Shown in pieces: positions 1-64,000 of a DNA stretch of 64,000 nucleotides. Source of the DNA: Chitinophagales bacterium. Its GTDB lineage: Bacteria; Bacteroidota; Bacteroidia; Chitinophagales; Chitinophagaceae. The notes under the pieces are model-generated. The model did not search any database. It saw only the letters and a program-made list of their open reading frames with translations, and had not been told where the DNA came from. Positions within the stretch are counted from its first letter, which is position 1. The number at the start of each line of letters is the position of its first letter. Made by a program: the position numbers and the translations under genes. The stretch spans positions 2,113-66,112 of the forward strand of contig JAAFIK010000007.1 of NCBI GenBank assembly GCA_013298665.1, written 5' to 3'.

Positions 1-489
1 GCCCTGTACCAAACCCGTGGCAGAAGCCTGTGCATTGCCGCTGTTGACCAACTGACCGGCAGCAGGACCGGATACCTTACTCCACTGGTAGCCCGTTATC
101 GTGCCATCAGCATCGGTACCACTACCCGTCAGGGAAACACTGTTCAGCGGAAGGGTGATCGACTGGTCGGTACCTGCATTGCTCACCGGTGGCTGGTTGG
201 CTGCGGCATTCACCGTTACCTGAACGGTATCCTTGCCCGTAGCACCATTGTTATCAGTAACGGTTAATTCGTATTTGTAAACGCCCTGTACCAAACCCGT
301 GGCAGAAGCCTGTGCATTGCCGCTGTTGACCAACTGACCGGCAGCAGGACCGGATACCTTACTCCACTGGTAGCCCGTTATCGTGCCATCAGCATCGGTA
401 CCACTACCCATCAGGGAAACACTGTTCAGCGGAAGGGTGATCGACTGGTCGGTGCCCGCATTACTCACCGGTGGCTGGTTGGCTGCGGC
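1..489. repeat. 282-bp tandem repeat encoding PKD units
   Basis: Bases 1-207 and 283-489 are nearly identical, differing at only about four positions. The period is 282 bp, exactly 94 codons, so the repeat stays in frame. The array starts at the left edge, so its copy number is unknown. Such near-identity at DNA level points to recent duplication or gene conversion and allows in-frame length variation. Confidence 0.92.
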
Positions 490-2493
490 CGTTGTATCAA
501 GCAATCCCATTTTCCGCGAACGATAATAATCGGCAGTAACCAGCCTGTAATCATCGGGGGGATTCGTGTATGTGGCAATCCCATCGGTCCATGTTTGCAG
601 TTGCCAATAAGCGTCTGTAACGCCTGAGGGGGGGCGTCCGGTATGTTTTTGCAGACACCGGTATATTTTGCTCAAAAAAGTCACATAATCCCCTGGCTGA
701 TAATACACAGGCTGGTTGTACCGCTGGCCCGCGTCGGGGACACCATACTCATTTTTCCAGGTATTGAAAAGGGTATCAGTCCACATATCAAACTGGTTAT
801 AATTGAGGTTGTCGGCAAAACCACTATTCTGAAAAGCCGGAACGGGTATTGTTGCAACCGTATTTCCTGCACTGTCAAGCGGGTTTCCCTGTATGGCATA
901 AACTGTTTTGGTATTATCCCTGATATTGTTCTTTAATACAATTTTGTTGTTGATGGTTGTACCATTTCCGGTTCTGAGCACATTGGTGGTGTTATTCCCT
1001 GCCGATATTACTGCTGTATAAATGCTATCGCCCATAAAGAGGTTCCTGCCCAGTACGTTATTGCTGAAATTCGTTTTTACATTGGTGCAAGGTGTATTCC
1101 CGCCAATATAGGAAGCTATAAATCCCCTGGAATAATCCATTAAATTATTCACCACATGGCAGGTATCTCCATTTGAAACATACTTGGCATCGTTGTTTTG
1201 TGAAAACATAGAGATCAACTGGTCTCCACATCCGCGTACAAGGTTGTTCCGGAAATAGTTTTTTCCGTTTCTTACGGCCAACTGGATTGCATTGGCCTGG
1301 TTGTAAGCTTCAAACGGGCTTCTCCAGTTCAAGGCACCAAAAAGAAAAACATTATTCTCTACATAGTTATTATTCCCCTGGTTATTGAATTGCATCAGTT
1401 CATTTCCGGCCCTGAGTACCCTGTTGTTGATATACCTGGCGTAATTAAACTGGTGTTGGGGGTCACTGGCTGTACTTCCCCAGTAATTGGCTTCTCCATG
1501 GCTGTCGTGGAAATAATTATCATGAAAATAGAGGGAATCATAATCGTAAGGGCCGTTGTCTTCCTTGATCATGGTGCAGGCAAAGTTTCCGTTGGCTGCT
1601 TCCATATACTCTACTTCAAGGTTTTTAACCCATTTTCCTTTTACCCGTAATCCTGCGCCGCTGATATTTGTCCATGCGGCATTGCAATAAATACCATATT
1701 TGCCATTAGTGAATGCATAGCCGGCATCATGTCCTTTAAAGTTGCTGTGTCCTGATACTCCGGGTACGTATTTGCCTGTTATTTTGGTGTACCAGGCATT
1801 TCTGAGTACCATTTGTACACACTCTACCTGTCCGCCATAATTGGTAATGATTACCGGGTTACCTGGTGCACCTTTTAACTGGAGCGAATCAAAGTTGAGG
1901 TAAATGCTGTTGTACTGACCTGCGGGAATCCACAAATGCTTACCAGGTGCAAGTGAGATTCCGGGGGGATTGTTAAAGTAAATGTCAATTTTATCAGCAC
2001 CGAGATAGCCGGGGCCATCATTAGCGCCGGTTATTACAGCGTCTCCTGTTACGCAATTGGGGATGGTGGCAATATCCGCAGCGGTTGCCATCCTGATGAC
2101 AGGGCCGTTTGCCCGGGGGGGGAAGGTTCCCCAATCAACAAAAACCCTTACGGTATCCCTTTTGGTAAGTCCGCTATAGCTTGCTTTGAATTCAAAATCA
2201 AAATAACCATTATAGTCCGGAGGGAGCATAATCACCATTGAGGTATCCTGTGTGGGGTTAAGGATATTAGCGATTTCCGTCCGTCCGGGCGGACGGTTCA
2301 GGCAACGCCATTCCCTGCCGGTTGCTGCCGGTTGATTGATCACCCCTTTCAGGATTGCAAAGCCATCTTTTCTATTGATGCGAAAATCTGCACCGGCGTT
2401 CAAGGTAAACGATTGTGCTGTGAGTGCACTGCCGGACAGTAATAAAATCAGCCATTCAAGAAAAATAAATGGTTTTCGTAAAGATACTTTCAT
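1..2493 (-). CDS. Secreted beta-helix protein with CBM5/12-like and PKD modules (3' end cut by window edge)
   Basis: Reading from the ATG at 2493 the frame is open for 831 codons to the window edge, so the C-terminus is missing. Residues 1 to about 27 form a signal peptide ending near LTAQ. Roughly residues 130-580 are rich in Asn/Gly turns (for example NNYVENNVFLF and FRNNLVRGCGD), typical of a right-handed parallel beta-helix as in polysaccharide lyases and surface adhesins. About residues 594-634 contain the pattern YYQPGDYV...YRCLQKHTG...YWQLQ, which resembles the chitin-binding CBM5/12 module. From about residue 668 on come PKD/Ig-like repeats beginning AANQPPVSNAGTDQSITLPL, with a 94-residue period. 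It is probably exported to the cell surface, and more PKD units and a T9SS tail may lie outside the window. The gene follows the minus EPS operon after a 420-bp gap, so it is probably its own transcription unit. Substrate unknown; lyase activity is a guess. Confidence 0.85.
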   Translation of the reverse strand, partial: MKVSLRKPFIFLEWLILLLSGSALTAQSFTLNAGADFRINRKDGFAILKGVINQPAATGREWRCLNRPPGRTEIANILNPTQDTSMVIMLPPDYNGYFDFEFKASYSGLTKRDTVRVFVDWGTFPPRANGPVIRMATAADIATIPNCVTGDAVITGANDGPGYLGADKIDIYFNNPPGISLAPGKHLWIPAGQYNSIYLNFDSLQLKGAPGNPVIITNYGGQVECVQMVLRNAWYTKITGKYVPGVSGHSNFKGHDAGYAFTNGKYGIYCNAAWTNISGAGLRVKGKWVKNLEVEYMEAANGNFACTMIKEDNGPYDYDSLYFHDNYFHDSHGEANYWGSTASDPQHQFNYARYINNRVLRAGNELMQFNNQGNNNYVENNVFLFGALNWRSPFEAYNQANAIQLAVRNGKNYFRNNLVRGCGDQLISMFSQNNDAKYVSNGDTCHVVNNLMDYSRGFIASYIGGNTPCTNVKTNFSNNVLGRNLFMGDSIYTAVISAGNNTTNVLRTGNGTTINNKIVLKNNIRDNTKTVYAIQGNPLDSAGNTVATIPVPAFQNSGFADNLNYNQFDMWTDTLFNTWKNEYGVPDAGQRYNQPVYYQPGDYVTFLSKIYRCLQKHTGRPPSGVTDAYWQLQTWTDGIATYTNPPDDYRLVTADYYRSRKMGLLDTTAAANQPPVSNAGTDQSITLPLNSVSLMGSGTDADGTITGYQWSKVSGPAAGQLVNSGNAQASATGLVQGVYKYELTVTDNNGATGKDTVQVTVNAAANQPPVSNAGTDQSITLPLNSVSLTGSGTDADGTITGYQWSKVSGPAAGQLVNSGNAQASATGLVQG

Positions 2494-2913
2494 CTTGCGG
2501 GAGGCTTTTTGATACTGGATATTACTACATTTTTATTGCTGAGTGCCTTTCTATGCATACCAGCACTGTTGGTGCCTGTTTGAATAAAAAGTGCACTGAA
2601 CACAGCATGTCCCATCCTGATGAAAATAAAAAGTTTAATTAAGTTTCATCCTGTGCGCAAAAGAGGTAAGAAATAATATCCGTATTGCAAACAAGAATCA
2701 GACCAATATTATGGAACCATACTTTGTCTGTCTTTAACGGGTTTTGGGATAGTATTATTATCGCAAGTGTACAAATATAAAGGATAAAGTGTTTCTACCC
2801 TTTTTCAGCACCGTAGATTTACTAAACCTTAACCAGGGCTACCTGCATCCATGCAACATTTGCGCAGGTTGTGCGGCAGCAAGCCATCCCATCCCTGTGC
2901 CGTTGACGGGGGA
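2494..2913. other. Gene-free gap between EPS operon end and beta-helix gene
   Basis: This 420-bp AT-rich stretch has no convincing gene; the short frames overlapping it run into the antisense side of the acyltransferase gene. It should carry the promoter of the beta-helix gene. A TATATTTG box on the minus strand is the only promoter-like element I found. I did not find a clear terminator for the EPS operon. Confidence 0.6.
2772..2779 (-). promoter_or_regulatory. Possible -7 box for the beta-helix gene
   Basis: The minus strand reads TATATTTG, an exact match to the Bacteroidota TAnnTTTG -7 consensus. No TTG-like -33 element sits at the right distance and the leader would be about 270 nt, so this is weak. 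Confidence 0.3.
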
Positions 2914-4074
2914 TTACTGCTTTGTAATGACGGCAAACCTGTCTTTCAGTCTCAAAAACCACTGCTCATACAAATGATAGGACAGGATGCTTATGACAAT
3001 GGTGACCAGCAGGGCAACCCCGGCGGCGGCGGCGGCCCGCACAAGCGTGTTCATGGCAATACCAAACTTATCGCCAACCTGCTGTACGGCGAGGATACCG
3101 ACAAACTGGAGACAATAAAGGCCATAGGTATAAATCCCCAATTTACTCATCACCCGGAATTTAGCAAATTTGAAGAATGATTTTTCGGCATAATTCTGTT
3201 CGGCGATGATTAACGCGAATAAAATGGCGAGCACTAAACGCTCAGCAGTGATTGCCGGGGGTATGTAAAAAATGGTCTTCTTATACAGGACAACGGTTAT
3301 TGTCAGGGCATAGAGTAGCAATATCTGCCAACGCGGCATTTTTTGGATATATCGGAGTACCGGACTGTCACGGGAACAATAAAAGGCTAAAAGCCCTCCC
3401 AGCGACATATCCCCAATCACGGAAAATGTATGAAAGTAGCGGACAGCATAATCAGCATCTGTATGGCTGCTGTAAAAGGACCTGAATAGCAATGTACCGG
3501 CGATGATGCTTATGAATAATGCGGGGAACACTTTTGGGGTAAGGTATTTGATCAACACAGGCCAACTGAGGTAAAACTGCTCTTCCACTGCTACCGACCA
3601 CAGCACTACGAGCATGAGTGCATCGGGCAACTGCGGCCATATTCTGATCAGGTCGAAATTATTGGCAAAAAAACAATAATAAAGCAGGTTTGAAGTTTCA
3701 TGTGAACCGGTTAGCGTATGGTACTTGTACAATGGGAAAACGACAAAACCAAGTAAAATACATAACCCAAACAATGGCCAGATCCGCAGCACACGTCTTA
3801 TATAAAAGTTCTTCAGGCTGATCGTCTGCTTAACTTCCCGTTCCCGGATGAGTAAGATGGTGATTAAAAAGCCACTTAATACAAAAAATATGTTAACACC
3901 GGCATTGCCATTCTGAAATATGAAGTGCAATATTTTTTTTGTCTGGTCATTACTGATTTTTTTAAAAATGGTTTCATTGCAGTGGTACAGGAACACCAGC
4001 AGAAAGCATACAAAACGTAATCCATCGAGGTTAGGGAAGAATAATTTATTATTTCCGGGTCGGCTATCTGCCAT
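2914..4074 (-). CDS. Acyltransferase family 3 membrane protein (EPS O-acylation)
   Basis: This is a 386-residue polytopic membrane protein of the acyltransferase-3 family (OafA/NodX/WcaH type). Family signs are an Arg at residue 20 and His at 31 in the first membrane helix (LDGLRFVCFLLVFLYHC) and the following stretch NAGVNIFFVLSGFLIT. About ten hydrophobic helices follow. Members move an acyl group, usually acetyl, across or at the inner membrane onto a sugar. It is the last gene of the minus EPS arm, 29 bp after the TolC-like gene, so it most likely decorates the locus polysaccharide. A second, different family member lies at 9127-10248, suggesting two acylation sites or two acyl types. The ATG at 4074 is the first in frame. 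Confidence 0.9.
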   Translation of the reverse strand: MADSRPGNNKLFFPNLDGLRFVCFLLVFLYHCNETIFKKISNDQTKKILHFIFQNGNAGVNIFFVLSGFLITILLIREREVKQTISLKNFYIRRVLRIWPLFGLCILLGFVVFPLYKYHTLTGSHETSNLLYYCFFANNFDLIRIWPQLPDALMLVVLWSVAVEEQFYLSWPVLIKYLTPKVFPALFISIIAGTLLFRSFYSSHTDADYAVRYFHTFSVIGDMSLGGLLAFYCSRDSPVLRYIQKMPRWQILLLYALTITVVLYKKTIFYIPPAITAERLVLAILFALIIAEQNYAEKSFFKFAKFRVMSKLGIYTYGLYCLQFVGILAVQQVGDKFGIAMNTLVRAAAAAGVALLVTIVISILSYHLYEQWFLRLKDRFAVITKQ

Positions 4075-4103
4075 AACATGAGATTTAATATTTGGTGAAC
4101 CTG

Positions 4104-4934
4104 CTATTTAAACAACAATGCGTCTTGTATAGCCTGTTGTAAGGGTATGCCTATCAGTTCTTCCACCTGGAGTATGGCAACACTCAGATCCCTTTGCTTA
4201 CTGATGAGTTTTGCCTGCTCGTTCACATACGATTGATACGCTTTATTCATAATTTCTATTTCGATACGGCCATCCGCATAGTTCTTTTGTGCTGCCTCAT
4301 AGGCCTGCAGGTCATTGTCAATAACAGTTATCTGCAATCTGACCAGTTCTTTCTTTTCCTTATAATTTTCGTAGCGGATAAGCACTTCTGTTTTCAGCGA
4401 CTGCATTTTATCCTGCTTCATGTAGTTGGCTATCTCAATATTTTGCTCGGCTACTTTTCTTTCCCGTTTCGTTTTCGACAATATATCAAACGGAATGGTA
4501 ACCCCAAGATTGTACTTGGGGAAAAAGCTGGCCGCTGCAGAATTTCTGATCACAAATTCGTTAATATTTGCACCGGCATTGATCGAACTCATCCATGATT
4601 TCCTTGCACGGTCTAAATCATATCCTGCAATAGCAATATTGGCGTCTGCAATGCTGATACCCGGATTCTTCGACACAAGACTTACCAGTTTCTCCCTGAT
4701 GATTGAATCCTGGTTTAATTTACTTACATCTATTTTCTGCATTACCTCAAGGTTGTTTACCGGCATTCTCCTTTCGGGTGCTGCTGCAGGCAAACGCTTC
4801 CGGATGGTATCCGGCCGCTGGCCTACACGCTGGCTTATACCTGCAGCGGGCAGGCAGCTAACGATCAATAAGCAGATCAATAATCGCCTCATATGATTGA
4901 ATTTAGGATTGTCATTTGTAAGAATTTTCATCAT
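4104..4934 (-). CDS. Half-length TolC/OEP-like outer-membrane efflux protein
   Basis: At 276 residues this is about half of a normal TolC-type protein (430-480). After the signal peptide and a Pro/Arg-rich linker there is one outer-membrane-efflux-like unit: a helical segment around NPGISIADANIAIAGYDLDRARKSW, a beta-strand pair (NLGVTIPFDILSK) and a long coiled coil (about residues 165-265) ending in ELIGIPLQQAI. The ATG at 4934 overlaps the upstream stop as ATGA, which argues for translational coupling. An internal ATG at 4892 gives a cleaner signal peptide (MRRLLICLLIVSCLPAAG). It sits where a Wza export lipoprotein would be expected in a Wzx/Wzy locus, so it may help form the outer-membrane exit. 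That role is inference; as a half unit it would need more copies per pore than trimeric TolC. Confidence 0.75.
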   Translation of the reverse strand: MMKILTNDNPKFNHMRRLLICLLIVSCLPAAGISQRVGQRPDTIRKRLPAAAPERRMPVNNLEVMQKIDVSKLNQDSIIREKLVSLVSKNPGISIADANIAIAGYDLDRARKSWMSSINAGANINEFVIRNSAAASFFPKYNLGVTIPFDILSKTKRERKVAEQNIEIANYMKQDKMQSLKTEVLIRYENYKEKKELVRLQITVIDNDLQAYEAAQKNYADGRIEIEIMNKAYQSYVNEQAKLISKQRDLSVAILQVEELIGIPLQQAIQDALLFK

Positions 4935-6496
4935 TGATTGTTAAATGTTAGCCCATATTGATCAGTCAGTTTCTCCAGCGCTATTTCCTCTTCATCAAAC
5001 TCTTTTATTTTCTTCATGACCGAGAGAGCAGAAAAAAAGAAAAGGGCTCCGGGTATCTGCCCGATGGAAACCTGCGCATACTGCGTTACGATGGTGGCAA
5101 ATAATGCCCCTGTAATCGCGACCATATAAACTTTAAGGGTTTTATTTTGCATACAGAAATGATAGTGTATACCCTGGTATAGGATCGCCAGGTAAAACAA
5201 CATGGTAAGGGTCAGCCCAACCCAACCAAGTTCAAGTGCCGCTTTCAGCAGGCCGCTATCGGGCGGGAAGCCGGCAAGGGGATGACCCGGGTTAAAACGT
5301 TTTCCTTCCACACCGGTGGTAGATATGCCCCCCCCGATAGGATGGGCATAAATATAAGGCTGTATATAATGCCGGTTAATATCCCTGACTTTGAGCGACT
5401 CTTCTTTGCTGTTGAATGTTGAGCGTATCCTGTTCAGGACAGGAGTATTGATGGGCGCAAAGAGTACAAAAAAAGCAACCAGGAAACAGGCAAACATGGT
5501 AGCGAGTGTAGTCTTATTCTGTATGGTCATAAAAATATAAAGCCCAATCCCCGCAGGCAGGATGATAGTAGTGGTACGGGTACCGGAGTAGAGCATTCCC
5601 AATATCAGGATAATGGAAAAAAAATAAAGCCAGTTTCGTACCCGCTTCCGTTTTTCGTTGATGCCGAGTATGATGGTTAATACAGACATTGACCCTGACA
5701 GAATACCAAAAGAAACAACATCAGATAAGAAGGAAAACTTCCGTATAGTACCGCCCTGGTTTAACAACTTAAACTCCAGCGGATCGCTCTTGATATAGTT
5801 TAATTCCATAGGCAGTAAGCCAAACCATTGCTGGTAGCAGCCATAAAGTGCGGCAATAAAGGAAAAGACAATCCAGAATTTTATGAAATACTTTAACTTT
5901 TCCGGTGTATCGATAAGCCGGTAGGCTATGATATAAATCAGTACATATACCAGATAACGCTTGAAGCTGAAAAACCACCCACCCATATTCTCCATACTGG
6001 GGTTGAACAGTTCTGCGAGGTAATAAAGTGTGTACAGGAGAAGAAAAATGGAAACACTGGTTTTCATAAGCCCGCCGCCTTTAGCCATACTTTTTTTCTG
6101 TGCCAGGAATGTTCCGAGGAAAAGAAAAAGCACCAGTAATTCAACCACAGTGCTCAGCGGGATTTCCTTATTGAGTAACCGGCTGGGGTAAAACGCAAGA
6201 AAGGCAATTGTGGTAACAATATAAAAGCCGGTTAATGGTTGAAAAAGACAGTAATAGATAATGATTAAGCCGGCAAGCAGTGCACCGGCAATAAGCGGGA
6301 TAAAGAACAGATCTGCGTAAGCCAGAAAACCACAACCCACTGCTACCAGGGCAAGTAATGCAATGCCGGGCGGTGTCATCATTTTCCTGAGGAATATTCC
6401 GCTGTGCAACCAGTTTGCAATAGCCCGGCCTATATGGTTTTGTTGTTGTGGCAAGGATGAATCAGTAAAATAATATTTTAATAAACAGGAACCCAA
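4931..6496 (-). CDS. O-antigen ligase/Wzy-type polymerase membrane protein
   Basis: This 521-residue protein has about a dozen hydrophobic helices and a large loop around residues 360-410 (SLKVRDINRHYIQPYIYAH, then HPIGGGISTTG), as in the O-antigen ligase/polymerase (Wzy_C/RfaL) family. Such proteins join lipid-linked repeat units in the periplasm. Its place next to a flippase, a Wzc-like protein and glycosyltransferases supports a polymerase role. No ATG lies at the N-terminus. The frame opens with TTG at 6496, with a second TTG at 6454 and ATGs at 6382/6379. The stretch NHIGRAIANWLHSGIF upstream of those ATGs looks like genuine protein, so I keep the TTG start. The stop overlaps the next gene by four bases (ATGA). 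Confidence 0.82.
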   Translation of the reverse strand: MGSCLLKYYFTDSSLPQQQNHIGRAIANWLHSGIFLRKMMTPPGIALLALVAVGCGFLAYADLFFIPLIAGALLAGLIIIYYCLFQPLTGFYIVTTIAFLAFYPSRLLNKEIPLSTVVELLVLFLFLGTFLAQKKSMAKGGGLMKTSVSIFLLLYTLYYLAELFNPSMENMGGWFFSFKRYLVYVLIYIIAYRLIDTPEKLKYFIKFWIVFSFIAALYGCYQQWFGLLPMELNYIKSDPLEFKLLNQGGTIRKFSFLSDVVSFGILSGSMSVLTIILGINEKRKRVRNWLYFFSIILILGMLYSGTRTTTIILPAGIGLYIFMTIQNKTTLATMFACFLVAFFVLFAPINTPVLNRIRSTFNSKEESLKVRDINRHYIQPYIYAHPIGGGISTTGVEGKRFNPGHPLAGFPPDSGLLKAALELGWVGLTLTMLFYLAILYQGIHYHFCMQNKTLKVYMVAITGALFATIVTQYAQVSIGQIPGALFFFSALSVMKKIKEFDEEEIALEKLTDQYGLTFNNQ

Positions 6497-6575
6497 GCAA
6501 TACTGTAACCAGCACTAAAGTTAACGCTTCTGAAAATTTACTTGTCTGCACACTTCGTCCTGTTCATGATTTTTT

Positions 6576-7772
6576 TCATGCATAAGTCAAATGATTGATT
6601 TCGGTATATAATTTTTCTATTGAGGCCTGCCAGGAGTGCGACCGGGCATACAACTGTCTTGCCCGGATGATTTCTGCCCCCCCGGATTCTGCAAGTGCAC
6701 GTTCAATGGCCGCAATATACTCACGGGCATCATTACACAAATACACATACTCTTTAAAATCCTGCATGGTTTCTGTTTGAGTAGCTGCAACGGGTTTGCC
6801 CGCAGCAAGGTACTCATCGATTTTCCTGGGATAATTACCAATCGTCATCTGGTTGATCAGTTGGGGATTGATGCATACGTCAAACCCGTGTATATACCCC
6901 GGCAATAATTCAGGTGGCTTAATGCCCGTAAAAAATACATTTGGCAACCGGTGCAAATGTGATTGCCTGAAAACCTCATCTTCAGGTCCTACCAGCACAA
7001 TATTCCATGAGGGACGTTGCGTTGCGATGCTTTCAATCAGCTTAATGTCGAGTCTTGCTGAAGAGAGCATCCCGCAGTAACCAATAACAGGATGTGCTAC
7101 ACTGCTGATATCGTCGGGGTATCTATCCGGCTTATCCATAAAATCATCTACGTCGCAGCCCTGTCCGATATAAGTACTGTTTTTATTGTATTGTTTTGCA
7201 TAACGGCAAAGGTACAGGGAATTGGCAGCCACAATATCCGCTTTAGCGATTAAAGCGGGTTCAGCATATTTCCCATGTTTACTGAAATAGGCTTGCGACA
7301 AAAGATAGTCCCTGATGTAATAGACCATACAATTGACATCCAGGTATTCTTTAAGGTACAACCCGTTAAAAAAATCGTTATCCACCATCAGTATCGGGTT
7401 AGTAAAGTTCATTTTTTCTGCTGCCCGTTTTATCTCCCGGGCAATTTTTTTACTATTCCGCCTGTTGAAATAACGGTACAAGAATCCGTGCGGCATCCAA
7501 TTTACCGATTCGAGGAGTATTGCGGGGTTCAGTACTGCAAGTGTATCACTAACAGCTGTTATGATACCTTCACCACCTTGAATACTGGCAAGACGTGTTT
7601 TTGTCCGGCGATCGCTTCGCTTTTTGAGGTAAGTGATACGGTCAAGGGGGCGGTTCACGTACAGCACACGGTTATGCTTTGCTATTTCAAGCGCCATGTT
7701 TTTGAAATTGCTTCCGATTTCAATATCCCATGGCTGAAGGCCGAACATAATAATATTCCTGTGCTGTATCAC
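6576..7772 (-). CDS. Glycosyltransferase, GT4/GT1-like (EPS synthesis)
   Basis: This 398-residue retaining-type glycosyltransferase has a GT-B fold pattern. The N-terminal motif FGLQPWDIEIGSNFKN followed by HNRVLYVNRPLDR is characteristic of a subgroup in Bacteroidota EPS loci. The C-terminal half carries the donor-site region (PRKIDEYLAAGKPVAATQT). I chose the GTG at 7772 because it overlaps the upstream flippase stop as GTGA, the usual coupled arrangement, and gives MIQHRNIIMFG. An upstream ATG at 7847 would overlap the flippase gene by 79 bp and an internal ATG at 7748 would cut into the fold. It would add one sugar to the lipid-linked repeat unit on the cytoplasmic side. Sugar specificity cannot be read from the sequence. 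Confidence 0.87.
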   Translation of the reverse strand: MIQHRNIIMFGLQPWDIEIGSNFKNMALEIAKHNRVLYVNRPLDRITYLKKRSDRRTKTRLASIQGGEGIITAVSDTLAVLNPAILLESVNWMPHGFLYRYFNRRNSKKIAREIKRAAEKMNFTNPILMVDNDFFNGLYLKEYLDVNCMVYYIRDYLLSQAYFSKHGKYAEPALIAKADIVAANSLYLCRYAKQYNKNSTYIGQGCDVDDFMDKPDRYPDDISSVAHPVIGYCGMLSSARLDIKLIESIATQRPSWNIVLVGPEDEVFRQSHLHRLPNVFFTGIKPPELLPGYIHGFDVCINPQLINQMTIGNYPRKIDEYLAAGKPVAATQTETMQDFKEYVYLCNDAREYIAAIERALAESGGAEIIRARQLYARSHSWQASIEKLYTEINHLTYA

Positions 7773-9121
7773 TTTTTTTTCAATTTCATTTTTTGAAGTA
7801 CAATTTTTGCAAAGTCCGGATAAAAATCCATTGCGTATCTGAAACAATTTAAAAAATTAATCTTGTAGAGGCGAAAGAGAATATACTGTGTAACCACGAA
7901 ACCAATAATATGTGAACATAAAAGTGCATATGCTGCCCCTAGAAAATGAAAATGCCTGATGAAAAAATAGCAAAATGCGACATGAATGAGGGCAAGACAG
8001 GTAATCATAATAAAGTTAACCTGTGGTCTTCCGGTAGAATCTATGATAACGCCAAACTGCTTGAGAAATGCAAGAAACATACCGGTAACGGTCACCAGTT
8101 GCAGGTATGGGATGGCGTCGAAATACTGACGGCCGGCCAGGATAATGATGATGATTTTCGGGAATAACAGTACAAAGATGATCATGGGCATAACAAAACA
8201 CAATGATGCGCCAACCGTTTTTTCATAATAATATTTTATCGTCTCAGGGCTGCTGCTGTTTTCGCGTCGTGCGCTTTTGGGGAATAGTATGTCGCCAAGG
8301 GTTTGTGAAGGGATATCAGCGAGGTTAATGATTCGTATAGCAATATTCTGTGACGCATTAAAAACCGTGGTGCCAAGCAAGGGGGAGAGCATCATCTGGT
8401 CGGCAGTACGAAAAACCAGTGTACTCAACCCTGACCCAAAAACATACTTCCCAAAATGGAGTAACCTTACTATCCATTCTTTTGAAAAGACTAATGTATG
8501 GGTAAGAAATGGTTTTACATAAGTATAGGCAACAATGGATCCGGCTAAAAGACCGATGTTGTAAATCAATACAAGCATGTAAAGAGACACCTTTTCGTTG
8601 AAGATGAACACGAGGAATACCAGCAATAGTGTTGATCCCTGCCGGTAAAGATAGGTCCAGAAAAGCCCTTTAAACTGTGTTTTTCCATACATCAGCCATT
8701 CAAAATGTGAGAAAGGTATCATCACCAACATGCCTATCTGAAGCAGATAGAGCATATGCTCCAGTTGTGGTGCCTTCAGGATTTTTGCGATATAGGGCGT
8801 AAAAATCAATATAAGCAGTGCGGTAATTAAGGTAATCACCATATTCAGAAACAATGCTGCGCCCAGCACAAACTTCTGCTCTTCTGCTTTGCTGTGGTTG
8901 ATGAACTTGATCAAAGCCGTCTTTACAAGTCCCTGACGGATGAGTTCTACTACCGCAGTAATACTCATAAAAAGCGCCCATATCCCCATTTCTTCCTTGG
9001 TAAGCGCTTTATGTGCAAGGATCATTGTAACCAATACACTCGAAAGGGGTACTGATAGCTTTTGCAGCCCGCTAAAGAATCCTGAAGAAATCCAATCTTT
9101 ATATTTTCCTGTTTCTGACAT
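7769..9121 (-). CDS. Wzx-type polysaccharide flippase (MOP/MATE superfamily)
   Basis: The 450-residue protein is almost entirely hydrophobic with about 12-14 membrane helices and matches the RfbX/Wzx oligosaccharide flippase layout. It starts with a short soluble segment (SETGKYKDWISSGFFSGLQK) and a first helix with conserved small residues, and has a Lys-rich C-terminal tail. The family moves undecaprenyl-linked repeat units across the inner membrane. It is 5 bp downstream of an acyltransferase gene and coupled by a 4-base overlap to the GT4 gene, placing it firmly in the operon. ATG at 9121. Presence together with a Wzy-type polymerase and a priming transferase at 22965 indicates a Wzx/Wzy pathway. 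Confidence 0.88.
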   Translation of the reverse strand: MSETGKYKDWISSGFFSGLQKLSVPLSSVLVTMILAHKALTKEEMGIWALFMSITAVVELIRQGLVKTALIKFINHSKAEEQKFVLGAALFLNMVITLITALLILIFTPYIAKILKAPQLEHMLYLLQIGMLVMIPFSHFEWLMYGKTQFKGLFWTYLYRQGSTLLLVFLVFIFNEKVSLYMLVLIYNIGLLAGSIVAYTYVKPFLTHTLVFSKEWIVRLLHFGKYVFGSGLSTLVFRTADQMMLSPLLGTTVFNASQNIAIRIINLADIPSQTLGDILFPKSARRENSSSPETIKYYYEKTVGASLCFVMPMIIFVLLFPKIIIIILAGRQYFDAIPYLQLVTVTGMFLAFLKQFGVIIDSTGRPQVNFIMITCLALIHVAFCYFFIRHFHFLGAAYALLCSHIIGFVVTQYILFRLYKINFLNCFRYAMDFYPDFAKIVLQKMKLKKK

Positions 9122-9126
9122 TGGGT

Positions 9127-10248
9127 TTATTTGTTAAGGTCATTTACAGGTGAGGAAAGTGTCAATTTATGTGCGCCCGGGGCAGGTGAAGATTCAGCAG
9201 TTTTACCAGCCAGGGTAAAGAGCCAGGGCATCTTTAACTTTATGCAAAGTTTGTAGAGTAAAATGGGTATGATGAGGCCCGCAACGATGCCCGTGGTAAG
9301 CAAGACCGGTACGTTTTCAATGCCCATAAATTTTTTCAGGAATATTCTGGCGGCTGCAAAAACAATAACATGAGCAACATAAATATATAAGGAATGCCTT
9401 CCAAGCACAGTAAGCCAATGGGAAATCATTTTCTTCTGAAGAATAAAAGTAAGGTTGATGATGAATGCACAGCCAATGATGGCAATGACCAAAAAAGCCA
9501 AAGGCTGGTAATACTCAACAAACTGGTACTTATCTACTGCGTGGGACAGATTGGTGGTAAGAAAATATGTTTGGGCCAATGCAAAACAGCAGCACAATAC
9601 AATAAACCATTTATAGGATCCAAGTTGCCTGAAGTTATTGCGGTCAAGCATAAAGCTGCTAATGGTATCGCCAATGGCAAAGAAAAGATAATAGTGCATG
9701 ATATCAGCCAGGAAACCGAGATCGAGGTGGTACTGATAGGCCAGAACAGAGGCATAAAAAAGTAAAATGCCGATACCCATATTCTGTACAGCGCCGATAC
9801 GGAGTATTACTTTGGCTACGGCATAAACCACAGCAACATTAAACAAGGCATAGAGGTACCAGAATTGTGCTACTTCACGTGGCAGGTATAAGAGGTTCAG
9901 GTAGGATGAGGCTGTCGGGTGACCGTTGGTATATTTTGAAAAGATGACCTGAAGGGTGAGTTGGATAGAAGCCCAAAGAAAATAGGGGTACAATATTGTC
10001 TTTGCCCTTGTTGTGATAAACTTTTTTATGCCTGCCTTACGGAGGCTTCCTGCTACAAATATGCCGGACACGATAAAAAACAGGGGCATCCTGAAACTAA
10101 AAAAAAAGATGTTGGCATATTCCAGGTACAGGTAGGGTTGAACATTTATCCCTGACTCTTTGATGCCCTGAAAAACATGACGGTATACAACCAGTATAAT
10201 GGCAATTCCTCTTGCATAATCAATCCATGTAAGTCGCTGGGATTTCAT
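9127..10248 (-). CDS. Acyltransferase family 3 membrane protein (second copy)
   Basis: This 373-residue polytopic protein of the acyltransferase-3 family has the expected Arg13 and His24 in its first helix (WIDYARGIAIILVVYRH) and the stretch FRMPLFFIVSGIFV. It begins with a soluble TWIDYARG motif more like the OpgC/fucose-4-O-acetylase branch than the OafA-like protein at 2914, so the two are probably not redundant. It lies 18 bp downstream of the Wzc-like gene and 5 bp upstream of the flippase gene. The likely job is O-acylation of a sugar in the EPS repeat. ATG at 10248 is supported by the tight spacing. Confidence 0.88.
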   Translation of the reverse strand: MKSQRLTWIDYARGIAIILVVYRHVFQGIKESGINVQPYLYLEYANIFFFSFRMPLFFIVSGIFVAGSLRKAGIKKFITTRAKTILYPYFLWASIQLTLQVIFSKYTNGHPTASSYLNLLYLPREVAQFWYLYALFNVAVVYAVAKVILRIGAVQNMGIGILLFYASVLAYQYHLDLGFLADIMHYYLFFAIGDTISSFMLDRNNFRQLGSYKWFIVLCCCFALAQTYFLTTNLSHAVDKYQFVEYYQPLAFLVIAIIGCAFIINLTFILQKKMISHWLTVLGRHSLYIYVAHVIVFAAARIFLKKFMGIENVPVLLTTGIVAGLIIPILLYKLCIKLKMPWLFTLAGKTAESSPAPGAHKLTLSSPVNDLNK

Positions 10249-10266
10249 TCTGTCTGGTAAATTTTA

Positions 10267-12456
10267 TCAGGCCCCGATATTGTCTTTGAATACATTATTA
10301 AGTATAATGCCATTATTTCTTTCCCCGAGCGATGCTATAAACTTAAATGATTCGGTATCAAGTTGAGTAACGGGGGTTGTTGCCGAAAAAACGGTAAACA
10401 CACCTTCTGCATACTGTACGAGTTCTTTACTATCTGCATAAACATTAAGGGCGGCGCCTTCAATCAGTATACAGTCGAACACGGTTTCCAGTTTCTTAAG
10501 TATCTCCGCCAGATCAACACCATAAAGAACTTCTGCGGGTGTGGTATTTTCTTCCTTGCAGCCAATGATACAGAGGTTGTCATAAAGCGTGGTGCTGTAC
10601 AATTGCTGTGGTACTGCCTGGTTATCGGGCATTGTATTTTTGCCGGTGTCCTGAATAAAGTGTTCTGTATTAAACTTACGCGTCAGGCTGTTGTTGGAGA
10701 AGTTCAGGTCGAACAGCAGAACTTTTTTACCACTCAATAAAAGACTGCCAGCGAGTGCCTCAATAATCGTACTCTTACCTGCGCCCTTCTGTGTACTTGT
10801 GAACAGGAAAATTTTCTTTTGGCTATTCAACAACTCGTATCTCAGTTTTCGGATATTATTCTTGAAAACATTTTTCTGGTCAAACTTTCTGCCTTCATAA
10901 TCTTCAAGGATGGTTTCTGCGGGCGTTTGTTTTTTAAATGCAACCCTGTTGAGTACACCCGTAAGCTTAAGCCCTGTTTGTTTACTGAATATAGCCGGAG
11001 TTTTGACTGAGGTATCAAATATTTCCAGGAAGATAAAAAATACAGCCGACAGAAAAAACATGGAAATACCGGCAAGGATCATTTTCAGTAAAGTCTTTTT
11101 CGATTCCGGGTCCACTGCCGGCTGGCCGATACGCGTTTGAATAAAGTTTGCGGTCGGATCATCCTTGATTAATCCTACGGCAAGTGTGTATTTTTCCTTT
11201 ACATTACCCAGTTGTTTATTCTCCATGTCAAGCTGGGTTCTTATAGCATCCATCTTTACATCGCTACCCGGATTTACATTTGTCATAGTCATATATCTTC
11301 GGATGCGGCTGGTGTAATCGCTGATGGTAGAATTTGCAGCATTCAGCAGTGCTTCTTCTTCGTTCAATTGTGTGGTAACCTTGTCGATCTCATCCTTTAC
11401 TTTACTCTTATTTGATCCGCTGTTGGATTTCAGGATAATCTCAGCACGGAGGTCGTTGATCTGCTGCTGAAGTGCCGGGTCGCTCCCGCCCTTCCTGGCA
11501 AGCTCAGCCACAAGATCATTCTTTTTATTGGTCAGTCTGATGACATCATCGTTATTGCCGGTACCGGTTGTACCCGATTGAAGTGATTGCAGCCTGGCTT
11601 TTAAATACGCAACCCTGTTGGCGTGTTCGTTATACTTGCTTCTTTCTTCTGCGAGTTTTGTTTCGAGCTCCTTTACGGTTTCCATGGCACTTGTATTCCG
11701 GCTTACCGGGTCAATACTTCCCTGTGTCATTTTCTCACTCAGCAAACGTTTCCCAAGGCTATCCACTTTATTCTGCTGGCTACTTACCAGTTCCTTTATG
11801 CTCTGTGCATTTTCTTCCGAGCGTATCGAACTCAGGTTTTTGTAATAGTTCAGAAACTCCTCTCCCATACTGTTTACAACAAGTGAAGAGAGTTCTGCAT
11901 TATCAGAACGAAAGGTAATGTTCATGTAATCTGTTCGCTCCACGCGTTCAATCGAAAGATATTTCAGCAGGTTGTCATAATCGTAACCATACAGTTTCAA
12001 ATACTCGATGAGTTTTTTTTCTGTTTCATTATCAGAACGCAACAAATCATTCTTTGCCACTTTATCTGTCAATACACGCTTAATTTCATCTTTGGTGATT
12101 GATTTGTAAACTGAAGACTCTGTTTGCCGGATGGTCAGTTTACGATATGCCTTGAGGGGATTATCGAGATCATGTAACAGCAGCTTATAAGAAATCATGC
12201 TGATAACTTTAGGCGACTTGAATGTCTCTATAGCATTATTAAACTTCACATCCGCTGTATAAAGATCAATAGCTGTTGTGCCATCAGCAAGCCTTACCTT
12301 CTCTGCCGTAAACCCGGTAGAATACTGCGCCAGTGATTCGAAGAGCGGCTTCTTATAAAGCAAAAGGATAAACGTAGTTGTAACCGCGAGCAGTGAAAGG
12401 GCAGCGATGATCCATTTCCTGCGAAACAACACCTTCAGAAAATATAATAAATCCAT
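10267..12456 (-). CDS. Wzc-like polysaccharide co-polymerase with degenerate BY-kinase domain
   Basis: This 729-residue protein is arranged as a Wzz/Wzc co-polymerase. It has an inner-membrane helix at about 14-34, a long periplasmic part with coiled coils at about 215-425, a second helix at about 458-480, and a cytoplasmic P-loop domain at about 530-729. The Walker A motif is intact (QKGAGKST, Lys561). Walker A' reads LLFDLNFSNN around Asp583 instead of the usual DxDxR, and the Walker B stretch DCILIEGA ends in Glu666 where BY-kinases have Asp. The C-terminal tail lacks the tyrosine cluster. It probably controls chain length and export but is unlikely to be a normal tyrosine autokinase. It heads a tight gene group (12456 to 2914). 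No Wza partner is visible in the window. Confidence 0.87.
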   Translation of the reverse strand: MDLLYFLKVLFRRKWIIAALSLLAVTTTFILLLYKKPLFESLAQYSTGFTAEKVRLADGTTAIDLYTADVKFNNAIETFKSPKVISMISYKLLLHDLDNPLKAYRKLTIRQTESSVYKSITKDEIKRVLTDKVAKNDLLRSDNETEKKLIEYLKLYGYDYDNLLKYLSIERVERTDYMNITFRSDNAELSSLVVNSMGEEFLNYYKNLSSIRSEENAQSIKELVSSQQNKVDSLGKRLLSEKMTQGSIDPVSRNTSAMETVKELETKLAEERSKYNEHANRVAYLKARLQSLQSGTTGTGNNDDVIRLTNKKNDLVAELARKGGSDPALQQQINDLRAEIILKSNSGSNKSKVKDEIDKVTTQLNEEEALLNAANSTISDYTSRIRRYMTMTNVNPGSDVKMDAIRTQLDMENKQLGNVKEKYTLAVGLIKDDPTANFIQTRIGQPAVDPESKKTLLKMILAGISMFFLSAVFFIFLEIFDTSVKTPAIFSKQTGLKLTGVLNRVAFKKQTPAETILEDYEGRKFDQKNVFKNNIRKLRYELLNSQKKIFLFTSTQKGAGKSTIIEALAGSLLLSGKKVLLFDLNFSNNSLTRKFNTEHFIQDTGKNTMPDNQAVPQQLYSTTLYDNLCIIGCKEENTTPAEVLYGVDLAEILKKLETVFDCILIEGAALNVYADSKELVQYAEGVFTVFSATTPVTQLDTESFKFIASLGERNNGIILNNVFKDNIGA

Positions 12457-12644
12457 TACGCTAAAGATTTGAATTGAATAACGAAAAACAATATGTCATC
12501 TCAGGTGCAAAGGCTGATAAAGCCATTTACCGCCTGCAAATGTATCAAAGTTTTCATACACTCCTGTAATGGCCGGAATCTGCCGCATTACTGAACGGAT
12601 ACGATAAATTCCTTTATTCGTCCTGTCTGCAGACCGGGCAGTCA

Positions 12645-13508
12645 TTACTGTCCATTGTTTTTGGGTGGATGATATTTCATTCGGGTATGAAAGTAAATGG
12701 AAAAGCGTTTCAATTCGCGTGATATTCTTTTCAGTAAAATCCCACCAAAGCTTTTCTCTTTCTTCAGGGTACGCACCCCTGTCCAAACCCTGCTTCTGGC
12801 AGACCGTATCTGTTTTACCTTTCCATACTTCATCAGATCGTGGCACATTCTTCCATCTTCACCATGGGTTTTATTCATATAAAACCCTTCTTTCAAACCA
12901 TATTCCCTGATAAAGCCCATACTCATCCCGTAAGAATTCAGGAACGGGCGTTTAATATGTCTTATTTCAGCAATGCAGTCTTTCAGTGTTTCAAGGACAA
13001 ACAGCTTCCACCTTGGAAATCTTTCTTCACTGATGAATGAATAACGGCCATACACCGATATGACACCCGGCTTTTGCAGTCCGGCGACCAGCTTATCTAC
13101 CCAGCAGTCGGGGTAGATACAGTCCGAGTCACCCAGCAACAGGTATTTACCCAATGCCTGTTCCATCCCCATTTGCCGGCCAGGTCCCCAGCCCTGAATC
13201 GGCTGAAAAAAGGTTTTCACCTTTAATTTATCGAGGGTATCCTGTGTCCTGTCATTGGAGTTATTGTTGACTACAATAATCTCTAAGGGGAGTTTGCTTT
13301 TAAGCCTGGAAAGACTTCCCACGGTACGAAGAATGGAAACCTCTTCATTGTACGCCGTAATAACAATACTCACAAGGGGGGTTGGTGACTGAACAGCCGT
13401 AAGCCCGTGGTTGATCTCATCGAAAACGGATTGAGGAATTTCATCAAAGGTTTTAAACGAATACGCAAACGGTTTTATCCATTTCGGGTTATTAAATATA
13501 TTAAGCAT
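12645..13508 (-). CDS. Glycosyltransferase family 2 (EPS synthesis)
   Basis: The GT-A domain begins at about residue 45 (PLVSIVITAYNEEVSI), followed by the nucleotide-binding segment LEIIVVNNNSNDRT and the metal-binding DxD in LLLGDSDCIYPD. The ATG at 13508 gives 287 residues; a TTG ten codons upstream is less likely. The C-terminal part (KTHGEDGRMCHDLMKYGKV) resembles acceptor regions of soluble GT2 enzymes. It is probably cytoplasmic and adds a sugar to the lipid-linked unit. It lies downstream of an intrinsic terminator that ends the giant esterase gene and 188 bp upstream of the Wzc-like gene; that gap holds no gene. It is likely the first gene of the minus EPS operon. Confidence 0.85.
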   Translation of the reverse strand: MLNIFNNPKWIKPFAYSFKTFDEIPQSVFDEINHGLTAVQSPTPLVSIVITAYNEEVSILRTVGSLSRLKSKLPLEIIVVNNNSNDRTQDTLDKLKVKTFFQPIQGWGPGRQMGMEQALGKYLLLGDSDCIYPDCWVDKLVAGLQKPGVISVYGRYSFISEERFPRWKLFVLETLKDCIAEIRHIKRPFLNSYGMSMGFIREYGLKEGFYMNKTHGEDGRMCHDLMKYGKVKQIRSARSRVWTGVRTLKKEKSFGGILLKRISRELKRFSIYFHTRMKYHPPKNNGQ

Positions 13509-13540
13509 AAACTTCTGTGCACAATTAAAAATCTGCAATT

Positions 13541-13571
13541 AAAAAATCTGATACCCGAAGGTACCAGATTT
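13541..13571 (-). terminator. Intrinsic terminator of the giant esterase gene
   Basis: On the minus strand a 12-bp stem (AAATCTGGTACC pairing with GGTATCAGATTT, one mismatch) closes a TTCG tetraloop and runs into a six-T tract. It lies 21 bp after the stop codon of the 2351-residue gene. This separates that gene from the EPS operon starting at 13508, unless there is read-through. Confidence 0.85.
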
Positions 13572-13591
13572 GTCTGCAAGGAATGGTTCTT

Positions 13592-16500
13592 CTAGTTTAT
13601 TTTAATAAGTTTGACCGATTTGTTCATAATGCCGTCTATCCACACATTCAGCATATAGTTGCCGGGTAGCAGTGATGGCGTTACCGGCAGTTTAATGTTC
13701 AACACATTTTTACCGGCCGCAACCAACGCATCGCTGCGGTAAATCAACTTCCCATTCAGGTCGTACATCATCAATGTAACTTTAGATGCTGCAGTACTGT
13801 TTACTGCTACCTGTACATTGTTGGTGAATGGGTTAGGGAATACACTTACCGTATTCGGTGCACCTGTTACTTTTGTATCGGCTTTACCATTGTTAATGAT
13901 TGTTGCCGGTCTTACAGGATCAGCCTCCTGTTCCTTCCCGGATGTTATTGTACCTGACGCTGTAAACCTGGATTGCTGCTTAGCAGCCGGGGTGGTCACT
14001 TCAGGATTCAGCGGAATACTGTCATTGAAATATTCGATGGTAAATGCCCCGGTAAAACTATAGGGAGACCCTTCCACCGTATTCACCTGCAATGTAATCT
14101 CGCCATCTTCCGTAGGCACCAGATTGTCGAGGTAAACAACTTCCGTGCTATTCTGGAAACTGTTCAGCTCAACACTTCGGCCATTGATGGTATAGCGTGC
14201 AATGAAGTAATTATTCCACATAGAACTTCCAAAACAACCGAGACGATAGCGCTTGCTTTGGTCGAGGTTCCTGAACTTTACTTCACAGGTCTGTCCGGCA
14301 TCTGCCCAGTAACTGCTTTTCATTACATTGGAAGGGAATATACCTATGCCATCGAAACCGGCGAAGAATTCCCCGTTAAATGGTTTTGTAATCACCATTT
14401 CAAATCCGGTATTATTGCCTGCATTCTCTTTAAGATTACCAAATACAGCGCCTTCAATAGGCACGGCATCTGTATTATTCCAGGGTGATGCCGCAGGATA
14501 ATTGACATCCAGGTTCAGTAATACAACCCTGGCAGAAGTGATGCCGGTAGCAATATTACTGAAATCGCTGTTGGTTGCCCCGTTTGCAGCCGCAACTTTA
14601 TAATAATACCGTGTATTGGGTGTTACGGTATTATCCGTCCACGTGGTTATATCTGCGGCAGTTTGGGTAAGCATGCTGTATGCCCCATTTTCTGTTGTTG
14701 CCCTGTATACGCTGTACGCAGTTTCGGTATCACTCCTATCGGTCCAGGTAAGTTTAAGTTTATCGCTTGAGAGGTCAGACTCCACGAAAAGACTAACCGG
14801 TCTGATCAGGGCTCCGTTATTATCATACTCCTGGATAACGATGGCATTCAGGTTTACAAAGGGGGCGGCTGCATTCTTCGAGATACTTACCTGCAATATT
14901 CCTGAAGCATTCGCCGTTAACCCATTGAGCTGGGCAATACTGTTGTTGTTGTAGCGCCCATTGAGTGAAGCCGACTTCGCTCCGGATGTAAAGGTGGCTG
15001 TGGCATCGGCTCCGGAATTAATACTGCTCAGGAAGCCCAAGTTATATTTTTTTGCAGGATTAAGACCTGCAAATTCTATAACAAGCGGACTTGTGCTGCT
15101 TGAATAGATACTGCTGCGGATAACATTATCAGGGTAAATACCACTATTGTTTCCTGTTGCCATTCCAAAAAGGAGATTACCTGTCCATTGCTGAAGCGGC
15201 TTCACAGAAAACCCTGTATTTATTCCTGCGTCATCAAGCAGGTTGTTCAAAGCCAGGTTTGCGAACGGGAAAGCAAGGTAGTTATTCCACGGACTGGCTT
15301 GTGGTATACCCCCCTCAGGGCCAAAATTTACATAAACCGAACGGGTATTATTATCGGTTACCACGATCTCAAATACACGCATTGATACCGCTCCATAATT
15401 GTCAGTTACCGTTACCGCAATATTCTTATAAGATCCCATATTGTTATTACCCGGTGCAATCGTAATTATGCCGGTTCCGTTACCGGTATTCTGATAAGTG
15501 GCAAAAGCGGGCAGGTTGTTTATGGAAATGGTAAGGTTATCGGCAGCATCATCTACTGCAATAATATTGACCGTTGCCACAGCGCCTGTCTTGACAAACA
15601 CATTGGATAAGGCATTCAATACCGGCACCTTGTTTAAGGTGGTTACCGATGCTGCGCTACTCATTGCTGAACTGCCATACGCGTTCGTTGCTTCAATTTT
15701 ATAAAAGTACGTGGTGTTACTGCTTACGGTATTATCCGTATATACAGAGTCATTGGCGTTAGTTGCATTCGGATTCAGCAGACTGTAAGGTCCGTTCGCA
15801 TTACCTGCCCGGTAAACCAGGTAGTTTTTTTCATTGTAGGCGATATCTTTCCAGCAGAGTTTTACAAAACCATTGGTCAATGCAGCTACCGTAAAGTTTA
15901 CGGGTGCCGCAGGTGCTGTACTGTCATCAAAAGTCTGTTCCAGCACCACAGCATTAAGATAGCCAGCCGGTGTACCCGCATCTTTTGCCATACTTACAGT
16001 GATATTTCCACCGGCATCCGGGGCAATACCGCTGAATGTAACGGTATTCTGCTGGTTGAGATGCACCGTAAGCGGCCTGGATACACCATTAATGGTATAA
16101 ACTGTTGTACCATTATTGGGTACTCCCGTCCATTTACTGCTGCCAAACAGGGTTACATTATACTTCAATAACGGAGACAGCCCTTTAAGCCTGAAATTAA
16201 CAGTATTAGGTGCACCAAATATTCCAAAGTAATAATAATCCCTGATCACTGCATCGGGGTAAACCCCGGTGTTATTTCCTGTAACGGCTCCCTCATACCA
16301 GGTATTCCAGGCTGTGGTCAAAAACTCAATACTCCTTGCAGTTACCTGATTATCGGCATTGAGCAGGTTATTCGTCGTTAGCCCCGTGATATTATTCCAT
16401 GGGGCATTTGCTGCAGCGCCATTTGCAGTTTTAATGTTCATAAAAATCTTTTCTGACGGAGGGTTGGTTTCCACAACCGTTACACTGAACAATACAGTAG

Positions 16501-19500
16501 CTGTTCCGCTGGTTCCGTCATTTACCGTTGCTGCAAATGTATAGTTCCCCGAATTTGCATAACCAGGCTTCAATGTAAGCATCGCTGTACCATCAGTGTT
16601 TGGCGTAAGTGTTGCAAATGCTGCCGCCGAAAGCGTCCAGGTAAGAGAACTGTTGCCGTCCTGGTCTGTTGCTGTCAGGAAATAGTTTCCTTCGCTGCCC
16701 TCATTCAGCACAATAGGATTAACGGCATTTATGGATGGAGGATAATTTGTGTTGATGGTCAGTAACAATACCGTAGTGTCTTTGCCATTGTTTCCGTCAG
16801 TGGCAATTACCCGGATTGAATAAGTGCCGGTATCGTCAATGGCCGGGTTGAGTTGCAAGGCTCCGGAACCATTGGCGGTATTGGTAAAAGTTCCAAAGGC
16901 AGGAATGCTTTCCGTACTCAGGGTAAGTGTTTCACCGTCAATATCGGTTGCGGTAAAGTTTATATTTTGCTGTGTGCCATACCGCATGGTTACTGCTGCC
17001 ACCGGTACAAATTTTGGCGCATTGTTTAACGTTCTTGCCACAGCTCCGGCTGAGAAAGCTGAGTTACCGCCTACACCAACGGCACGCACTTGATATGCAT
17101 AGTTTGTATTGGCAAATAAGCTGTTGTCCGTATAATTGACAGTACTGCCATTACCGGGATTGACAATAGCCAATAATCGGTAACTGTTGCTGTTGTTCAC
17201 AGCACGATAGATTTCAAATGCAGTTTCGTTTGTTGAATTATCAGCCCATTGCAGCTTGACTTCTGAAGGAGTTTGTGCGGTTGCGGTCAATCCGTCCGGG
17301 GCTGACGGAATAACTGGTAAGACAAACGTAGTATCCGCAGTATAGGTTTGTGTCATCATGGCCGCTGCACAACCTGAATCTACGGGCTCATTGACAATAA
17401 CTATATCATCCACAAGGCCATTGAAATGGGTGGAGGAGGAGGAAGAGTTGAATGCATTTGTACCTGAAGATGCCCCGATGCGGGATGCACTGGTGGAGGC
17501 GCCAACAGAAGAAAAAGGAAGGCTGTTATTGGCAGCGATTTCAACACCATTCACCAATAATTTCAGGGAGTTTATATTGTAGACCACCGCAACATGATTC
17601 CATCCGCCATTTATCCAATTGGGATTGGCTGTAATTGTATTTGCTGAAACAGCAACCCTTACATTGCCACTGGCTATACCTGCATGCAAGCCATTGCCAT
17701 TAAACCGCAATGACAAGCCATTGTCAGACCCCCCAAAATCGAATACAATCCTGTTGGTACCGCTTACTGTGGCAGCAGCAGGTTTTATCCAGACAGCAAC
17801 CGTTCTTGAAGTATAACTGTTGCTTGGGAACACCGAGTTGGTGCTGAAGCTCATATCTGCAAACTGATTCGTTCCGTTGAGCGACAGTGCATGTGTACCT
17901 TCTTTCTTATCCGCTGCATTAAACACAGGGGAACCCGATGCTGTCAGATTACGGTTATTCCCGCTGCCGTCATTGTAATTGCTATTCAGGTTCCACATAC
18001 CCTCCAGCAAACTGATAAAACCAGATACACCAAATTGATTAACAGCCCTCACCTTATACCAGTACCTGGTATTTGCGGCAAGCCCCACCGAATCAATAAA
18101 ACTCGTTGTATTTGCCGGTGTTGTGCCTATAGGTACATAAGTACCCAGCAGTTGGCTTGAACGAACAACTTCAAATCCGGCTTCATTATTACTATTGTCA
18201 GCCCAACTCAGGTTAACACGGTTATAGGCAGAGGCTTGTACTTTCAGGAAGGCCGGCTTAACCGGAGCCGTTCCGGCAGGTGCGGGTACATCTGTAAATG
18301 CACTATTGGGTATCAGTGTTCTTGCAGGTATACCGGCTGCCGCACTTGTCCAGTAAATCTCGATCCCTTCTCCTCCGTCACGTTCAAAAAATGTAACGGC
18401 AATAGGATAAACTCCGGCAGTGAGTGTAATGGTACCGCTCCGCAATTGCATGCCATGCAAACCGTCATTATTTACCAATGCCGCTGCGGTATGGTTATAT
18501 GTTCCTATATACAATTTACTGCCATCGTCTGAATTGGTTTCGAAAGTATATGAGCCGGTTACCGGTATATTAATAAAACCTTCCCATAAAAACCCGAAAT
18601 AATCGTTCTGTACCCTTGGCGTAATGGAAACGTTGCTGCTCCTGCCCGTTGCAAAAGGCGTAAGTGTACTAAAATCGGGCAATGCAGTCCAGGTACCATG
18701 GTAGTATTTATAGTTCAGGCCTGTAAGGATCGCCGCGGCAACCACCTGGTTACTGGCGGGTGATGCATTGCCGCTTGCGTCTTTGGCTTTTACATAAAAG
18801 CTATAGGTTTGAAAAGCGGTAAGGTTATTGACGGTAAATGTAAGATTGGTTGTTGTATAAGTTTTTATGCCATTTACGTAGATGTCATATTTTTTCACAC
18901 CTACATCGTCTGTAGCTGCATCCCATGCCAATGATACAGAACTGCGGGTAGTACCCGTTGTTACCAGGTTGAGTGGTGCTACCGGAGGGGTAATATCCTG
19001 TCGGGTAATCACGGTCACTTCATTGCTGACGGCAGAAGCTCCATTAGCATTAACTGCCCTGATGATATAATAGTACTTTGTATTGGCACTCAGACCCTGA
19101 TCAAGGTGAGCCAGCACATCTGCTCCCTTTTTGGTAACCAGTGTATAATTCGCTCCGGGTGTAGTACTCCGGTAAATCTCGAATGCGGTTTCGTTGTTTA
19201 TTGGTGTGGGATTATCATTCCAATCCAGTTGTACCGTATTATTCGATATGGCAATAGCAGAAACGTTTGAAGCTTTATCAGGCGCATTTGCCCCATTCGC
19301 TGCTATAACAGTATAGGGTGCAGAAAAGTCACTGCTGCAGCCATATTGTTCTGTTACTTTAACTTTATAGCTTCCTGCCGGTGCATTAAATACATTTGCT
19401 GTTCCCACCACCGCATCATCACTAACCCTGCGCCATTCATATGAAGCATATGTAGGGGGAACCATTAAGGGTACGGTAGTGCTTCCGTCAGCAGCAGGTA

Positions 19501-20647
19501 ATACATCACTCCGCATTCCGTTAATCTGTATCGGTGGCGTTACTGTGGGTTGCTTCAGAGCAATCACAACAGGTTTTGGCGACCAGTCTGACCAGTCAGA
19601 AGTTGACTTTCGTTTGTACCTGCCACGATACTGTCCAAAACTCGTTACGATAAGCTCATTTCCTGTTGCATCCGGAATGACAACTCCATCCTTATCCCAT
19701 TCATAGGCAAAGAAGCCTGCCTGAAGGGCAAGTTTTACATTGACGGGTTCATTCGCACAGAAATCTTTCCGTTGAAAATGAACAAGCGGATTGGCCTTAT
19801 GCTGGGCATTTAAAAAGGGGAAATAATTGGGTTCTGCCCAAAAACTCCACCAGGAACCATGACCTAATGTAGGATAATAAGCCTGGATAATATTACCACC
19901 CTGTGCCCTGTAGGCATTGATGACCGTAGTGACGGCCTCGGGAGTAGGGTTGTTGTCTTTACCTCCATTGGCAACCCATATTGGAACGGTAATATGGTTA
20001 GGAAAATATTGAATATCTTCATTCTGTGCCGCAGAGATGGGCAAACCGCTGCTGAATACCTTTGCATAATTTACAGACTGGAGAATATCCCATGTGGATT
20101 GACCACCACCGGAAAGTCCGCTTACATTTACCCTGTCGAGATCAAGTTTTACATATTTTGCAAGGGAGTCTACCAGGTCCGTAATCGCCCCGAAATAGGC
20201 CGGCATATAGCCGCTTGAACTTTGTGGAAAAACAATAAATCCATCAAAAGTACCGTCATTCACCCTATCAGCATGAAGCTCTCCGCCATGAAGAAGCTGC
20301 AACTCGTTATCCCAGATATTGCCATACTCGCCCAATCCATGAAAAAAGAACAGTGAGGGGTATTTTTTTCCATCGGCTATATTATGCTGATATGTTTTGG
20401 GGAATTTAATCCGGAAAGCCATCCCTTTAAAATAATAAGACTTATATCCCTTCGAGAAAGGATTCCAGGATAGGCGGGCTGTATGTCCCCATTTACTGAT
20501 TACCCCCCAGGTTGGTGCAGTTGGCTGATTGGTTGACGTGAAAATAACATCAGGATCGGCAGGATTCAATACATTCGATTGCGCCTGGCCACGAAAACTT
20601 GTCATTCCGAGCAGGGCAATAAATATCAGGGTAATAGAAACTTTCAT
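13592..20647 (-). CDS. Giant secreted esterase with FN3, PA14, LamG and T9SS sorting domains
   Basis: This 2351-residue protein starts with a signal peptide (about 1-22). About residues 60-290 form an alpha/beta hydrolase of the LpqC/PHB-depolymerase-like group, with nucleophile Ser179 in GLSGGG, probable acid Asp231 in NGGKDNN and His263 in LGHGSW. Next come Ig-like and FN3 domains (about 370-640), a PA14 domain (about 643-785, with the NSDDGSKLYIG signature), another FN3, a LamG-like domain (about 885-1090), FN3 and cadherin/Ig-like repeats, and three related modules each marked by PWNN (near 1410, 1755, 1995). The last 80 residues (VSVFPNPFTNNVQV onward) are a T9SS type A sorting domain. 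It is probably exported and anchored or released at the surface. Its place between the two EPS arms suggests it binds or deacylates the polysaccharide; that is inference. Confidence 0.9.
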   Translation of the reverse strand: MKVSITLIFIALLGMTSFRGQAQSNVLNPADPDVIFTSTNQPTAPTWGVISKWGHTARLSWNPFSKGYKSYYFKGMAFRIKFPKTYQHNIADGKKYPSLFFFHGLGEYGNIWDNELQLLHGGELHADRVNDGTFDGFIVFPQSSSGYMPAYFGAITDLVDSLAKYVKLDLDRVNVSGLSGGGQSTWDILQSVNYAKVFSSGLPISAAQNEDIQYFPNHITVPIWVANGGKDNNPTPEAVTTVINAYRAQGGNIIQAYYPTLGHGSWWSFWAEPNYFPFLNAQHKANPLVHFQRKDFCANEPVNVKLALQAGFFAYEWDKDGVVIPDATGNELIVTSFGQYRGRYKRKSTSDWSDWSPKPVVIALKQPTVTPPIQINGMRSDVLPAADGSTTVPLMVPPTYASYEWRRVSDDAVVGTANVFNAPAGSYKVKVTEQYGCSSDFSAPYTVIAANGANAPDKASNVSAIAISNNTVQLDWNDNPTPINNETAFEIYRSTTPGANYTLVTKKGADVLAHLDQGLSANTKYYYIIRAVNANGASAVSNEVTVITRQDITPPVAPLNLVTTGTTRSSVSLAWDAATDDVGVKKYDIYVNGIKTYTTTNLTFTVNNLTAFQTYSFYVKAKDASGNASPASNQVVAAAILTGLNYKYYHGTWTALPDFSTLTPFATGRSSNVSITPRVQNDYFGFLWEGFINIPVTGSYTFETNSDDGSKLYIGTYNHTAAALVNNDGLHGMQLRSGTITLTAGVYPIAVTFFERDGGEGIEIYWTSAAAGIPARTLIPNSAFTDVPAPAGTAPVKPAFLKVQASAYNRVNLSWADNSNNEAGFEVVRSSQLLGTYVPIGTTPANTTSFIDSVGLAANTRYWYKVRAVNQFGVSGFISLLEGMWNLNSNYNDGSGNNRNLTASGSPVFNAADKKEGTHALSLNGTNQFADMSFSTNSVFPSNSYTSRTVAVWIKPAAATVSGTNRIVFDFGGSDNGLSLRFNGNGLHAGIASGNVRVAVSANTITANPNWINGGWNHVAVVYNINSLKLLVNGVEIAANNSLPFSSVGASTSASRIGASSGTNAFNSSSSSTHFNGLVDDIVIVNEPVDSGCAAAMMTQTYTADTTFVLPVIPSAPDGLTATAQTPSEVKLQWADNSTNETAFEIYRAVNNSNSYRLLAIVNPGNGSTVNYTDNSLFANTNYAYQVRAVGVGGNSAFSAGAVARTLNNAPKFVPVAAVTMRYGTQQNINFTATDIDGETLTLSTESIPAFGTFTNTANGSGALQLNPAIDDTGTYSIRVIATDGNNGKDTTVLLLTINTNYPPSINAVNPIVLNEGSEGNYFLTATDQDGNSSLTWTLSAAAFATLTPNTDGTAMLTLKPGYANSGNYTFAATVNDGTSGTATVLFSVTVVETNPPSEKIFMNIKTANGAAANAPWNNITGLTTNNLLNADNQVTARSIEFLTTAWNTWYEGAVTGNNTGVYPDAVIRDYYYFGIFGAPNTVNFRLKGLSPLLKYNVTLFGSSKWTGVPNNGTTVYTINGVSRPLTVHLNQQNTVTFSGIAPDAGGNITVSMAKDAGTPAGYLNAVVLEQTFDDSTAPAAPVNFTVAALTNGFVKLCWKDIAYNEKNYLVYRAGNANGPYSLLNPNATNANDSVYTDNTVSSNTTYFYKIEATNAYGSSAMSSAASVTTLNKVPVLNALSNVFVKTGAVATVNIIAVDDAADNLTISINNLPAFATYQNTGNGTGIITIAPGNNNMGSYKNIAVTVTDNYGAVSMRVFEIVVTDNNTRSVYVNFGPEGGIPQASPWNNYLAFPFANLALNNLLDDAGINTGFSVKPLQQWTGNLLFGMATGNNSGIYPDNVIRSSIYSSSTSPLVIEFAGLNPAKKYNLGFLSSINSGADATATFTSGAKSASLNGRYNNNSIAQLNGLTANASGILQVSISKNAAAPFVNLNAIVIQEYDNNGALIRPVSLFVESDLSSDKLKLTWTDRSDTETAYSVYRATTENGAYSMLTQTAADITTWTDNTVTPNTRYYYKVAAANGATNSDFSNIATGITSARVVLLNLDVNYPAASPWNNTDAVPIEGAVFGNLKENAGNNTGFEMVITKPFNGEFFAGFDGIGIFPSNVMKSSYWADAGQTCEVKFRNLDQSKRYRLGCFGSSMWNNYFIARYTINGRSVELNSFQNSTEVVYLDNLVPTEDGEITLQVNTVEGSPYSFTGAFTIEYFNDSIPLNPEVTTPAAKQQSRFTASGTITSGKEQEADPVRPATIINNGKADTKVTGAPNTVSVFPNPFTNNVQVAVNSTAASKVTLMMYDLNGKLIYRSDALVAAGKNVLNIKLPVTPSLLPGNYMLNVWIDGIMNKSVKLIKIN

Positions 20648-20881
20648 TTTACATTCTTTAAGTCAATCATAATACAATAAATACGGTTGATCCTTAACTA
20701 GCGCGGTTGTTGTGTATCCATTGTACAATAATATACATGAGTAACACATTACAATAAGATAATTGGATTATTTAGAGATTTTTTGTTGGACTTTAAAAGT
20801 CTCTATACAAAATAGAGAGATTTAAGCTTACTTTGCGGGGGTAATTCTTGGCCGTAAAATTACGCATAAGTTTTAAAGCCC

Positions 20882-20889
20882 CAAATTTA
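20882..20889 (-). promoter_or_regulatory. Possible -7 box for the giant esterase gene
   Basis: The minus strand reads TAAATTTG, matching TAnnTTTG exactly, 14 nt downstream (in minus direction) of the ATACCC palindrome. The resulting leader would be about 230 nt and there is no obvious -33 element, so confidence is modest. Confidence 0.35.
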
Positions 20890-20903
20890 ATTTGCGAAAA
20901 AGC

Positions 20904-20921
20904 ATACCACAAAGTGGGTAT
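20904..20921. promoter_or_regulatory. 18-bp palindrome ATACCA-N6-GGGTAT, site 1 of 3
   Basis: The sequence ATACCACAAAGTGGGTAT is an imperfect palindrome with half-sites ATACC(A/C)/GGGTAT and six central bases. It ends 62 bp before the ATG at 20984. Two more copies with the same 18-bp length lie at 22197-22214 and 32893-32910. It is probably an operator for a dimeric regulator of EPS genes; the regulator is not identified. Confidence 0.6.
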
Positions 20922-20983
20922 TTCGAAAATTGTTACCGCAGATCAGGCTCCAGTATTGCATAATATCAATCCGATTTGAGTTC

Positions 20984-22168
20984 ATGTGTATGATTTCTTT
21001 TTTCTTCTGGCTGGCATTGGCAATTATCATTTACAGCTATATTGGCTATGGTATTATCATTTGGGTGTACCTTAAAGTAAAAGCGCTGTTTACAAGGCCA
21101 AAACCCGTCATCCGCAAAGATTTATATGAGCCCGAAGTAAGTCTTATCATAGCTACCTTCAACGAGGAGAAGGTTATTCAAAAGAAAATTGAAAATACGC
21201 TTCAGCTTAACTATCCTGCTGAAAAGTTGAAAATTATCTTTGCAGCCGATGGATCAACGGACAATACAGTGGATATTATACGTGGGTACCCCGGTATACA
21301 ACTGCTTTTTAAACCCGGGCGGGAAGGCAAAGTAGCGGCTATCAACCGGGCAATGCTAAAAGTCACAACACCCTATGTCATTTTCTGTGATGCAAACACT
21401 TATCTGAACAGCAATTGTATAAGAGAGATCGTCAAGCACTATACCAACCCTGAAATCGGGGCTGTTGCAGGCGAGAAGAAAATTATTGATTCGGCAGAAA
21501 ACAGCAGTACAGCGGGTGCCGGAGAGGGGCTATACTGGAAATATGAGTCATTTTTGAAAAACCTGGACTCCCGTTTTCATACTGTTGTTGGAGCCGCAGG
21601 CGAGCTGTTTTCCATCCGAACAAGTTTGTTTGAGCCAGTTGCTAATAATATATTGCTGGATGATTTCATGATTTCTATGCAGATATGCCGCAAAGGGTAC
21701 CGTGTAATGTATGAGCCTGCAGCTTTTGCAACAGAGGCCCCTTCATCCAGTATGAAAGAGGAGCAAAAAAGAAAAATACGGATCAGTGCAGGCGGTTTTC
21801 AATCGGTGTTCCTTTTAAAAGACCTCCTCAATATATTCAGATACGGCAAACTTTCCTTTTTGTACATATCACATCGTGTGTTGCGCTGGACGCTCTGCCC
21901 CATTTTACTCTTATTCATTTTCGGAGCAAATTTCTATTTATGGAACAAGCATATACATCCGGCATATACTATCATTTTTATACTCCAGGTGCTTTTTTAC
22001 ACTGCTGCAACGGCAGGATGGCTGTTGTCTTTGCGAAACATTAAACTTCAATTATTCTACCCGATCTATTACTTTGTTTTTATGAATATCGCTTTAGGCA
22101 TTGGCTTTTTCCGTTTTGTGAGTAAAAAGCAAACTGTTTTGTGGGAAAAAGCAAGGCGTAAAGAGTAA
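20984..22168 (+). CDS. Membrane glycosyltransferase family 2 (processive-type layout)
   Basis: I start at ATG 20984 (or 20990), giving about 394 residues with an immediate membrane helix (MISFFFWLALAIIIYSYIGYG); the frame extends upstream only through a TTG that would read through the palindrome. The GT-A domain has EVSLIIATFNEEKVI, FAADGSTDNT, the DxD-like FCDANTY, and LLDDFMISMQICRKGYRV. In place of the processive Q-x-x-R-W there is EEQKRKIRI. Two or three C-terminal membrane helices follow. Layout resembles cellulose/hyaluronan synthase-like GT2 enzymes, but the changed motif suggests single-sugar transfer at the inner membrane. It is the first gene of the plus EPS arm and has an ATACCC palindrome 62 bp upstream. 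Confidence 0.87.
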   Translation: MCMISFFFWLALAIIIYSYIGYGIIIWVYLKVKALFTRPKPVIRKDLYEPEVSLIIATFNEEKVIQKKIENTLQLNYPAEKLKIIFAADGSTDNTVDIIRGYPGIQLLFKPGREGKVAAINRAMLKVTTPYVIFCDANTYLNSNCIREIVKHYTNPEIGAVAGEKKIIDSAENSSTAGAGEGLYWKYESFLKNLDSRFHTVVGAAGELFSIRTSLFEPVANNILLDDFMISMQICRKGYRVMYEPAAFATEAPSSSMKEEQKRKIRISAGGFQSVFLLKDLLNIFRYGKLSFLYISHRVLRWTLCPILLLFIFGANFYLWNKHIHPAYTIIFILQVLFYTAATAGWLLSLRNIKLQLFYPIYYFVFMNIALGIGFFRFVSKKQTVLWEKARRKE

Positions 22169-22196
22169 AAAAGCAGAAATACCAGGTGTAAAAGGC

Positions 22197-22214
22197 ATAC
22201 CCACTTCGTGGTAT
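22197..22214. promoter_or_regulatory. 18-bp palindrome ATACCC-N6-TGGTAT, site 2 of 3
   Basis: The sequence ATACCCACTTCGTGGTAT has the same length and half-sites as site 1 (one mismatch between arms). The 3' flank TATTTC is also shared with site 1. It lies 20 nt upstream of a TAnnTTTG box, the position where an activator replacing the -33 element would bind. Confidence 0.6.
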
Positions 22215-22234
22215 ATTTCAAAAAAACAATAATT

Positions 22235-22242
22235 TAATTTTG
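22235..22242 (+). promoter_or_regulatory. Likely -7 promoter box of the pseudo-receiver/priming-transferase unit
   Basis: TAATTTTG is an exact match to TAnnTTTG. There is no TTG at the expected -33 distance; only TTTC lies there, next to palindrome site 2. This fits an activator-dependent promoter. Confidence 0.5.
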
Positions 22243-22473
22243 AAGTATAAATGTTTTCAGTAATTTTACGGTATAAAGAATCCCCTTAAGACAAAATCCT
22301 CAAAAAAGATTTTGGTATAACAAAGCTGCTCACTGCTGAAAAAACCTCCACAAACTCTGATATCCATTGTACTTCCCTGTACGTTGAATTGCTATATAAA
22401 TTAAGATCCCATTGTATTCCATTGAGAAAAAATCTCTACCGGATAAACTATTGAAGCCATTAAACCATTGACG

Positions 22474-22896
22474 ATGAAGAAAAAAATTTTAGCAATTGAT
22501 GAATGTAAGGCAATGCGGTATATCCTTACCTCAGTTTTCAGTAAAGGGTATGATGTTACAACATTACCCGATCCCTGTTCAGCAGTTCATCATCTCAGCA
22601 TAAACAATCAGCAGGATCTCATTATTCTTAATATCCCTGATGCGGCATCAGATAATTTCAGGCTACTGGAGCATATTACCAGCAGTGCTTACACACGCAC
22701 AACACCAATGGTTGTTTTATCGGATGTAAACAATGAAGCATTCGCGGCCGATATTGTTAAACTTGGGGCTTCATTTTTCTTAACAAAGCCATTTGATCCG
22801 GCTGTGCTGGCAGATAAAGTACGTGAGCTTACGCAGCATGATACAGCAGAAATTCTGCCGAAAAGAAGACGGCTTATCAACATGAATATTTTTTGA
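22474..22896 (+). CDS. Stand-alone pseudo-receiver (REC-like) protein
   Basis: Starting at ATG 22474 (the TTG at 22468 is less likely) this is a 140-residue single-domain protein with the receiver-domain order of strands and helices: KKILAIDE at strand 1, DLIILNI at strand 3, TPMVVLSD at strand 4, ASFFLTKPF at strand 5 with the conserved Lys. The phospho-acceptor Asp after strand 3 is Asn (residue 53 from this start), and the acidic pair at strand 1 is DE. It therefore probably cannot be phosphorylated in the normal way and may act as a binding or sensor module. The gene lies 68 bp upstream of the priming sugar transferase, which itself carries a receiver-like N-terminus, so the two proteins may interact. 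That is inference. Confidence 0.8.
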   Translation: MKKKILAIDECKAMRYILTSVFSKGYDVTTLPDPCSAVHHLSINNQQDLIILNIPDAASDNFRLLEHITSSAYTRTTPMVVLSDVNNEAFAADIVKLGASFFLTKPFDPAVLADKVRELTQHDTAEILPKRRRLINMNIF

Positions 22897-22964
22897 TCAT
22901 ATATACTACTACCTCAGGATATTGTTTAACAGCAATTTTCTGAGAAGCTCTTAAACCTTAAACA

Positions 22965-24065
22965 ATGTCAACAACAAGATTAACTGATGCCTTCGTGTGT
23001 CAGGCAGACAACGACCCGGTGTCCATTCATGAGTTTCTGCTCATCAGTGATCAGCACACAAACCAGCTCATCAATACCGCGTTTCTCGGAAAATATACTT
23101 GTGTAAATAGTTTTGCTGCTGCCCGCAGCTTTCTTTCTGTACAGGCTAAAAAGAGCGTCCCCCTGTTCATTATTGTCAGTCAGAAACTCAACCACGATGA
23201 ACTGTTTGATTTTAAAGACTGGCTGAAGCGTGCATCCAAAAATTTTATCCCGGTATTTTACAACGAAACATTCCTGCTTGACCGCGAGAAAGAAGGCCTG
23301 AGGAAGATGAATCTCGTGGATGATGTTGTGAACCTCGAAAAGGTTTGGGATAAATTATACGCCAAAGCGTTTTTTCTAAAAAAGATGAATGAACAGGCAT
23401 CGCCACTCCACTTAAAAAGGAGTAAGGGTGAGTTTAAGCCATGCCTGAATTGCCGTCTCAAAAGGTTGGGGGATATTGGCATTGCTTCTATTGCCATTTT
23501 GCTGACTTCACCATTATTCCTGATCATAGCCATCCTGATAAAACTCGACTCAAGGGGGAATGTTTTTTATTGTGCAACGCGCGCAGGAAGGGGGTTTAAG
23601 GTTTTCAGGTTTTATAAATTCAGAACAATGGTAAAGGATGCAGATAAACAGGTTGACGAACTTGCAGGTCTGAATATATACAAAAACAGCGATGACAGTC
23701 CGGCATTTTTCAAAGTGGAAAATGATCCCCGGGTTACCAAACTGGGCAGTTTTCTTCGCAATACAAGCCTTGATGAATTGCCACAGTTGTTCAATGTATT
23801 AAAAGGAGACATGAGTATTGTAGGCAACCGGCCATTACCACTGAAAGAAGCAGCAGCACTTACCACCAATGAATGGGCAGAGCGTTTTATGGCTCCGGCA
23901 GGCATTACAGGGTTATGGCAGGTTTCTAAAAGAGGAAGTGAAGATATGAGTACCGCGGAACGTATGGCGCTCGATATCGAATATGCCAGAAGCCACAGTT
24001 TCAGGGATGATCTCAGGATCATCCTGAAAACACCTGGTGCGCTCATCCAAAAAACAAATGTGTAG
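22965..24065 (+). CDS. Priming sugar transferase fused to a receiver-like N-terminal domain
   Basis: The 366-residue protein has two parts. Residues about 165-366 are a bacterial sugar transferase (WbaP/WcaJ/PglC superfamily): one membrane-associated hydrophobic segment at about 170-192, the Arg-rich RFYKFRTM, catalytic DE (Asp270-Glu271 in SLDELPQ), SIVGNRPLP and ITGLWQVSKRG. It would transfer a sugar-phosphate to undecaprenyl phosphate, starting the EPS repeat unit. Residues about 20-140 replace the usual multi-helix N-terminus with an alternating alpha/beta stretch (EFLLISD, YTCVNSF, PLFIIVSQ, FIPVFYN) whose spacing resembles a receiver domain. The position expected for the phospho-acceptor is Ser72. 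This suggests control of priming by protein contact or a ligand. ATG at 22965 is well placed. Confidence 0.85.
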   Translation: MSTTRLTDAFVCQADNDPVSIHEFLLISDQHTNQLINTAFLGKYTCVNSFAAARSFLSVQAKKSVPLFIIVSQKLNHDELFDFKDWLKRASKNFIPVFYNETFLLDREKEGLRKMNLVDDVVNLEKVWDKLYAKAFFLKKMNEQASPLHLKRSKGEFKPCLNCRLKRLGDIGIASIAILLTSPLFLIIAILIKLDSRGNVFYCATRAGRGFKVFRFYKFRTMVKDADKQVDELAGLNIYKNSDDSPAFFKVENDPRVTKLGSFLRNTSLDELPQLFNVLKGDMSIVGNRPLPLKEAAALTTNEWAERFMAPAGITGLWQVSKRGSEDMSTAERMALDIEYARSHSFRDDLRIILKTPGALIQKTNV

Positions 24066-24090
24066 ATTTGTCTGAAAAGAAAGGAAAGTA

Positions 24091-25005
24091 ATGAGCAATG
24101 CACAAATGAGGGATCCGCTCGTATCGGTTATTACCCTGAACTGGAACCAGACTGAAGTGACTGGGGCATTTTTGGAGAGTACCCGTCACCTGACTTACAA
24201 GAATTACGAAATCCTTGTTTGCGATATGGGGTCGGATGTCAATCCCGCTGAGCAGTTCAGCAAAGCTGGATATCCCAATACAAAAACGCTTCGATCCGAA
24301 GTCAATCTTGGATTCACCGGTGGTAACAATTGGGGGATGCGACAAGCCAAAGGGGATTTTCTCTTCATCGTAAACAACGACACTGAAGTAACGCCCGATC
24401 TTCTGGATGTTTTACTGGAGCCTTTTTTCAAGGATCCGTCTATTGGCGTTACCTGCCCTAAAATCCGGTTTCATCACCACCCCGATATTATCCAGTACGC
24501 CGGTTTTAATCCCATTGATGTGTATACCGGCAGGACTACGGCGGTAGGAAATATGGAGGAGGATAAAGGTCAGCATGATACAAGCGGGTACACAAGCGGG
24601 GCACATGGCTGTGCCATGATGGTGAAGAAAAGTGTTATCGACCAGGTGGGTATGTTTCCTGAAAAATTTTTTATTTACTACGAAGAATGGGACTGGAGTG
24701 CAAGGATTCTTAAGGCCGGATACCATATTTATTACCAGGCTAAGGGGCTGATATTCCATAAAGAGTCTATAACCATGGGTAAGCAAAGTGCAATTAAGGT
24801 GTACTACCATACCCGTAACCGCATACTGTATATGCGACGCAATACCAGTTTGGCAAGTTTTATTATCTTTACACTGTTCTTTATATTTGTGTCCACCCCA
24901 AAAGCTGTGGTGAAATTCATGGCCAACAGGCAGTTTAAACATTTAAAATCTTATATAAAGGGAATTACCTGGAACCTGACCCAATCAAAATATTCACCCG
25001 TATAA
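24091..25005 (+). CDS. Glycosyltransferase family 2, rhamnosyltransferase-like
   Basis: A 304-residue GT-A enzyme. The fold starts at LVSVITLNWNQTEVT, then NYEILVCDMGS, NLGFTGGNNWGMRQAKGDFL and the metal-binding-site segment FIVNNDTEVTPD. ACMMVKKSVI and YYEEWDWSARILKAGY follow, as in GT2 enzymes often annotated as rhamnosyl- or N-acetylglucosaminyl-transferases (WcaE/WbbL-like). The C-terminal amphipathic and hydrophobic helix (ASFIIFTLFFIFVST) likely holds it to the membrane. It lies 25 bp after the priming transferase and 27 bp before the epimerase gene, so it is co-transcribed. It probably adds the second sugar. Donor sugar unknown. Confidence 0.87.
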   Translation: MSNAQMRDPLVSVITLNWNQTEVTGAFLESTRHLTYKNYEILVCDMGSDVNPAEQFSKAGYPNTKTLRSEVNLGFTGGNNWGMRQAKGDFLFIVNNDTEVTPDLLDVLLEPFFKDPSIGVTCPKIRFHHHPDIIQYAGFNPIDVYTGRTTAVGNMEEDKGQHDTSGYTSGAHGCAMMVKKSVIDQVGMFPEKFFIYYEEWDWSARILKAGYHIYYQAKGLIFHKESITMGKQSAIKVYYHTRNRILYMRRNTSLASFIIFTLFFIFVSTPKAVVKFMANRQFKHLKSYIKGITWNLTQSKYSPV

Positions 25006-25032
25006 CTTCTTACCAAAATCAAAAAGGAAAAA

Positions 25033-26046
25033 ATGATTACTTCATTAATTACAGGCGGTGCAGGATTTATTGGCTCTCATGTTGTGAAACATTGCCTTGA
25101 CATGGGGCACAAGGTAGTGGTACTCGATGATCTCAGCGGCGGTTTCGAAGACCATATCCCTGAAGGAGCAGTGTTTGTGGAGGGTACCATTACTGATACC
25201 ACGCTGGTTCAGCAACTGTTTACAAAATACAGTTTTGATTATGTGTACCATCTTGCTGCTTATGCGGCAGAAGGACTTTCACATTTTATCCGTCATTTTA
25301 ATTACAACAATAACCTTATCGGTAGCATTAACCTGATTAATGAGTCCATTAAACATAAAGTAAAATGCTTTGTTTTTACCTCCTCAATAGCGGTGTATGG
25401 TAAGGGGCAGTTGCCCATGACCGAGGAGATGACACCCATCCCTGAAGACCCGTATGGTGTATCGAAGTATGCAGTAGAATTGGATCTCCGGTCTGCCCAT
25501 GAAATGTTTGGCCTGAACTATGTCGTATTCCGTCCGCATAATGTTTACGGTGAAAATCAAAACATCGGGGATAAATACCGTAATGTAATCGGTATTTTCA
25601 TGAACCAGATCATGCAGGGAAAGAAGCTTACCATTTTTGGTGACGGTACACAAACCAGGGCGTTCAGTTATATTGACGATGTGGCGATACCCATCGCAAA
25701 ATCAGTTGAAATACCTGCTGCATATAATAATGTTTTCAATATTGGTGCAGACAAGCCTTACTCTGTTAATGAGCTTGCAACTGTGGTGTGCAGGGAATTT
25801 GGCGTAGAACCGGATATTACCTACCTCGCCGCGCGCAATGAAGTATTACATGCTTACAGCGATCACCATAAAGCGCAGGGAATATTTGGTGCTTCAACAG
25901 GCATTAGCCTCGAAGAGGGTATTACCAGAATGGCAAACTGGGCCAAAAGGGTTGGAGCAAGACAGAGTAAAGAATTTGACAATATTGAGATTACGGAAAA
26001 ACTGCCGGAAGGATGGGGTATTGTAAAAAATGCCGTACCTGCATAA
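25033..26046 (+). CDS. NAD-dependent sugar epimerase/dehydratase (GalE-like SDR)
   Basis: This 337-residue extended short-chain dehydrogenase has the N-terminal NAD-binding motif TGGAGFIGSHV and the catalytic YxxxK in YGVSKYAVE preceded by the serine region FTSSIAVYG. HNVYGENQ and the late FGDGTQTRAFSYIDDV are typical of UDP-glucose/UDP-N-acetylglucosamine 4-epimerases and UDP-glucuronate epimerases. It would supply an activated sugar for the EPS glycosyltransferases. The C-terminal tail of about 25 residues after the usual fold is a little longer than in GalE. The next gene starts 160 bp later, the largest gap in the plus arm downstream of 22474. Confidence 0.88.
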   Translation: MITSLITGGAGFIGSHVVKHCLDMGHKVVVLDDLSGGFEDHIPEGAVFVEGTITDTTLVQQLFTKYSFDYVYHLAAYAAEGLSHFIRHFNYNNNLIGSINLINESIKHKVKCFVFTSSIAVYGKGQLPMTEEMTPIPEDPYGVSKYAVELDLRSAHEMFGLNYVVFRPHNVYGENQNIGDKYRNVIGIFMNQIMQGKKLTIFGDGTQTRAFSYIDDVAIPIAKSVEIPAAYNNVFNIGADKPYSVNELATVVCREFGVEPDITYLAARNEVLHAYSDHHKAQGIFGASTGISLEEGITRMANWAKRVGARQSKEFDNIEITEKLPEGWGIVKNAVPA

Positions 26047-26206
26047 TAACTTTCCGGAAGGCATATAACTATTAACGGATTTTTATTACCCCTTAAGCAA
26101 AGCAGCAGTACAATGGTATGTCTGTAACCACAGGCATTTCCTTGTAATTTATAACATATCTTTCCTGTTTACGCAAACAGAGATTAGGTCACTAAATCAG
26201 TTCTGA

Positions 26207-27331
26207 ATGATTATTGGTATTGAAGCACAACGACTATTTCGCCGGAAAAAACATGGGATGGAGGTCGTTGCTCTTGAAATAGCAAGAGTATTGCAGCAGG
26301 ATACCAGCGATAACCATTATGTTTTGTTTGCCAGAAAAGATGTGGATGAAGATTGTCTTGCCGGTACGGCCAACTTTTCAATTCTCAGCTTTTCTGCACA
26401 ATCTTTTTTTACATGGGAGCAGATCGCATTACCCCGTAAGGTAAAGAAAGTAAAACCTGATATACTACACTGTACAGCCAATACAGCCCCGCTTTTCTGC
26501 AAAACGCCTACTGTCGTTACCATACATGATGTTATCTATCTTGAAACGCTGAATTTTTCGGGATCCCCATATCAGAATTTCGGGAACCTGTATCGACGTT
26601 TTGTTGTACCACGCATTGCTAAAAAAGCCAGCATCATCATCACCGTATCCGAATTTGAGAAGAAAAGACTGGCAGAAAGGTTGCAACTGCCGGAAGACAA
26701 AATAAGGGTGGTCTATAATGGCATCAATCCTCAATTCAGGCGTATTGATAATACAGCGGCACTTCAGGCATTCAGAAACGTGTACGGTCTTCCTTCAGAA
26801 TTCCTGCTCCATTTTGGCAATACTGCACCTAAAAAGAATACGATTGGCACATTGAAAGCCTTTAAGGTTTATTGCGCTTCGGCAACACGTATTCTCCCGC
26901 TTGTGATAACAGACTGCGACAGTAAATACATCACTACCCTGCTGAAAACAATCAATGCGCCGGAACTGATCCGGCATATTCAGATACTCGACTATGTACC
27001 TTTTGCACAAGTACCCCTTCTTTACAACCTCGCAACCATCTTTTTATATCCATCGCACCGCGAAAGCTTTGGTATGCCGGTTATTGAAGCCATGGCCTGC
27101 GGAACCCCGGTTATCACATCAGATACCTCATCGCTGCCTGAAGTAAGTGGTGACGCAGCATGCCTGGTTAGTCCTGCAAATGCCGCGGGCATTGCTGCAG
27201 CGATAAAAGAGTTGCTGGATAATGAACCCCTCTACCTGCAGAAAAGGGAACAGGGATACAAAAATGCCGCCCGCTTTAGCTGGAAACAGGCAGCCGAAAA
27301 AACAATTGCCATTTATAACGAATTAAGATAG
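26207..27331 (+). CDS. Glycosyltransferase family 4/1 (EPS synthesis)
   Basis: A 374-residue GT-B enzyme. The N-terminal half starts MIIGIEAQRLFRRKKHGMEV, typical of mannosyl- or glucosyltransferases. The donor site carries the E-x7-E motif in RESFGMPVIEAMACGTPV (residues about 285-302), followed by LPEVSGDAACLVSP. It is cytoplasmic or loosely membrane bound and would add a sugar with retention of configuration. The start is at ATG 26207 after a 160-bp gap that contains a small palindrome GTTT/AAAC; a separate promoter there is possible but I found no good -7 box. The stop is 2 bp before the methyltransferase ATG. Confidence 0.88.
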   Translation: MIIGIEAQRLFRRKKHGMEVVALEIARVLQQDTSDNHYVLFARKDVDEDCLAGTANFSILSFSAQSFFTWEQIALPRKVKKVKPDILHCTANTAPLFCKTPTVVTIHDVIYLETLNFSGSPYQNFGNLYRRFVVPRIAKKASIIITVSEFEKKRLAERLQLPEDKIRVVYNGINPQFRRIDNTAALQAFRNVYGLPSEFLLHFGNTAPKKNTIGTLKAFKVYCASATRILPLVITDCDSKYITTLLKTINAPELIRHIQILDYVPFAQVPLLYNLATIFLYPSHRESFGMPVIEAMACGTPVITSDTSSLPEVSGDAACLVSPANAAGIAAAIKELLDNEPLYLQKREQGYKNAARFSWKQAAEKTIAIYNELR

Positions 27332-27333
27332 AT

Positions 27334-28116
27334 ATGCTGCCAACAATGCAGGAAATATTAGCTTCATCGGGGTTTAAAAACTATTCAGATATCAAGCGTT
27401 TGAAATTTATTCTGACCTCGCTTGATGCGCATACGCCACCCAATGGTTCGGTATTAGATGTGGGATGCGGCAATGGATTGATCACCCGGAGTATCGGAAA
27501 AGCAGGGTATCAGGTGAGAGGAATTGATATCAGTACAAAAGCCATCAATAAAGCCCGGGAGATTGGTCATCCTGCAAATGTCAGCTTTGACGTGGTTAGT
27601 GCAGAAGAACTTTCGGTAAGCAGCCACCAGTATGATGCTGTTTTGTGCAGCGAGGTACTGGAACACCTGGCAGATCCCGGATCACTGCTTGAGGTACTTT
27701 ACCGTTCATTAAAGGATAATGGGGTGCTGATTGTTACCGTTCCTAATGGTAAGGGTGCCAGGGAAACCTTTATTACAAAACCCGTTATTGCGCTTCAAAA
27801 AAAGAATAACTGGCAATGGAAATGGCTTCAGAAAATAAAATCTCTTCTTGGGTATAAAGGCACTACCCTGCAAAGCGATGCAGACGATCTTACCCATGTT
27901 CAGTTTTTTACCCGCAAAAAATTAAATGCACTTGCCGCAGAACATTCATTTGTGATCACAAGTTTTGGAAAAACAAATTTTGTAGAGAATGTTTTCCCTT
28001 TTTCATTAATTGCCAAAAGAATACTTTTTTTTCAAAAACTGGACTGTGCAGTGGCCGAGTACCTCCCTTATCGTTTTACCGGAGCATTTGTAAGTACCTG
28101 GAAAAAGAAAGTGTAA
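27334..28116 (+). CDS. Class I SAM-dependent methyltransferase
   Basis: The 260-residue protein has a Rossmann-type SAM-binding core: motif I VLDVGCGNGLITRSI at about residues 37-51, the acidic end of strand 2 in RGIDIS, and AVLCSEVLEHLADPG as motif II/III, all as in UbiG/Methyltransf_11 enzymes. The C-terminal half has basic and aromatic patches (KKNNWQWKWLQKIKS) that may bind the membrane or a lipid-linked acceptor. It sits 2 bp after a glycosyltransferase gene and 3 bp before another, so it probably methylates a sugar of the EPS repeat or a chain end. The second methyltransferase at 30327 is unrelated in its N-terminus. Confidence 0.87.
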   Translation: MLPTMQEILASSGFKNYSDIKRLKFILTSLDAHTPPNGSVLDVGCGNGLITRSIGKAGYQVRGIDISTKAINKAREIGHPANVSFDVVSAEELSVSSHQYDAVLCSEVLEHLADPGSLLEVLYRSLKDNGVLIVTVPNGKGARETFITKPVIALQKKNNWQWKWLQKIKSLLGYKGTTLQSDADDLTHVQFFTRKKLNALAAEHSFVITSFGKTNFVENVFPFSLIAKRILFFQKLDCAVAEYLPYRFTGAFVSTWKKKV

Positions 28117-28119
28117 CGC

Positions 28120-29322
28120 ATGGAGCAGATAAAAAATATTTTGTGGATACTCTACCTCACTTTAAATGTGCTCGTGGCCATTTATTTTTTGCAGCCGGTT
28201 CTGTTCTCCCTCTTGTACTTTATTTTACCCGGCAAGAAAAAGAAACCTGTTCATACTGCTGCTGAAACAGATTTTGCAGCAATCGTTACTGCGCATCGCG
28301 ATACAAGATTTATACCTCCGCTGGCAGACTCATTTTGCAAACAGCAATACAAGCACTTTATGCTGTATGTTGTGGCAGATGATTGCGATATATCTGCATT
28401 GCATTTTGAGGATCCCCGCATCAGGATACTGTCACCGCCCGTTCCGTTCAATGCCAAGGTGAAATCTATAGCTTATGCTGTTGAGCATTTTGAGCGCGCG
28501 CATGATGTACTGATTATATTCGACAGCGATAATCTTGTTCACCCCGATTATTTGAAGAACCTTAACCGGTATTTTCAGGATGGGTTCAGGGCAGTACAAA
28601 CACATATGCTTTCCAAAAATACTGGCAGTACTTATGCAAAACTCGACAGTGTAGGGCATATCTACAACACATTTACCGAACGGGAATGTAAAATGAAACT
28701 GGGTTTATCTTCTGCTATTTTGGGGTTGGGTATTGCAATTGACATGGCACTTTACAAGGAGATTTTTTATAATAACACCCTTGGCGGGTTCGACAAAAAA
28801 TTGCAGATACAACTCGTACAAAAGGTAAAGCAGATTGCGTTTGCGCACGATGCTGTTGTATATGATGAAAAAGTGGAGGATGGCAGCACACTGGAAAAGC
28901 AGCGCACCCGATGGATCTTTACCTATTTTAAATACTTCAGGGAAAGTCTTTTACTTTTGCTGAAGGGGCTGAAACGCATGCGATCAGGTGAGGTAATGAT
29001 GGGTCTGATGATGCTCCGTCCGCCTTTGTTTATCCTTTGCTTTGCGGCACTGGTGCTTTGCATTGCCGGCTTTTTTCTTTCGCCGTTATTGGGCATACTC
29101 TGGTGTTGTATACTCAGTATGTTTGCCCTGAACTTTATATTGGTGATTGCCCTGAAAAGCCGGCAGAAAGGTATGGTGCAGGCCCTGATACATATTCCTA
29201 AAATAATCATCCGGCAGGTAAAATCCCTGCTCCGTATCAAAACTGCAAATAAAGACTTTTTAAAAACAGAACACAAGCATGTCATGTTTATCGACGAGGT
29301 ATTGAAAAATGAGTCTGCTTAA
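28120..29322 (+). CDS. Membrane glycosyltransferase family 2
   Basis: A 400-residue protein with an N-terminal membrane helix (about 8-33), a GT-A domain and C-terminal helices (about 295-355). The catalytic core shows TDFAAIVTAHRDT, the DxD motif IIFDSDNLVHPD, and an intact Q-x-x-R-W (QRTRW) near residue 268, so unlike the GT2 at 20984 it keeps the residues of processive or ceramide/chitobiose-type enzymes. It would act at the inner membrane. Its end overlaps the deacetylase start by 14 bp, showing operon coupling. Whether it polymerises or adds a single sugar cannot be told here. Confidence 0.87.
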   Translation: MEQIKNILWILYLTLNVLVAIYFLQPVLFSLLYFILPGKKKKPVHTAAETDFAAIVTAHRDTRFIPPLADSFCKQQYKHFMLYVVADDCDISALHFEDPRIRILSPPVPFNAKVKSIAYAVEHFERAHDVLIIFDSDNLVHPDYLKNLNRYFQDGFRAVQTHMLSKNTGSTYAKLDSVGHIYNTFTERECKMKLGLSSAILGLGIAIDMALYKEIFYNNTLGGFDKKLQIQLVQKVKQIAFAHDAVVYDEKVEDGSTLEKQRTRWIFTYFKYFRESLLLLLKGLKRMRSGEVMMGLMMLRPPLFILCFAALVLCIAGFFLSPLLGILWCCILSMFALNFILVIALKSRQKGMVQALIHIPKIIIRQVKSLLRIKTANKDFLKTEHKHVMFIDEVLKNESA

Positions 29323-30334
29323 AACCATATTTTATTCTGCCGCCGCAGGTTTGCCTACCGTTTTTCTGAAACGGATCAGCCCTGTCCGTACCCTGTTCCC
29401 ATATCACCATACCGTAAGTAACGGAGCGCTTTTACACCTGAAGCATCTTTATACATGCAAAAGCGTGCAGCAGTTCACCGCTGATCTTGATTTTTTGTTG
29501 CGTCATTTCAAGCCGGTATCGGTAACCGATCTTATACAAGCCGTTCATTCCAATACAAAGCTGCCGGCCAATGCTTTCTTACTGAGTTTTGATGACGGGT
29601 TCAGGGAAGTACATGATACCGTTGCGCCTATTCTTACTGCCAAAGGAATACCAGCCATATTTTTTGTGAACCCGGCATTTATTGATAACAAGGTTTTGTT
29701 TTACCGATGCAAAATAAGCCTGCTTATTGACGCGCTTATACAATTAACCCCAGGTAACGATCTGCTCAAAAAGTCAGCAGCCATCCTGGACTGCCGGGAG
29801 ACTTCGGTTCAGGCGCTTTCAAAAATACTTAAAGCCATCAGGCAGGATGAAGCCGGCAAATTGGATGTTCTTGCAGAAACACTGAACGTTTCATTTGATA
29901 ACTATCTTGCTACTGCACGCCCGTTTATGACAACGGATCAGCTCAGGACACTCAGCAAGCAGGGGTTTACAATAGGCGGGCACAGTTGGGATCATCCTTA
30001 CTATGACCTGCTTACGGAAGAGCAACAGGTTGAGCAGACGATACGCTCATGCCGGTATGTACAGGAAAATATCAGTTCAGGCCCTGTTGTATTTTCATTT
30101 CCACATACGGATAAGCATATAAGCCAGTCATTTTTTGACACAGCCGGGCTCAAAGAGATCGACTTATTTTTCGGTATTCAGAATCAAAAACAGGAGTTGC
30201 ATAATAAAATGCTGCACAGGTTTAATGCAGAACGTCCGGAATACCCCCTTAATAAACAGGTTAACGGTTTACTGGTGTACCTGCTGCTGCGGGCAATTTT
30301 TTCACGTAAAAATGTAATGAGAAAGCATGCTTAG
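29309..30334 (+). CDS. Polysaccharide deacetylase (NodB/CE4 fold)
   Basis: This 341-residue protein has the NodB motif 1 at SFDDGF (Asp95-Asp96) and motif 2 at GGHSWDHP (His225, His229), which provide the catalytic base and the metal ligands of CE4 N- or O-deacetylases. About 85 residues precede the domain and there is no classical signal peptide, only a weakly hydrophobic N-terminus. Action on a lipid-linked intermediate in the cytoplasm or on exported polymer are both possible. An insert of about 90 residues separates motifs 1 and 2, as in Bacteroidota EPS-locus relatives. It overlaps both neighbours (14 bp and 8 bp), so it is tightly coupled in the operon. Confidence 0.88.
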   Translation: MSLLKTIFYSAAAGLPTVFLKRISPVRTLFPYHHTVSNGALLHLKHLYTCKSVQQFTADLDFLLRHFKPVSVTDLIQAVHSNTKLPANAFLLSFDDGFREVHDTVAPILTAKGIPAIFFVNPAFIDNKVLFYRCKISLLIDALIQLTPGNDLLKKSAAILDCRETSVQALSKILKAIRQDEAGKLDVLAETLNVSFDNYLATARPFMTTDQLRTLSKQGFTIGGHSWDHPYYDLLTEEQQVEQTIRSCRYVQENISSGPVVFSFPHTDKHISQSFFDTAGLKEIDLFFGIQNQKQELHNKMLHRFNAERPEYPLNKQVNGLLVYLLLRAIFSRKNVMRKHA

Positions 30335-31097
30335 TACAAAACAAAAAGAGGCATTGGGGCCGCTTTTTCCCATCGCAGATAGCGTCAGGCGTTTTTATCT
30401 CCGGATCAAATATGCGGGTAATAACGTTTATTGTCCTTGCTGCGGAAGCAGATTTAAATCATTTGCGCCTTTCGGGGCAAAGCGGCGCAACAATGCCTGG
30501 TGCCCAAAGTGTCAAAGCCTCGAAAGGCACCGATTATTGTGGCTCTACCTCGAAAAGAAAACAGATTTATATACCACCCCGCTCAAAGTGCTCCATATTG
30601 CACCAGAAACAACTTTTTTTCATTTTCTGAACAATAAGACCAATATTGAGTATTGCCCGGTAGACATATATCCAAATCTTTACCCGGATGGCACGAAGTA
30701 TTTTAACCTGCTTGAGCCTGATGCACCTGATGCCAGTTTTGATGTTATCATCTGCAACCATGTTTTCCAGTACATAGAAGAAGACGAAAGGGCAATGCGC
30801 AATACTTATAATCTCCTGAAGCCCGGTGGTTGGGGGATTATGCAGGTGCCCATCGACAAATCAAAACAGGAAACTTATGAAGATAAGACCATCACCACAG
30901 AAGCAGAAAGAGAAAAAGCTTTCGGACTGAAAGAGCATGTTCGCTTTTACGGGCTGGACTATGCGGACAAACTCCGGAAGGCGGGATTTACCGTAAAAGT
31001 TGACGACTACACGGCTGAGTTTTCTGATGCAGAAAATTATCAATACGGGTTCTGGAAAGGCGATGCTGTTTATTACTGCACAAAGCCCCCCCGTTAA
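30327..31097 (+). CDS. SAM-dependent methyltransferase with zinc-ribbon N-terminus
   Basis: A 256-residue protein. Residues about 36-75 contain two CxxC pairs (YCPCCGS and WCPKCQS) that look like a zinc ribbon, followed by ERHRLLWLYL. The methyltransferase-11-like core follows with VLHIAPE, VDIYPN and FDVIICNHVFQYIEED, where motif I is atypical (HIAPET instead of a GxGxG loop). This combination is common in sugar-locus methyltransferases of Bacteroidota. It overlaps the deacetylase gene by 8 bp. Acceptor unknown; methylation of an EPS sugar is likely from context. Confidence 0.83.
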   Translation: MLSTKQKEALGPLFPIADSVRRFYLRIKYAGNNVYCPCCGSRFKSFAPFGAKRRNNAWCPKCQSLERHRLLWLYLEKKTDLYTTPLKVLHIAPETTFFHFLNNKTNIEYCPVDIYPNLYPDGTKYFNLLEPDAPDASFDVIICNHVFQYIEEDERAMRNTYNLLKPGGWGIMQVPIDKSKQETYEDKTITTEAEREKAFGLKEHVRFYGLDYADKLRKAGFTVKVDDYTAEFSDAENYQYGFWKGDAVYYCTKPPR

Positions 31098-31107
31098 AAA
31101 AATCTGT

Positions 31108-32238
31108 ATGGCGATTCAATGGAAAAGATATGTGTTGAAAGCAATATTCCTGGGTAATATCATCTGCCTGATTTTATTAGCGGGTAGTAATCTTGCTCCT
31201 TATCTGAGTCCGGCCAACTGGTGGCCTGTATCTTTACTGGGATTGATTTTCCCACTGCTATTTGCGCTAACCGTATTGTTTTGCATTTTCTGGTTTATTG
31301 TACAACGCCGGAAGGCTGCATATTGCCTGTTGCTCATTCTCTCAAGCATTCCGAACATTATCTCTTCTTTCGGCTTTTATCCGGGTAAGGTTTTCAGGGC
31401 AACAAAGCCAGCGAATACCATCAGGGTCATTACCTGGAATGTAGGGTTGATGAATTATATGGCTTCAGACAGTACCACAGCAAGAAGCAATAATAAGAAG
31501 ATACTGGATGCCCTGCAGAACTTCGATGCCGATATCGTTTGCCTGCAGGAGTTTTTTACAGCAGTAAAGCCTGGAAACTATTACAACCTTACAGACTCCA
31601 TTGCCCGGGTATCGGGCTTTCCTTACCATTATTTTTCTTTCGACTACCCAAAGTTCAATGGTGAGTTCTATAGCGGCAGTATTATATTCAGCAAACATAA
31701 AATCGTCGATACAGCCAAAGCAATCTACGAAAAACCTTTTGCCGGCAGTATCATCAGGGCTGGTGTGCAGATAGGCAGTGATACGGTAGATATTTTTACA
31801 ACAAGGCTCCAGAGTGTACATTTCGGAAAGAACGAATACCGTATCCTGAACAGCCTGAAAAAAGGGGGGGATGGTAATCTTAGTGGGTCAAAGAGTTTGA
31901 TCCGGAAGTTGCGGTTTGGCTACCATGAGCGAACCGGACAGGTAGAACTGGTAAAAGCAGCATACCTGTCGAGTCATCGTCCCATGATCCTGACCGGCGA
32001 TCTCAATGATGTTCCATCCAGTTATACCTATCGCCAGATCAAAGGGGATATGCAGGATGCATGGCTGAATAAAAATTTCGGTATGGGGCGTACGTTCAGG
32101 CTTATCTTTCCCACACTCCGCATCGATTACATTTTTTACAACGATTTTTTTACCTGCAGCCAAACCAGCCGCATTCTTTCAGGTGGCAGTGATCATCATG
32201 GATTGGTTACAGACATACAACTGCAACGGCAACCCTGA
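31108..32238 (+). CDS. Membrane-anchored endonuclease/exonuclease/phosphatase-fold protein
   Basis: I start at ATG 31108, 10 bp after the upstream stop, giving 376 residues; a frame start further upstream would overlap the methyltransferase gene. Two or three membrane helices occupy about residues 10-90. The EEP domain follows with all main catalytic patches: VITWNVGLMN, VCLQEFF (Glu), GSIIFSK, LTGDLNDVP (Asp, Asn), RIDYIF and SGGSDHHGLVTDI (final Asp-His pair). The fold serves nucleases and phosphodiesterases. With membrane anchoring and an EPS operon context it may be a phosphodiesterase acting on a lipid or polymer phosphate, but this is inference. It is the last gene of the plus arm. Confidence 0.87.
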   Translation: MAIQWKRYVLKAIFLGNIICLILLAGSNLAPYLSPANWWPVSLLGLIFPLLFALTVLFCIFWFIVQRRKAAYCLLLILSSIPNIISSFGFYPGKVFRATKPANTIRVITWNVGLMNYMASDSTTARSNNKKILDALQNFDADIVCLQEFFTAVKPGNYYNLTDSIARVSGFPYHYFSFDYPKFNGEFYSGSIIFSKHKIVDTAKAIYEKPFAGSIIRAGVQIGSDTVDIFTTRLQSVHFGKNEYRILNSLKKGGDGNLSGSKSLIRKLRFGYHERTGQVELVKAAYLSSHRPMILTGDLNDVPSSYTYRQIKGDMQDAWLNKNFGMGRTFRLIFPTLRIDYIFYNDFFTCSQTSRILSGGSDHHGLVTDIQLQRQP

Positions 32239-32251
32239 AGGCTGCCGTTGC
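32223..32251. terminator. Hairpin at the end of the plus EPS arm
   Basis: A perfect 9-bp stem GCAACGGCA/TGCCGTTGC spans the stop codon of the EEP gene, between two convergent genes. There is no T tract, so termination is uncertain. Confidence 0.4.
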
Positions 32252-32276
32252 TGTGTATATCATCGATATTTATTAC

Positions 32277-32831
32277 TCATCTTGCATATACGCCATTCGG
32301 AGAAACAACACTTGCCGGGCCTCCTGTGATGCCTGCCGGTGGAATAATGATGTTAATCACCTGCCCATCTATCTTTAATACAGTATTGCCGCACGACTGT
32401 TCCACACCTTGCTGGGTAAAGGGCGACATTGCTGCTGGTTCGCGGTTGATCAGGTAGGCCGGGCTGAGTGCGGTCATCTCCACTTCAAATGTATGGCCGG
32501 CTACCACACACCTGGAATAAGCCGACACCCCGTCCATACGAATATCAATCTCTGCAGTCAGTACGGGAGCATCTTCAAACGGCGTACCTGCAAAAATATT
32601 CGGGCCGAAATAGGCACCAACACCCGGATCGGTGCTTACAAAACCCATCACCAGGGGTGCCGCATTGGGATCGGGTTGCCAGAAAATCATGCCACTTGGA
32701 GCACTACCTGCCGGCGTATTGACCATACGACCCAGGTGAACAATCACATTGGGCATTTGCAGCTCAGGCGACGTAAGCGCTACCAGATCAACCCCACCTT
32801 CCCAGCTCATCCATTTAGAAACAGTCTGCAT
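32277..32831 (-). CDS. Unrecognised 184-residue protein
   Basis: I do not recognise this protein. It is 184 residues, begins MQTVSKWMSWEGGVDLVALT, has no signal peptide or membrane helix, and is rich in Pro, Gly, Val and Ile, with predicted beta-structure (LTAEIDIRMDG, TVLKIDGQVINIIIPP). Composition and frame are convincing and it stands alone between convergent and downstream genes. A perfect palindrome of the ATACCC type lies 61 bp upstream of its ATG, the same kind and spacing as upstream of the EPS glycosyltransferase at 20984, so it may be co-regulated with the EPS genes. Two cysteines are present. Function unknown. Confidence 0.72.
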   Translation of the reverse strand: MQTVSKWMSWEGGVDLVALTSPELQMPNVIVHLGRMVNTPAGSAPSGMIFWQPDPNAAPLVMGFVSTDPGVGAYFGPNIFAGTPFEDAPVLTAEIDIRMDGVSAYSRCVVAGHTFEVEMTALSPAYLINREPAAMSPFTQQGVEQSCGNTVLKIDGQVINIIIPPAGITGGPASVVSPNGVYAR

Positions 32832-32892
32832 AAAAAAGTTTTATTGGTTGTTATTAATGTTGTAAACATAACAGCTATATCCGTTTGATTCT

Positions 32893-32910
32893 ATACCCTT
32901 CCCAGGGTAT
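32893..32910. promoter_or_regulatory. 18-bp palindrome ATACCC-N6-GGGTAT, site 3 of 3
   Basis: ATACCCTTCCCAGGGTAT has perfect 7-bp arms and the same 18-bp length and half-sites as sites 1 and 2. In the minus direction a TATGTTTA near-match to the -7 box follows 22 nt later, close to the 20-nt spacing seen at site 2. It could also form a small hairpin in RNA. Confidence 0.6.
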
Positions 32911-32916
32911 TTTGCA

Positions 32917-32950
32917 AAATGCAATGCCGCACCAGATGGTGCGGCATTGC
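32917..32950 (-). terminator. Intrinsic terminator of the S46 peptidase gene
   Basis: A perfect 13-bp stem (GCAATGCCGCACC with its complement) closes a 4-nt loop at 32921-32950 and is followed on the minus strand by ATTTTG. It lies 28 bp after the stop of the peptidase gene. It is strong enough to isolate that gene from the unrecognised gene downstream. Confidence 0.75.
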
Positions 32951-32977
32951 AACAATATATTTATTGCGTATCCCCTG

Positions 32978-35140
32978 CTACTTTAATAGTTGCAGTTCGT
33001 CAATAATATTTTTAGCACCACCAAGTTTTTCGATACACCAGAGCACATACCTTACATCCACACAAATGGTACGGTTCAGGTCTTTGTCATAAATCAGTTT
33101 CTGGCTCATGGCTTCGTAGTTGCCATCAAAACATAGACCAATCAGGTTGCCCTGGGCATCCAGAACCGGGCTGCCGCTGTTGCCGCCGGTAATATCATTT
33201 GTGGTGATAAACGTAACCACCAGATCATTGTACTTCTTATCGATGTACTGTCCGTAATCCCGGTTACGCAGCAACTCTACCTGTTTGGCAGGCAGGTCAA
33301 ATTCATAGTCGCCTGGTTTGTATTTTTCAAGGATACCCTTACCCGTACAAACATAGTCGTAAAAAACACCATCACGCGGCCGGTAGCTTTTTACATTCCC
33401 AAAACTTACCCGCATACTCGAATTGGCATCGGGGTACATTTTTTTAGCGGCTACCGGATTCATTTCCATCATACCTTTCATATACGATTTACCCAATTCG
33501 TTGTTGCGGTTGTTGAAGACTGTGTATAATGGCGCATACTTTGTATTATAGTTTTTCACGAACGCACTCGCAAAAGCAAACGCAGGATCATTTTGCAGGG
33601 TGAGTCCATCAGGATTGGCTGCAAATGCCGCCCACTTTGCATCATCAAGAAACATTGTATTCGCAAAAACCTGCCTGGCCCATGTTTTAAATGTTGATTC
33701 TTCCCTGAGGTCGCCAAAAGTTGCTTTAAGTCCCTCATAAAAACCGATGGGGTGCTGTGCCTTGTCAATATCATTGTAAAACATCATTGCCATCGTTGCA
33801 AGTATCTTTTCATCGCTGGGTTTGTCTTCACTGGCCATAAAGTTTTTCCGGGCAGCAGCGGCGGCGGCCATTGCTTTTTTCAGGTCATCCGGCTTTGTAT
33901 CCGTTTTCACAAGGGCATCTTCCACCTGCAGCATAAAGGAGCCTAATGCCGCAAGCGGTGAACCCACAATACCTTCCCGCATATACTGACGGTGTTTGGC
34001 ATACGGCATCCAGGCAGTATAATTTTTCGCATACTCTGCAAAAATGTTTTCGTACTCAGGCTTCCCTTTGGCCCAATTGATAAAATCCTGCTCTGACTTT
34101 TGTTTGGCTTCATAGGTGTGAAACTGGTGCAGTTTTTTACTTTCACCATCATAAAATTTCCAGTAATTGGCTACGCTGGCATAATTGCTGGCCAGCTTGA
34201 GTTTTACAGCCGGATCCTTGATCATCTGCTCGTACATAAACTTAAGCCTGGCATCGCGCAGGTTAACCAGTGATGGATTATCAATATCCCTGCGAAGTTT
34301 TATACCATAAGAAGTTTCATAACGGTTTGTACTGCCCGGGTAGCCAAAAATCATTGCAAAATCGCCGTCTTTAATCCCTTTGATGGATACCGGCAGGAAT
34401 TTCTTAGGTTTAAGGGGGGTATTATCCTTACTGTAATCAGCAGGCTTACCCTCTTTGTCCGCATAAACCCTGAATACTGAAAAATCACCGGTATGCCTGG
34501 GCCATTCCCAGTTGTCAGTATCTCCGCCATACTTACCCACACTTTCAGGAGGTGCACCAACAAGACGAACATCCCGGTAAGTCTTGTATACATACATCAG
34601 GTATTGGTTATTGTTAAACATACTGTATACCCTTCCGGATATACCATTGTCCTTATCCAGTACCTTATCCGTAATCGACTTATAGACATCAGGTATTTTT
34701 TTTGCCCGGTCGGCCCAACTCAGCCCCTGTACACCATCCATCACTTCTTTAGTAACATCAACAATACGGTCTAAGAATTGTACCGTAAGCCTCGAAGGTA
34801 TTTCCTGATCTTTATTATAGGCATAAAACCCGTCTTTCAGGTAATTGTGCTCCACACTTGATGCACTGGCGATGGCATCATAACCACAGTGGTGGTTGGT
34901 AAAGATAAGACCCTGGTTACTTACAATTTCGCCCGTACAACCAGCGCCAAAAATGATAATAGCGTCTTTGATGCTTGATTTGTTGACGCTGTAGAGTTGC
35001 TCACTGGTGAGTTTTAGGCCGCGCTTAACCATATCCTTATACACCTGTTCGCCAAGGAGCATGGGCAACCACATACCTTCATCGGCACTTGCCCGGAACA
35101 AACTGAGGGACAGCAGCGCCGAGATGAAAATTTTCTTCAT
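32978..35140 (-). CDS. dpp7: S46 family dipeptidyl-peptidase, DPP7-like
   Basis: This 720-residue secreted serine peptidase has a signal peptide (about 1-19, ending RASAD). The chymotrypsin-type catalytic residues are visible as TNHHCG (His84 region) and GGNSGSP (Ser655). The residue 18 after the serine, which sets P1 preference in the family, is Gly673 (CFDGN). Gly is typical of DPP7 (hydrophobic P1), whereas DPP11 has Arg for acidic P1. Length and motif spacing match characterised relatives of about 712-722 residues. It would remove dipeptides from peptides in the periplasm for amino-acid supply. It is a single-gene unit with its own promoter and terminator. Confidence 0.93.
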   Translation of the reverse strand: MKKIFISALLSLSLFRASADEGMWLPMLLGEQVYKDMVKRGLKLTSEQLYSVNKSSIKDAIIIFGAGCTGEIVSNQGLIFTNHHCGYDAIASASSVEHNYLKDGFYAYNKDQEIPSRLTVQFLDRIVDVTKEVMDGVQGLSWADRAKKIPDVYKSITDKVLDKDNGISGRVYSMFNNNQYLMYVYKTYRDVRLVGAPPESVGKYGGDTDNWEWPRHTGDFSVFRVYADKEGKPADYSKDNTPLKPKKFLPVSIKGIKDGDFAMIFGYPGSTNRYETSYGIKLRRDIDNPSLVNLRDARLKFMYEQMIKDPAVKLKLASNYASVANYWKFYDGESKKLHQFHTYEAKQKSEQDFINWAKGKPEYENIFAEYAKNYTAWMPYAKHRQYMREGIVGSPLAALGSFMLQVEDALVKTDTKPDDLKKAMAAAAAARKNFMASEDKPSDEKILATMAMMFYNDIDKAQHPIGFYEGLKATFGDLREESTFKTWARQVFANTMFLDDAKWAAFAANPDGLTLQNDPAFAFASAFVKNYNTKYAPLYTVFNNRNNELGKSYMKGMMEMNPVAAKKMYPDANSSMRVSFGNVKSYRPRDGVFYDYVCTGKGILEKYKPGDYEFDLPAKQVELLRNRDYGQYIDKKYNDLVVTFITTNDITGGNSGSPVLDAQGNLIGLCFDGNYEAMSQKLIYDKDLNRTICVDVRYVLWCIEKLGGAKNIIDELQLLK

Positions 35141-35162
35141 ATTACTTGCAATATTTAAGCAG

Positions 35163-35170
35163 CAAACCTA
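35163..35170 (-). promoter_or_regulatory. -7 box of the S46 peptidase gene
   Basis: The minus strand reads TAGGTTTG, matching TAnnTTTG, with a TTTCG (near TTTG) about 20 nt upstream. The start site would lie about 15-20 nt before the ATG at 35140. Confidence 0.5.
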
Positions 35171-35411
35171 ATTAATTTTTGGTGGCTGTGCGAAATAATG
35201 TTTGGAATGGTGACCAGGAATAACAGATCACTACCCGGCGTTTTATCCTGCTCTTTGCATCTTCATCCTGTGCGTTATACCTTCGCCGCCTGCAGTATCA
35301 CTCATGCACGCAGGTTTTACTCCTTTTACACCCGCCCGCTCATAGCCGGATAAGGTTTTATCGGGATGAACCCCATCATTTCGGATGCACCTGATTTTAT
35401 AGGAATGCTTT

Positions 35412-35828
35412 TTATTGTTCTTTTTTGAAAACGGAAAGAAAAAACATTGGTTTTCCAGCTGTTGTAAATGATTCGGGATAAGCATCCCCTTTGAGGTTGT
35501 AACAGATGGTTAGCCATTCATTTTCGTACTTATACAATGCGGTAAAGTGTTTGCCGGCATTTACGCCTTCTTTTCCATAAATGTCCGCTTTATCACCATG
35601 AAAACGCACAACGCCCTTGTCAACACTCTCCGCAATAAGCGTATAGTTACTGTCGCTGATGATAAGTTTTTGTTTTTCGAATGCTGCTTTCAGCAGCTTT
35701 GTACCGCTGAACTCCTGTTCGGCGGGTATCCAGGTTCCGTTCAGTTTACCAGATTTTGCCGAAGCGTTTTTTGTACCGGTACAGCCAAGCGTAAAAATCA
35801 GCAGGAGAATTGATGTTGTTACCCGCAT
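35412..35828 (-). CDS. Small lipoprotein, TIGR03067-like domain
   Basis: From the ATG at 35828 (a GTG at 35852 is less likely) this is a 138-residue lipoprotein: signal MRVTTSILLLIFTLGC with lipobox LGC at residue 16. The mature part (LNGTWIPAEQEFSG, FHGDKADIYGKEGVN, WLTICYNLKGDAYPESF) matches the TIGR03067 family of small lipocalin-like extracytoplasmic proteins. Function of the family is unknown. The gene stands alone; a 271-bp gap to the peptidase gene and a 239-bp gap upstream hold no other gene. Confidence 0.82.
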   Translation of the reverse strand: MRVTTSILLLIFTLGCTGTKNASAKSGKLNGTWIPAEQEFSGTKLLKAAFEKQKLIISDSNYTLIAESVDKGVVRFHGDKADIYGKEGVNAGKHFTALYKYENEWLTICYNLKGDAYPESFTTAGKPMFFLSVFKKEQ

Positions 35829-36006
35829 ATGTTTTGTTTTATAGTTTATCACAAAAAGTTATAACACAGTAAAGGGTGAAATTGTAAAAGTTTCACTTCA
35901 GCCCGTTGGCAAAAATGACTGATCATGCTAATGTACAAAACCTGGCTGATATCTGTTCTATTGATCAGGGAGAATAGTGGGTTGTTCCGTGTTTACATGG
36001 CGCTGA

Positions 36007-36035
36007 CCTGAATCCCTTACATAACAGGGATCAGG
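36007..36035. terminator. Hairpin after the STAND ATPase gene
   Basis: Arms CCTGAATCCCT and AGGGATCAGG pair with one bulged A around an 8-nt loop, 33 bp past the stop of the ATPase gene. No T tract follows, so its role as terminator is uncertain. Confidence 0.35.
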
Positions 36036-36067
36036 CAATACATCATTCCTGAATCATATCAGGGCGC

Positions 36068-38149
36068 TTACTTCCCTTCAATTTCCAATTGCCATAAATG
36101 CTCAGTAACCAAATTTACCGCTTTGCGCAGGTACCGGCGATAAGTACTGAAAGGCAGATTAAGGTAGTCTGCCACCTGTTCCTGGCTGCCTACAGGATTA
36201 AAGAAAGTACGGAATAATACCCGGTGAAATTTTTCATCCTTTACCGACTCTTTTATCTGATCAGTGGCATCGCCCAGGCAATCTTTGAGTGAAGCCAGCA
36301 GTATGGTGGTGTCTGTATCATTATCAGCGTACTGCATCACAAAGCGGCTGCGCAGCAACGGGTTCGCGAGTAGCTTTTTATCACTCTGATAATCTTTTAG
36401 TGCTTCATATACACTGGTGGCAAATTCCTCTTCACTCAGCACCATCATCTGCAGCCGCTGCTTTTCACGGCTTGGTTCGGGTTCAAAACCCAGTTCACGC
36501 TGCCCCAGCAGGTTGAGCCAGGTACCCGGCGGTGTTCTTCGCCAGTCGTGCATATACCAGCCATGGGGCAACCCGTTTACCTTAAAGTCAAGGGCAGACA
36601 GGTGTTCGAGATTGGCATAGGTGAGTACCATCTTCCAGAATTCGGGCATGGCGCAATTGAGCAGCGTAATGGCCAATCCCGGGGTGGAGAGGTAATATTG
36701 TACAATAGCCAGAAAGATACTGCTCTGCAGGTTGCTTACCCCCTGGTATGTATCGGCTGCCATCCAGAAACGGAAAACGGTACATACATCACCTTTGCGC
36801 AGATTGAACTTTTCCCTGGCATATTGCATTGCGGCCTCAATGGCTTTATCGGGGATGGTTTCTTCATTGGCGAGTTCATTAATGTTTATCCGCACGATAA
36901 ACCCGCAAGGTGTTTTTTCAAAATTGCGGAATACCCACGTTTGTGCAGCAGGATGAGCAAGCCAATATTCAAGGTCTTTTTCTCCTTCCGGTCCTTGATG
37001 CCGGGCTGTCATGCTTCGTATGGCCTCCTGATCCTGGGGCTGCATCATTTCCATCCAGTAGCTACCCGTTTCCTGCCAGTCGAAATAAGGACGTACCATC
37101 GGATGCTGGCGGTGAAGGAAGTTGAGCATAAACAACAGCACCCGCATTTCATCACCCAGAACCTGGTCGAGCTTACTTGTATAATACAGCCGGATACGAT
37201 TGTAGAGTTCCTTGTTCCAGTCGGGGTTGCGCCAGCGCAGGTCGGCACAGATGGCATCACGGGCCAGATCGTGCGGGTAAAGGCCGTGACGGTTGTTTTC
37301 CACAAAAGACAGCTCCTGCAGCCACTCAAAGAGTTCGCTTGCATCTTCCACACCCATTACCTGCTGCAGCAACGATTCAGTATTAATATAGACGATGGCT
37401 GATATTTCGAGTGCAATGCGGTGAGCGGGGCTCGGTGCTTTCTGTACAAAGCTCTCCAGCAGGGTACGTACGATATCGGGCGATTCTTCGGGACTGAACT
37501 GCTTTCCCGGAAACTGGTCGTACATATCTGCCACCACATTCAGTGCCAGGGGGTGTCCATGTGTAAAGTCGAGTATTTTATCCAACTCTGTTTCGGGAAG
37601 GCTTCGCCGTATCAGAAACTCGCGGCTCTCAGCAGGTGAAAGGTTACGGATGTGCAGGGTCTTCATCAGTTGTTGCCAGCCCTGGTCGACTATCCACTTT
37701 TTTGAAGGCTGGCGTCGACCGCTGACTACAGTAAGTACATTATCCGGCATCTGGGGTAAAAATTCCTGCCGTATCCAATCGTCAATAGGGTTCAGTTTTT
37801 CATAGGTATCGATAAAAAGTACAAATCGTTCGCCACGGTTCTGAAGGGCCTCAAATATACTATCCGTTGTCTGCAAGGCTGTTTGCAAAGCATTCGTAAA
37901 ATGATCAGGAGAAGCATTGAGGTCTCTGCCATCGAGGTGCAGGAAAGGTATGCCCATATTGGCACAGGTATCGGTATATTCTTTAACAAGGGTCGTTTTC
38001 CCCTGTCCGCCCGGTCCGTAAATGTACAGTAGAAAGGTTGACAGCGAGGCCTGCTGCACAATAGCTTTAAAGGTTTGCAGTTCCTTTTCCCTGCCTGTAA
38101 AATACCGGCGTCGGTTGGTAGTAAGTATGTCAGCCAGTTTACGTGCCAT
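36068..38149 (-). CDS. STAND-type P-loop ATPase with C-terminal helix-turn-helix
   Basis: A 693-residue cytoplasmic protein. The N-terminal NTPase has GREKEL before the P-loop, Walker A GPGGQGKTT (Lys51), Walker B FVLFIDTYE (Asp114), a VVSGRR sensor and the HGHPLALN winged-helix motif, the layout of AP-ATPase/STAND signal proteins. After about residue 400 is a region I cannot assign (FIVRININELANEE onward). The last 45 residues (SQEQVADYLNLPFSTYRRYL) look like a helix-turn-helix, suggesting DNA binding. It could be a ligand-gated transcription regulator or, as with several STAND proteins, an anti-phage sensor; nothing nearby decides. It stands alone, followed 108 bp upstream by the UvrD gene. 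Confidence 0.78.
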   Translation of the reverse strand: MARKLADILTTNRRRYFTGREKELQTFKAIVQQASLSTFLLYIYGPGGQGKTTLVKEYTDTCANMGIPFLHLDGRDLNASPDHFTNALQTALQTTDSIFEALQNRGERFVLFIDTYEKLNPIDDWIRQEFLPQMPDNVLTVVSGRRQPSKKWIVDQGWQQLMKTLHIRNLSPAESREFLIRRSLPETELDKILDFTHGHPLALNVVADMYDQFPGKQFSPEESPDIVRTLLESFVQKAPSPAHRIALEISAIVYINTESLLQQVMGVEDASELFEWLQELSFVENNRHGLYPHDLARDAICADLRWRNPDWNKELYNRIRLYYTSKLDQVLGDEMRVLLFMLNFLHRQHPMVRPYFDWQETGSYWMEMMQPQDQEAIRSMTARHQGPEGEKDLEYWLAHPAAQTWVFRNFEKTPCGFIVRININELANEETIPDKAIEAAMQYAREKFNLRKGDVCTVFRFWMAADTYQGVSNLQSSIFLAIVQYYLSTPGLAITLLNCAMPEFWKMVLTYANLEHLSALDFKVNGLPHGWYMHDWRRTPPGTWLNLLGQRELGFEPEPSREKQRLQMMVLSEEEFATSVYEALKDYQSDKKLLANPLLRSRFVMQYADNDTDTTILLASLKDCLGDATDQIKESVKDEKFHRVLFRTFFNPVGSQEQVADYLNLPFSTYRRYLRKAVNLVTEHLWQLEIEGK

Positions 38150-38257
38150 GCAGTAGTTGGAATAAGATGTTTAAGATACCAAATATTTATTGCAACTACA
38201 CCATACGCAGAAAACAAAGGTTTGGTTTTCCGCTATCCGGCCATTTGCAGGGACCTA

Positions 38258-40609
38258 TTAGCTGATTATGCGAAGTTTGGCGTAATTCAGCATAATTTTT
38301 TTCTCGCCATTGAGTTCAAACTGAACGGTAGCAATGGGATTATGCGCACTTCCTTCAATTTTTTTCACTTCACCGAAACCAAATTTCTGGTGTTCCACAC
38401 GTTGGCCTGCCTGCAGGTTACTGGTATCGCTGGCCGTAAAATCGGCAGCAGGGGTATGTTCTACCACCCGGGTAGCCGGCTTGGCCGGAAGATAGGGGGG
38501 GGTAGTGGTTTTTTTGGCCGGGGGCGGACCATAAGCCTTTTCAGCCTGTGCAGCACTATTGCCCCAGCCACCACCAAAACCCCTGTTCATACGTTCGTGA
38601 GCAGAACCACCACCGCCCCAATTGTTGCGTGCACCACCACCTGCATAGCTCTTGTCCACATTAGCTTCGGGTATCTCATCAATAAACCTGCTGGGATCAT
38701 TCTGTTGCAACTGGCCAAAGCGGTAGCGCGCGTTGGCATAGGTAAGCCAGAGCCTGTCTTTGGCACGTGTAATGGCTACATAAAAAAGCCTGCGCTCCTC
38801 TTCCAGTTCCTCCCGTGTATTGATCGCCATGGCATTCGGGAAAAGCGTTTCTTCCAGGCCTCCCACAAATACCACCGGAAACTCCAGCCCCTTTGCTGCG
38901 TGAATCGTCATCAGCTTTACCACATCGCTGTCTTCCTTATCATCGTCTGCATCAGTCAGCAATGTAATCTGTTGCAGATAAGCCCCAAGGTCTTTCTCAC
39001 CCACTTCCCCATCCTCTTCATTCAGTGGCGTTTCTGTAAACTCCTTGATGGAGTTGAGCAGCTCCTGTACGTTTTCGTATCGTGCAAGCCCCTCGGCTGT
39101 TTTATCATTAAATAACTCCTTTACAATCTCTGTACTTTTGCCTACAATCACTGCCAGCTCGTAGGCGTTTTTCTTTGCCAGTTCACTACGGAACATCCTG
39201 ATCATCGTCACAAAATTACCAATGCTTTCGAGCGTACCGGCCTTGTATCCAAAGGTCTGGGCTTTCTCCAGTACCTGCCACATCGTCAGGTTGTTTTCGT
39301 TGGCAAAAAGCACTGCTTTATCCACCGAAGTTTTGCCAATACCCCTTACCGGGAAGTTGATGATCCGCTTCAGCGCCTCTTCATCGCTCGGATTCACCAC
39401 TACACGCAGGTAAGCAATAAAATCTTTTACTTCTTTCCGCTGGTAAAAGCTGATGCCGCCATAAATCCTGTAGGCAATCCCCATTCTGCGTAACGCTTCC
39501 TCAAAACTCCGGCTTTGTGCATTTGTGCGGTAAAGAATCGCAAAATCCCGGTTGAAATAATGGTTACGCAGTTTCTGTTCCTGTATCGTATCTGCAACAA
39601 ATTTACCTTCATCATTATCAGTCATAGTACGTACCAGCCGCAGCTTTTCCCCTTCTTCGTTCTCGGTAAACAATCTTTTCTCGATCTGCCCCTTATTAAA
39701 ACTGATGACCTGGTTGGCCACATGCAGGATATTTTGTGTGCTGCGGTAGTTCTGCTCCAGTTTCACCACTTTTACATTATCGTAATCCTTCTGAAACTGG
39801 AGAATATTTTCAATGGTAGCACCACGAAAACTGTAGATGCTCTGCGCATCATCACCCACCACGCATACATTTTCATGCATAGCACCCAGCAGTTTGATAA
39901 TTTCATACTGCGCGGGGTTTGTATCCTGATACTCATCAATAAGGATGTATCTGAACTTTCGCTGGTATTTACTCAACGATTCAGGATTAGTCGTCAGCAG
40001 GATGTACATTTTAAATAACAGGTCGTCAAAATCCATGGCGCCATTTTTAAAACAGCGTTTGGCATAGCTGTCGTAAATATGACCGGTCATCGGCCGGTTG
40101 GCGCGGGTATCTTCCTGCTGGAGCGCCCAGTCGTTCATATAAGCGGCTGGTCCCACTAATGCATTTTTGGCTGCAGATATACGGTTGTACACTACATTGG
40201 GCTTGTACTGCTTGTCGTCGAGGTTCATCTCATTGATGACCGTTTTTACAACGCTTTTGGCGTCATCTGTATCATATATCGTAAAGTTGTTGGGATACCC
40301 GATTTTATTGGCTTCGGCACGCAGGATACGTGCAAAAACGCTGTGAAAAGTACCTACATAAAGGTTTCGTGCTTCACTGCCGCCGAGTATCTTACCGATA
40401 CGCTCTTTCATTTCTGCGGCGGCCTTATTCGTAAAAGTGAGGGCCAGTATATTGAAGGCATCCACACCAATCGACATCAGGTGGGCGATTCGTGTGGTGA
40501 GTACCTTTGTTTTGCCACTACCCGCTCCGGCCACAATCATGATCGGTCCGTTTACATGCAATGCTGCTTCCTGCTGCGGTTCATTCAGTTGTGCTATGAT
40601 TGCTTTCAT
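38258..40609 (-). CDS. uvrD: UvrD/PcrA-type DNA helicase
   Basis: Starting at ATG 40609 (a GTG upstream at 40693 adds 28 unlikely residues) this is a 783-residue superfamily 1A helicase. Motifs in order: Q motif LNEPQQEAAL, Walker A AGAGSGKT, TFTNKAAAEMKERI (Ia), LIDEYQDTNPAQ (II), GDDAQSIYSFRGA (III), LEQNYRST (IV), VVKLMTIHAAKGLEFPVVFV (V), ITRAKDRLWL (VI). The C-terminus has the Tudor-like segment HQKFGFGEVKKIEG that contacts RNA polymerase in PcrA/UvrD. A Gly/Pro-rich linker precedes it. Role: nucleotide excision repair, mismatch repair, and removal of stalled complexes. Housekeeping gene. Confidence 0.95.
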   Translation of the reverse strand: MKAIIAQLNEPQQEAALHVNGPIMIVAGAGSGKTKVLTTRIAHLMSIGVDAFNILALTFTNKAAAEMKERIGKILGGSEARNLYVGTFHSVFARILRAEANKIGYPNNFTIYDTDDAKSVVKTVINEMNLDDKQYKPNVVYNRISAAKNALVGPAAYMNDWALQQEDTRANRPMTGHIYDSYAKRCFKNGAMDFDDLLFKMYILLTTNPESLSKYQRKFRYILIDEYQDTNPAQYEIIKLLGAMHENVCVVGDDAQSIYSFRGATIENILQFQKDYDNVKVVKLEQNYRSTQNILHVANQVISFNKGQIEKRLFTENEEGEKLRLVRTMTDNDEGKFVADTIQEQKLRNHYFNRDFAILYRTNAQSRSFEEALRRMGIAYRIYGGISFYQRKEVKDFIAYLRVVVNPSDEEALKRIINFPVRGIGKTSVDKAVLFANENNLTMWQVLEKAQTFGYKAGTLESIGNFVTMIRMFRSELAKKNAYELAVIVGKSTEIVKELFNDKTAEGLARYENVQELLNSIKEFTETPLNEEDGEVGEKDLGAYLQQITLLTDADDDKEDSDVVKLMTIHAAKGLEFPVVFVGGLEETLFPNAMAINTREELEEERRLFYVAITRAKDRLWLTYANARYRFGQLQQNDPSRFIDEIPEANVDKSYAGGGARNNWGGGGSAHERMNRGFGGGWGNSAAQAEKAYGPPPAKKTTTPPYLPAKPATRVVEHTPAADFTASDTSNLQAGQRVEHQKFGFGEVKKIEGSAHNPIATVQFELNGEKKIMLNYAKLRIIS

Positions 40610-40696
40610 ATGGGTGCGAAGGTACGGAGGTTTTGGGGGAGCTATGCACACCTTTTCGGCAGGTTTGTATACAGGTTCAGTGATGGGGTACACGCT

Positions 40697-41998
40697 TCAG
40701 GCATCAGGCGCGGATATACTATCCACGAACCTTGCATATACTTCCTGCCAACCCGCAAAAACCGGATCGGTACCCAAAAAATTATTGTGCCAGATAGTGG
40801 TGAGCGGGGCATCCACAGCCTTGCATATAGTGAAGTAATGCCGTAATTCAGTCAATGCCGCTGCAGGTGTTTGCTGCTGTTCATAGTAGCTGTTGGCATC
40901 CATATAGCAGAAGGGGTGAATGCGCAGGGGTGTTTCCTGGTTCTGCTCAAGATCGAACCAGTAAAAAGGTGCTGCTACGGATGCCCTGAACCCATTGATA
41001 CTGCCGTAACCCATAGAATAATCGTTGGTAATGCCTGCCCGCAGCAAATGACCATAGGTGCCCGGCAGGTGAAGACGTATATAATGCTGGCGGCTATGGG
41101 TAACCGGTTGCCCGGTTATGGCTTCAAGGGTAGTCTTTTCTGTCGTTAGCAAGCCCGTATCATCACCACTTTGCCAGGAAGGATGTAACCCCACAGTATA
41201 ACGACTGGCATGATCGGCAATAAGGTGCTGCATCACAGGTTGCTGCGGCAGAATCTGCTTATCATAGCGCCCGTTGCGCGCCGCCACATGAAAAAAATAA
41301 ACAGGATTGAGGTTGAAGGTTTCGTGCAGTTCGTGCAACCAGTCGAAGCTGTCGAACGGATCCTTTGCCCGGCCCAGCATCACCCGCAAACGTTCTGGTA
41401 TACCGGCAGGTTGCAACAGTCCGCGGGCCAATGACTTCAGCCAGTGCTTATACCGGATGGCATAGGCCATATCAATATCATAAGTGGGCATAAAACGGAA
41501 GGGTTTTCGCTGCACAGTAAAGGAAGGCCAACGCTGTTGCAGACGCCGTTGCAAATCGGCCGCCCATTGGTGAACCAGGGGCTGTTGCAGGAAGCCACCC
41601 TTCCAGGCCGCAGCATTGGTATAGGCATACCGCCCGTAGTCATCCACCTGGTAAGGCAGGTATTCTTCGTAACGGCTGATGAGGTAGAAGGTTGCCGCAA
41701 AAATATCAAAACCCATATCCCCCCCATTCGTTCGGTAAAATGCGGTATAACCACTATTGACCACGAAATTAATCTCCTGTTGCTTTATGTCATCCTCAAA
41801 AAGCAAATGAACATTGGGCAGGTGAAAGGCGTTGGCAGATGAAGGAAGGGTATTGTAATTGATACCCGGGCCGTCGTGGCGTGCAAATACATCAGGATCG
41901 GTTGTCAATTCAACGGTTACAGGGATCAGTTCTGTAAATATAAAACGGATAATGTACCGCAGCCTCGGTGAATCTGTATGTGTATATATCAGCAGCAA
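40697..41998 (-). CDS. Polysaccharide deacetylase-like protein (DUF7033 type)
   Basis: A 433-residue protein common in Bacteroidota as DUF7033/polysaccharide deacetylase-like. About residues 1-165 form the DUF7033-like part (FYRTNGGDMGFDIFAATFYLISRYEEY). Then a NodB-like barrel begins at MPTYDIDMAYA, with VYFFHVAARNGRYDK, GLHPSWQS, and a late ATTIWHNNF-like region. The first motif is TYDID rather than the usual FDDG, so metal binding may differ. No ATG exists at the N-terminus; TTG at 41998 is the only sensible start. Its stop is 87 bp before the helicase start. Not part of the EPS locus by position; substrate unknown. Confidence 0.8.
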   Translation of the reverse strand: MLLIYTHTDSPRLRYIIRFIFTELIPVTVELTTDPDVFARHDGPGINYNTLPSSANAFHLPNVHLLFEDDIKQQEINFVVNSGYTAFYRTNGGDMGFDIFAATFYLISRYEEYLPYQVDDYGRYAYTNAAAWKGGFLQQPLVHQWAADLQRRLQQRWPSFTVQRKPFRFMPTYDIDMAYAIRYKHWLKSLARGLLQPAGIPERLRVMLGRAKDPFDSFDWLHELHETFNLNPVYFFHVAARNGRYDKQILPQQPVMQHLIADHASRYTVGLHPSWQSGDDTGLLTTEKTTLEAITGQPVTHSRQHYIRLHLPGTYGHLLRAGITNDYSMGYGSINGFRASVAAPFYWFDLEQNQETPLRIHPFCYMDANSYYEQQQTPAAALTELRHYFTICKAVDAPLTTIWHNNFLGTDPVFAGWQEVYARFVDSISAPDA

Positions 41999-42049
41999 AA
42001 TAATAGTGGGTTGAGGGTGTGGGAAACGATATTTACCACAGCCAATGGC

Positions 42050-43432
42050 TTATGACTTATACCTTTCCTTCCACATTTCATTAAAGGTTTTTTTGCTGAA
42101 GTCGAGCGTATCATGATGCTTACGCCATCCTTTAAACAGTTTGTTCACCATCCGGTTTTTGATATTACCGTTGCCCATATTCATCATACGCCGGTTGAGC
42201 GAAGCGATCCGCCAGATTTTCCAGGCCCATCGTTCGCTGAAAGACACCATACCCTGTTCAACAGAAATATTGCGGTTGTCAAGCAGTAGTTCGTGGAGGT
42301 TGATCTTCACCGCACACACTTCGGTACAATTACCACAAAGCGATGACGCAAAACTGAGGTGCTTATAATCGTCCATTCCCGCCAGGTGGGGTGTAATAAC
42401 GCTGCCAATCGGACCACTATACGTAACCCCATAAGCATGGCCTCCTATATTTTTATACACCGGGCAGGCATTGAGACAGGCGCCGCAACGGATACAGTAC
42501 AGGCTTTCCCGGCTGCGGGGATTTGCCAATATGTTTGTACGGCCATTGTCCAGCAGGATTACATACATCTCCTCCGGACCATCACTTTCAGCGGTTTGCC
42601 GGGGGCCTGCTACAATGGTATTATAGACAGTTATTTTTTGCCCGGTTCCAAAAGTTGAAAGCAGCGGCCAGAAGAGGCCCAGGTCGGTTAGTGATGGAAT
42701 GACTTTTTCAATACCAACAATGGCGATATGCGTTTTTGGCCAGGCGCAACTCAGTCTTGCATTTCCTTCATTTTCGGTAATGGCAATAGCCCCTGTGTCG
42801 CTGATGATAAAGTTAGCACCGGTAACACCCACTTCAGCCTGCACATATTTCTCACGCAATTTTTGGCGGGCCACAAGGGTTAATTGTTCGGGGGTCAGGT
42901 TTGGCGGCGTTCCCAGTTTTTCTGTAAACAGTTTGGCTACATCTTCTTTACTCTTATGCATGGCCGGGGTTACAATATGATAAGGCGCTTCCCCATCCAA
43001 TTGCTGGATATATTCACCCAGATCGGTTTCCACACTATCAATAGCATGCCTGGCCAGAAAATCATTGAGGTGGATTTCCTCTGTCACCATACTTTTGCTT
43101 TTGACCAGTGTACGGCAGTTTTTTTCTTTACAGATTTTCAGTATCGCTTCCTGTGCCTGTTCTACCGTTTCTGCCCAGATTACTTTTCCGCCGCGACGGG
43201 TGAAATGCAATTCAAATTCTTCCAGTTGCTGGTCAAGGGTTTCAATCGCACGCCATTTGATATTCTTGGCGCGCTCCCTTGCCAGGTGCACATCTGTAAA
43301 TTGTGCCTTGCCCTGTGGTACTACAGCATTGTAGCGCCCGATATTAAAGTTGATCTTCCGGCGGTGTTCGATATCCGCCGATTTGACCACGCTTTTTGCT
43401 TTAAATGTTGTTGCTGTTGCTGTCATAATCAT
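42050..43432 (-). CDS. lutB: LutB-like iron-sulfur protein (lactate utilisation type)
   Basis: The 460-residue protein is of the LutB/YkgF family. The N-terminal LUD-type domain covers about residues 70-300 (VGVTGANFIISDTGAIAITENEG). Two [4Fe-4S] sites follow: CIRCGACLNACP (Cys313, 316, 319, 323) and CGNCTEVC (Cys366, 369, 373). A C-terminal DUF3390-like part ends the protein. In LutABC the complex oxidises L-lactate to pyruvate. Here lutA and lutC are not next to it, so it may work with partners elsewhere. ATG 43432 or 43426 are both possible. Neighbours are a DUF7033 gene and a small secreted-protein frame. Confidence 0.88.
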   Translation of the reverse strand: MIMTATATTFKAKSVVKSADIEHRRKINFNIGRYNAVVPQGKAQFTDVHLARERAKNIKWRAIETLDQQLEEFELHFTRRGGKVIWAETVEQAQEAILKICKEKNCRTLVKSKSMVTEEIHLNDFLARHAIDSVETDLGEYIQQLDGEAPYHIVTPAMHKSKEDVAKLFTEKLGTPPNLTPEQLTLVARQKLREKYVQAEVGVTGANFIISDTGAIAITENEGNARLSCAWPKTHIAIVGIEKVIPSLTDLGLFWPLLSTFGTGQKITVYNTIVAGPRQTAESDGPEEMYVILLDNGRTNILANPRSRESLYCIRCGACLNACPVYKNIGGHAYGVTYSGPIGSVITPHLAGMDDYKHLSFASSLCGNCTEVCAVKINLHELLLDNRNISVEQGMVSFSERWAWKIWRIASLNRRMMNMGNGNIKNRMVNKLFKGWRKHHDTLDFSKKTFNEMWKERYKS

Positions 43433-43455
43433 GAGAAGCGTTTTTTAAACGCGCT

Positions 43456-43698
43456 TTATTGTACGCGGGTAAGTGTACCTGCCTGGAACTCTGTTACCCG
43501 GTAACTACCCACCAAAGGTACGTCATCATTACCCTTACCTGCTGTAGTTTTTGTATCCGTTGAAAAACTGCAGAAAAATACCCGCATTTTATTGCCCGAT
43601 ACCTCGTAATGATCAGGAATCGTTTTACCCTGTATCACAGATGCGCCGCTGTAGCATTTCCCGGCCAAAGCACCGGGACAAAAGCAGCACAGAAGCAT
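43456..43698 (-). CDS. Small hypothetical protein, start uncertain
   Basis: An 80-residue frame between kbl and lutB. The C-terminal 60 residues (GKTIPDHYEVSGNKMRVFF, TTAGKGNDDVPLVGSYRVTE) have protein-like composition. The N-terminus from the ATG at 43698 (MLLCCFCPGALAGKC) is a poor signal peptide. A different frame starting 13 bp upstream (MLRSYLCFCAAFVPVLWPG) gives a better signal peptide but stops after 26 residues. A frameshift joining the two is possible, either as a real mutation or a sequencing error. Not recognised. Confidence 0.5.
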   Translation of the reverse strand: MLLCCFCPGALAGKCYSGASVIQGKTIPDHYEVSGNKMRVFFCSFSTDTKTTAGKGNDDVPLVGSYRVTEFQAGTLTRVQ

Positions 43699-43724
43699 AG
43701 ATATGACCTGAGCATCAGTATAAC

Positions 43725-44912
43725 CTATTTGAGGACACCAAGTGATTTCCCGATACCGGCAAAGGCAGCAATGGCCTTGTCCAGATGGGCCTGATCATGT
43801 GCCGCACTCAGTTGTACCCGGATACGGGCCTGTCCCTTTGGTACCACAGGAAAGAAAAATCCGATCACATAAATGCCCTCTTCCAGCAAAGCTGACGCAA
43901 ACTGCTGCGCCACCACTGCATCATAGAGCATAATCGGAACGATAGGGTGATCTCCAGGCTTGATGTCAAACCCTGCTGCTGTCATTTTTGACCGGAAGTA
44001 CCGGGTATTGTGTTCCAGGCGGTCGCGCAAGACGGTCGTTTCGCTGAGCATGTCCAGTACCGTAATAGACGCCCCTACGATACTCGGAGCTACCGTATTG
44101 CTGAAGAGATAAGGGCGGCTGCGCTGGCGAAGCATCTCGATAATTTCCCTGCGCCCGCTGGTAAATCCTCCGCTGGCACCACCCAATGCTTTGCCAAGTG
44201 TACCGGTAATTATGTCCACCCGACCCATCACACCCCGGTATTCATGCGTGCCCCGGCCAGTTTTACCAAGGAAACCCGAGGAATGGCACTCATCAATCAT
44301 GACAATAGCGTCGTAGCGGTCGGCAAGGTCACAAATGACATCAAGTTGTGCAATGGTTCCATCCATGCTGAAAGAACCATCTGTAACGATGACGCGGCTG
44401 CGTGCCCCGGCGCTTTCTTTGAGCTTTGCCTCCAGATCGGTCATATTGTTATGCTCGTAACGATAGCGTGCAGCCTTACAAAGCCTTACCCCATCGATGA
44501 TGCTCGCATGATTGAGTGCATCGGAAATAATGGCGTCCTGCTCATCAAACAGGGGCTCAAATACCCCGCCATTCGCATCGAATGCCGCAGCATACAGAAT
44601 CGTATCTTCTGTACCGAGAAAGCCGGCCAGTTTCTGCTCCAGTTCTTTGTGAATATCCTGTGTACCGCAGATGAAGCGCACACTACTCATACCATAGCCC
44701 CGGTGATCTATATACTGCTTTGCCGCTTCCACTACTTTGGGGTGAGATGAAAGACCGAGATAATTGTTGGCACAAAAATTCAGTACTGTTTTGCCATTAA
44801 CGACGATCTCAGCGCCCTGTTCACTGGTAATGATGCGTTCTGCTTTATACAAACCCGCTTCCCGGATGTCTGCAACAGCAGCACCGATCCGTTTTACAAA
44901 ATTTTCATTCAT
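43725..44912 (-). CDS. kbl: Glycine C-acetyltransferase (2-amino-3-ketobutyrate CoA ligase)
   Basis: This 395-residue PLP enzyme is highly similar in motif order to E. coli Kbl: VLNFCANNYLGLSSHP, MSSVRFICGTQDIHKELE, ISDALNHASIIDG, IDECHSSGF (PLP-ring Asp207) and GTLGKALGG with the PLP lysine at 241. It joins glycine and acetyl-CoA to 2-amino-3-oxobutyrate, or runs the reverse step in threonine breakdown with threonine dehydrogenase. The close match to Kbl argues against the related serine palmitoyltransferase. tdh is not adjacent. ATG at 44912. Confidence 0.95.
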   Translation of the reverse strand: MNENFVKRIGAAVADIREAGLYKAERIITSEQGAEIVVNGKTVLNFCANNYLGLSSHPKVVEAAKQYIDHRGYGMSSVRFICGTQDIHKELEQKLAGFLGTEDTILYAAAFDANGGVFEPLFDEQDAIISDALNHASIIDGVRLCKAARYRYEHNNMTDLEAKLKESAGARSRVIVTDGSFSMDGTIAQLDVICDLADRYDAIVMIDECHSSGFLGKTGRGTHEYRGVMGRVDIITGTLGKALGGASGGFTSGRREIIEMLRQRSRPYLFSNTVAPSIVGASITVLDMLSETTVLRDRLEHNTRYFRSKMTAAGFDIKPGDHPIVPIMLYDAVVAQQFASALLEEGIYVIGFFFPVVPKGQARIRVQLSAAHDQAHLDKAIAAFAGIGKSLGVLK

Positions 44913-45036
44913 AGCCTGTTATTGAATGGGCAAAAATAAGTAAGGCATGCTGCATTTCAGCACAAACCGTTAAAGAGTTTTAACATTTAAAACAGCCTTT
45001 TGTAACTTTTAACGGCTAATTTCGTTGTATCAAAAC

Positions 45037-45231
45037 ATGATCGCCAAAAAATCAATATTGCTGTTTATCTCCATACTCAGTGTTTCACTGACTATTCTGG
45101 CCGTTACCCCCGTAACTGGTGATGCAGTAACGCCTATGCCCTGCAACAAGCCCGCCCTGAAATGCTGTAAAGAGGGTAAAAAGATGGTTTCTCCACGCTA
45201 CGACCCCATCTTTTCGCCTTTTTCTGTCTGA
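45037..45231 (+). CDS. Small secreted or membrane protein
   Basis: A 64-residue frame from ATG 45037 with a signal-peptide or anchor helix (KKSILLFISILSVSLTILAV), then a short Cys-containing part (PCNKPALKCCKEGKK). I do not recognise it. It lies 87 bp upstream of the ECF sigma gene on the same strand and may belong to that unit. A TAATTTCG near-match to the -7 box lies at 45017. Confidence 0.5.
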   Translation: MIAKKSILLFISILSVSLTILAVTPVTGDAVTPMPCNKPALKCCKEGKKMVSPRYDPIFSPFSV

Positions 45232-45318
45232 TTTTTACTTTTACTGTAACTTTAAATAACATTGACGCGTTTCACTACAAAGCCATTACTGCGGCTTGTG
45301 GAGAAGCATCCAAAATGT

Positions 45319-45804
45319 ATGACGGAGAGAGAATATAACCATTGCGTAAACCTTTATGCGGATAACGTATATCGTTTTATCCTGAAGAACCTGCGGCACG
45401 AAGAAGATGCCCGGGATGTGGTACAGTGTGCTTTTGAAAAACTATGGGTAAACCGCGAAAATGTGGACAATGCACGCAGCAAGAGTTACCTTTTTACCGT
45501 GGCCTATCACCAGATGATAGACCACATCAGGAAGCATAAACGGATCACGTTGCGGGAACATTTTGACGAGAACGCAGCAGGCAATACAGGACAGCAGCAG
45601 AATACAAAACGTTTGCTGAATGAGGCGCTGTCCCGTCTTAATGATACACAGCGCAGCCTGGTTATGCTGAAAGATTATGAGGGTTATACGTATGAAGAGA
45701 TCGGTAAAATAATGCAGCTCAACGAAAGCCAGGTAAAAGTGTATCTCCACCGGGCAAGGTTACTGTTGCGGGAGTATATAGTAAAATTGGAGAATGTATT
45801 GTAA
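45319..45804 (+). CDS. ECF-type RNA polymerase sigma factor
   Basis: From ATG 45319 (a TTG at 45262 is less likely) this is a 161-residue extracytoplasmic-function sigma factor. Region 2 includes YADNVYRFILKNLRHEEDARDVVQCAFEKLW-like helices for core and -10 contact, and region 4 includes YTYEEIGKIMQLNESQVKVY for -35 recognition. It is the Bacteroidota sigma-70 family 1 type, but no FecR gene follows. The next gene, 42 bp downstream by its better start, encodes a protein with one membrane helix that could be its anti-sigma partner. Probable role: cell-envelope response. Confidence 0.9.
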   Translation: MTEREYNHCVNLYADNVYRFILKNLRHEEDARDVVQCAFEKLWVNRENVDNARSKSYLFTVAYHQMIDHIRKHKRITLREHFDENAAGNTGQQQNTKRLLNEALSRLNDTQRSLVMLKDYEGYTYEEIGKIMQLNESQVKVYLHRARLLLREYIVKLENVL

Positions 45805-45846
45805 ACAATGGATATCAGGGGGTTATACCACCCCCCCATCAGACAC

Positions 45847-46986
45847 ATGACAATTGACCGCGATAATTACGAATCATTTTTTTTACGCTACACAGATCAC
45901 GAACTGTCGGTAGATGATAAAAAAGCCGTGGACGATTTTGTAGCACTTCATCCGGATCTTCGCGAAGAACTGGATAGTTTGCTTCGTTCGGTACTGAAAC
46001 CCGAACCCTTCCATTTTACCGGCAAAAGCCAGCTTTTCCGGATGAGCGAATCCACACAGGAGCAACTCCTCAGCATGCTTGATGGCGAACTGGATACCCG
46101 GCTTGCAACCGATCTTACCGAAGCAATAGCAACCAATCCCCTGCTTCAGCAGGAATGGCAGTTGCTTCAAAAAACGCAATCTGATCCCGGGGACATAGTG
46201 GTATTTGAAAATAAAGCCCTGCTCTACCGCCAGGCACCCGCCCGTGTTATTGCTTTCCGGTGGTGGCGACTGGCAGCCGCAGCCGTACTGGCAGGGTTCG
46301 GCACATGGGCGGTAATCGGCATCAACAGAACATACAATGATAAAAACCCTGTTGCTGTTGTACAACAACAAGGCATTCCCGCTACAACACCGCATATCGT
46401 TGCAACACCAGGTACAGGCAGTAATACTACGTTGCCCGCAACAGCATCATCTACTGCTGCTGTTACACCATCGGTATCAGACACCCAAAAATTGTCTTCC
46501 TCAACCCTTACCGCTACGGTTGCACCAAAGCAGACAAAGACAGTATCAAAAAGTAATGTCGTAATAGTAACGGATAGTGCATTAGCAACCAGGAGTCAGC
46601 AACGTAAACCCCTTTTACAAAATATTAACAACCTCCTGAGTAACGAAAACGAATTGCCGGACGTAACATCTGTACCAGCAGGCAACAACGACTTAACCGG
46701 GAAGAATGATGTTGCGCTGGTGGCACCACCATCGTCCACACCGGCTCAACAGGTCAGCAGTACTGCCGCAACAACAACAGCAATTGCAACAATTGCAGCA
46801 GTAAAAACCTCTCCTGCCGTAAGTAAGCAGGCCAGTTTTGACGATAACGGCCAGGAGCCGGGTACAAAAACGATATTACGCGGTTTACTCAGGAAAATCA
46901 AAAGGGTATTTGTTCGTAATACCGGGGTCAAACCCGATGGTGGAAAAGGTATAATGGTAGCTAACTTTGAAATTGCCGCACGATAA
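45847..46986 (+). CDS. Single-span membrane protein, probable anti-sigma partner
   Basis: From ATG 45847 (alternative 45808) this is 379 residues. The cytoplasmic N-terminal part (about 1-140) is acidic and helical (TIDRDNYESFFLRYTDHELS; EQLLSMLDGELDT), like anti-sigma zinc-finger-less N-termini in Bacteroidota. A membrane helix lies at about 150-168 (AAAAVLAGFGTWAVIGI). The rest is a long Thr/Ser/Ala/Gln-rich low-complexity periplasmic region ending in a basic helix (KTILRGLLRKIKRVFVR). Gene order sigma, this gene, outer-membrane barrel is common in the phylum. The anti-sigma role is inferred from position and topology. Confidence 0.7.
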   Translation: MTIDRDNYESFFLRYTDHELSVDDKKAVDDFVALHPDLREELDSLLRSVLKPEPFHFTGKSQLFRMSESTQEQLLSMLDGELDTRLATDLTEAIATNPLLQQEWQLLQKTQSDPGDIVVFENKALLYRQAPARVIAFRWWRLAAAAVLAGFGTWAVIGINRTYNDKNPVAVVQQQGIPATTPHIVATPGTGSNTTLPATASSTAAVTPSVSDTQKLSSSTLTATVAPKQTKTVSKSNVVIVTDSALATRSQQRKPLLQNINNLLSNENELPDVTSVPAGNNDLTGKNDVALVAPPSSTPAQQVSSTAATTTAIATIAAVKTSPAVSKQASFDDNGQEPGTKTILRGLLRKIKRVFVRNTGVKPDGGKGIMVANFEIAAR

Positions 46987-47004
46987 TCACTAAAAAATAT
47001 TTAC

Positions 47005-47883
47005 ATGAAAAAGTTTACATCAATGATGGCTGTGGTATTGCTATGCCTGTCGGCCAGTGCACAAAAAGACAGCACGGGTAACAAATCGGGCGATACCATC
47101 AGGATCGGCAATATTGTTATTGTAAAAAAAGGCGGTAAAAACGGGGGCCGCGACAGGGATATGGACATCCGTATCGGCCGAAAAAGGCGCAATAATCCTT
47201 CCAATATCAGCACCAACTGGTGGATTGTTGATCTGGGTTTCGCCAACTACAACGATAATACCAATTATGCCAATGTTCCCTCCGGGTATTTTGCCAATCG
47301 TCCGGGTCAGCCTGCACTTGGTGCCAATGATTTTAAGTTACGGGCAGGCAAAAGCGTCAATGTCAATATCTGGTTCTTTATGCAGCGGCTCAACCTGATC
47401 AAGCACCATGTTAACCTGAAGTATGGCCTCGGGCTGGAGCTGAACAACTACCGTTTCAAGTCGAATATCAGCTTCCGGGAAAGCGGAGCCAACCCCTATC
47501 CGCCTTATAATGTCAACAGCGGGCCGTTTATACTCCGTGATTCCCTGGCATTTGTAAAAAATAAGCTGGCTGCCGACTATCTCACGGTGCCGATCATGCT
47601 TAATTTTACCACCAACCCGGTTTACAAAGGCAGGGGGCTGAGCTTCAGCGCAGGCATAAGTGCAGGATACCTCTACAGCCAGCGCAACAAACAAAAGAGC
47701 GGCGAACGTGGTAAACAAAAAAATAAAGGAGATTACGACCTTGAGCGTTTCAAGATATCTTATATCGCAGAACTTGGGCTTGGTCCTGTTCGCTTCTACG
47801 GCTCTTACAGCCCAAAATCGATGTTCAGCAACGGGCTTGATTTTAAACCTTACAATATCGGCATCCGCCTGAGCAACTGGTAA
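47005..47883 (+). CDS. Outer-membrane beta-barrel protein
   Basis: A 292-residue protein with signal peptide MKKFTSMMAVVLLCLSASAQ. After a basic linker (KKGGKNGGRDRDMDIRIGRK) alternating strands such as VNLKYGLGLELNNYRFKSN, FSAGISAGYLYSQR and GLGPVRFYGSYSP indicate an 8- to 10-stranded outer-membrane barrel of the PorT/OmpW-like group. It is 18 bp after the putative anti-sigma gene and so is probably a target or sensor of the same unit. Ligand unknown. Confidence 0.8.
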   Translation: MKKFTSMMAVVLLCLSASAQKDSTGNKSGDTIRIGNIVIVKKGGKNGGRDRDMDIRIGRKRRNNPSNISTNWWIVDLGFANYNDNTNYANVPSGYFANRPGQPALGANDFKLRAGKSVNVNIWFFMQRLNLIKHHVNLKYGLGLELNNYRFKSNISFRESGANPYPPYNVNSGPFILRDSLAFVKNKLAADYLTVPIMLNFTTNPVYKGRGLSFSAGISAGYLYSQRNKQKSGERGKQKNKGDYDLERFKISYIAELGLGPVRFYGSYSPKSMFSNGLDFKPYNIGIRLSNW

Positions 47884-48049
47884 ACCTTCTCTCTTCTCTA
47901 TCCTTGCCCCGGAAGCCATTGCTGATGGGGCGGGATAGTGAATACAATCTCCAGTACCGGTTTTTCCCCGTAATCCGTTGATAAAAAAATTACGCGCTAT
48001 GAAAGATTTATCAGATATTAGTGGCTCATTTTAACCAAAAAAGTAAATC

Positions 48050-48457
48050 ATGGCGTACAACATTATCGACATTGAAGGCATCGGTCCCGTGTATGCGGAA
48101 AAACTCAACGCTGCCGGCATTAATACTACAGACGATCTTCTGGAAAAAGGCGGTACCCGTGCGGGACGAAAAGCACTCGCTGACGCTACCGGTATCGATG
48201 ATGGCAGGATACTGACCTGGGTCAACCATGCCGACCTTCATCGCATTACCGGCGTGGCCGGACAATTCTCAGAACTGCTTGAAGCTGCTGGTGTGGATAC
48301 GGTAAAAGAATTTGCTACCCGTAATGCATCAAACCTGCACGATAAAATGGCAGAAGTTAATACCGCCAAAAATCTGTCAGGCCGTGTTCCCTCTGCCGAA
48401 CAATTGCAGAAAATGATTGACGAGGCCAAGACGCTTGAGCAAAAGGTGTTTCATTAA
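48050..48457 (+). CDS. DUF4332 helix-hairpin-helix protein
   Basis: A 135-residue cytoplasmic protein with two helix-hairpin-helix units: IEGIGPVYAEKLNAAGINTT at the start and ITGVAGQFSELLEAAGVDTV near residue 65. This is the DUF4332 family, related to the DNA-binding tails of polymerases and ligases, but with unknown function. It is monocistronic, with an intrinsic terminator 36 bp after its stop. The ATG at 48050 follows an AT-rich leader. Confidence 0.87.
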   Translation: MAYNIIDIEGIGPVYAEKLNAAGINTTDDLLEKGGTRAGRKALADATGIDDGRILTWVNHADLHRITGVAGQFSELLEAAGVDTVKEFATRNASNLHDKMAEVNTAKNLSGRVPSAEQLQKMIDEAKTLEQKVFH

Positions 48458-48492
48458 CAGGTTACAAACGTGTTTCCATCATTCGGATAAGT

Positions 48493-48542
48493 GAAACCGG
48501 CTTCTCCGGCCCCGGATAAGGGTCTGTGAAAGCCGGTTTTTC
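48493..48542 (+). terminator. Intrinsic terminator after the DUF4332 gene
   Basis: Arms AAACCGGCTT (48494-48503) and AAGCCGGTTT (48530-48539) form a perfect 10-bp stem followed by T residues (TTTTTC). The 26-nt loop is long but itself GC-rich. Confidence 0.8.
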
Positions 48543-48647
48543 ATTATATTAAAAATCTGTTAAATCACTGCCGCCCTGAGTACCCGGCATAAAATAAAAT
48601 GGGGTGGCACGGCGTTTGAATAAGCAGCAGCAAACAAAAGTTCAGGC

Positions 48648-49250
48648 ATGACATTCAGAATCCTTTATTCACTGGTATTAGTCACAGCAGCTTTCAGCCT
48701 GCTGGCTTTTGGTCCCGCAAAAGGACGTAAAAAGAGTAACCGGGGCAAAACATCCGCTACAGCAAAACCTGCTGCAATAAAAACCGCGAAAACAACAGAC
48801 AGTACCGGGAATCCCTATTACATCATTGTTGATAAAAGTGATTATGAGTTGAAAGTATATGATGAGGAAGGCTGGTATGCCACTTACCCCGTTGTATTCG
48901 GCAGCAAAGATCTTCGCGATAAGTTCCGCGAAGGTGATAAAAGAACGCCTGACGGTACTTTTAAAGTGATCCTGAAAAAGATCCATCCCAAATGGGGTCC
49001 CGAGCTGCTCCTTGATTATCCTAACCCGGAAAGTTTCAGAAGATTTAAGGAAAGAAAACAAAACGGTATGGTTCCGGCAAGTGCCAAAATCGGCAATGGT
49101 ATCGCCATTCACGCCACAAGACCAAATGAGGAATGGACGGTAGATAATTTTTACAACTGGACGGATGGCTGTGTTTCTGTGAAATATACCGAAATGAAGG
49201 ACCTGTACAGCTATATTCCGGTGGGGACTGTAGTGACCATACAGCAATAA
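48648..49250 (+). CDS. L,D-transpeptidase (YkuD/ErfK family)
   Basis: A 200-residue exported protein: signal peptide about 1-22, a basic linker to residue 50, then a YkuD domain. YIIVDKSDYELKVYD is the first strand pair; catalytic His155 lies in IAIHATRP and nucleophile Cys175 in WTDGCVSV (the family's HG...S/TxGCxR/S pattern). It would form 3-3 cross-links or attach proteins to peptidoglycan in the periplasm. Monocistronic. ATG at 48648. Confidence 0.9.
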   Translation: MTFRILYSLVLVTAAFSLLAFGPAKGRKKSNRGKTSATAKPAAIKTAKTTDSTGNPYYIIVDKSDYELKVYDEEGWYATYPVVFGSKDLRDKFREGDKRTPDGTFKVILKKIHPKWGPELLLDYPNPESFRRFKERKQNGMVPASAKIGNGIAIHATRPNEEWTVDNFYNWTDGCVSVKYTEMKDLYSYIPVGTVVTIQQ

Positions 49251-49341
49251 CCCAAAAGCTATCTATACAATTGTTAGCGCTAAGTATAGCAATTTCGACG
49301 AGCCATCCTATCCCAAAGATATATCCGGCGAATAGTATACA

Positions 49342-49505
49342 AAAAGAGGCTGTCTCAAAAGCAGGAATTGAAGGGTTACTATTTGATATTTCCTAATGTA
49401 ACCGACAATTGATAAACACCATTCAATAGAGACTTTTACAGAAGTGATTTTTGAATTTTATTACATAAAAAAGAGGCTGCTCATGCTTTTGAGACAGCCT
49501 CTTTT
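49342..49505. repeat. 164-bp element with perfect 22-bp terminal inverted repeats (MITE-like)
   Basis: Bases 49342-49363 are the exact reverse complement of 49484-49505; the core is GAGGCTGTCTCAAAA, a word I associate with insertion-sequence ends in Bacteroidota. The interior of about 120 bp is AT-rich and non-coding. No clear target duplication flanks it. It may be a miniature transposable element or a relic whose ends now serve as terminators. Confidence 0.65.
49469..49505. terminator. Bidirectional terminator hairpin between convergent genes
   Basis: AAAAGAGGCTG (49469-49479) pairs with CAGCCTCTTTT (49495-49505), with a further CTC/GAG pairing inside. A-rich and T-rich flanks on the two sides allow termination from both directions. 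Its right arm is shared with the inverted-repeat element. Confidence 0.65.
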
Positions 49506-49550
49506 GATAATGCAATAGACCGGGAGTTATCCGGCGATCGTCATATTCAT

Positions 49551-51281
49551 TTACAGAATAGTATAGGTTTTATTGTACTCATCAACTGTGATGGTATAGG
49601 TACCTCCCGGTACACTGAGGTTACCACCACCTCTTGACAATACACCACCGCTGCCACCATAGTTAAAGTCCCAACCTTCTTTGGATACAAACTTAAACTC
49701 ACCAGCAGGCAGTACCATACCCGTTCTTTTCCATACACCATTGCCCTGGTAGGTCATACTGGGTGCAGAATTGAAATCCCAGCCCTGGAAGGCACCTACG
49801 ATACGCAGATCGGAGTATATCTCATATTTCGGATTCTTAATGTCGCTGGCATCCCAGATCACGCGATAGGTACCTGCGGTTGCAAAATCGGGGAAGTTTG
49901 GACCATTGACTTCCAGCTTGCCGTTATTACCACTTGCAGAACCATAGCTGCGTGTTTCATCAACGGCATTGGAACCATTGTTCCACTGGTTATTGTCGAT
50001 CATTTTCCAGCCACCCGCAGCGAAGGTGTGCACACCAAGGAACTGGTTGGTACCCGTAAACTTCATTTGCGTTGAGGCAAGACTGAAGGTCGTGGGCGGA
50101 TCCCAGCCTGCAGCCGAGGCGCTACCCACAAAGCCCATACGACCGGCAGAAATATTAAACTTCAGTGTGGACTTATTCATGCTAACGCGATATACACCGG
50201 CTGTGGCTACCTGGATATTGCCGCCGCCCGCGCTAAGGTTGCCGCCGCCGCCATTGCCATAATCAGGTAAACCCCAGGCCTGACCCTGCAGGAATTTAAA
50301 CTCTGTATTGGCCGGCAGGAAAATATAACACCAAAACATATTATTCAATAAGCCCGCACGTACATCAGGAATCATGCGGATACCATTTGCCGGATCCCAA
50401 CCCTGGAAACTGCCCACCATATACATTTTTACTTCACGGGCAATGTAAAGAATATTGCTGAAGGTGGAAGGAAGACTGAAGTTGCCGGAGGTAGCCACTG
50501 CACGCCATTTTAACTGTGCAATAACACCAAGATCCGTATAACCGCGTGCAGTAAGCGAATCTGAGAAAGCCTTATGGCTGAACGTTCTGGTGGTATCGTT
50601 ACCATTATTATCACTCGCTACATCCATGATAAAGGGTGCGCCAAAAGGATCATTTTCCTTAACAATCTGCAATTTGTATTTTATTGCGTTGGCAGCTACT
50701 GCTGGTAATGCTTTCTGCCATTTGAATACGATGTTGTTGCTGGTGGAAGACGGATCCAGTTCTACGTTTTGTGTAGAGGAGAGCGGGCCATACACGGTAA
50801 ATGGTGTAACACCATCGCCAAAGCGGGTGATTTTGATACCAAATACATCTGCACTCCTTACTTTGAGCGAACCATTATCGGCTACCACGCTCCAGATCAG
50901 GTCGGCCGTTGCAGCGGCTGCAATACCCTTTGAGGCAAGTGCTGCGTCAATCTGCTGATAAGTAAGCGTCAGTTTGGTATCTGCTCCGCTGTTGTTGGAT
51001 GGAATTTCCAGGATAGGCGCGTCAATATTGCCCCCGGTTTTTAATGCCGCTACCCATTTATAAGTTGGGGCTTTGCCTACGCCGGGCTTGGCTGCTGTCC
51101 ATGTGATGTCTACCTTTATGGATGGTGTGGCCGCATTCAGAACCAGTACCGTGCCGGAAACTGGTGCCGTCAGTTTAAACTGACCCAACGCTTCGCCGTT
51201 TTCTGTTGTGTTGTATTCATACTTCTTACAACCGGCAAATAATACCAGAGCAATCAGTGATAATATGCTGAACTTTTTCAT
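49551..51281 (-). CDS. SusE/SusF-like starch-binding lipoprotein
   Basis: A 576-residue surface lipoprotein: signal peptide with lipobox FAGC at about residue 18. Residues about 25-260 form two SusE/Ig-like domains (SKKYEYNTTENG, then TWTAAKPGVGKAPTYKWVAAL). Three starch-binding modules follow, each beginning with a similar motif: VGSFQGWDPANG, VGSASAAGWDPP and VGAFQGWDFNSAP, with a GGGGNL or GGGNL loop. In the Bacteroides Sus system such proteins hold starch at the surface. Last gene of the minus glucan locus; upstream is a 260-residue secreted protein with a gap of 17 bp. Confidence 0.88.
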   Translation of the reverse strand: MKKFSILSLIALVLFAGCKKYEYNTTENGEALGQFKLTAPVSGTVLVLNAATPSIKVDITWTAAKPGVGKAPTYKWVAALKTGGNIDAPILEIPSNNSGADTKLTLTYQQIDAALASKGIAAAATADLIWSVVADNGSLKVRSADVFGIKITRFGDGVTPFTVYGPLSSTQNVELDPSSTSNNIVFKWQKALPAVAANAIKYKLQIVKENDPFGAPFIMDVASDNNGNDTTRTFSHKAFSDSLTARGYTDLGVIAQLKWRAVATSGNFSLPSTFSNILYIAREVKMYMVGSFQGWDPANGIRMIPDVRAGLLNNMFWCYIFLPANTEFKFLQGQAWGLPDYGNGGGGNLSAGGGNIQVATAGVYRVSMNKSTLKFNISAGRMGFVGSASAAGWDPPTTFSLASTQMKFTGTNQFLGVHTFAAGGWKMIDNNQWNNGSNAVDETRSYGSASGNNGKLEVNGPNFPDFATAGTYRVIWDASDIKNPKYEIYSDLRIVGAFQGWDFNSAPSMTYQGNGVWKRTGMVLPAGEFKFVSKEGWDFNYGGSGGVLSRGGGNLSVPGGTYTITVDEYNKTYTIL

Positions 51282-51298
51282 TGCTGACTATTTTATGG

Positions 51299-52081
51299 TT
51301 ATAGATCAAAATTTTTGTCTGTGTTGGCCGTTTCTACGTTTACAGGCAGACCGTTGGCATCTCTTCCTGTACCTTTTACCCTGAAGCGAAATTTGCCCAG
51401 TTTAAGGGAAGCAGGAATTGAAAACCGCTGTGTCGGAATAAAAGTGTACGAAAAAATGCCATTTCCTTCATCCGTTAAAGCTACCGTTTGTTCACCGCCA
51501 CCTACCTGGTTGCCATTCACATCGTACACAGAAATGATAAAGTTGCCCGGCACCATACGCTTTTCAGCCTCAACAGTGGCCAGTGGCTGGTTGAAGTAAA
51601 TGGTTACAGCATCATCCTGTCCTACTTTATTAGGAAATACCCTTGTCAGTGTAGGCACAAAAACTAATGGGTCGAAAGCCTGTGGCGTACAATCCTGCGT
51701 TTGCTTACTGCCGTTTTGCGCCTTACACAGAAACTGGAAATGTTTCAATTGTGCAGGTGCGAGCAGAAACATTGCCGTGGCTACAAACTTGTACTGGAAT
51801 TTGTTGGTGGCGATTTTGGTCATTTTTGCACCGGCGGGAGAGTTTGTCCAGGCCGTGTTGTAAATGCCATCTTTTGATGGATAGCCTGATGCATTGGCAT
51901 TGGCCCATATCCAGATATATGATTCATTTTCGCCGGCCATACCCGTTCCGGATACGTCCACTGTAATGGTTACCTCATCTTCTGCGGTAAAACTTACGGG
52001 AGAAAGTGTAATGGTACCTGTTTGGGCAAACCCGATAAAGGCAGTCATCAGAAAACACATGGATAAAAATATCTTTTTCAT
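51299..52081 (-). CDS. Secreted protein of the glucan locus, related to the amylase N-terminus
   Basis: A 260-residue protein with signal peptide MKKIFLSMCFLMTAFIGFAQ and no lipobox. The first part (EDEVTITVDVSGTGMAGENES, KMTKIATNKFQYKF) resembles the N-terminal module of the amylase in this locus (SAITIVFDASKGNQG, KMTPLGSNKYQYVI). The second part is a beta-sandwich with DDAVTIYFNQPLAT. It is probably a periplasmic or surface carbohydrate-binding accessory protein; a named family was not recognised. It lies 18 bp after the DUF5004 gene. Confidence 0.78.
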   Translation of the reverse strand: MKKIFLSMCFLMTAFIGFAQTGTITLSPVSFTAEDEVTITVDVSGTGMAGENESYIWIWANANASGYPSKDGIYNTAWTNSPAGAKMTKIATNKFQYKFVATAMFLLAPAQLKHFQFLCKAQNGSKQTQDCTPQAFDPLVFVPTLTRVFPNKVGQDDAVTIYFNQPLATVEAEKRMVPGNFIISVYDVNGNQVGGGEQTVALTDEGNGIFSYTFIPTQRFSIPASLKLGKFRFRVKGTGRDANGLPVNVETANTDKNFDL

Positions 52082-52099
52082 ATACTATGTTTTGCTGTT

Positions 52100-52597
52100 T
52101 TAGTTTTTAGAAAATTCGTAATTATACGTGATGACCTCTTTACCGGCCAGCAACTTTTTCTGAACCAGGATCAGTTTATTGTTGAGCAGGTTGGCATAAC
52201 TGCTGAGAACCAGTTTGGCAGAATCGGTACCACTGGCAAGCGTTAACCTGCCGGGTTTGTTCACGTCATCCAGTATCCAGTTGCCATTACCTACTTTGAG
52301 CAGTTTGGCGGCTGTGCCGTAATTGATCACATAAGCGCCGGGAGCTGTACCGCTAAGGTTCAGCGTAAGCGTAACCTGGTTTTGACCCAGTGGGGCGGTC
52401 AGATCAAGCTCCTTATAAGGAAATCCCTTGCGGATGGCATCCTCATCCCGCTGGGTTACTTTTGAAAGCTTCCAGGTACCCTGCAGGTTGCTGAGGCTGA
52501 ACGCAGAATTGGGTTCGTATTGCTTAAGCGATTCAGGTTTACAGGCCGCCATATAGAGCGTTGCTGAAACCATAAGTGCGAACATTAACTTTTTCAT
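52100..52597 (-). CDS. DUF5004-like lipoprotein
   Basis: A 165-residue lipoprotein with lipobox MAAC at about residue 19 and a lipocalin-like mature part starting LSNLQGTWKLSKVTQRDEDA, then LTLNLSGTAPGAYVINYG and GTDSAKLVLSSYANLLNNKL. It fits the DUF5004 family frequently found in SusCD-type loci. Role unknown, probably a small glycan-binding or assembly factor at the outer membrane. It is 23 bp downstream of susD. Confidence 0.82.
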   Translation of the reverse strand: MKKLMFALMVSATLYMAACKPESLKQYEPNSAFSLSNLQGTWKLSKVTQRDEDAIRKGFPYKELDLTAPLGQNQVTLTLNLSGTAPGAYVINYGTAAKLLKVGNGNWILDDVNKPGRLTLASGTDSAKLVLSSYANLLNNKLILVQKKLLAGKEVITYNYEFSKN

Positions 52598-52620
52598 ATC
52601 TTATTGTTTAACAGATGAAA

Positions 52621-54000
52621 TTATAAACAACCACCACTTGGATTGGGCAGGAAGTTGACATTAACATTAAATTCCTGCGCAGGGAACTGGAGTACCATAC
52701 CATTGCAGTTCCAGGGTGCATTGCTGCGGCTTACGCTGGGTTCGCCTTTAGCACCGATGCGTTTTACCTGTTGCAGACGATCCCCGGCCTCATACACCAT
52801 CTCCAGTTTGCGTTCAGCCCTTACCAGTGCCAGCACCGCGGCTGCAGTTGCAGATACGGGTAATGGTGGTTTTGTACCACCATAAGCCCGGTTGGTGATA
52901 TCGTTGATGTCGCCGATGGCCGTTGTCAGGTTCTGGTTGAGCGATGCCGCTGCTTCAGCCCTGATCAGTTTCATTTCAGTCATATGCAATACGGGCATTA
53001 CAAAATCTGCAATCCTGTACTTACTGATACCAAAACCACCAGTAACATTGGTGTACCAGATTTTACGTACATCATTGGTATTGCCTGCACCGGCAGTATA
53101 GGCTGCTGCGGTGATGGGCAGTGCCAGCGACTGGTCGATATTTCCGTCGTTCCTGAGGCCACCAAAACGGGGGCCCTGACCCGCTTCGTTTACAAGATAG
53201 AAAATTGCTTCGGAAGTTACAGGTTTGTTGAATCGTTTGGTGGCAAAAGAAGCACTGGCGTCAAACGTGGCACCGCTTCCGATAATCACTTCATTGGCAT
53301 ATTTGTAGGCGCTGTCCATTTTATTCATCTGAAAGTAGACCCTGGCGAGGTAGCCTTTTGCAGCCCATTTGGTGGGAAATACACCATTGGTAGCCGGTAA
53401 CAGATCCTGTGCTTTATAAAGATCACCCAGAACGGCGTCATATACTTCCTTAACCGTATTACGGCTGCGACTGCCTTCAAATTCACTCCTGGTTTTGATT
53501 ACTATGCCGAGGTGACCATTGTCTGCCGTATAACCATAAGGCTGTGCGTAAAGTTTAACCACTTCAAAATGATTGATGGCCCTTACAAAACGTGCCTGCC
53601 CCTCATAGTTGTTCTTTGTGGCCACTGAGGAAGTAACGAGTTCGATATTCTCGATAGTTGTATTGGCCCGCATAATGGCATTGTAAGCGTCACGGTACAC
53701 TTCGATGGTGCCTGCATCAGCACTGCTGCGGAAATTGTAGATATCTGCATCATAGCCGGTAATGGCAGAACCATCGGCAACATCACTCATCAGTTCGCTG
53801 ACACGCTGGATACGGCCGCCATAGAAATTACCACCAGCAATCGGCAGGTACATTCCGCTCACCAGATCGCGTACATCAGCCTCCGTTTTATAAGCATCGG
53901 TGGGAGAAACAATACCCGCCGGTGTGAATTCCAGTTTTTTACAACCCATCCCTGCCATCACGACGGCTACCAGGATTGTTATAATTTTTTTATATGACAT
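52621..54000 (-). CDS. susD: SusD/RagB-type outer-membrane glycan-binding lipoprotein
   Basis: A 459-residue lipoprotein with lipobox GMGC at about residue 20, then TPAGIVSPTDAYKTEADVRDLVSGMY. TPR-like helices follow (AKGYLARVYFQMNKMDSAYKYANEVI) and the C-terminal part VRAERKLEMVYEAGDRLQQVKRIG is the SusD family signature. It forms the lid of the SusC transporter and hands oligosaccharides to it. It starts 18 bp after susC. From the neighbours (GH13 amylase, SusE-like binding protein) the cargo is probably an alpha-glucan. Confidence 0.95.
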   Translation of the reverse strand: MSYKKIITILVAVVMAGMGCKKLEFTPAGIVSPTDAYKTEADVRDLVSGMYLPIAGGNFYGGRIQRVSELMSDVADGSAITGYDADIYNFRSSADAGTIEVYRDAYNAIMRANTTIENIELVTSSVATKNNYEGQARFVRAINHFEVVKLYAQPYGYTADNGHLGIVIKTRSEFEGSRSRNTVKEVYDAVLGDLYKAQDLLPATNGVFPTKWAAKGYLARVYFQMNKMDSAYKYANEVIIGSGATFDASASFATKRFNKPVTSEAIFYLVNEAGQGPRFGGLRNDGNIDQSLALPITAAAYTAGAGNTNDVRKIWYTNVTGGFGISKYRIADFVMPVLHMTEMKLIRAEAAASLNQNLTTAIGDINDITNRAYGGTKPPLPVSATAAAVLALVRAERKLEMVYEAGDRLQQVKRIGAKGEPSVSRSNAPWNCNGMVLQFPAQEFNVNVNFLPNPSGGCL

Positions 54001-54018
54001 TGTTATCAGATTTAGAGA

Positions 54019-57000
54019 TTAAAAACTAACGTTCAGGCCAAAGTTGATTGACTTGGACAATGGCGGGTTGAGGAAGTTTGAGTTGGCCGATTGGTTACGG
54101 GCATCATTTCCTTCGCCATCCCTTCCGGTTTCAGGATCACCAACTGGATACTTGGTGAACAGCAGCAAATTGTATGCAGATACATAGAACTTGGCATTGC
54201 TCATTTTCCAGCGTTTGATCATTTTTTCGGGGAAGTAATAGGCAAGGGTCAACTCACGCAGGCGGATAAAGTCTGAACTGAATACCTGCAGAGAAGAGTT
54301 GTTGCTGAAGGGGTTGCCTTCCACGCCGGGATAACCTGTAAGGGTAGGCCTTGGATATTTTGCAATATCACCTGGTTTACGCCAGTAATTACCCACATAG
54401 AAAGAATAGATGTTCCAGTCTGTGATATAACCAAGACTGCGCTTTCCGCTGTTGTCCCAGATATGACCACCCATCTGGTAAGTAAACAGGGTATTCAATT
54501 CAAAGTTTTTATACTTGAATGTATTGGTAATACCACCGGTGTAAGTAGGATATACATTGGCTACCGGTACTTTATCGCCGATACCGGAAGTTACATTCAA
54601 TGTTTTGGTGCGGTTGCCATCTTTATCAAGGAAAATAGGCAATCCGTCTGCCGGATCAACACCAACATACCTTACAGTGAAGATGGTTCCGATGGGCTGG
54701 CCGGGGAGTACCCTTGTTTCGTTGGTACCACCCGCAATAGCATCCGGCAATACCGATCCGATACTGGTTACCTGATTGTAGTTGTAAGCAATATTGAAGT
54801 TGGTTGTCCAACTGAAGTTTTTATTGCGGATGTTCGTTGTGTTAAGCGTAAACTCAGCACCCTGGTTGTAGAGGTCGCCAAGGTTCTGCGTCTGGTTGCC
54901 ACCGATACCGTTGTAGGCGTTAATGGCTACAGAAGTGAGCAGGTTGTTGAACTGGGTAGTACGTTTGTACAAGGCCACTTCACCGCTGATCCTGTTTTTG
55001 AGGATACCAAATTCAATGGCAGCAGTGATTTCATTGGTGGTTTCCCATTTCAGGTTGTCGTTGCCCAGAGAAATACGGCCATCTGTAGTGGGGTTACCAC
55101 CGTAGCCGCCACCACCGGTAGCCCTTGAAGTATCAGCAGTGGGATAGCCTGCTTTCCAATCTACGTTGTCGTTACCCACAAGTCCCCAGCCCACACGCAG
55201 TTTCAGGAAATTAAACACCTTCTGTTTTTGCATAAATGCCTCTTCACTGATGGCCCAGCTACCCGATACTGTGGGGAAGTAGCCCCATTTGTTTTTCTTC
55301 TGTGCAAATACAGAGGAGCCGTCGCGGCGCATTGAGGCCTGGAGGAAGTAACGTCCCAGGTAGTTGAAGTTTAAGCGGGTAAACAGGCTCTGGCGGATTT
55401 TATTAAAACCAATCTCCAGGGGGTTCCTTGATTTTTCCCTTTCATACACGTCGTTTTTACCTCCATTGAAGTAGGCAGCATTACTGACGCCGCCATAATT
55501 CTGGAACATGGTTTTATCTTCTGTCTGCTCTGCACCACCCATAACATTAAGGGTAGCCTTTTCCGAGATTTTCCAGCGATAATCCACCTGCACACCGATC
55601 TGGCTGCTGGTGTATTTATTAAAGTTATTGTAGGCATCACCTGAATCTGGTCTTGGCGTATTGGGGTTTGTCAGCAGGAACGCTTTGTAACCACCAAACA
55701 ATGAATTGGACTGGTTGTAATTGAAATATCCTTTTACATTCAGGTCTTTGATAAGGGTGTAAACGGCGTTGATACCGCCATTGAAGCGTTGTTCGTTGGA
55801 GCGGTAATCGGAGTATTTCCGCTGGGCTTCGAGGTTATTACCACCACCAAAATCCCAGGTTACGCCACTGTTTGCACGGAAAAAACTGCCATCAGTGTTA
55901 TAGACGGGATAGTAAGGCAGACCGGTACTCATGGCCAACCCAAGACCGCCGTTCCAGGCGTTGTTGAGCAGGTTACTTACACCGGTATTAAAGCTGGCGT
56001 TGACGCCGATAGCAAGTTTCTTGATGGGTTTGATGTCGAAGTTTCCACGAATGCCGTAGCGTTTATAGTCGTTCCCGACAATATAAGAATTTTCGTTACT
56101 GAAGCTACCACCAATAAAATAGTTGATGTAACGGCCTGCTTTGGAAACCGACAGGTTTACGTTCTGGTTGCCACCGGAGCGTGTAGCCAGATCCCACCAA
56201 TCAGTACCGGCACCGCTGAGTGCCTGGTTCAGGGGGAAACCGCCGGATACACCGGGCAGGTTTTGCTGGAGGCCGGTATTGCCATCCATCTCCCAGGCTT
56301 CCTGACGAAGTGCAAGCCAGGTATTTTTATCTACGAACTTTGGCTTTACGGAATAAGTAGACACACCAAAGCGGGTAGCAAAATTCACCTTGAGTTTATT
56401 ACCCTTACCTCTTTTGGTAGTGATGATGATAACACCATTGGCACCTCTGGAACCAAAGATACCGGAGGCTGCAGCGTCTTTAAGGATCTCCACAGACTCG
56501 ATTTCATTCGGATCAATGTTACCAAGCGGGTTCCTGTCCTGGCCAAGCTGGTTGCGGGTAGCGCCTCCTACGTAGTTGTTTTCCACGGGAATACCATCAA
56601 TTACAATCAGCGGATCGCCGCTCTGTGTAAGCGTGGCGATACCCCGGATACGGATCACCGCACCAGAGCCGGCCATACCACCACTGGTATTGATGTTTAC
56701 ACCTGCTGCTTTACCGGCAAGGGCACTCTCAAAACTGGGGGAGGGTACGTTGGCAATCTTGTCTGCGCCAATCTTTGAAATGGTTCCCGTTACTTCCTTT
56801 TTCTTCTGCGCGCCATAACCAACAATCACCACCTCATTGAGTTGCTGATTGTTTTGTGCAACCTGCACATCAACAGCGCTGCGGCCATTCAGTGCCACTT
56901 CCTGGCGGCTGAAACCCGCTGATGAAAAAATAAGTGCTGTGGAACCTGCCGGAACGGTAATCTTAAAATTACCCGAACCATCCGTTTGTACGGCTACTCT

Positions 57001-57162
57001 ACTGCCCTTGGCAGTGACATTCATACCGGAAACGGGCGAATTGTCTTTAACGTCGGTTACTTTACCGGTAACAACCGTCTGCGCCATGGCAGCGGTACCG
57101 ATCAGCAGCAACGCAATCGTTTGCGATAAAAATCCGTAGATTTTCTTCAAGCTTCTTCTCAT
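54019..57162 (-). CDS. susC: SusC/RagA TonB-linked outer-membrane transporter
   Basis: From ATG 57162 (an upstream TTG frame start at 57249 would run into the operator region) this is 1047 residues. Order: signal peptide (RRSLKKIYGFLSQTIALLL), carboxypeptidase-regulatory-like domain at about 30-110 (VVTGKVTDVKDNSPVSGM), the SusC motif LNEVVIVGYGAQKKKEVTGTI, plug domain with PLIVIDGIPV and GASGIFGSRGANGVIIITTKRG, then a 22-strand barrel ending LNFGLNVSF. It imports oligosaccharides with energy from TonB. Two TGTGTA/TACACA palindromes lie 46-86 bp upstream, so it is likely regulated by the adjacent Nudix-type regulator. Confidence 0.95.
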   Translation of the reverse strand: MRRSLKKIYGFLSQTIALLLIGTAAMAQTVVTGKVTDVKDNSPVSGMNVTAKGSRVAVQTDGSGNFKITVPAGSTALIFSSAGFSRQEVALNGRSAVDVQVAQNNQQLNEVVIVGYGAQKKKEVTGTISKIGADKIANVPSPSFESALAGKAAGVNINTSGGMAGSGAVIRIRGIATLTQSGDPLIVIDGIPVENNYVGGATRNQLGQDRNPLGNIDPNEIESVEILKDAAASGIFGSRGANGVIIITTKRGKGNKLKVNFATRFGVSTYSVKPKFVDKNTWLALRQEAWEMDGNTGLQQNLPGVSGGFPLNQALSGAGTDWWDLATRSGGNQNVNLSVSKAGRYINYFIGGSFSNENSYIVGNDYKRYGIRGNFDIKPIKKLAIGVNASFNTGVSNLLNNAWNGGLGLAMSTGLPYYPVYNTDGSFFRANSGVTWDFGGGNNLEAQRKYSDYRSNEQRFNGGINAVYTLIKDLNVKGYFNYNQSNSLFGGYKAFLLTNPNTPRPDSGDAYNNFNKYTSSQIGVQVDYRWKISEKATLNVMGGAEQTEDKTMFQNYGGVSNAAYFNGGKNDVYEREKSRNPLEIGFNKIRQSLFTRLNFNYLGRYFLQASMRRDGSSVFAQKKNKWGYFPTVSGSWAISEEAFMQKQKVFNFLKLRVGWGLVGNDNVDWKAGYPTADTSRATGGGGYGGNPTTDGRISLGNDNLKWETTNEITAAIEFGILKNRISGEVALYKRTTQFNNLLTSVAINAYNGIGGNQTQNLGDLYNQGAEFTLNTTNIRNKNFSWTTNFNIAYNYNQVTSIGSVLPDAIAGGTNETRVLPGQPIGTIFTVRYVGVDPADGLPIFLDKDGNRTKTLNVTSGIGDKVPVANVYPTYTGGITNTFKYKNFELNTLFTYQMGGHIWDNSGKRSLGYITDWNIYSFYVGNYWRKPGDIAKYPRPTLTGYPGVEGNPFSNNSSLQVFSSDFIRLRELTLAYYFPEKMIKRWKMSNAKFYVSAYNLLLFTKYPVGDPETGRDGEGNDARNQSANSNFLNPPLSKSINFGLNVSF

Positions 57163-57207
57163 AAAGCAAACATTATCGTTTTGTAATAAATAATTTGAAA
57201 AACAGAA

Positions 57208-57224
57208 TGTGTATAATTTACGCA
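57208..57224. promoter_or_regulatory. Operator-like palindrome upstream of susC, distal copy
   Basis: TGTGTA-TAATT-TACGCA, a 17-bp palindrome with one mismatch between arms. It is centred 24 bp from the second copy. Together the outer arms form a perfect 14-bp inverted repeat (57208-57221 with 57235-57248). Confidence 0.65.
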
Positions 57225-57231
57225 ATCGTAA

Positions 57232-57248
57232 TGTGTAAATTATACACA
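57232..57248. promoter_or_regulatory. Operator-like palindrome upstream of susC, second copy
   Basis: TGTGTA-AATTA-TACACA is a perfect palindrome (6-bp arms, 5-bp spacer), 69 bp before the susC ATG. A TTTATTTG near-match to the -7 box on the minus strand overlaps it at 57247-57254, which would suit a repressor. Confidence 0.7.
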
Positions 57249-57397
57249 AATAAAAGCTCTTTTTTTTAAAATTTAAACTTTTGTTAAATCTTTTTTTTTA
57301 AACCCCTTCTATTCCTTAACAATTAGTTAACGGAATAAGGATAGACCACACCGATGCGTAAAATGCTGCATAACAGGCCATTATCCATTTAGATGGG

Positions 57398-58138
57398 TTA
57401 AAAATCGATGCCAAACCATTTCTTCTTTTTCTTTTCGTACTTCTCGTAATTGAACTTATAGAGCTTCCCGGGCCGATGCGGTACATCCTGCTCCATTTCG
57501 TTGGTATCGGTTAAGAAATCCATGGAGAAAAACTTCTTCCGGAAGTTTCGCCGGTCCATTTTAACATCCAGAATGGCCTCATAGAGGTTCTGCAGTTCGC
57601 GGAGAGAGAATTTTTTGGGCAGCAGGTTGAACCCCAGCGGGTGTTCCTGTATTCTTTTCTGTAACCGTTCGTAGCAGGCATCAAGGATTTCTTTATGGTC
57701 AAACGCAAAATCAACTGCGCTTTTAACATCGTGCCAGTGGAGTTCATTTTCCAGTATCTTAAGCTTGTGGTGCTGCACATTAACCAGCGAACAATAGGCT
57801 ACGGTTACTACCCGACCCGCCGGGTGACGGTCTACCGCACCAAAGGTTTGCACCTGTTCGAGGTAAAGGTCGTTCAGTCCTGTACGCTGTTTGAGTATCC
57901 GGTATGCGGCGGCATCAAGGTCTTCGGCGGGATAAACGAGATCGCCGAGAAGAGAGTACCTTCCTTCATATTTCTTAAGATCGCTCCGGATGAGTAATAC
58001 CTTGAGCTTGTTTTCGTCGAAGCCGAAAATGACACAATCCACGCTGAGGGCGAGCCGGTTTGTTTCGGCCACCTCCGATTGTATGGTCTGCAGGGTTTTA
58101 CCCTGCCTGAGTTGCTTGCCGTTTGTTATCGTTATCAT
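57398..58138 (-). CDS. Nudix-type transcription regulator (NrtR/AraR-like)
   Basis: From ATG 58138 (GTG 58150 possible) this 246-residue protein has an N-terminal Nudix fold (SVDCVIFGFDENKLKVLLI, LLGDLVYPAEDLDAAAYRIL) and a C-terminal winged helix (FSLRELQNLYEAILDVKMDRRNFRKKF), the NrtR family layout. The catalytic RExxEE of the Nudix box is replaced by YRILKQRT, so it is probably a ligand sensor without hydrolase activity. Known relatives control sugar genes, for example AraR in Bacteroides. It sits between the amylase and susC genes, which both have TGTGTA/TACACA palindromes in front. A role as regulator of this locus is strongly suggested. Confidence 0.88.
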   Translation of the reverse strand: MITITNGKQLRQGKTLQTIQSEVAETNRLALSVDCVIFGFDENKLKVLLIRSDLKKYEGRYSLLGDLVYPAEDLDAAAYRILKQRTGLNDLYLEQVQTFGAVDRHPAGRVVTVAYCSLVNVQHHKLKILENELHWHDVKSAVDFAFDHKEILDACYERLQKRIQEHPLGFNLLPKKFSLRELQNLYEAILDVKMDRRNFRKKFFSMDFLTDTNEMEQDVPHRPGKLYKFNYEKYEKKKKKWFGIDF

Positions 58139-58167
58139 CTGTTGTTCCACAAGAAATTAATAAACTG

Positions 58168-61071
58168 TTAGCGGATAAACTGTGTAAAATGAGATTTGCC
58201 GTTCTGCTCCGCACGGATAAAATAGGTTCCGCGGGCTAAGGGGACGAGGTTATTACCGATCGGCAGTTGATACTCACCTTTAGCCCGCGTGCCGGCAAAA
58301 AGCGTTTGCAGGGGTTGCCCCATTATATTAACCAGGGTCAGCGTAATCCGTCCGTTTGCCGGTACGATGTACTTCAGAACGGCACTACCCGTAGCAGTGG
58401 GATTGGGAAATACCCTTAAACCAAGCCCATTCCTCTCGTTCGGTATTTCATTAACCGGCGTGGTTACCACACCGGTTACGTTTTTATTGACATAAACATG
58501 GTATTCTCCCGGCTGCAGAGAGATGCTTTGTGTTGCACCTGTTGCACTGAATGTGGCGCCGGTGAGGTAGTCGTACCAGGTACCTGCGTTCTGGAAACTG
58601 ATGTTGAGGCTTTGCGGCACCACATCAAAGTTGCCCATAACCGTCAGGCTGAGGCTGGGGTCGGTAAGCTGAAACCATTTGACCGCGCCAACAAGGTTGT
58701 AATTCATATTACTGCTGCTGAAAGCAGGCACCTGTGTGCGCCTGAGGTTGATGAGGCTTGCAAATACATCATAGAGCCTTTTGCGGCGTACGTCCTGGTA
58801 GTACTCCCAGCGGAAGGGCTTACGCGCTGTACGGCAGGCGTCATTGTTGGGATCGTTGTTGGGGAAGCTGCCGTTGCTACAGGCATTGATGGATACATCG
58901 TAGCCCAACTCGCCCAACTGCCAGATCATTTTGGGGCCGGGTATGGTAAAAAACAATGCTGCTGCTGCCTCGATGCGCCGCAGCCCCGTGGTGGTATCCC
59001 GGGTGTTATAGCTGCCTGAGCTGTTGCCAAAAGTCAGGTTTTTATACATCAGGCGCTGCTCGTCATGGCTTTCCATATATCCCATGGAGTGAGGAAAGTT
59101 CATCTGCCTTTCACTGCTGTTGTACACGATCCCACTCACATTGGAGTTGGTATTATAGCCCATGGTGGCCTCGTTGTAAGGATTGGTCATATTACCCCAG
59201 GGCAGGAAACCATAATTGGCCAGTTCCTTGTCTTCCGCGGTTTCGGCAAAATGTTCAAGGATCATATAGGTATTGGGACTGCGTGTCCAGATACTGTCGG
59301 CATAACGCTTCCAGATGGCAATACGGCTTGCATCGTAAGTACTCCAGGCCCCCACATTATTGGTAAGATTTTGGGTAAACCCTTTTGAGAGGTCAAAACG
59401 GAAGCCATCGATCTTGTATTCATTGATCCAGTGTTCGAGCGTGCGCTGTACGTAATACTTTGTGGCCGGTGATTCGTGGTTGAAATCGTAGCCCACACCA
59501 AAGGGATGCTTGTCGGTTTCGTTCAGCCAGGGATTGTTGGGTGCGGGCCGGTTGAGCGTTGGGTTCCAGTACATCCGGGCATGCGGCCCCTGGCCAAATT
59601 CGTGGTTGAATACGATATCCATGATTACGGCAATACCGTTCTGGTGGCATTTATCGATATATTCTTTGAGTTTGTTCTTGGTACCATAATATTTATCGGG
59701 TGCCATAAAGAAAGTAGGGTTGTAGCCCCAACTGTCGTTGTTTTCAAATTCGCTGAAAGGCATCAGTTCAACAGCATTGATATTCAGCTTTTTAAGGTAA
59801 CCGAGCGTATCGATCATGGCCTGCCAGTTGTGGGCACCCACAAAGTCGCGCACCAGGGCCTCATATACGATAAGGTGCTTTTTATCCGGACGGGTAAAGT
59901 TGGTTACCTGCCAGTTGTATTGGGGTTCCTGTGTTTGCAGCACACCGGCGATCTGCGTCGTTTTACCAAAGGGATAAGGCTTCAGGTTGGGATAGGTAAC
60001 CACATCGATCTGCGCATCGCCAAAGGGTGAGGGGTCCAGTACTTTCTGTGTGTAGGGGTCAGCGATACGAAGATTGCCATCAATGAGGTATTGATAGGCG
60101 TATTCGGTACCCGGTGTAAGGCCGGTAATTCTTTTCCAGTAATAGTTGCCATCGGGTGTTCTATTCATCTGGTAGGCTGTTTGGGCTACCCAGTTGTTAA
60201 AATCACCGATCACAACCACATCTGTTTTTTGCGGAGCATAGAAGACGAGTGTTACAGAAGTGTCGCCGGGTTCGTAATTAATGCCTTCGCGTACACCTGC
60301 GGGTAATGCGGCCACGGGTGTGGTGGGTGCGATATAAAACACCACGGAATCCTTCAGCGTACGGTCGGGGTAAACCGCTTCCATACGAAGTACCTGGTTG
60401 CCTGCAGCGGTAATCACCGGGTTAGCGGTAATGCTTGTGGCAGCGTTGGCGATGGCAACTGATGTTCCATTATAATAAACTGTAAGATTGCCGGCTTTGG
60501 AAGCGACTCCCTTAAAAGCAACGGGGTTGCCAACGGTTGTGTTGATGGGTTCGCGATAGAGGGTAAACCGGGGTTCAAAATAGGGTTGGTTGATGCGGAT
60601 CAGGGTATCGGTAAGTCCATTGATGGGGATATACATATTGCCCTGATTTTCGCTCAGGTCAGCACATTTGCCTTCAAGAGGACTACCCGTGGGGTTGTAA
60701 CTGCGGAATACCATCGCCAGTCTACGGATGACCTCATTGGTGGGTACGCCATAAAATGTACGGATATTGCTGATCACATACTGGTATTTGTTGCTGCCGA
60801 GCGGGGTCATTTTATGGGCGGCATTATTGCTGTTCCAGGTGGTGGCGGTGTATTTCCAGTCGCCCGCCCCTGTACTCAGGTTGGTGATAACGCCGGTGTG
60901 GATATATACGTCTCCCGCATAGTTGTTAAGCCCCTGGTTACCTTTCGATGCATCGAATACGATGGTGATGGCACTATTGTCTACAGGAAACTCCTGCGTC
61001 CAGGACAGCAACTGGCTGAAGGCAGGAAAGAAGGTACTGATCAACCCAAAGAAAAGGATCATTTTCTTCAT
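58168..61071 (-). CDS. Secreted GH13 alpha-amylase-family enzyme with T9SS sorting domain
   Basis: This 967-residue protein has a signal peptide (1-20), an N-terminal beta module (about 21-160, DUF4961-like), an Ig-like part, a CBM48/E-set domain (about 270-360, VVVIGDFNNW) and the GH13 barrel from about 395. Catalytic residues: nucleophile Asp560 in IDGFRFD, acid/base Glu606 in MILEHF, and Asp670 in MESHDEQ; MDIVFNHEFGQGP is region I. The end (LRVFPNPTATGSAVLKYIV to the terminus) is a T9SS type A sorting domain, so it is exported to the surface. It would cut alpha-glucans outside the cell for SusCD import. A TGTGTA/TACACA palindrome lies 16 bp upstream of the ATG. Exact GH13 subfamily not determined. 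Confidence 0.94.
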   Translation of the reverse strand: MKKMILFFGLISTFFPAFSQLLSWTQEFPVDNSAITIVFDASKGNQGLNNYAGDVYIHTGVITNLSTGAGDWKYTATTWNSNNAAHKMTPLGSNKYQYVISNIRTFYGVPTNEVIRRLAMVFRSYNPTGSPLEGKCADLSENQGNMYIPINGLTDTLIRINQPYFEPRFTLYREPINTTVGNPVAFKGVASKAGNLTVYYNGTSVAIANAATSITANPVITAAGNQVLRMEAVYPDRTLKDSVVFYIAPTTPVAALPAGVREGINYEPGDTSVTLVFYAPQKTDVVVIGDFNNWVAQTAYQMNRTPDGNYYWKRITGLTPGTEYAYQYLIDGNLRIADPYTQKVLDPSPFGDAQIDVVTYPNLKPYPFGKTTQIAGVLQTQEPQYNWQVTNFTRPDKKHLIVYEALVRDFVGAHNWQAMIDTLGYLKKLNINAVELMPFSEFENNDSWGYNPTFFMAPDKYYGTKNKLKEYIDKCHQNGIAVIMDIVFNHEFGQGPHARMYWNPTLNRPAPNNPWLNETDKHPFGVGYDFNHESPATKYYVQRTLEHWINEYKIDGFRFDLSKGFTQNLTNNVGAWSTYDASRIAIWKRYADSIWTRSPNTYMILEHFAETAEDKELANYGFLPWGNMTNPYNEATMGYNTNSNVSGIVYNSSERQMNFPHSMGYMESHDEQRLMYKNLTFGNSSGSYNTRDTTTGLRRIEAAAALFFTIPGPKMIWQLGELGYDVSINACSNGSFPNNDPNNDACRTARKPFRWEYYQDVRRKRLYDVFASLINLRRTQVPAFSSSNMNYNLVGAVKWFQLTDPSLSLTVMGNFDVVPQSLNISFQNAGTWYDYLTGATFSATGATQSISLQPGEYHVYVNKNVTGVVTTPVNEIPNERNGLGLRVFPNPTATGSAVLKYIVPANGRITLTLVNIMGQPLQTLFAGTRAKGEYQLPIGNNLVPLARGTYFIRAEQNGKSHFTQFIR

Positions 61072-61087
61072 ATCACAAGCAATTTAA

Positions 61088-61102
61088 TGTGTAAAATACA
61101 CA
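61088..61102. promoter_or_regulatory. Operator-like palindrome upstream of the amylase gene
   Basis: TGTGTA-AAA-TACACA has the same half-sites as the susC operators but a 3-bp spacer. It lies 16 bp before the ATG at 61071, so a bound protein would block the start of the message. Confidence 0.6.
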
Positions 61103-61106
61103 CATT

Positions 61107-61138
61107 CTTAATACCAGCAAAGAAATGTTGGTATTAAG
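61107..61138. promoter_or_regulatory. Inverted repeat CTTAATACCA/TGGTATTAAG between amidohydrolase and amylase genes
   Basis: Perfect 10-bp arms (61107-61116, 61129-61138) with a 12-nt spacer overlap the stop of the amidohydrolase gene. It may be a second operator of the amylase gene or a hairpin at the end of the amidohydrolase message; there is no T tract. Confidence 0.5.
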
Positions 61139-62792
61139 GTTGGCGATAAACCCTTTTCCCATCCACAAAAGTGGCGATTACGACCGTTTTGAGGATGGCA
61201 TCGGGTGGGCAGGTGAGCAGGTCGTTATTGAGGATGATAAAGTCCGCAAACTTACCCGGTTCGAGGCTGCCTTTGTCTTTTTCCTCAAAACTACCATAAG
61301 CTGCCCAGGTGGTCATGCCCCTGAGGGCGTCTTTGCGGCTGAGGGCATTTTCGGGCTGGAAACCTCCGGCAGGAAAGCCTTTATCGTCTTTGCGTTCTAC
61401 TGCGGCGAAAAAGGTTTTAAACGGACTGATGTCCTCTACGGGGAAATCGGTACCGAGCGGAATCCATTTGTTTTGTGCCAGTAGTTGCTGGTAGGCATAA
61501 GCGCCCTTAACGGCATCGGGACCAAGCCGGTCGGCCGCCCAGTACATATCGCTGGTGGCGTGGGTGGGCTGTACAGAGGGCACGATAGCATAGCGGCCAA
61601 AATAGTCAAAATCGGCGGGGTTAACCACCTGTGCATGCTCGATACGCCAGCGGCGGTTGTTGGGCCCTTTGAGTACTTCGGCATAAATGTGTAATATTTC
61701 GCGGTTGGCACTGTCGCCGATGGCATGGGTACAGGCCTGGAAACCACTGTTGATGAGCAGAGCAGCAATTTTACGGTAATACGCTTTGTCTTTCAGTAAA
61801 AACCCGCGCCATCCTGCACGATCGGCATAATCGTGCAGCAGGCAGGCACCCCGGCTTCCGAGTGCCCCATCGGCATAGAGTTTAAACGCATTTACCCGGA
61901 GGCGAGGGGTGGCATAGGGGCCGGTTTTGAGGTAATGGTCGTAATTGATGCTGCTGTCGGACAGCATGGCGTTGATGCGGATCCGTAAACTGTCTGCCCG
62001 CTGGAGGCTGTCGATGAGGTCAATTTCGGGTTTGAGAAGACCGCAATCCACGATGGTGGTGAGGCCGGCAGCAAAGCAGTTTTGCTCTGCTTTGCGCAGG
62101 GCTGCGGCGATCTGTGTATGCGATGGTGGTGGTATGATGGCGCTGACGAGGTCAACCGCATTGTCGATAAGGATACCAGTGCACTGGTTGTTCTTGGTTT
62201 CGATGGTACCACCGGTAAGTTGTTGTCCGGGCAGGATGCCTGCCTGGCTGAGTGCCGCCTGGTTGGCGATGGCTGCGTGTCCGTCGATGCGGCCAAGAAG
62301 CACGGGGTTGTTGGGAAAAAGCTGGTCGAGCAGGGCTTTGTCGGGAAAGGCTTTGTCGGTCCAGTCGTTCTGGTCCCAGCCCCGGCCTGTGATCCACTGC
62401 CCCGGTTGTACGGGATGTTCGGCCACAAAGGCTTTTACCCGGTCGATGCAGGCCACCCAGCTTGTTGTACCAGCCAGATTGGCACTGTTGAGGGTAAGTC
62501 CGTAGTTGTAAAAATGCGCATGGGCATCAATAAAACCGGGATAAATGTATTTCCCCCCCGCGTCTACCATATCGTCGCTTTCATAATCTTTTAGTATATC
62601 GTCCTTTTTCCCCACCACCAGTATCTTCCCGTCCCGGATGGCCATGGCTTCGGCGGTGCTGAAGCCGGTATCTACGGTATAGATATGGGCGTTAAACACA
62701 ATGGTGTTCACCTGCTGCCTGAACTTACAGGCGGAAAACGTCAGCAGACAGAGGAGGGCCGGGAGGCCGTATTTGATGTTGGAGTGATGCAT
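61134..62792 (-). CDS. Amidohydrolase family lipoprotein (YtcJ/NfdA-like)
   Basis: A 552-residue protein with lipobox TFSAC (Cys22). The metal-dependent amidohydrolase-3 domain has GGKYIYPGFIDAHAHF (His91, His93), ITGRGWDQNDW, RIDGHAAIANQAAL, CTHAIGDSANREIL, RIEHAQVVNPAD, VQPTHATSDMYWA and LGTDFPVEDISPF, all in family order. Such enzymes hydrolyse N-formyl or related amide bonds and are often exported in Bacteroidota. Substrate unknown. It is 62 bp upstream of the amylase gene on the same strand but without an operator of its own, so it is probably a separate unit. Confidence 0.9.
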   Translation of the reverse strand: MHHSNIKYGLPALLCLLTFSACKFRQQVNTIVFNAHIYTVDTGFSTAEAMAIRDGKILVVGKKDDILKDYESDDMVDAGGKYIYPGFIDAHAHFYNYGLTLNSANLAGTTSWVACIDRVKAFVAEHPVQPGQWITGRGWDQNDWTDKAFPDKALLDQLFPNNPVLLGRIDGHAAIANQAALSQAGILPGQQLTGGTIETKNNQCTGILIDNAVDLVSAIIPPPSHTQIAAALRKAEQNCFAAGLTTIVDCGLLKPEIDLIDSLQRADSLRIRINAMLSDSSINYDHYLKTGPYATPRLRVNAFKLYADGALGSRGACLLHDYADRAGWRGFLLKDKAYYRKIAALLINSGFQACTHAIGDSANREILHIYAEVLKGPNNRRWRIEHAQVVNPADFDYFGRYAIVPSVQPTHATSDMYWAADRLGPDAVKGAYAYQQLLAQNKWIPLGTDFPVEDISPFKTFFAAVERKDDKGFPAGGFQPENALSRKDALRGMTTWAAYGSFEEKDKGSLEPGKFADFIILNNDLLTCPPDAILKTVVIATFVDGKRVYRQP

Positions 62793-62938
62793 GAAACAAA
62801 GTTAGTAATTAGTAGCAGGATAAGAGGTTCCGGTAGTAAGTACCAACCAGGTACTGAGTACTGCCTGCCCAAAGGACTATAACTCCCGGGGTAAACATCG
62901 GGGTAAACCCGCTGTTATAACCCGGGGGCTACGGGTAG

Positions 62939-63013
62939 GATATCCCACTGATGCGCCACTGATGCGTCACTGATGCGCCACTGATATCCCACTGTAAAGA
63001 GAAGTGGGATATC
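62939..63013. repeat. Five phased CACTG words (11-bp unit) plus perfect 11-bp hairpin
   Basis: CACTG starts at 62946, 62957, 62968, 62979 and 62990, exactly 11 bp apart, in units CACTGATGCGC/T. GATATCCCACT flanks the array on both sides; the right copy (62983-62993) and its complement (63003-63013) form a hairpin with a 9-nt loop, and the left copy (62939-62949) can pair with the same arm. Confidence 0.85.
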
Positions 63014-63393
63014 TATGGGTAAACTGTATGACAAAACTGTTAAAATTCTGTGAACACCCCGGGGCAGCCATCCCTTTCCGCAGGGGATACCGGCAACCTG
63101 CCGGGGAGTTACAGGTAAGCAACCCCCTGCTAACCACGGGTTTACCGCAGGGCTGGTACGGGGTTACGGGGGCGATTCGCTTTCCGGAAAATATTGTAAG
63201 GACGCAACAGAAGTGGTTGCGTTAATGCAAAAGATATTTCAGGAGAGAAAAGAAGAAATCGTTGCCTATTTTAAACATCAACGTTTAAAAAGTACTGTAA
63301 AGCCCAGCGCATAGCAACAGGGCTTTGTAGGGTACAAAAGGCCGTCAATGAGAGGTTTCATTGCCGGCGGAGATTTACTATTCGCATTATTTG

Positions 63394-63401
63394 TATATTT
63401 G
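63394..63401 (+). promoter_or_regulatory. -7 box of the right-edge secreted-protein gene
   Basis: TATATTTG matches TAnnTTTG, 67 bp upstream of the ATG at 63469. No good -33 element is visible at 17-23 bp. Confidence 0.45.
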
Positions 63402-63468
63402 AAAACAGCAGTTTTTTCCCAGTCAGTTACACAATACCATTTTATCGCACGTGCGTAAATTTTAAAAG

Positions 63469-64000
63469 ATGAAATACATAATCTGTATTACAGCCTCCTT
63501 ATTCTCTTTAACCCTCTACGGGCAGGACACAAAAACCCCGTTTGATGGACATAATTGGGAGGCACCCTATCACCTGCCCATACCGAAAGACTGGACAATC
63601 GAACGGTTTTTGATCCCCATCAGCTTTGCCCCGCAGATCCGGTATCAGGGTGTTGAAGACATACGCTTTACCCCGGGCTGGGGAAAGGTAAACAGCGACG
63701 GGTACTGGACCTATGCATTTTTGTGGTACTTAGACGGTTCGCCAAAAACGGATGCAAAAATAATAGCCGGGAATTTAAAAGCCTATTATACCGGCCTGAT
63801 CAGGAGTAATACCGACAGCACAAGGGCTGCCTCCGAAAAATGGATGCCGGTGACTACTGCCTTTAAAAAAGTACCTGCTGATAAAGGGGATATTGGAACC
63901 TATACCGGCACGATCAACATGAGAGACTTTATACAGCGCAATGCAATAAAGCTTTATTGTAAGGTACACATCAGGGCTTGTACGGATGAGCAGAAAACTG
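63469..64000 (+). CDS. Secreted protein, C-terminus cut by window edge
   Basis: An open frame from ATG 63469 runs 177 codons to the window edge. It starts with a signal peptide (MKYIICITASLFSLTLYGQ). The mature part includes IPKDWTIERFLIPISFAPQI, FTPGWGKVNSDGYWTYAFLW and NLKAYYTGLIRSNTD, and has no lipobox. I do not recognise a named family with confidence; similar small exported proteins occur in Bacteroidota next to varied genes. Composition and codon use look genuine. Confidence 0.8.
   Translation, partial: MKYIICITASLFSLTLYGQDTKTPFDGHNWEAPYHLPIPKDWTIERFLIPISFAPQIRYQGVEDIRFTPGWGKVNSDGYWTYAFLWYLDGSPKTDAKIIAGNLKAYYTGLIRSNTDSTRAASEKWMPVTTAFKKVPADKGDIGTYTGTINMRDFIQRNAIKLYCKVHIRACTDEQKT

Follow-up and report, generated by a model that had tools for sequence, protein, structure and literature searches.

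A palindromic element, ATACC-N8-GGTAT, as a probable activator operator of secreted-protein and small-RNA genes in Chitinophagaceae

Three copies of one palindrome lie in the exopolysaccharide (EPS) region of the window, by which we mean the whole 64-kb stretch of DNA analysed here, and they raise the question of what binds them and which genes they govern. The original prediction was that they are operators of an activator-controlled EPS regulon that also includes gene 32277. Our analysis points to another answer: ATACC-N8-GGTAT is probably the activator operator of genes for secreted proteins and of a small RNA (sRNA), and its binder is most likely a NarL/FixJ response regulator. If this is true, it provides the Chitinophagaceae, a large environmental family, with a defined operator and promoter architecture, together with a list of targets and a few candidate regulators, and the proposal can be tested with one reporter and one deletion. 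The analysis also exposes a multi-copy, near-invariant sRNA family that is missing from Rfam.

The three palindromes and the genes beside them

The features of the window that bear on this question are as follows:

20904..20921, no strand assigned: site 1, an exact match to the same palindrome; -7 box absent at 20-23 nt in both directions
20984..22168, + strand: glycosyltransferase family 2 gene (PF00535), between sites 1 and 2
22197..22214, + strand: site 2, an exact match; putative operator with an exact -7 box
22235..22242, + strand: -7 box TAATTTTG of the putative site 2 promoter, 20 nt after site 2
22474..22896, + strand: receiver-only response regulator (PF00072 only), the gene that follows site 2, at a distance of 259 nt
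32277..32831, - strand: gene 32277, 184 aa, with orthologues L314 and L345
32863..32870, - strand: -7-like box TATGTTTA of the putative site 3 promoter, 22 nt after site 3; one mismatch to TAnnTTTG
32893..32910, - strand: site 3, an exact match; putative operator of gene 32277, kept at the orthologues in G058 and G054

The palindromes are real: all three sequences were found where they had been placed, and the window contains no other exact match to ATACC-N8-GGTAT. Tolerating up to two mismatches raises the count in the window to 52, versus a shuffle mean of 28.0. The genome (4.83 Mb) contains 30 exact matches, a density at which simple arithmetic gives ~0.4 in 64 kb. We rejected half-site spacing alone as evidence, given that N8 is barely enriched; among 284 matches to ATACC-N(3-14)-GGTAT, 30 have the N8 spacing versus 23.1 for each other spacing (p ~0.09). 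The best form of the operator is ATACCC-N6-GGGTAT.

The three sites had also been said to have different centres. This holds for site 3 alone because the reverse complement of site 1 differs from site 2 at only 1 of 18 positions. Such near-identity upon inversion, together with the 5-bp stem that both could form, would fit sites 1 and 2 being short RNA hairpins, either terminators or copied palindromes, with no relation to site 3. We regard this as very improbable: both stems, at -3.5 and -3.9 kcal/mol, are weak and have no T run, there is the exact -7 box past site 2, and the centre sequence varies among the copies of the palindrome in the genome. The claim that the palindromes are regulatory sites and not a copied repeat is supported.

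The predicted distances were also borne out. Sites 1 and 3 had been placed 61-62 bp from start codons, and we measured 62 nt from site 1 to the ATG at 20984 and 61 nt from site 3 to the ATG at 32831. Likewise, the -7-like boxes predicted 20-22 nt past sites 2 and 3 are there, TAATTTTG at 20 nt and TATGTTTA at 22 nt. Site 1 was scanned in both directions with up to one mismatch, and the interval of 20-23 nt contained no -7 box; on the minus strand, there is an exact TAAATTTG at a distance of 14 nt from this site.

Coupling of the palindrome to a -7 box

We searched for the Bacteroidota -7 box as TAnnTTTG, with up to one mismatch, 20-23 nt downstream of the site. In the genome that carries the window, 240 tests yielded 14 boxes where ~1.5-2.2 are expected, with p values of 5e-10 based on composition and 5e-8 based on the rate at other distances; exact boxes number four versus 0.09 expected. 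One of the 14 matches (L020) is inside a coding ORF and another (L001) depends on TTCATTTG. About 16 of the 30 sites in this genome have no -7 box at this distance, and many lie within ORFs. The same coupling is seen in congeneric genomes: among the 150 matches listed, 23 have a gap of 21 and 22 have a gap of 22, versus 3.9 for each other gap. Searching for site and box together at gaps of 20-23 gave 157 matches in 59 genomes versus 42 with the reversed pattern, so part of the 157 is due to chance; in the window's own genome, the counts are 11 versus 1.

In this architecture, which is present at sites 2 and 3 and absent at site 1, the palindrome occupies the -33 position. The claim that there is no -33 element stands for sites 2 and 3, but about half of 41 congeneric sites could have a TTG there; the two positions after GGTAT are T in 21 and G in 23 sites (counted per column, not jointly), and T followed by G would place TTG at -33. 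Given its overlap with the place of the -33 element, and a TTG that could abut the palindrome at roughly half of these sites, the palindrome might instead be a repressor operator over the -33 region of sigma-A promoters. We consider this unlikely, because TTG is missing at sites 2 and 3 and at other copies, as if the site had replaced the element, and because the position near -43 matches that of known activator sites; NarL II, for example, lies at -44.5 in the portion of PMC7419079 consulted. The activator-like placement before the -7 box that had been proposed is supported.

If the palindrome is an activator operator, a dimeric activator would lie on it, spanning roughly -51 to -34 and standing in for the -33 element, and the dimer, beside the sigma-A -7 box, would help RNA polymerase as a class II activator would. 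Gene 32277 would then be driven from site 3, and the leader of the receiver gene that starts at 22474 from site 2. Computation shows the motif, how far it lies from the -7 box, that it occurs at orthologues and sRNA genes, and that it is linked to response regulators; we infer activation as opposed to repression, the transcription starts, and the protein family.

Target genes and a small-RNA family

The genes behind the combined site and box are mostly predicted secreted proteins. That the three sites govern exopolysaccharide genes is suggested by the first glycosyltransferase gene, which is flanked by sites 1 and 2, and by the exact -7 box at site 2. At 13 orthologous loci of this glycosyltransferase, however, the fetched flanks contain no exact site (0/13) and a one-mismatch match at a single locus; site 1 has no box at 20-23 nt, and the members elsewhere are mostly predicted secreted proteins along with the sRNA. 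On the basis of these 13 loci we rejected the EPS regulon, which now appears quite improbable. Site 2, which has the right architecture, may feed the EPS operon in its own genome.

The inclusion of gene 32277 fared better: the site is retained before two orthologues in two other species. The gene has no match in Pfam, NCBIfam, or PDB sequences, and the start of its product is not signal peptide-like. The site is also kept before the paired targets L012/L108 and L018/L332. An L007-type promoter is seemingly conserved in seven species, as judged by eye; because it probably overlaps the end of a coding frame, on the 3' side, we left it out of the footprint evidence.

A recurrent target is an sRNA family of ~70 nt with the core CATAGGATATTGGAT and an intrinsic terminator, found in 59 of the 85 Chitinophagaceae genomes examined. 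The family is multi-copy and conserved almost letter for letter, and since some copies would be in the proposed regulon and others outside it, its function is directly testable. When copies were fetched irrespective of the site, 22 of 166 had the site 40-41 nt before the core; at the same 166 copies, the reversed motif and one scrambled motif had 0 matches. Before seven copies, 17-bp variants (N7) lie at the same place, so either some variation in spacing is tolerated or there is a second pattern.

The predicted fold consists of a mostly unpaired core plus the terminator; the core has AGGA and TGGA, with just a weak 4-bp stem predicted around AGGA. Scanning 13 loci and positions 20000-36000 of the window against Rfam gave no match at or above the gathering score, only two weak matches on the opposite strand, far under threshold, and no tRNA or tmRNA was found at the loci scanned. 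A coding reading is unlikely because copies gain or lose an A right after the core. Searching for the complement of the core with up to two mismatches gave exact sequences in 129 of the 150 matches listed. Extended antisense targets were rejected: by eye, all 24 core-like places in the 20 stretches fetched look like sRNA copies with a terminator, and none looks like a message. Sibling sRNAs share their 5' part, and the complement of this part is ATCCAATATCCT-ATG-AAAAACC; here ATG-AAAAACC corresponds to a start codon and, right after it, the lysine codon that is common in signal peptides. The siblings might therefore tune how secreted proteins are translated, or else bind an RNA-binding protein. 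The openly licensed PMC literature yielded nothing relevant on the core sequence or on Chitinophagaceae sRNA promoters.

Candidate regulators and known systems

As judged from sequence, the most likely binder is a NarL/FixJ-type response regulator. In relatives, the sites adjoin regulator genes: at 5/5 loci, the ATG of a type A regulator is immediately preceded by the site with an exact -7 box, and this regulator may autoregulate in these five relatives. Genes of another regulator group are the immediate upstream neighbours of a site in three genomes (G006, G048, and G065). Four linked or candidate regulators have both a receiver (PF00072) and a GerE (PF00196) domain. Type A has no match in the window's own genome at E 1e-60, which makes it impossible as the general binder there and leaves it a possible autoregulated member. 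Autoregulation in this genome was rejected, as none of the promoters of the 30 GerE loci scanned has a site with up to two mismatches (a 31st GerE match has no locus). We propose as the best candidate in this genome the orphan regulator beside dapB (C30:6409-7044). Openly licensed PMC literature offered nothing relevant on Ferruginibacter response-regulator regulons or Bacteroidetes LuxR palindromes.

The portions of PMC7419079 and PMC4886647 consulted describe the NarL/NarP operators of E. coli as 7-2-7 sites with the heptamer consensus TACYYMT. Common to both systems, on that description, are a half-site starting TACC and, apparently, inverted 7-base elements with a 2-bp spacer; a single NarL/NarP site near -44 can activate, and the palindrome here lies near -43 (PMC7419079, PMC4886647, same portions). 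The length of TACC-N8-GGTA fits a 7-2-7 operator. In contrast to NarL/NarP, heptamer positions 6 and 7 are weakly kept here (in 41 sites, position 5 is C in 24, position 6 is A or C in 24, and position 7 is T in 11), the -7 box is of the Bacteroidota type, and no nitrate genes were seen.

GacA is also a response regulator of the NarL/FixJ family. Its site at Pseudomonas rsmY and rsmZ, as given in the part of PMC4950607 consulted, is an 18-bp 6-6-6 palindrome with the half-site TGTAAG, at -75 and -196. The 18-bp 6-6-6 palindrome ahead of sRNA genes is shared; the half-site here is ATACCC, the site lies near -43, and the sRNA is not like rsmY or rsmZ (PMC4950607, same part). The sites studied do not carry TGTAAG-N6-CTTACA; all have the ATACC(C) half-site, as the search defined them, and no alternative sequence turned up there. 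Rfp18 of Flavobacterium psychrophilum is described in the consulted part of PMC9723704 as a conserved Bacteroidota sRNA needed for precise protease expression, and it is reported to be strongly folded, unlike the mostly unpaired core plus terminator found here, a comparison made by description. It is conceivable, and we suggest it only tentatively, that Chitinophagaceae have a Gac/Rsm-like pathway without Gac/Rsm parts, in which a NarL-type regulator would act through one operator on secreted-protein genes and one of several sibling sRNAs, with each sibling under a different type of promoter.

The palindrome and its promoter box

The 18-bp palindrome ATACC-N8-GGTAT, which we call the operator, has only three exact matches in the window, all at the positions originally predicted, and 30 in the whole genome, so that three in 64 kb represent a mild local excess. 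The distance from site 3 to a start codon and the -7-like boxes of sites 2 and 3 were likewise as predicted.

Features around the three palindromes in the window
20800-20818: perfect inverted repeat TCTCTAT-ACAAA-ATAGAGA, flanked by divergent genes and lying upstream of site 1
20904: site 1; no -7 box at 20-23 nt, both directions checked
22197: site 2; exact -7 box TAATTTTG at 20 nt; receiver-only protein 259 nt further on
32277-32831, minus strand: gene 32277, 184-aa protein, start 61 nt after site 3
32893: site 3; -7-like box TATGTTTA at 22 nt
32920-32951: possible terminator, a perfect 15-bp stem (TGCAATGCCGCACCA / TGGTGCGGCATTGCA) that separates site 3 from the Peptidase S46 gene
32978-35140: Peptidase S46 gene (PF10459), upstream of site 3, same strand

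By itself, the pair of half-sites is weak evidence for an operator. Spacings of 3-14 yield 284 matches in this genome, with 30 at spacing 8 vs 23.1 per other spacing; the reversed pattern, a control that also alters word frequencies, gives 10. The decisive feature is the -7 box. For each of the 30 sites, read in both directions (60 orientations), we looked for TANNTTTG up to 60 nt away, allowing one mismatch. There are 14 matches at 20-23 nt, compared to ~1.5 expected from composition (p 5e-10) or 2.2 if the remaining distances set the rate (p 5e-8); one of the 14 lies inside a coding ORF (L020) and another rests on TTCATTTG (L001). Exact boxes at these distances number 4 vs 0.09 expected.

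The same peak appears across the genus. We searched 59 genomes, this one included, for TACC-N8-GGTA followed by TANNTTTG at a gap of 8-36; among the 150 matches listed, out of a larger total, gaps of 21 and 22 after GGTAT account for 23 and 22 rows, vs 3.9 per other gap. With gaps fixed at 20-23, the operator gives 157 matches vs 42 for the reversed pattern (11 vs 1 in this genome alone). In most of 41 peak rows the palindrome extends to TACCC-N6-GGGTAT (24 have the C, 28 the G), and the commonest letters after it are T (21) then G (23). The operator reading of the palindromes is probably right.

PMC9723704 places the Flavobacterium sigma-A -7 box at -12 to -5; combined with the gap of 21-22, this would have the operator cover about -51 to -34, with its centre near -43. 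This position, together with sites that have no -33 TTG, suggests that the bound protein activates transcription; it may instead act there as a repressor.

Genes behind the probable operator

An EPS regulon, the original prediction, is not supported. Among 58 other genomes, 13 encode an orthologue (45-65% identity) of the glycosyltransferase whose gene lies between sites 1 and 2, and with flanks of up to 1.5 kb none of the 13 loci carries an exact operator; one has a one-mismatch match. Membership of gene 32277 holds up: ahead of the start of its orthologues an operator lies at 61 nt in G058 (locus L314) and at 45 nt in G054 (L345), with the half-sites kept and the centres different, although both were found via the operator search and so do not give the frequency of the site among all orthologues. 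At L314, two operators lie ~30 bp apart between divergent genes, and the start of the other gene resembles the family of loci L116 and L130.

Eight of the 14 promoter-like sites in this genome have an ATG 36-72 nt downstream (L001, L007, L010, L012, L017, L018, L023, and site 3). Seven of these genes, all except gene 32277, encode a signal peptide-like start, including a trypsin-like (L010), a papain-like (L012), and a subtilase (L017) protein. The remaining six are L021 (a small RNA), site 2 (259 nt), L009 (153 nt), L014 (without a called gene), L019 (an 80-aa ORF only), and L020 (operator inside an ORF). In relatives, we surveyed 96 operator-plus-box sites, a subset of the matches listed (36 from the gap 8-36 search, 60 from the gap 20-23 search). 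Mechanical gene calling found a gene at 69, and 53 of these have a signal peptide-like start by a simple hydrophobicity rule that also catches membrane proteins. For proteins of at least 200 aa, the proportion is 40/50 vs 193/481 control ORFs (p 6e-8), the controls being ORFs of the window and of loci in other genera, and so partly from other genomes.

A small RNA

At L021 (contig C70, 9897) no protein follows the site; the stretch directly after the -7 box is nearly identical in three other species and ends in a hairpin and T run. The same core, CATAGGATATTGGAT, lies downstream at 14 of the 96 surveyed sites, in 14 genomes. Of the order's 298 genomes, 59 contain it with up to three mismatches: 59/85 in the window's family and 0/213 outside it. 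Matches listed in a scan of named genomes come from Chitinophagaceae, Ferruginibacter, Niastella, Flavihumibacter, Terrimonas, and Bacteroidota, and an 18-letter search allowing two mismatches gave 129 exact among 150 matches listed. Across 177 distinct copies, GGTTTTT before the core and T after it are kept at 99-100%, figures inflated by the selection itself, which required the 15-letter core and, for most loci, 18-22 letters. Compensatory changes, e.g. G-C to A-T, occur in the terminator stem. Neither 13 loci nor window 20000-36000 matched Rfam.

This genome has four copies with core and intrinsic terminator (L021:7738 on C70, L399 on C78, L167 on C1, L168 on C43), and of these the C70 copy alone is preceded by the operator. 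When one mismatch is allowed, 35 of the 177 copies have the operator, 33 of these 40-42 nt before CATAGG, in a set that includes loci fetched for the operator. Among 166 copies retrieved on the RNA sequence only, it is found at 26, 22 of them at 40-41 nt; reversed, scrambled, and N9 motifs are each found at none, and the N7 form at 8, seven at the operator's usual place. Other copies have other promoters, some ECF-like by eye; in relatives, L400, L404, L407, and L409 have such a look (AAAACC ... GCGTT) in place of the operator.

Given the regulon content and the small RNA's complement around a start codon, our guess is that it acts on messages of secreted proteins; in 20 stretches we saw no message with extended complementarity to it.

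Candidate binders and known systems

The genome has 31 GerE matches. One regulator, type A (L101), is present in 5/59 genomes (81-100% identity), and in all five an operator and exact -7 box lie just before its ATG; two of these operators match exactly and the other three with one mismatch. In G006, G048, and G065, an operator immediately follows the gene of a regulator 47-50% identical to L046 of this genome (C30:6409-7044); for two further regulators (53-55%), in G021 and G050, the distance to an operator is ~4-6 kb. L046 itself, type C, sits beside a dapB-like gene; orthologues of it (69-79%) occur in 13 other genomes, in one case as a fragment. Genomes with type C average 6.3 operator promoters vs 1.5 without (p 5e-5 by size-stratified permutation; p 0.016 by Mann-Whitney among genomes of at least 3 Mb), statistics that ignore shared descent; five genomes that lack it still have 5-6 sites. 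Receiver and GerE domains are present in all four regulators tested. The binder is rather likely a NarL/FixJ-family protein, and type C would be a tentative candidate.

Searches of RNA-family libraries and openly licensed papers turned up neither this operator, nor the regulon, nor the small RNA; the kind of system is already known. NarL sites, as described in PMC7419079 and PMC4886647, are 7-2-7 with heptamer TACYYMT, and the operator is like them in length and TACC half-site. The operator's 6-6-6 layout recurs in the GacA site TGTAAG-N6-CTTACA (PMC4950607), which precedes rsmY and rsmZ but lies farther out, at -75 and -196.
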